This document shows positions 1-14,817 of a stretch of DNA of 14,817 bases, piece by piece. The DNA lies in NCBI GenBank assembly GCA_003661265.1, contig QMVU01000003.1, forward strand, positions 1-14,817. The letters are read 5' to 3'. The position numbers and the translations under genes were made by a program. Under the pieces are notes generated by a model. That model saw nothing but the letters and a program-made list of their open reading frames with translations. It searched no databases and was not told the DNA's origin. Position 1 is the stretch's first letter. Each line of letters starts with the position of its first letter. The DNA is from Thermoproteota archaeon (GTDB taxonomy: Archaea > Korarchaeota > Korarchaeia > Korarchaeales > Korarchaeaceae).

Positions 1-1
1 G

Positions 2-172
2 ATGGCAAAGCCGGCCTTCGTAACCCACGTCCTTCCGGTTTTCAGGGGAGAGGAGGCAACGGACGAGGTAATGGACGGACCAAACTCCATAATATACGAA
101 CAGGCGGAGAACAACCTCTACGCTAAGATGGCAGTTCTCGCTCTTACCATGGCTAAGGAGATACCAATATAG
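2..172 (+). CDS. Ornithine carbamoyltransferase-family protein, C-terminal part (cut by window edge)
   Basis: Frame 2 is open from the window edge to TAG at 170-172, giving the last 56 residues of a larger protein. The segment [15 protein letters not shown] followed by [17 protein letters not shown] matches the conserved C-terminal end of ornithine carbamoyltransferases (RGEEVTDEV...DQAENRLHAQKA), which transfer a carbamoyl group from carbamoyl phosphate to ornithine in arginine synthesis or catabolism. The family signature HCLP reads HVLP here, so the cysteine that lines the ornithine site is replaced. This could mean an altered substrate (a related carbamoyltransferase) or a tolerated variant. 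The ATG at 2-4 is almost certainly internal. It ends one base before the stop codon of the convergent D-aminoacylase pseudogene. Family assignment is firm; substrate is not. Confidence 0.8.
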
Positions 173-173
173 C

Positions 174-1832
174 CTAAACCCCTTCTTTGTTTTTGACCCT
201 TACCAAGGTAATTGAAGAATTAAGCTGTAATATGCCTGAGGACTTTCCCAGCCAGAGGCCAGTTGGTTTACCTCCTTCAACAACAACTTCCTCGCTTACC
301 AAGACGTACTCTATCCCATCTGGGAACTGCATGGGTTCCATAAATGTGGCCCTATCCAACACCCTCTTTGGATCGAAGACGACGATGTCAGCCCAGAATC
401 CCTCTTTAAGCATACCCCTATCCTTTAATCCTATCCCTTGGGCTGGAAACGAAGTCATCTTCCTAATGGCCTTCCTCTAACCTCAAAACGCCCCACTCCC
501 TCACATACCTGCCTAAGACCCTTGGGTAAGTTCCGAAGCTCCTTGGATGTGGGGGAGCCTGCTCTCCTATCAGACGATCTAATGCAGAGCTGTCGGTTGA
601 TATCATGGAAAGCGGATGTTTAATAACTTCTCTTACGTCCTCCTCCCATATTCTCCTGCTATCCTGATTTCGTCCCTGTACTTGAGGATTAAGTCAAAGA
701 GCGTAGTAAGTTCGCCTTTCCTCTAGATCTAGCGAGATCTATTATTGTTAGACCTATCAACTCCCTGTTTTCGCAGGCTAAGATCACATACTCCAAACCA
801 AACGTCTTTATGGGATTAGTCCAACCAGGAATCCCCCTTTCTACGTCCTCCCTGATTTTCCTCCTTACTTCTGGATCCCTAAGTCTCTCTAAGATTCTCT
901 CAGTTCCTCCCTCCCTTACTCAGGGAGGGAGCCTCGAGCTAAGTCTGCTTATCCCGCGTATGCATAGGAATAGACGTCACAGGTTACGTCAATGCCTTTA
1001 CCCCTTGCTTCCTCAATCATCCTGAGCGTATACCTAACTTTTCCCCAGTTAGGCCTTCCGGTAACCTTATGTTGGCTTATCTGAACCGAAACTTCTGCTT
1101 CCTTTCTATCCTTATCGCCTCTTCTACCGCTTCAACTAGCCTGTAGCTCTCGCTCCTCATGTGTGTGGCATAAATGCCCTTGTGCTTTGAGACCACTTTA
1201 CAGAGCTCAGCTCTATTATCTCCTCTGTATCAGTATATTTTCCTGGAGCATATTCTAATCCTGTAGAAAGTCCAAAAGCCCCCTCTTCCATTGACTCCTC
1301 AACAAAGCCTTCATTTCATCCAATTCATCTTTCGTAGGTGGTCTGTCCTCCACGCCCAAAACACAGCTCCTAACCGTGCTATGCCCAACCAGAAAAGCTA
1401 CGTTCACTCTCACACCTTTCTCCTCAAATCTCCTTAAGAGATCTCCATAACTTCGCCAATCCCATGAATAATGCTTCAGAACCTCCTCGTTTAAGGAGGG
1501 AAAATTCTTCTCTTAAGGACTTGTTCAACGACTTCTGGAGTAGTAGGAGCGAGCGACCATCCGCAGTTACCCACTAATTCGGTGGTTATCCCCTGCACAA
1601 CTAGGTTAGTGGCTCTCTGGTTGGCGAAAAGCGCCATGTCAGAGTGAGAGTGTACGTTTATGAAGCCAGGAGCGACCACGAGCCCCGTTGCATCTATCTC
1701 CACATCACCGGATTCCGCTCCTAGATTCCCAATCTCACTATCTTTCCCTCTGAAATCCCCAGATCCGCTCTAAACCAATGGATTTCCGCTTCCATCTACA
1801 ATAAACTCGTTCCTAATTATTATGTCGATAAT
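174..1832 (-). pseudogene. D-aminoacylase / N-acyl-D-amino-acid deacylase, degraded by many frameshifts
   Basis: Translated piecewise, the minus strand gives almost a complete amidohydrolase of about 550 codons, in order: an N-terminal beta segment (IIIRNEFIVDGSGNP, 1780-1826), the metal-binding HSHSD motif (about 1640-1655) with GITTELVGNCGW after it, WDWRSYGDLLRRFEEKG and NVAFLVGHSTVR (about 1365-1465), EEGAFGLSTGLEYAPG (about 1250), ATHMRSESYRLVEAVEEA (about 1130-1180), VQISQHKVTGRPNWGKVRYT (about 1040), DVYSYA, RGIPGWTNPIKTFGLEY (about 800-850), STDSSALDRLIGEQAPPHPR (about 540-600), and the C-terminal FPAQGIGLKDRGMLKEG with ADIVVFDP (about 370-450). Single-base indels break the frame near 1780, 1728, 1500, 1305, 1210, 1100, 956, 695, 640 and 478. 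A TGA near 918-921 replaces an expected Trp codon after LPP. No normal start codon precedes it: a TAG lies in frame at 1833-1835. Intact homologues hydrolyse N-acyl-D-amino acids or related amides. Neighbouring genes are intact, which argues for real decay rather than poor sequence. Confidence 0.88.
907..931. repeat. Perfect 9-bp inverted repeat inside the pseudogene
   Basis: CTCCCTCCC at 907-915 is the exact reverse complement of GGGAGGGAG at 923-931, with a 7-base loop between. It falls where the pseudogene encodes LPP, the TGA codon and the following REGG, so it is made of ordinary codons (Pro-Pro and Gly-rich) and is probably fortuitous. Confidence 0.4.
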
Positions 1833-1880
1833 CTAGCTTAGCTTGAATGGGAAAAGATTAAAGGATCCCGTTTGGCAGTC

Positions 1881-2504
1881 TCACCAATGAACAAGCTTCT
1901 CCACCATCGATCTATAAGTGAAGTACGCTGGATCTTCGGAGAACTTCCTAGTCCCGATGAAGGAGAGGATCAAAATTAAGGAAGAAGTGCCCGTGTAACT
2001 GAGGTCACCCAACAGGTCACCTAGCGTTACCTGGACGATGATCTCAGCTATCACAGCCGTAGAAAGGACTGGCAACCATTTGGATCCTAGAAGAACGAGC
2101 AAAGACGCTCGTCCCGTTGAAGGAAGGAGCAATAAGACATTAAGCGGCAAGACACGATACCTCCTTTCAAGCATCTTTTTAACCAAAAGAGAGGATAGGA
2201 TCAACGAAACCAAATCGAATAGGGTTATCGTCACCCTAATCTTCCTTTCAACCCCGCAGATCTCATAAAGTTCAGCTCTTACAAGACGGATCAGCTCGTA
2301 CCTAATTATCAGGAAGGAAGATGCGAGGAACCCAACCGATGTAAGGACTGTGAGTAGAGAAACTTCCAAGGTAGCTTCCTTACCTATCGATAAGGGGAGG
2401 GAAGCCAGGTGTAGGAGGAGAAAGGCCAAATGAGATTTGTACCTCCATCCCCTCCCTTCTCCTCTTGAGAAGACCTTACCTATTCCTAAGCCGAAGAAGA
2501 CCAT
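1881..2504 (-). CDS. Multi-pass membrane protein, unrecognised, coupled to the PelF-like glycosyltransferase
   Basis: The 207-residue protein has about five hydrophobic segments (near residues 25-43, 48-68, 93-110, 117-140 and 145-190, the last possibly two helices), separated by basic loops such as RYELIRLVRAELYEICGVERKIR. No catalytic motif is visible and I do not recognise the family. The ATG at 2502-2504 lies inside the end of the upstream glycosyltransferase gene, with a 19-base overlap, so the two are almost certainly one transcript and translationally coupled. It may anchor the cytoplasmic glycosyltransferase at the membrane, as the PelD/PelE membrane proteins do for bacterial PelF. 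That role is inference from position only. It ends at TGA 1881-1883, beyond which only the decayed gene follows. Confidence 0.75.
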   Translation of the reverse strand: MVFFGLGIGKVFSRGEGRGWRYKSHLAFLLLHLASLPLSIGKEATLEVSLLTVLTSVGFLASSFLIIRYELIRLVRAELYEICGVERKIRVTITLFDLVSLILSSLLVKKMLERRYRVLPLNVLLLLPSTGRASLLVLLGSKWLPVLSTAVIAEIIVQVTLGDLLGDLSYTGTSSLILILSFIGTRKFSEDPAYFTYRSMVEKLVHW

Positions 2505-3961
2505 TTCTTTTCCCCCACCAAACTGAGATAAAGGTTTCTGTAACTGTTTATCATCTCCTCCAACTGGAAGTTCGATAGTACTCTCTCCCTAGCGTTCTTT
2601 CCAAGTTTTCTCCTTAGTTCAGCGTCTTTTGCAAGTTTTTCTATGGCTAAAGCAATCTCCTTGGGCTCAGGTCTAACTAGAATTCCTGCATCCCCCAATA
2701 CCTCAGGAACTCCCCCTACATCGGTTCCGATTATGGGAAGACCCGTCGCCATTGCTTCTAGGAGGGCAAAGGGACATCCTTCCGACCTGCTAGGAAGGAC
2801 GAATATGTCTGCCTTGCTAAGCGCCTTCTTAACGTCCGTTGTACCTAGAATCTTGAAATACTTGGAGATCCTCAGTTCTCTGATAAGAGAGAGGATTTCT
2901 TCCATGTATTTCCTGTCGGATATGGGCCCAATTACCTCAAAATTCAGCTTCATACCTGAGCTAAGGACTAAGGCCGCCGCCCTTGCAAGCAAGTCTATTC
3001 CCTTAACCTTGTCAACCCTTGATATCGTTACGACTAGGACCTCCTCACATTCCTCACTATGCGCCTTGGCAGCCTCCACAAAATTTTCCTCAAATCGAGA
3101 CCAGGATTGGGACCGAAAATCCTTCTGGCTCCCACTGCTTCCTACTCTTGACCTTTTTCCGTACCTCGAGGCATCTATGCCATTTCTTATCAGGAGAAGC
3201 TTTTCCCTAGGAACACCTAGCCTAATCTGGTTTCTCATTAGCGATTCCGATACAGAGGCTATGACATCTGCGTAGAGATAATTGGTCTTAACCACCGAAT
3301 TCATGACTTTCCTAAGCAATTCCTTTAACCAAACCTTTTCTTCAGCTCTCTCTAGCCAGATATCCAGTTCTCTCAGAAAGGAACCATGCTCAGTTATTAC
3401 TAGGGGGATTCCCCACTTCACCTTTGCTGCGGACCCTACAAGTCCGGCTAGTCCCGCATTTGCGGAATGAATCAGGTCGAAACCCTTGAGTTCACCGCCA
3501 AGCATGATAGATTCAAGAATTGGGTGAAATATGCGTGCAAGTCCGTAAGCGAACTCGATGAAGCCCTCCTTGAGATCCAGCTCCTCATAAACGTTCTTTG
3601 CCATAAACCAAAACTCTCTAGAACTCAAGAAGGACGTCGGATCTGTCTTAATAGTCGAGCTGACAAGTCTCTCCAATCTAATCCCCTCTCCAAGAAATAA
3701 CTCCTTTAGAGAACTCGCTACGTCTCTGAAAGCCATTGGATTACCCTTGGTCCTCCACTTCCTGCTGAATAGGACGTGAACCTTTACCTCGATTCCTTTA
3801 GGGACCTTAAACATGAAATTCGTTTTCTCACGAGTTGTTATGGTCACTACGGTAAATTCAAAGTCCTTCAACCCCTGAACAAGCTCTTTGACCCATGTGG
3901 AGACGCCTCCAATGTCAACAGGAAAACCTCCTTCCTCGACGATGGCGATCTTCGGGGGCAA
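2486..3961 (-). CDS. GT4 family glycosyltransferase, PelF-like
   Basis: A GT-B fold glycosyltransferase of 491 residues, predicted cytoplasmic, transferring sugar from a nucleotide sugar with retention. The N-terminus (VEEGGFPVDIGGVSTWVKEL, about residues 8-27) is the PelF-type glycine-rich acceptor-domain loop. TEHGSFLRE at 190-198 matches the PelF TEHG motif. The donor domain shows LLLIRNGIDASRY (255-267), SRVDKVKG with donor-contacting Arg315 and Lys residues, VIGPISDRKY (343-352), and the EX7E signature SEGCPFALLEAM with Glu394 and Glu402. A polar Ser/Arg/Glu-rich stretch (about 268-306) separates the two domains and is longer than in the second PelF-like protein of this window. Start is TTG at 3959-3961, supported by AAGGTG eight bases upstream. 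It leads a two-gene operon with the 207-residue membrane protein. It could be a second synthase or a branch-adding enzyme; its donor sugar cannot be read from sequence. Confidence 0.9.
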   Translation of the reverse strand: MPPKIAIVEEGGFPVDIGGVSTWVKELVQGLKDFEFTVVTITTREKTNFMFKVPKGIEVKVHVLFSRKWRTKGNPMAFRDVASSLKELFLGEGIRLERLVSSTIKTDPTSFLSSREFWFMAKNVYEELDLKEGFIEFAYGLARIFHPILESIMLGGELKGFDLIHSANAGLAGLVGSAAKVKWGIPLVITEHGSFLRELDIWLERAEEKVWLKELLRKVMNSVVKTNYLYADVIASVSESLMRNQIRLGVPREKLLLIRNGIDASRYGKRSRVGSSGSQKDFRSQSWSRFEENFVEAAKAHSEECEEVLVVTISRVDKVKGIDLLARAAALVLSSGMKLNFEVIGPISDRKYMEEILSLIRELRISKYFKILGTTDVKKALSKADIFVLPSRSEGCPFALLEAMATGLPIIGTDVGGVPEVLGDAGILVRPEPKEIALAIEKLAKDAELRRKLGKNARERVLSNFQLEEMINSYRNLYLSLVGEKKWSSSA

Positions 3962-4029
3962 AAACGCTACACCTTATGAGCAGGTAGAGGGGGGGAGGAC
4001 ATCATACCCACGGTAGGAAGGCTGAACAG

Positions 4030-4050
4030 TTCACTTTTTAATTTTTTAAG
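4030..4050. promoter_or_regulatory. AT-rich divergent promoter region between glycosyltransferase and KaiC-like gene
   Basis: The 103-base gap between the divergent starts (3961 and 4065) contains one strongly AT-rich block, with TTTTTAA and TTTTTTAA on the plus strand. For the plus-strand gene the block centre is about 26 bases before the GTG at 4065, the usual archaeal TATA-to-start distance, which suggests a leaderless mRNA. Read on the minus strand (TTAAAAAATTAAAAA) it would give a leader of about 50 bases that includes the AAGGTG ribosome site of the glycosyltransferase gene. Shared use is inference. Confidence 0.45.
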
Positions 4051-4064
4051 AACCCTAGCTCGTT

Positions 4065-4772
4065 GTGGGGGAAGAACTGGGGCGAAACGATAGGGTGGCA
4101 ACGGGATTCTCCTCCCTAGATGAGGCAATAGGAGGGGGTTTACCTAGAGGATTTAACGTCCTCTTAGTGGGCCCTCCTATCTCCAGCAAGGAGATCTTCT
4201 CTAAGAAGTTCACGTACACTGGGATCCTACAGGGAGATGCCTGCATATTCACCACTACAAATAGGACAGCTGAGGAGCAGGAGAGGGAATTCTCTGAGCT
4301 TAACATGAGCATAGATGAGGCAAAAAGGGATGGGAGGATCGTGTTCATAGATATGTTCTCCAGAACAATCGGACTTGAGACGGAGGAGCTTCCCTATATA
4401 AGGAGAGCTTCTAGCATAATGGATCTCTCAGGATACAACGTCATAGTAAGAGATCTCTTGAAGGAGTTCTGGATGAGACATAAGCCAGTTAGGTTCGTGT
4501 TTGACACGTTGACAACCCTGTTCACGTACAATAAACCTGAGACCGTTTCCAGATTTTTACATGCCCTTTTTGGAAGGCTTAGGGCAAGCCGGAGCAATGG
4601 CCTGTTTCTCTTCGATAAGGAAACCCACCCACAAGAGGTGGAGCATCTCTTAATAACGCTAGTAGATGGGGTACTTGAGATGAAAAAGGAGGGAGGGGGG
4701 GATTACATTAGGTACCTAGGCAGGAGAGGAGTATCCTTTACTACCGACTGGCTGAAGTATCAGATGGATTGA
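4065..4772 (+). CDS. KaiC/RadA-superfamily protein with degenerate Walker A
   Basis: A single KaiC-like domain of 235 residues. The start of the fold is clear: ATGFSSLDEAIGGGLPRG (12-29) is the usual TGxxxLDxxxxGGxPRG lead-in, followed by LLVGPP. The P-loop that should read GxxxxGKT reads GPPISSKE (36-43): Lys42 is kept but the glycine and the Ser/Thr that holds magnesium are lost. The Walker B strand VRFVFDTLT with Asp147 remains. It may bind nucleotide weakly or act as a non-hydrolysing partner of the KaiC-like proteins encoded on the opposite strand. No Shine-Dalgarno precedes the GTG start, in line with a leaderless transcript. Its 3' end overlaps the convergent membrane-protein gene by 13 bases. 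Members of this superfamily in archaea include signalling and regulatory ATPases such as ArlH and GvpD; the exact role here is unknown. Confidence 0.82.
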   Translation: MGEELGRNDRVATGFSSLDEAIGGGLPRGFNVLLVGPPISSKEIFSKKFTYTGILQGDACIFTTTNRTAEEQEREFSELNMSIDEAKRDGRIVFIDMFSRTIGLETEELPYIRRASSIMDLSGYNVIVRDLLKEFWMRHKPVRFVFDTLTTLFTYNKPETVSRFLHALFGRLRASRSNGLFLFDKETHPQEVEHLLITLVDGVLEMKKEGGGDYIRYLGRRGVSFTTDWLKYQMD

Positions 4773-5110
4773 TCCCTCGTCATCTTCGAGCTTCTGGCCT
4801 TTCCGTAAAGAACTTTGAGAAGGAGCATGAGGCTTACCACCAAAATAACGTAGTATATCAGCGTCCCAAAATGTCCTAGACCTCTCATTCCAAGCGAGAC
4901 CAGAAGCTTTGAAAGGAAGGACAACATTCCGCTCAGAGCCAGTAGAATAAAGGCGATTCTAAACGTTCCATAGCTGAGGAATATATAGCTGGTAGCTGCC
5001 CTGAACCTCCTCTCATCGATTGAAACTCTTAATATGAGCAAGAGCTCTAGGAAAACCGCTAACGACAGGATTATCGCAGGTAAGCCTCCTAAGCTGGGAA
5101 GATACACCAT
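4760..5110 (-). CDS. Small three-helix membrane protein, last gene of the KaiC/GTPase/Roadblock operon
   Basis: About 116 residues with three hydrophobic segments (roughly 8-28, 41-66 and 79-99 from the ATG) and a basic, polar C-terminal tail (KARSSKMTRDQ). I do not recognise the family and see no catalytic motif. The frame can be opened at TTG 5125, but ATG at 5108-5110 is preferred: it sits four bases after the Roadblock gene's TGA and has GGTGAG just upstream inside that gene's end, the same arrangement as the Roadblock start. As the only membrane protein in the switch operon it could tether the Roadblock/GTPase complex to the membrane, or be its target; this is inferred from position. It converges on, and overlaps by 13 bases, the KaiC-like gene at 4065-4772. 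Confidence 0.7.
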   Translation of the reverse strand: MVYLPSLGGLPAIILSLAVFLELLLILRVSIDERRFRAATSYIFLSYGTFRIAFILLALSGMLSFLSKLLVSLGMRGLGHFGTLIYYVILVVSLMLLLKVLYGKARSSKMTRDQSI

Positions 5111-5114
5111 TATC

Positions 5115-5498
5115 TCACCTACCAAGCAATTTCCTTATCTTCTCGCTGGCCTTTTCCATCTCAAGGAGTATTAAACCGAGATTCGCCCTAGGATCGGACA
5201 TCGTGACCAAAAGAGCCTTCTTGCCAGCCCCCATCGCTATTATCTTAGCCTCCCTTCCCTCGACTATTACCCTCTCTGCTACCCCTTTCTTTAGCTCCGA
5301 GAAGGCTGTCTCGGCTGCTCCAACCATAGTAGCGGTCATGGCCGCGAATGTCCTTGAGTCTATGTCGCTGGGCATTTCGCAAGCCATAAGAAGCCCGTTT
5401 CTCGAGACAATAGCAGAAGCATAAACCTCTCCAGTGGCATTAAGGTCCATAAGGACCTTCTTCAACATATCCCTGAGGGTAAGCTTCCCCTCCATCAT
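5115..5498 (-). CDS. Roadblock/LC7 (MglB-like) domain protein
   Basis: A protein of about 127 residues covering one Roadblock/LC7 domain and little else. The sequence has the typical pattern: an amphipathic first helix (LRDMLKKVLMDLNAT), a strand with ASAIVSRNGLLMAC, a central helix with DSRTFAAMTATMVGAAETAF, then strands ERVIVEGREAKIIAMGAGKKALLVTMSD and a final helix LGLILLEMEKASEKIRKLL. Roadblock proteins form dimers that bind small GTPases and often act as their GTPase-activating or scaffold partner (MglB with MglA; CvnB with CvnD in actinobacterial conservons). The GTPase is encoded by the gene directly upstream. An in-frame TTG at 5510 exists, but GGAGG at 5503-5507 together with the upstream stop TGA (5500-5502) points to the ATG at 5496-5498, or the next ATG at 5493-5495. 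Confidence 0.9.
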   Translation of the reverse strand: MMEGKLTLRDMLKKVLMDLNATGEVYASAIVSRNGLLMACEMPSDIDSRTFAAMTATMVGAAETAFSELKKGVAERVIVEGREAKIIAMGAGKKALLVTMSDPRANLGLILLEMEKASEKIRKLLGR

Positions 5499-5499
5499 A

Positions 5500-6672
5500 T
5501 CATCCTCCAAAAATCGTATTTAACAAGATTCTCAAGCCTTCTCTAACTCCCTCACCTGTTGTTGCAACGGTTCCGACGACTGGTACCTCCTCGCCAAAGC
5601 CCAGTTTGGCCCTGACCTCTTCAGGGCTTAATGCATTCGGCAGGTCTTGTTTATTTGCAAACACGATGCAGGGAAGTCCATAGGCCCTGGCTTTCCTCAG
5701 CATTTCTATGGCTCTAGGAAAAGTCTCGGGCTTGGTGCTATCCACAACCAGTATTACAGCTATGGCCTCGCCTCCTAGTTGCTCCAGGATTGGATCAAAC
5801 CTCTGTTGCCCCGTGGTACCGAATAGGTCGGCGTAAAATCCCTCGAACTCCACATGTCCGAAGTCCAGGGCAACTGTCGTGGATTCCCTGTCAACGCTCA
5901 CAGCTCTAGTAGATAAGGCATGAACTACAGAGGTTTTCCCGGCGTGAAACGGCCCAGTAACCAGGATCTTCGGGATGTAGATGCGCACTCCTCCAGGTCT
6001 CATGAGTTTGAAGGGAACTCTCTTGCTCTCGACGACCTCCCCTTCAACCTTCCTTACCGTGAATATGTCCCCTATTATCACATTCCTTTCTATGGAGGTT
6101 AACTCTATCATGTTCTCGAAGAAATCCTCAATCCTCATCCTTATTTGGCTCTCATATCCCCAATCAGCAAATACACAGAGGAGCGAGGCGTCATAGAGGG
6201 TTACGAGCCTGCCCCAATCCTCCAGCTTGTCCAGCACTTCCACCCCGCACTGGTCTAGAGCCGTTGAAAGAGAGTCTATCACTAGAAGAGATCCGCTTTC
6301 ATGCTCTTCTAAGGCCCTAGCCAACACCGAAGTTATTTCCTCTGGGTTTGTTGGGTCAGAAACCGCATATCTTCCCTCCCCTGATAGACCCATGAAGGGG
6401 GTGTAGGCGTCGATGAACGAGAGCCTTCCAATTTCTCTGTACTCCCTCATGTCCCAGCCAAACCTTTCAGCGTCCTCCATGATGGTAAAGATTCTCTTGG
6501 TGTTGGTGAAGTATATCACAGAATCCCCTGACTTCAATCTATGGTGGCAGATGTGGTAAGCGAAGAGGGCACCGTTTATGAAGGGAGTGTGGTAGAGGAC
6601 CGTAGTTGATCCGTCCTCTAGTCCGCCTCTTAACATATCATCAAGGACAGGGATGCCTGTTGACTTCCTCAT
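5500..6672 (-). CDS. Fusion of an inactive-looking KaiC-like domain with a small Ras-like GTPase
   Basis: The 390-residue protein has two parts. Residues 1 to about 225 are a KaiC/RadA-like domain: STGIPVLDDMLRGGLEDG (4-21) is the usual lead-in, and LLVIDSLSTAL (129-139) is a Walker B strand, but the P-loop is erased (YHTPFINGAL at 27-36, with neither the glycines nor the lysine). Residues about 230-390 are a complete small GTPase: G1 GPFHAGKTS (240-248), G2 threonines 265-266 in STTVALDFG, G3 DLFGTTGQQRF (282-292), G4 NKQD (340-343), and G5-like TVATTGEG (368-375). The TTVALDFG and FGTTGQQRF wording fits the COG2229/CvnD-like branch related to MglA and SR-beta. It probably acts as a nucleotide-dependent switch with the Roadblock protein encoded next. 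ATG at 6670-6672 is preceded by GGGAG, 15 bases after the KaiC-like gene's stop. I infer that the KaiC part is a docking or oligomerisation domain. Confidence 0.9.
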   Translation of the reverse strand: MRKSTGIPVLDDMLRGGLEDGSTTVLYHTPFINGALFAYHICHHRLKSGDSVIYFTNTKRIFTIMEDAERFGWDMREYREIGRLSFIDAYTPFMGLSGEGRYAVSDPTNPEEITSVLARALEEHESGSLLVIDSLSTALDQCGVEVLDKLEDWGRLVTLYDASLLCVFADWGYESQIRMRIEDFFENMIELTSIERNVIIGDIFTVRKVEGEVVESKRVPFKLMRPGGVRIYIPKILVTGPFHAGKTSVVHALSTRAVSVDRESTTVALDFGHVEFEGFYADLFGTTGQQRFDPILEQLGGEAIAVILVVDSTKPETFPRAIEMLRKARAYGLPCIVFANKQDLPNALSPEEVRAKLGFGEEVPVVGTVATTGEGVREGLRILLNTIFGG

Positions 6673-6687
6673 CTGTGATAAGCTCCC

Positions 6688-7413
6688 TCAGATAGATATA
6701 ACTATTCCTCTCCCGTACTGTATTACGAAGGGGTAAGCGTTCAGACTGTGGTTAACTCCTCTCATCTTCCTAACATACAGTTCCCTAGAGAAAACCGTCC
6801 CCTCCCTTATTAGACGGAGAACGATAACTCCCGAGGCCAAGAACTCCTCAACTCCATATCTGCTTAGCGTGTTTGTTCCTGTCGGGATCTCAGATGTAGC
6901 TATTGTCGTGACGTTAAGCTCCTCCAAGGAATCGAAGAGCTCTTTAAGGTACATCCTTATGACGTTTTGAGTCCTAAGACCTCCTTCCTCCTCCTTTAGG
7001 ACAAGAGGAGCTATGGGGTCTATCGCAAGCCTTTTCGCGTTCAACTGCTTAATGTGGAGCTTTAGCTCCTCGGCTATGCGCTTGGCACTTATCTCCTTGA
7101 TGTCAGAGAAGAAGGGGGATATCTCAAGTATCATGAGCTTATTTTGATCTATTAGCTCCTCCAAGTCCCAGCCTATTGAGGCCGCGTCCTCTATTATCCT
7201 CTCGGGCTTCTCGTCTATAGTGACGAAGATGCCGCTCTCTCCGAAGTTTCGGGCACCCATGTACAGGAATTGAAGGGCAAAAGTTGTCTTGCACGTCCCG
7301 GTCTCGCCAGCCACAAGGTAAATTCTCCCTCTAGGTAGACCTCCCTCTATGAGCTCGTCGAAGCCCTCTATTCCAGTTCTAACCCTCTCAACTAGGCGGC
7401 CCTTTCCGATCAT
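6688..7413 (-). CDS. KaiC-like ATPase (RadA superfamily), first gene of the switch operon
   Basis: A single-domain KaiC-like ATPase of 241 residues. RTGIEGFDELIEGGLPRG (12-29) leads into Walker A GETGTCKT (36-43), complete except that Cys41 stands where glycine is usual. FVTIDEKPERI carries the acidic pair in the position of KaiC's catalytic glutamates. KRLAIDPIAPL is the Walker B strand, and the C-terminus has YVRKMRGVNHSLNAYPFVI, the family's closing KMRGxxHS...PF motif. It is therefore the best candidate for an active ATPase among the three KaiC-like proteins here. Such proteins form hexamers and often work by phosphorylation or nucleotide-dependent partner binding; the partner here is plausibly the KaiC-GTPase fusion 15 bases downstream. 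ATG at 7411-7413 has no clear ribosome site. A TATA-like sequence about 30 bases upstream (7439-7450) suggests a nearly leaderless mRNA. Confidence 0.9.
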   Translation of the reverse strand: MIGKGRLVERVRTGIEGFDELIEGGLPRGRIYLVAGETGTCKTTFALQFLYMGARNFGESGIFVTIDEKPERIIEDAASIGWDLEELIDQNKLMILEISPFFSDIKEISAKRIAEELKLHIKQLNAKRLAIDPIAPLVLKEEEGGLRTQNVIRMYLKELFDSLEELNVTTIATSEIPTGTNTLSRYGVEEFLASGVIVLRLIREGTVFSRELYVRKMRGVNHSLNAYPFVIQYGRGIVISI

Positions 7414-7438
7414 CTTAGTTCAAAATCCGGCTTGGTAG

Positions 7439-7462
7439 AATTAATAAGTATTCTTTATTTTT
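7439..7462. promoter_or_regulatory. Divergent TATA-like elements between the switch operon and the Pel-like operon
   Basis: The 86-base gap between starts 7413 (minus) and 7500 (plus) is very AT-rich. On the minus strand TACTTATTAATT (7450-7439) is centred about 31 bases from the ATG of the KaiC-like gene. On the plus strand TTTATTTTT (7454-7462) would place a transcript start near 7484, just before the GGAGG at 7488-7492. The close back-to-back placement suggests joint control of both operons. The boxes were judged by eye only. Confidence 0.45.
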
Positions 7463-7487
7463 CTAATTAGTAGCTATTATCATTAAA

Positions 7488-7492
7488 GGAGG
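7488..7492 (+). promoter_or_regulatory. Strong Shine-Dalgarno fixing the GTG start of the TPR-like gene
   Basis: AAAGGAGG ends seven bases before GTG at 7500-7502. No ATG in this frame lies near, so the ribosome site decides the start. It is the strongest ribosome site at the head of a transcript in this window and contrasts with the apparently leaderless divergent gene. Confidence 0.65.
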
Positions 7493-7499
7493 AATCGAA

Positions 7500-7937
7500 G
7501 TGGAGGCCGAGGAGAGCCACTGGTCAATGGGAACTAAACTTGAGAAGGAGGAAAAGTATCAGGAGGCGCTTGAGCACTATCTTAAAGAGGCAGAGATTCA
7601 AAAACAAAGGAATAACATCGCAATGGCAGCTTTATCCCTCCTATCTGCCGCAAAATGTGCGTTAAAGGCTGGAGATAACAAGGCCGCGATGACCCTATTT
7701 GACTTAGCCGGGGATTCTTACGTGAAGTACGCAGAGTCCACCTCCTCCGTATCCCCAAGGTCCTCTATTTGGGGATATAAGATGGCATCGAAGTGTTACA
7801 TGTGGGCGAACAAGTTTGAGAAAGCGGAGAAGGCCTTGGAAACGGCAAATTCTATGGAGGAGAAGCTAGAACCATCCGAAGATCTGGGCGCTGGTGTGCC
7901 TTTGTTTAGGCCATATAGGAAGAAAGGTGGGAAATAA
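7500..7937 (+). CDS. Small TPR/SNAP-like helical repeat protein, first gene of the Pel-like operon
   Basis: A soluble, all-helical protein of 145 residues with no signal peptide. Two or three TPR-like units are visible: residues about 7-40 (WSMGTKLEKEEKYQEALEHY, then LKEAEI), about 41-76 (AALSLLSAAKCALKAGDNKAAMTLFDLAG), and about 92-125 (WGYKMASKCYMWANKFEKAEKALETA). Each has the small-residue spacing (G/A at position 8, A at 20) expected of TPR helices. The short basic tail ends RPYRKKGGK. TPR proteins are protein-binding scaffolds. It stands directly before pelF, 23 bases apart, so it may play the part of PelE, the TPR-bearing partner in bacterial Pel complexes, but without PelE's membrane helices. 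That equivalence is inference from position and fold. It could equally link the KaiC/GTPase switch to the synthase. Confidence 0.8.
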   Translation: MEAEESHWSMGTKLEKEEKYQEALEHYLKEAEIQKQRNNIAMAALSLLSAAKCALKAGDNKAAMTLFDLAGDSYVKYAESTSSVSPRSSIWGYKMASKCYMWANKFEKAEKALETANSMEEKLEPSEDLGAGVPLFRPYRKKGGK

Positions 7938-7960
7938 CTGGAGGGATCCCCCTGCTAAGG

Positions 7961-9424
7961 GTGGTCATGACATCAGAGGGCACTTATCCCTACTTCAGGG
8001 GAGGAGTGAGCACTTGGACTCATAATCTCATCAAGAAGCTTCCAGACATAGAATTCTACATAGTTTCAATAGTTCCCAGTCCCTTCTTCAGGATCTCATA
8101 TGACCTGCCAAGGAACGTGAGGGGCTTAGTGACGATCCCATTATGGGGAGAGGAACAGCCCGGAGAGCACTTCAGCCCCTCATGCCTCTCGGTTCTTAGA
8201 AGGGTCATTAGGACAGGAACGAGCGAAGTGGAAGAGGAGTTCATTCCAAGCTTCAAGGACTTCCTAGAAGAGGTTCTCTCCGGGGGAAAGAATCCTAGAA
8301 GAATGGGAGAAGCACTTACAGCCATGCGAAAGTTCTTCGAAGATCATGAGTACAAGAAGACCTTTAAGAGCGAAGCTCTCTGGAAGCTATACATCTCAAA
8401 ACTCGGAGAGGACAAGCTTTACTCCAACATGGAGGTTTCTGAACTAATAGATCTCGCGAGGGTCCTACAGCACTTCCTTAGAGTTCTCATATTTCCGTTT
8501 CCTGAAGGAGACGTGTACCACTCCTCAGCCGCTGCCCTTTGTGGAGTTCCAGCAATAGTATCAAAGGTGAAAGAGGACATCCCTTACCTCCTGACGGAAC
8601 ACGGCTTGTACTTCAGAGAGAGAATACTGGACACAGTTAGGTTAGTTAAGAGCCTTCCAGCCAAGATATTCTGGCTAAATCTGTTTCGAGCAATTGTCTT
8701 GGCCAATTACAACTATGCTGACAAGATTTCCCCCGTCTGTAGCTTCAACGTAAACTGGGAGAGGGAGTTCGGCATCAAGGAGGGGAAAATCGAGGTGATA
8801 TACAACGGGATAGATGTGAACAGGTTCAGGCCCTTGAACGTTAGGAGAGACGAGGACGTAAAGCGCATAATCCTCATGGCAAGAGTCGATAAGCTTAAGG
8901 GAATAATCGATATGGTTGAGGCCTTCAGCTACGTGAAGGAGGAGGTTAGGAATGCCGTCTGTCAAGTGTTTGGTCCCATAGTGGACAAGGAATATTACGC
9001 AGCCTGCATGAGGAAGGTCAAAGAGCTTGGGTTAGAGGACTCCTTCTTATTCATGGGCCCGACCAATCAGCCTGAAGTGGAGTACAACAGAGCCGATGTT
9101 GTCGCTCTTCCAAGTATATCTGAGGGGTTCCCCTATGCTGTGGTTGAGGCGATGGCCTGTGGTCGTCTCGTTGTAGCTACAGACGTGGGAGGGGTGAGGG
9201 AGGCGCTAGAGGGTTGCGGAATAGTCGTCCCACCTAGACAGCCGAGAGAACTAGGTAAGGCGATTTCGGAAGCCCTTCTAGATGAGGAGATGAGGAAAGA
9301 GCTGGGTATGAAGGCTAGGGAGAAAGCTGTGAGGCTGTACTCTGAGGAGAGATTCTTGGCCGACTATCTGCGCTCGTATGTCGAGCTTCTATCTGAGAAG
9401 AAGATCGGAGGGATGTCGAAATGA
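7961..9424 (+). CDS. pelF: Pel polysaccharide glycosyltransferase PelF (GT4)
   Basis: The 487-residue protein matches PelF along its length. The N-terminus SEGTYPYFRGGVSTWTHNLI (5-24) is the family's hallmark; bacterial PelF has nearly the same EGTYPYVRGGVSSW motif. LLTEHGLYFRERI (210-222) is the TEHG motif. VIYNGIDVNRF (279-289), ARVDKLKG (307-314) with donor-contacting Arg308 and Lys residues, FGPIVDKEYY (337-346), and EX7E SEGFPYAVVEAM (Glu388, Glu396) form the donor domain. Bacterial PelF is the cytosolic synthase that uses UDP-GlcNAc/UDP-GalNAc type donors for the Pel polymer; whether this archaeal protein keeps that donor is unknown. Start GTG at 7961 has GGAGGG rather far upstream (7940-7945). 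An ATG at 7967 is a possible alternative, and the frame is open further upstream. Its stop overlaps the next start (ATGA at 9421-9424), so translation with pelG is coupled. Confidence 0.93.
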   Translation: MVMTSEGTYPYFRGGVSTWTHNLIKKLPDIEFYIVSIVPSPFFRISYDLPRNVRGLVTIPLWGEEQPGEHFSPSCLSVLRRVIRTGTSEVEEEFIPSFKDFLEEVLSGGKNPRRMGEALTAMRKFFEDHEYKKTFKSEALWKLYISKLGEDKLYSNMEVSELIDLARVLQHFLRVLIFPFPEGDVYHSSAAALCGVPAIVSKVKEDIPYLLTEHGLYFRERILDTVRLVKSLPAKIFWLNLFRAIVLANYNYADKISPVCSFNVNWEREFGIKEGKIEVIYNGIDVNRFRPLNVRRDEDVKRIILMARVDKLKGIIDMVEAFSYVKEEVRNAVCQVFGPIVDKEYYAACMRKVKELGLEDSFLFMGPTNQPEVEYNRADVVALPSISEGFPYAVVEAMACGRLVVATDVGGVREALEGCGIVVPPRQPRELGKAISEALLDEEMRKELGMKAREKAVRLYSEERFLADYLRSYVELLSEKKIGGMSK

Positions 9425-10965
9425 CAATAGAAATATTATCCGAGCTAGATAGCTTGGCAATGGCTGTCCTGGAGATAGAAGAGGACATCAAGGACTACAT
9501 GCAGGTCGCAGCCATACTGGAATCCCTCGGGATCACGAGGGAGATAGCTAGGAGCTACGGGTTTGAAGACGTCTTCTCCCTCTCCAAGGCTGTAATGGAG
9601 TTGATAGACTACTACAAATCCAGGCAAGAGACGGTTAGTGAGGAAAAGAGGTCACTTACTGAAAAGCTTAAGGAAGGCGTCGTTCTCTTTCTCTTAGGGC
9701 TACTCTCAGGCTCCCCTTGGCTTTTATCCACGATATCCTTCTCTCTAACAGGGGTATCTCTTTATTCCATTGTCAACGCGGACATAAAGGTAGCTACGGT
9801 CATAGGCCTTGCTCTCATAGCTAGTCTCCTCGCTACCTCAGGCATACAGTCTGTCTTCATGCGGAAGGTTCTTTTCTACACGTATCAACTTGCTTATGGC
9901 GTTGCGCTTAGGTTCTTGACTCTCTATTATCTGATTGGAACTTCTACCGTCATATTTTCCGGAATCTTATTTTACCTCCTGCTTTCCCCGGTCTTTCCTC
10001 CGAACCTAACCTCCCTTGGGTTGATTTACTTCTTAGCCCTGTCCATGCTCTGGTTAGCAACGGCCCCTCTTTACGCACTTAAGAAGTACACTGTCCTCTT
10101 CTTAGTTTTCGTTATGGCACTTTTCGTGGTTAACGTTGCCCTCTACGAGAGCTCATTGGATTTCGTAAGGGCTCACATCTACGGGATTTTCTTCGGGATT
10201 TTAGCTAGCATGATCTACCTTTTCGTCTATATTTATGTCAGGTTCACTTTGATAAGGGCTGTGAGTGAGGAGACTGTTGTTAGGTTACCAAGCCTCTCTC
10301 TGACGCTATTGTTGGGAACCCCCTACTTCATCGCATCCGTTTTGTACTTCCTGCTCATCGTGGCCGATCAACTTGTAGTTTGGACGAGGGTAGGAAGTCC
10401 CCTTTTGATGGACTTAAACTACGAAACAGGAAAGAACTTGGCCCTTCTCATACTTCCACCGCTCTTCGGCCTCGTTCACTACTTCTTAATCAAGTTGTAT
10501 AAGCTCATTGAGGAAGGGGGTAGGTCTAGGATCAGGGATCGAATAGAATACTGCAGAACTGTCGTTTCTTTCTATAAGAGGGCTATTTTCTCGGTGATCA
10601 TAGCCGGTACTTTAATTCTGCTCCTGATATACTTCCTCTCATTAAAAGGAAAGGTAGTTTGGAAAGTTTCTGAGGAGTCCCTCCTAGTTTTAAGGGCGGC
10701 GGGAATTGGGAATATCCTCCTTGCTGTTGTGCTGATAAACTCCCTCATATCATTTTACCTCTATAGGCCAAAACTCATGCTCTACTCCCTGCTTCTGGGC
10801 TTAATTCTCAACTTGGCCCTTAGTTTCTTGATCTCCCAGAGGTACGGGATATATTACGCCTCGTTAAGCTATCTGCTTGGGTGCTTAGCCTCTGGGGTTG
10901 TCTCTTCACTTCAAATAATCAGAAGTTTGAGGAGAATAGATTATTATTACTACACGGCGTTTTAG
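9421..10965 (+). CDS. pelG: PelG-like polysaccharide transporter (MOP superfamily) with extra N-terminal domain
   Basis: The 514-residue protein has about 12 membrane helices beginning near residue 85 (roughly 85-118, 122-142, 152-190, 198-220, 222-242, 250-275, 290-320, 338-360, 388-408, 422-447, 450-471 and 478-500). It matches PelG at several points: SGSPWLLS (96-103) like the PelG SGPWLLT motif before helix 1, ADQLVVWT (315-322) like the D-x-x-V-F-W region, and the C-terminal RRIDYYYYTAF, like the YHTF end of PelG. Bacterial PelG is the flippase-like inner-membrane component that moves the Pel chain outward. Residues 1-84 are a cytosolic helical extension (VAAILESLGI...ARSYGFEDVFSLSKAVMELI) that I do not recall from bacterial PelG. 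The start ATG overlaps the PelF stop, with GGAGGG (9407-9412) eight bases upstream. Co-translation with PelF is strong support for the pairing. Confidence 0.85.
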   Translation: MTIEILSELDSLAMAVLEIEEDIKDYMQVAAILESLGITREIARSYGFEDVFSLSKAVMELIDYYKSRQETVSEEKRSLTEKLKEGVVLFLLGLLSGSPWLLSTISFSLTGVSLYSIVNADIKVATVIGLALIASLLATSGIQSVFMRKVLFYTYQLAYGVALRFLTLYYLIGTSTVIFSGILFYLLLSPVFPPNLTSLGLIYFLALSMLWLATAPLYALKKYTVLFLVFVMALFVVNVALYESSLDFVRAHIYGIFFGILASMIYLFVYIYVRFTLIRAVSEETVVRLPSLSLTLLLGTPYFIASVLYFLLIVADQLVVWTRVGSPLLMDLNYETGKNLALLILPPLFGLVHYFLIKLYKLIEEGGRSRIRDRIEYCRTVVSFYKRAIFSVIIAGTLILLLIYFLSLKGKVVWKVSEESLLVLRAAGIGNILLAVVLINSLISFYLYRPKLMLYSLLLGLILNLALSFLISQRYGIYYASLSYLLGCLASGVVSSLQIIRSLRRIDYYYYTAF

Positions 10966-10974
10966 GGTGATATC

Positions 10975-11928
10975 TTGGTATTTGGAAGCGTTTTGGTTTC
11001 CGGAGGGGCTGGTTTTATAGGTAGTCACATAGTTGAGCTTCTGTTAAGTAGGAATGAAGTAGAGAGGGTTTTGGTCCTAGATAACTTCTTTACCGGAAAG
11101 CTTGACAACTTAAAGCCCTTTCTCAAAGACCAAAGGCTGAAAATTGTCAGGGGGGACATAAGGAACAGGGATCTCGTGAAGAAACTCATAAAAGAAGTGG
11201 ATTTCGTTTTTCATCAAGCTGCTATAGTTTCCGTCCCGCTTTCCATAAAGGAACCAGAGTTAACCAACGATGTTAACGTTAACGGGACGATTAACTTACT
11301 TGAGGCAGCTTTAGACTCCGATATCGAGAGGTTCGTCTACGCCTCTTCCTGTGCTATTTACGGAAACCCGGACTCCCTCCCAATTAGGGAGGAGAGCAGG
11401 ATAGATCCTCTCTCTCCCTATGCTGCATCCAAGTTAGCGGCTGAATCATATTGTAGGGCCTTTTATCAAAGCTACGGCCTCAAGACCGTTTGTCTGAGGT
11501 ACTTCAACGTTTACGGACCTAGGCAGGCTGGCGGAGCGTATAGCGGAGTGATCTCCATCGTCATGAGACAGATCCTTGAAGGGAAGTCCCTCACGATAAG
11601 GGGAGACGGAAGTCAGACCAGGGATTTTGTCTTCGTTAAGGATGTAGCGGAGGCAAACTTGTTAGCCTCTGAAAGAGATGAGGCAGTGGGAAAGGTCTTT
11701 AATATAGGAACTGGCAAGGCGATAACCATTAAGGAGCTTGCTGAGATTATATCCAGCATAACAGGAAGAAACACAGGCATTAAGTACGTTCCTATGCTGA
11801 AAGGAGAGGTTCTACACAGCGTAGCCGACATCACACTAGCTAGGAGGGTGTTAGGTTATAACCCTAAGTTCACGCTTGAAGAAGGGCTGAGAAGAACGTT
11901 CAAGTGGCTTGCGGCAGATGAGGAGTGA
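10975..11928 (+). CDS. NAD-dependent UDP-sugar 4-epimerase (extended SDR, GalE/PelX-like)
   Basis: A complete extended short-chain dehydrogenase of 317 residues, cytosolic. The NAD-binding motif GGAGFIGSH spans 10-18, Asp36 ends beta-2 (VLVLDNFFTG), the catalytic Ser lies in YASSCAIYGNP (Ser124/125), and Tyr149 and Lys153 form YAASK. LRYFNVYGPRQ (174-184) and DGSQTRDFVFVKDVA (211-225) are typical of UDP-glucose and UDP-GlcNAc 4-epimerases. As the last gene of the pelF-pelG operon (nine-base gap) it probably supplies the donor sugar. Bacterial Pel is rich in GalNAc, and PelX, a UDP-GlcNAc 4-epimerase, is found in some Pel loci, so UDP-GlcNAc to UDP-GalNAc is a fair guess; UDP-Glc to UDP-Gal cannot be excluded. 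The TTG start at 10975 follows GGTGAT and places the NAD motif at the normal distance from the N-terminus. Confidence 0.9.
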   Translation: MVFGSVLVSGGAGFIGSHIVELLLSRNEVERVLVLDNFFTGKLDNLKPFLKDQRLKIVRGDIRNRDLVKKLIKEVDFVFHQAAIVSVPLSIKEPELTNDVNVNGTINLLEAALDSDIERFVYASSCAIYGNPDSLPIREESRIDPLSPYAASKLAAESYCRAFYQSYGLKTVCLRYFNVYGPRQAGGAYSGVISIVMRQILEGKSLTIRGDGSQTRDFVFVKDVAEANLLASERDEAVGKVFNIGTGKAITIKELAEIISSITGRNTGIKYVPMLKGEVLHSVADITLARRVLGYNPKFTLEEGLRRTFKWLAADEE

Positions 11929-12074
11929 AGAGTTAAGAGGTCATGTTTTTCTTAGAGATGTCGGTGTCGAGAAAATATAAAACTCCATGAGAAGACAAGT
12001 TTCGGACAAGCTGTCTTTCATTTTGTAGGAATCAGTTCTTCTCTTTTACCTAATTGTAACTCAATGATGTGTCA

Positions 12075-12084
12075 TTATTTAAAT
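12075..12084 (+). promoter_or_regulatory. TATA box of the HMG-CoA reductase gene
   Basis: TTATTTAAAT is an excellent archaeal TATA box. Its centre is about 28 bases before the ATG at 12108, which would give a leaderless or nearly leaderless mRNA. A second, weaker TATA-like stretch, AAAATATAAAA (11972-11982), lies about 95 bases further upstream in the 140-base intergenic gap. The first box lies inside the longer reading frame that starts at GTG 12069, an argument against that start. Confidence 0.6.
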
Positions 12085-12107
12085 GGGAGATCGAGGCAAA
12101 AAGAGGT

Positions 12108-13382
12108 ATGAAATCCTCCAGGGTTCCTGGATTCTACAAACTACCTATAGAGGAAAGGGTTAAGATAGTGGAGGAGTTTGCCGATCTAACAGACGAAGAA
12201 ACTGAACTCCTCCTAAAAGTGGGAAATCTGAAGCTAGATATAGCAGATCGCATGATAGAGAACGTTATAGGGACATGGCCCCTGCCCTTGGGAATTGCAG
12301 TCAACTTCAAGATAAACGGGAAGGATTACATGATTCCAATGGCGATAGAAGAGCCTTCTGTGGTCGCTGCTGCAAGTAATGCTGCGAAGATGGCCCGTCC
12401 AGGAGGAGGGTTCTTCGCTGAGGCCACAGAACCCATCATGATAGGTCAGGTTCAGCTCGTTGGTGTCAAGGATCCAGAGGAGGCGAAGAGAGTTATACTA
12501 GAAAATAAGGATCAGATACTGGAGATCGCAAACGAACAGGACCCGATTTTAGTTAAACTAGGTGGTGGGGCTAAGGACCTTGAGGTAAGGATTCTAGAGA
12601 CAGAGGTGGGTCCTATGGTTATAACACACCTCCTCGTAGACGTCAGAGATGCCATGGGCGCAAATGCCGTCAACACGATGGCGGAAGCGGTTGCTCCTAC
12701 AATAGAGAGGCTTACTGGAGGGAGAGTGTATTTGAGGATAATTTCGAACCTGGCTGATAGGAGAATTGCAAGGGCAAGAGCTGTATTCAAGAAGGAGGCA
12801 ATAGGAGGAGAGGAAGTAGTTGACGGAATAATAGCAGCTTATGCCTTTGCTGCAAACGATCCCTACAGAGCCTGCACACACAATAAGGGGATAATGAACG
12901 GGGTCATTGCTTTAGCCAGAGCTACCGGTCAAGACACTAGAGCTCTTGAAGCTGGCGCACACGCTTACGCTGCACGCAGCGGAAGGTACTCTCCCCTATC
13001 TAAGTGGTGGAAGAACGAGGATGGAGATCTTGAGGGCTACTTGGAGATGCCGATAGCAGTTGGCACGGTCGGGGGAATAACTAGGGTCCACCCACTGGCA
13101 AAGCTATGTCTAAAGATTCTCGGAGTGAAATCAGCAAGAGAGCTAGCTCAGGTAATGGTGTCTGTAGGCTTAGCTCAGAACTTCGCTGCCCTAAGGGCGC
13201 TTGCAACAGAGGGCATACAGGCAGGCCACATGAAGCTTCATGCAAGGAACGTGGCAATGGCAGCTGGCGCTAAACCAGAAGAGGTAGACCTGGTAGTTGA
13301 GAGGCTGATAAGAGAGAAAAAGATAAGATTAGATAGAGCAAAAGAGATTTTGGAGGAGATAAGGGGCTCATCTGGCTCATGA
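12108..13382 (+). CDS. Hydroxymethylglutaryl-CoA reductase, class II (bacterial type)
   Basis: HMG-CoA reductase makes mevalonate from HMG-CoA with NAD(P)H, the committed step toward archaeal isoprenoid lipids. Counting from ATG 12108 gives 424 residues, close to the 428 of Pseudomonas mevalonii HMGR. Class II motifs are all present: [19 protein letters not shown] with the catalytic Glu (82 in this numbering), DAMGAN (181-186), THNKGIMNG with the catalytic Lys260, GQDTRA with Asp276, and [14 protein letters not shown] with the catalytic His374. There is no membrane anchor, so it is cytosolic. The frame could open at GTG 12069, but [12 protein letters not shown] from ATG 12108 lines up with the MSLDSRLPAF start of the Pseudomonas enzyme, and a TATA box sits at 12075-12084. 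Most archaea use class I HMGR, so a class II enzyme points to an old transfer. Direction (synthesis or degradation) and cofactor cannot be read from sequence. Confidence 0.92.
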
Positions 13383-13443
13383 CAAGGAATTGTAGGGCAT
13401 GAACCTGCTTTCTGAATTGATAAGCTGTTTTTATGAGAGAACC

Positions 13444-14781
13444 TTAGGGAACAGTAACCTCTCTTGGCCAGGGAGTCCTTAGGTACTCTTCTACTATCCT
13501 GCAGGGAACTGAAAGGACAAAGGCCCAACCTCCTAGGTTTCTAGAAAATAACCCTTTCTCAGTGAGCTCTATCCTGTCAGAATAGATTTTGATGTGTCCT
13601 AATAGCCTTTGAATGAATAACGACTTACTAAAACCAGTCCTCTTAACGAAATCCCAGAACTCCTCCCCAAACTCTTTCTTAAAACCTTCAAATTTCAGCT
13701 CTAAAGCACTTAATCTCTCGGATATCCATCTTATCCCTCTCTCCTCCTTATTAACCTCTCTTATGCCAGCTACAGGCAGTCTGCCCCTAGACAGGCTTTT
13801 CACGTACTCTCTAACTGAACAAGTGTTAATGTACTCGCATTTACCTGGAAAACCCATTGCTCCAGGACCAAAGGCCAGCAATGGGCCAGTCATTTCTTTC
13901 TCGACAGTGCTATATTCCCAGGGGATCTTGGAAAACGAATAATACCTGACTTGAGTGTAACCTGCCTCCTCAAGGGTGTTAATAGCCTCATAGTACATCT
14001 TCTTGAATTCTCTCATGCTTGGTTGCTTCTGAACCCTTCCCTCCATCATCATCCTATACATTGGCCTGTAAGGGACTATTAGCAAAGGATAGACAGTTAT
14101 CTGGGCTGGTTCAAACTCCAATGCGATCCTAAGGTCCTCAACCCAGTCCTCGACCGTCTGACCTGGAAGCATGTACATCATGTCAATGTTTACCCTTCTA
14201 AATCCGGCTCCTTCAAGGTTCTCAATTGCATCTATAGAGTCCTCCACGCTGTGCCTCCTTCCTAGAAGTCTAATGTTTTCCCTAAAGAAGGATTGGACTC
14301 CCAAGCTCAATTCATTTACTCCCGCCTCCATCAAGGCATAGATCCTCTCTTCAGTTAGATCCTCTGGATTGGCCTCTATCCCTATGCTAGCTCCTTCTAG
14401 ATTGAAGCTCTCTCCAAGGGCCTCGATTATCTCCTTGTACTGTTTCGGATCGAGGCAGCTTGGAGTGCCTCCTCCAACATGAACTTCGGTTATTTTGAGC
14501 TCTAAGCCCTGCAATAGGTCTCTATAGGTGCTTATTTCAAGCTTAAGGGATCTTAGATAGGATTTCACTAATAAATCATTCCAGAGGTACCTAACATAAG
14601 GACAAGCTGGGCAAAGTCCCCTGCAGAAAGGGAAATGGATGTAAATTCCCACCTCCTTTCCAACGAAGCCTTCCCTTAAGAGGTTTTTGATGATCTCCTG
14701 GCTTTGTCTCTTGAAAGTAGCCCTGAATGCCTTCCTGAATATTAGGCTTTTTATCCCAAAGGCATCCTTAGTGAGGATCAT
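13444..14781 (-). CDS. HemN/HemW-like radical SAM protein (COG0635)
   Basis: A 445-residue radical SAM protein of the coproporphyrinogen III oxidase-like family. GIYIHFPFCRGLCPACPY (45-62) carries the iron-sulfur motif CX3CX2C (Cys53, Cys57, Cys60). Next come VHVGGGTPSCLDPKQY (SAM-binding GGGTP), IEANPEDLTEERIYALMEAGVNELSLGVQSF, LLGRRHSVEDSIDAIENL and NIDMMYMLPGQTVEDW, all hallmarks of HemN/HemW. The usual C-x-Y-C in the cluster loop is CPACPY, so the aromatic residue between the last two cysteines is missing. The family includes anaerobic coproporphyrinogen oxidase, the heme chaperone HemW and heme-ring-opening enzymes. With the altered loop I cannot choose between them, and a role in heme synthesis is not shown. 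It converges on the HMG-CoA reductase gene with a 61-base gap. ATG at 14779-14781 follows AAAGGTG by four bases. Confidence 0.88.
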   Translation of the reverse strand: MILTKDAFGIKSLIFRKAFRATFKRQSQEIIKNLLREGFVGKEVGIYIHFPFCRGLCPACPYVRYLWNDLLVKSYLRSLKLEISTYRDLLQGLELKITEVHVGGGTPSCLDPKQYKEIIEALGESFNLEGASIGIEANPEDLTEERIYALMEAGVNELSLGVQSFFRENIRLLGRRHSVEDSIDAIENLEGAGFRRVNIDMMYMLPGQTVEDWVEDLRIALEFEPAQITVYPLLIVPYRPMYRMMMEGRVQKQPSMREFKKMYYEAINTLEEAGYTQVRYYSFSKIPWEYSTVEKEMTGPLLAFGPGAMGFPGKCEYINTCSVREYVKSLSRGRLPVAGIREVNKEERGIRWISERLSALELKFEGFKKEFGEEFWDFVKRTGFSKSLFIQRLLGHIKIYSDRIELTEKGLFSRNLGGWAFVLSVPCRIVEEYLRTPWPREVTVP

Positions 14782-14810
14782 GTAACACCTTTCTTCAAAG
14801 AAAGTAACAC
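14782..14810 (-). promoter_or_regulatory. Leader inverted repeat framed by direct repeats before the radical SAM gene
   Basis: CTTTCTTCAAAGAAAG at 14789-14804 is a perfect 7-bp inverted repeat with a 2-base centre. It is framed by two copies of GTAACAC (14782-14788 and 14804-14810). Read in the gene's direction the 3' arm GAAAG runs into the AAAGGTG ribosome site just before the ATG. It could be an operator for a dimeric regulator, or an RNA hairpin that hides the ribosome site. Both are inference. Confidence 0.45.
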
Positions 14811-14817
14811 TAAAAAA

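Follow-up and report, generated by a model that had tools for sequence, protein, structure and literature searches.

The canonical Pel product is a partly deacetylated polymer of the GalNAc type. In bacteria, Pel genes are organized as pelABCDEFG in Pseudomonas and as pelDEADAFG in Bacillus and Streptococcus. Among their products, PelE is described as a module predicted to mediate protein interactions, and Streptococcus offers a precedent for a c-di-GMP-free Pel system (PMC12345266; PMC7112168). Small GTPases with Roadblock partners are represented by the MglA/MglB polarity switch of Myxococcus, in which MglA is said to lack the G3 aspartate (PMC4316618), and by the actinobacterial conservons (Cvn). 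In archaea, KaiC domains acting as signalling parts, and inactivated copies of them (iKaiC), have already been described (PMC5847659), and GTPase genes of the Asgard archaeon MK-D1 generally lie outside operons with Roadblock genes according to PMC10933270. No description of an Arf-like GTPase-KaiC fusion with a Roadblock partner was found in the literature passages searched, and none of the titles retrieved announces a paper on an archaeal Pel locus.

Here we describe a stretch of 14,817 nucleotides (“the window”) from a korarchaeal Thermoproteota genome (contig QMVU01000003.1, positions 1 to 14,817), in which Pel-type glycan genes lie head-to-head with a GTPase-Roadblock gene set. The initial annotation had read it as a polysaccharide locus under the control of a nucleotide switch, and all of the gene families that it named are indeed present at the positions that it gave.

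The Locus as a Genomic Island

The genes occupy an island of approximately 11.9 kb (172..12106) between a carbamoyltransferase-like gene, named by sequence reading, and the HMG-CoA reductase gene. A genome of the same genus, G001 (locus L122), does not have it: in blastn, window positions 2-171 and 12107-14817 match G001 at 86% and 89%, respectively, and the two matching flanks sit there 131 bp apart. Relative to G001, the whole block is thus one island. At its left end lies a broken amidohydrolase gene on the minus strand (about 174..1703), recognized in a three-frame view and by hits to Amidohydro_3 in separate ORFs at 174-458 and 1491-1703. A chimeric or mis-binned window is ruled out, as the HMG-CoA reductase shares 93% and a radical-SAM protein 97% identity with the G001 counterpart, with 89% identity in DNA. 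The two clusters that contain proteins identical to PelG and to the fusion each list 57,305 bases as the length of their longest contig, which exceeds that of the window.

As had been proposed, back-to-back gene groups share divergent gaps. From ORF coordinates and sequence, one (3962..4064) separates PelF1 from KaiC235; the other (7414..7499), across whose 86 bp the KaiC241, fusion, Roadblock and MP121 genes are opposed to the TPR, PelF2, PelG and epimerase genes, has its head-to-head order kept in six other loci.

Pel-Type Glycan Genes

The two PelF-type transferases, the PelG-type transporter and the epimerase of the initial annotation are borne out by profile matches. PelF1 (2486..3961, minus strand) and PelF2 (7961..9424, plus strand) are GT4 glycosyltransferases scoring 157.6 and 152.5 bits against NF038011, whose curated cut-off is 100 bits, and both combine DUF3492 (E-values of 2.8e-39 and 7.3e-45 for the two proteins; 136 bits in PelF1) with a GT4 domain. 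PelG (9421..10965, plus strand) exceeds the PF16933 cut-off (46.6 against 29 bits) and has a MOP-type fold, preceded by a helical N-terminal region of approximately 80 residues; its structure model matches MATE transporters and also the flippases WzxE and MurJ. The idea that this N-terminal region is an archaeal docking domain is weakened, because the distant protein P0004, of unknown source, has it too. The unit is followed by an NAD-dependent epimerase/dehydratase-family protein (10975..11928, plus strand; PF01370, 233.5 bits). MP207 (1881..2504, minus strand), overlapping PelF1, is a multi-TM membrane protein with four hydropathy stretches and no family match, and BLAST finds no similarity (E up to 1) between it and the membrane proteins that end the Pel operons of loci L047 and L168.

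The TPR/SNAP-like protein (7500..7937, plus strand) is encoded ahead of PelF2. Its TPR and SNAP matches are all under the curated cut-offs, and it has no predicted TM stretch, whereas PelE is a membrane TPR protein.

The reported invisibility of PelD, GGDEF, GAF and PilZ at the locus agrees with our scans: Pfam gives no match to them in the ten proteins of 1881-10965, and none is among the NCBIfam matches listed, which for the PelF proteins are the best 25 of 50 and the best 25 of 37. GGDEF (PF00990) was found in none of 10 genomes searched, most of them incomplete or of untold completeness, with 8 of 14 controls positive. The PelD profile PF16963 was likewise silent in all 10, yet all 14 controls were silent as well. 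There is no match to PelA, PelB or PelC in the window, nor, among the window proteins scanned, to a PelA-type deacetylase, an oligosaccharyltransferase or a histidine kinase.

The KaiC-GTPase-Roadblock Genes

Three KaiC-like proteins, a small GTPase and a Roadblock protein had been named beside the glycan genes. The families are all present, but the GTPase is the C-terminal half of a fusion and not a separate gene. This fusion (5500..6672, minus strand) consists of a KaiC domain without a P-loop (residues 4-233) and an Arf-like GTPase (residues 235-387; Arf, 58.6 bits). In a structural comparison, its best 50 rows are KaiC or RecA-type entries, by which the GTPase half is barely probed. Among 91 distinct related loci with full-length fusions, the fused KaiC domain has Walker A in none and the catalytic acidic pair in two, the glutamate being missing in 89; the window copy has neither. 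Because no Walker A is found at any of the 91 loci, ATP sensing by the fused domain seems unlikely from its sequence. The GTPase half keeps its motifs: G1 and G3 occur in 94 of 94 rows and G4 in 86, in a set for which one scan selected loci by the G1 or TT motif, 14 loci were chosen otherwise and three rows are duplicates. The G3 aspartate is D in 88 of these rows, N in three and E in three. Thus, of the proposal that the switch reads ATP through KaiC and GTP through the GTPase, the ATP part is weak and the GTP part is consistent with the conserved motifs.

The other two KaiC-like proteins differ in their motifs. KaiC241 (6688..7413, minus strand; PF06745, 230.6 bits) belongs to a group with Walker A in all 21 homologues and the acidic pair in 19 of 21; the window copy retains the acidic pair but shows CKTT (codon TGC) in place of GK[ST], in the P-loop GETGTCKT. 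KaiC235 (4065..4772, plus strand; PF06745, 86.7 bits) is degenerate, with GPPISSKE at the P-loop place instead of Walker A GK[ST]; this motif is found in 26 of 80 of its homologues and the acidic pair in none of 81.

The Roadblock/LC7 protein (5115..5510, minus strand; PF03259, 50.4 bits against a cut-off of 23) has 9jue, 7f8m and 7yh1 as its best PDB sequences. Its ORF is overlapped by that of MP121 (4760..5125, minus strand), a small membrane protein with three hydropathy stretches. KaiC241, the fusion, Roadblock and MP121 are tightly packed on one strand, with gaps of +15, -11 and -11 bases by ORF starts. A membrane protein 3′ of Roadblock is not a general part of the set, because besides the window and L168 it is seen at only three of 83 loci with enough sequence (four were cut off).

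Distribution and Linkage in Archaea

In a survey of 394 genomes, the fusion is found in 37 (two partial) and PelG in three, and the only overlap is the genome of the window; the fusion set does not include G248 and G060, the other two genomes with PelG. At 80 fusion loci, Roadblock is present in 76 and PelF2 in four within the available flanks, many contigs being short. Where fusion and PelG share a genome, they are neighbours: PelG lies beside the switch genes in four of four such genomes (of 48 fusion genomes searched), and with the window in five of five. The naive chance of this linkage within 15 kb is about 1e-8, a figure that ignores shared ancestry. Genomes of the linked clade are incomplete assemblies. 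The expectation that switch and Pel genes would co-occur thus holds for adjacency in one clade; across archaea, the survey counts and PelF2 frequency indicate independent occurrence, which in part is the outcome that the initial annotation had named as refuting its reading. Accordingly, the linkage is supported as conserved in one group of archaea, and an attachment of the switch to Pel in general is not supported.

Neither PelG nor the fusion was found in 28 other genomes of the phylum of the window. In a quick tree, the window fusion falls among 18 rows, mostly labelled Bathyarchaeota, that form one clade (SH-aLRT 99). The absence of the island from G001, the lack of finds in those 28 genomes and the placement of the fusion would all fit a transfer of the whole block in one piece. 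The fusion of G409 (L057) belongs to a different subclade of the 18-row clade, and this genome keeps the Pel-switch linkage in the same head-to-head order. A search of viral contigs with a single-protein query found no fusion relative.

The order at the 86-bp gap is also conserved. KaiC241 // TPR-PelF2 recurs in L042, L044, L046, L047 and L168, with 40-64% identity for the three proteins, a recurrence that exceeds chance. A TPR relative adjoins PelF2 in these five loci and also, at 31%, in L166. Most constant is the KaiC241 // TPR link, found at seven loci counting the window, and in AUK008, where PelF2 and most of PelG have been lost and the TPR and switch ORFs are retained; this gene loss speaks against the switch being exclusive to Pel. 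In Hecatellales B76_G16 (L045), the switch is present, TPR is absent from the locus and PelG from the genome. Conversely, G248, which is outside the set of fusion genomes, has a TPR-PelF2-epimerase-PelG unit, and therefore the Pel unit can run without the switch. Once KaiC and Roadblock genes are set aside, the gene family most often seen near the fusion occurs at 25 of 91 loci. Type IV pili were considered as a common partner, since sequence reading finds pilin-like genes near the fusion in several lineages, but neighbour clustering gave no cross-lineage partner.

A Possible Mechanism and Its Alternatives

Our preferred reading, to which we give slightly less than an even chance, is that the island encodes a PelF/PelG-type synthase-exporter of a cell-surface glycan and that a GTPase switch widespread in archaea is coupled to it. 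PelF2 would build the glycan chain and PelG would move it across the membrane, the epimerase supplying the sugar nucleotide, while PelF1 and MP207 may contribute a second activity. The KaiC fold that bears the Arf-like GTPase would no longer bind ATP and would act as a scaffold. The GTP/GDP state of the GTPase would be set by the Roadblock protein, and KaiC241 may be the ATP-using part. The TPR protein is the likely adaptor between switch and synthase, being the first gene of the Pel operon, head-to-head with KaiC241 and in the place of bacterial PelE/PelD. By contacts of this kind the switch may regulate secretion, whatever the polymer and in whichever direction the control runs.

It is rather doubtful, though conceivable, that the switch is a general GTPase regulator with a cell-wide job and that the Pel-type unit is a mere neighbour in one clade, both having been transferred together. 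PelG in just one of the 37 fusion genomes, a commonest neighbour family at no more than 25 of 91 loci and the switch ORFs kept in AUK008 despite the loss of PelF2 and PelG would all suit such a regulator; the five-of-five linkage and the head-to-head order preserved at 40-64% identity, with G409 of another subclade included, argue against mere neighbourhood. That the switch tunes surface glycosylation, the glycan genes serving an S-layer, pilus or lipid-linked glycan through a Wzx-like flippase and not a Pel-like exopolysaccharide, is improbable. The WzxE and MurJ matches of the PelG model and the unmatched PelA-type deacetylase point in this direction, as do archaeal type IV pili loci reported with Roadblock and KaiC genes nearby (PMC4858521); both transferases nevertheless pass the PelF cut-off, PelG passes its Pfam cut-off with no Wzx-type Pfam match, and an oligosaccharyltransferase is unmatched. 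Very little weight is given to KaiC241 and TPR working together at the divergent promoter, in local transcription control or as a chaperone pair, with the GTPase part uninvolved in the glycan: theirs is the most constant link, but the close packing of KaiC241 with the fusion, Roadblock and MP121 speaks against this.

The coupled synthase may be extended, more speculatively, to a c-di-GMP-free, GTP-gated archaeal polysaccharide synthase, in which an ATP-blind KaiC scaffold would show Arf-like GTPases, Roadblock would set their state, and a PelE-like TPR adaptor would read it and open or close PelF/PelG. The switch would then be pluggable into different machines, Pel being one plug-in that travels with it; we regard this fuller version as unlikely. 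If the coupling is true, a small GTPase adds a further control mode for Pel-type synthesis in organisms whose genomes gave no GGDEF match. A GTPase-Roadblock module common in archaea, with its 91 distinct loci and 37 of 394 genomes, would then gain its first testable output. Pairs of small-GTPase and Roadblock genes in many archaea also bear on how GTPase-Roadblock control arose in eukaryotes. Leaving the Pel link aside, the fusion of a motif-intact GTPase to a KaiC domain that has no ATP site at any locus examined is a clear and testable puzzle.

Comparison With Known Systems

Like the bacterial Pel systems, the window has a PelF-type transferase with DUF3492, a PelG-type transporter and an epimerase nearby. 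It differs from them in having two PelF-type genes, a TPR protein without predicted TM segments in the place of PelE, no PelD match in the locus and no PelA/B/C match, and no GGDEF was found in the 10 genomes searched. With MglA/MglB it shares a small GTPase gene adjoining a Roadblock gene; unlike MglA, the fusion GTPase keeps the G3 aspartate in most rows and carries a KaiC domain, and unlike MglB, the Roadblock protein scores only 16.2 bits against the NF052242 cut-off of 200. In conservons, too, Roadblock and small GTPase genes occur together, and CvnB5 is hit by the Roadblock profile with E 6e-13, whereas the window has KaiC partners and, among the proteins scanned, no match to the histidine kinase CvnA. 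With the Asgard archaea the window shares archaeal GTPase and Roadblock families; unlike most of those of MK-D1, the GTPase and Roadblock genes of the window share an operon-like arrangement.

Layout of the gene cluster

The genome assembly that holds the window (G000) is 71% complete in 294 contigs, and the window is its entire contig C3 (14817 bases). From left to right it carries the 3′ end of a gene which we take to be carbamoyltransferase-like (counterpart ORF at 16335–17378 of L122, the locus of the same-genus genome G001), a broken amidohydrolase gene, and genes for the membrane protein MP207, the PelF-type glycosyltransferase PelF1, the KaiC-like protein KaiC235, the membrane protein MP121, Roadblock, the KaiC-GTPase fusion, KaiC241, a TPR/SNAP-like protein (TPR), PelF2, the transporter PelG, an epimerase-family protein, HMG-CoA reductase and a radical-SAM protein. 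KaiC241-fusion-Roadblock-MP121 and TPR-PelF2-PelG-epimerase are tightly packed, with spacings by ORF starts of +15, −11 and −11 bases and of +23, −4 and +9 bases, respectively; the PelF1 and MP207 genes overlap, and the units are set apart by divergent gaps, one of 103 and one of 86 bases. The genes themselves are real, and the families and layout of the initial annotation hold, except that the small GTPase is not a gene of its own but forms the C-terminal half of a KaiC-family protein. The P-loop of KaiC241 (7285–7308) reads GETGTCKT, with cysteine (codon TGC) for glycine, where 21/21 homologues have GK[ST]; this may be a genuine change or an assembly error.

Origin of the island

G001 aligns to the window at 2–171 (86% DNA identity) and 12107–14817 (89%), and the two matching stretches are only 131 bases apart in G001, so that G000 carries 11.9 kb of extra DNA between them. 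The island is real; the broken amidohydrolase gene (174–1703) lies at its left edge. Neither PelG (E up to 1e-10) nor the fusion (E up to 1e-40) has a match in 28 other genomes of the phylum, several of them 96–99% complete. In a quick, midpoint-rooted tree of 64 fusions, the window and a close relative, P0011 (87%), fall inside an 18-row clade (SH-aLRT 99), in which the named members carry the labels Bathyarchaeota, Hecatellales, or Thaumarchaeota (two AUK isolates). The block may have been lost from the other genomes; a single gain by horizontal transfer is the simplest reading.

Distribution of the switch

The switch, with the KaiC-GTPase fusion and Roadblock, is widespread. The fusion is present in 37/394 relatives (two of these matches partial), and a scan of genome contigs gave at least 567 stretches encoding fusion relatives, among which there may be unfused GTPases. 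The best 80, all aligning over at least 300 residues, bear the labels Bathyarchaeota, Hecatellales, Altiarchaeota, Methanosarcinales including ANME-2, Archaeoglobaceae, Hydrothermarchaeota, a Woesearchaeote and others. Of these 80, the best of at least 567, 76 loci have Roadblock and 65 have a KaiC235-like gene; in another set of 14 fusion loci, sharing three records with the 80, the counts are 13 and 11. Roadblock and KaiC aside, the most frequent neighbour family occurs at 25/91 loci and is confined to one lineage group. The switch is common, mostly without Pel, and its KaiC scaffold has lost the ATP site, which makes ATP sensing by the fused KaiC domain unlikely.

Several loci have neighbours of their own. 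In Methanosarcinales (L053–L120), switch genes lie upstream of small genes of two families, presumably YhbY-type RNA-binding-like (25 loci) and ribosomal protein S19e-like (20 loci). In Bathyarchaeota B26-2 (L048 6493–7674), two proteins near the switch are weakly similar to the window Roadblock, and their start looks, by reading, helix-turn-helix. Short proteins resembling, again by reading, class III-signal pilins lie near the fusion at L031–L036 and L030 and may represent another output of the switch. In L030 (18326–19543; a Nanoarchaeia-labelled one-contig genome, the same record as L098), the fusion is near the contig end, and no Roadblock match is found in the 20 kb read.

Linkage of PelG and the switch

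A PelG profile was run on 48 fusion genomes from the 80 loci, and PelG was found in four: AUK039, Hecatellales B26_G17, and Bathyarchaeota B24-2 and B71_G16. In the first three, PelG adjoins TPR and the switch. The PelG contig of B71_G16 (L168) opens with what read as the putative last fusion codons, followed by Roadblock, two small membrane proteins, reversed KaiC241, TPR-PelF2-PelG-epimerase, a further PelF-type gene and, last, a gene for a membrane protein; the fusion gene lies on a separate contig (L057). With the window, PelG thus lies beside switch genes in 5/5 genomes having both. The naive chance figure, about 1e-8, serves as a rough guide, because the genomes are related. The profile, derived from four switch-linked PelGs, is biased toward such loci. 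In a sixth genome, B24_G1, KaiC241 stands head-to-head with TPR-PelF2, which runs to the contig end, and no PelG was found elsewhere in the 0.7 Mb assembly.

The same profile matched G248 and, weakly and partially, G060. G248 has TPR-PelF2-epimerase-PelG and no match to the fusion, indicating that the TPR gene accompanies the Pel unit as well as KaiC241. In this genome (L166 6385–7607 and 8899–13626), the Pel unit is near genes that read as histidine kinase-like and response regulator-like. The linkage is lineage-specific: PelG adjoins switch genes in each genome found with both, but the fusion is mostly without Pel, and G248 and G060 are outside the fusion genomes.

Two further genomes count against the link. 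The AUK008 and AUK039 isolates align colinearly with 83% DNA identity, but a 2.9 kb stretch with PelF2 and most of PelG is absent from AUK008. Some 66 bases from the 3′ end of PelG persist, translating into a recognisable tail, and thus the absence is a deletion; the break (L043 4750–4816 of AUK008 versus L044 5778–5843 of AUK039) has a 5-base overlap. The ORFs of TPR, KaiC241, the fusion, Roadblock and KaiC235 are retained in AUK008. In Hecatellales B76_G16 the switch is present, but its locus contains no TPR and its genome no PelG. These two cases argue that the switch has work besides Pel. Each of the KaiC241 and KaiC235 frames in B76_G16 is broken into two parts (L045 9239–9969 and 12206–12772), perhaps through decay or an error of assembly.

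Control of Pel

PelG has a MOP-type fold, and a role as a Wzx-like glycan flippase is accordingly a live rival to a Pel function. GGDEF was found in 0/10 archaeal genomes searched, with 8/14 controls positive; the PelD search gave no match, but its controls were silent too. Regulation of Pel by the switch is plausible, at slightly less than even chances, and now specific enough for testing. According to PMC12345266, Pseudomonas PelDEFG is an inner-membrane complex activated by c-di-GMP bound to PelD, and PelE is predicted to act as an interaction module; the Pel system of Streptococcus, which encodes no diguanylate cyclase, is said to require other control for that reason.
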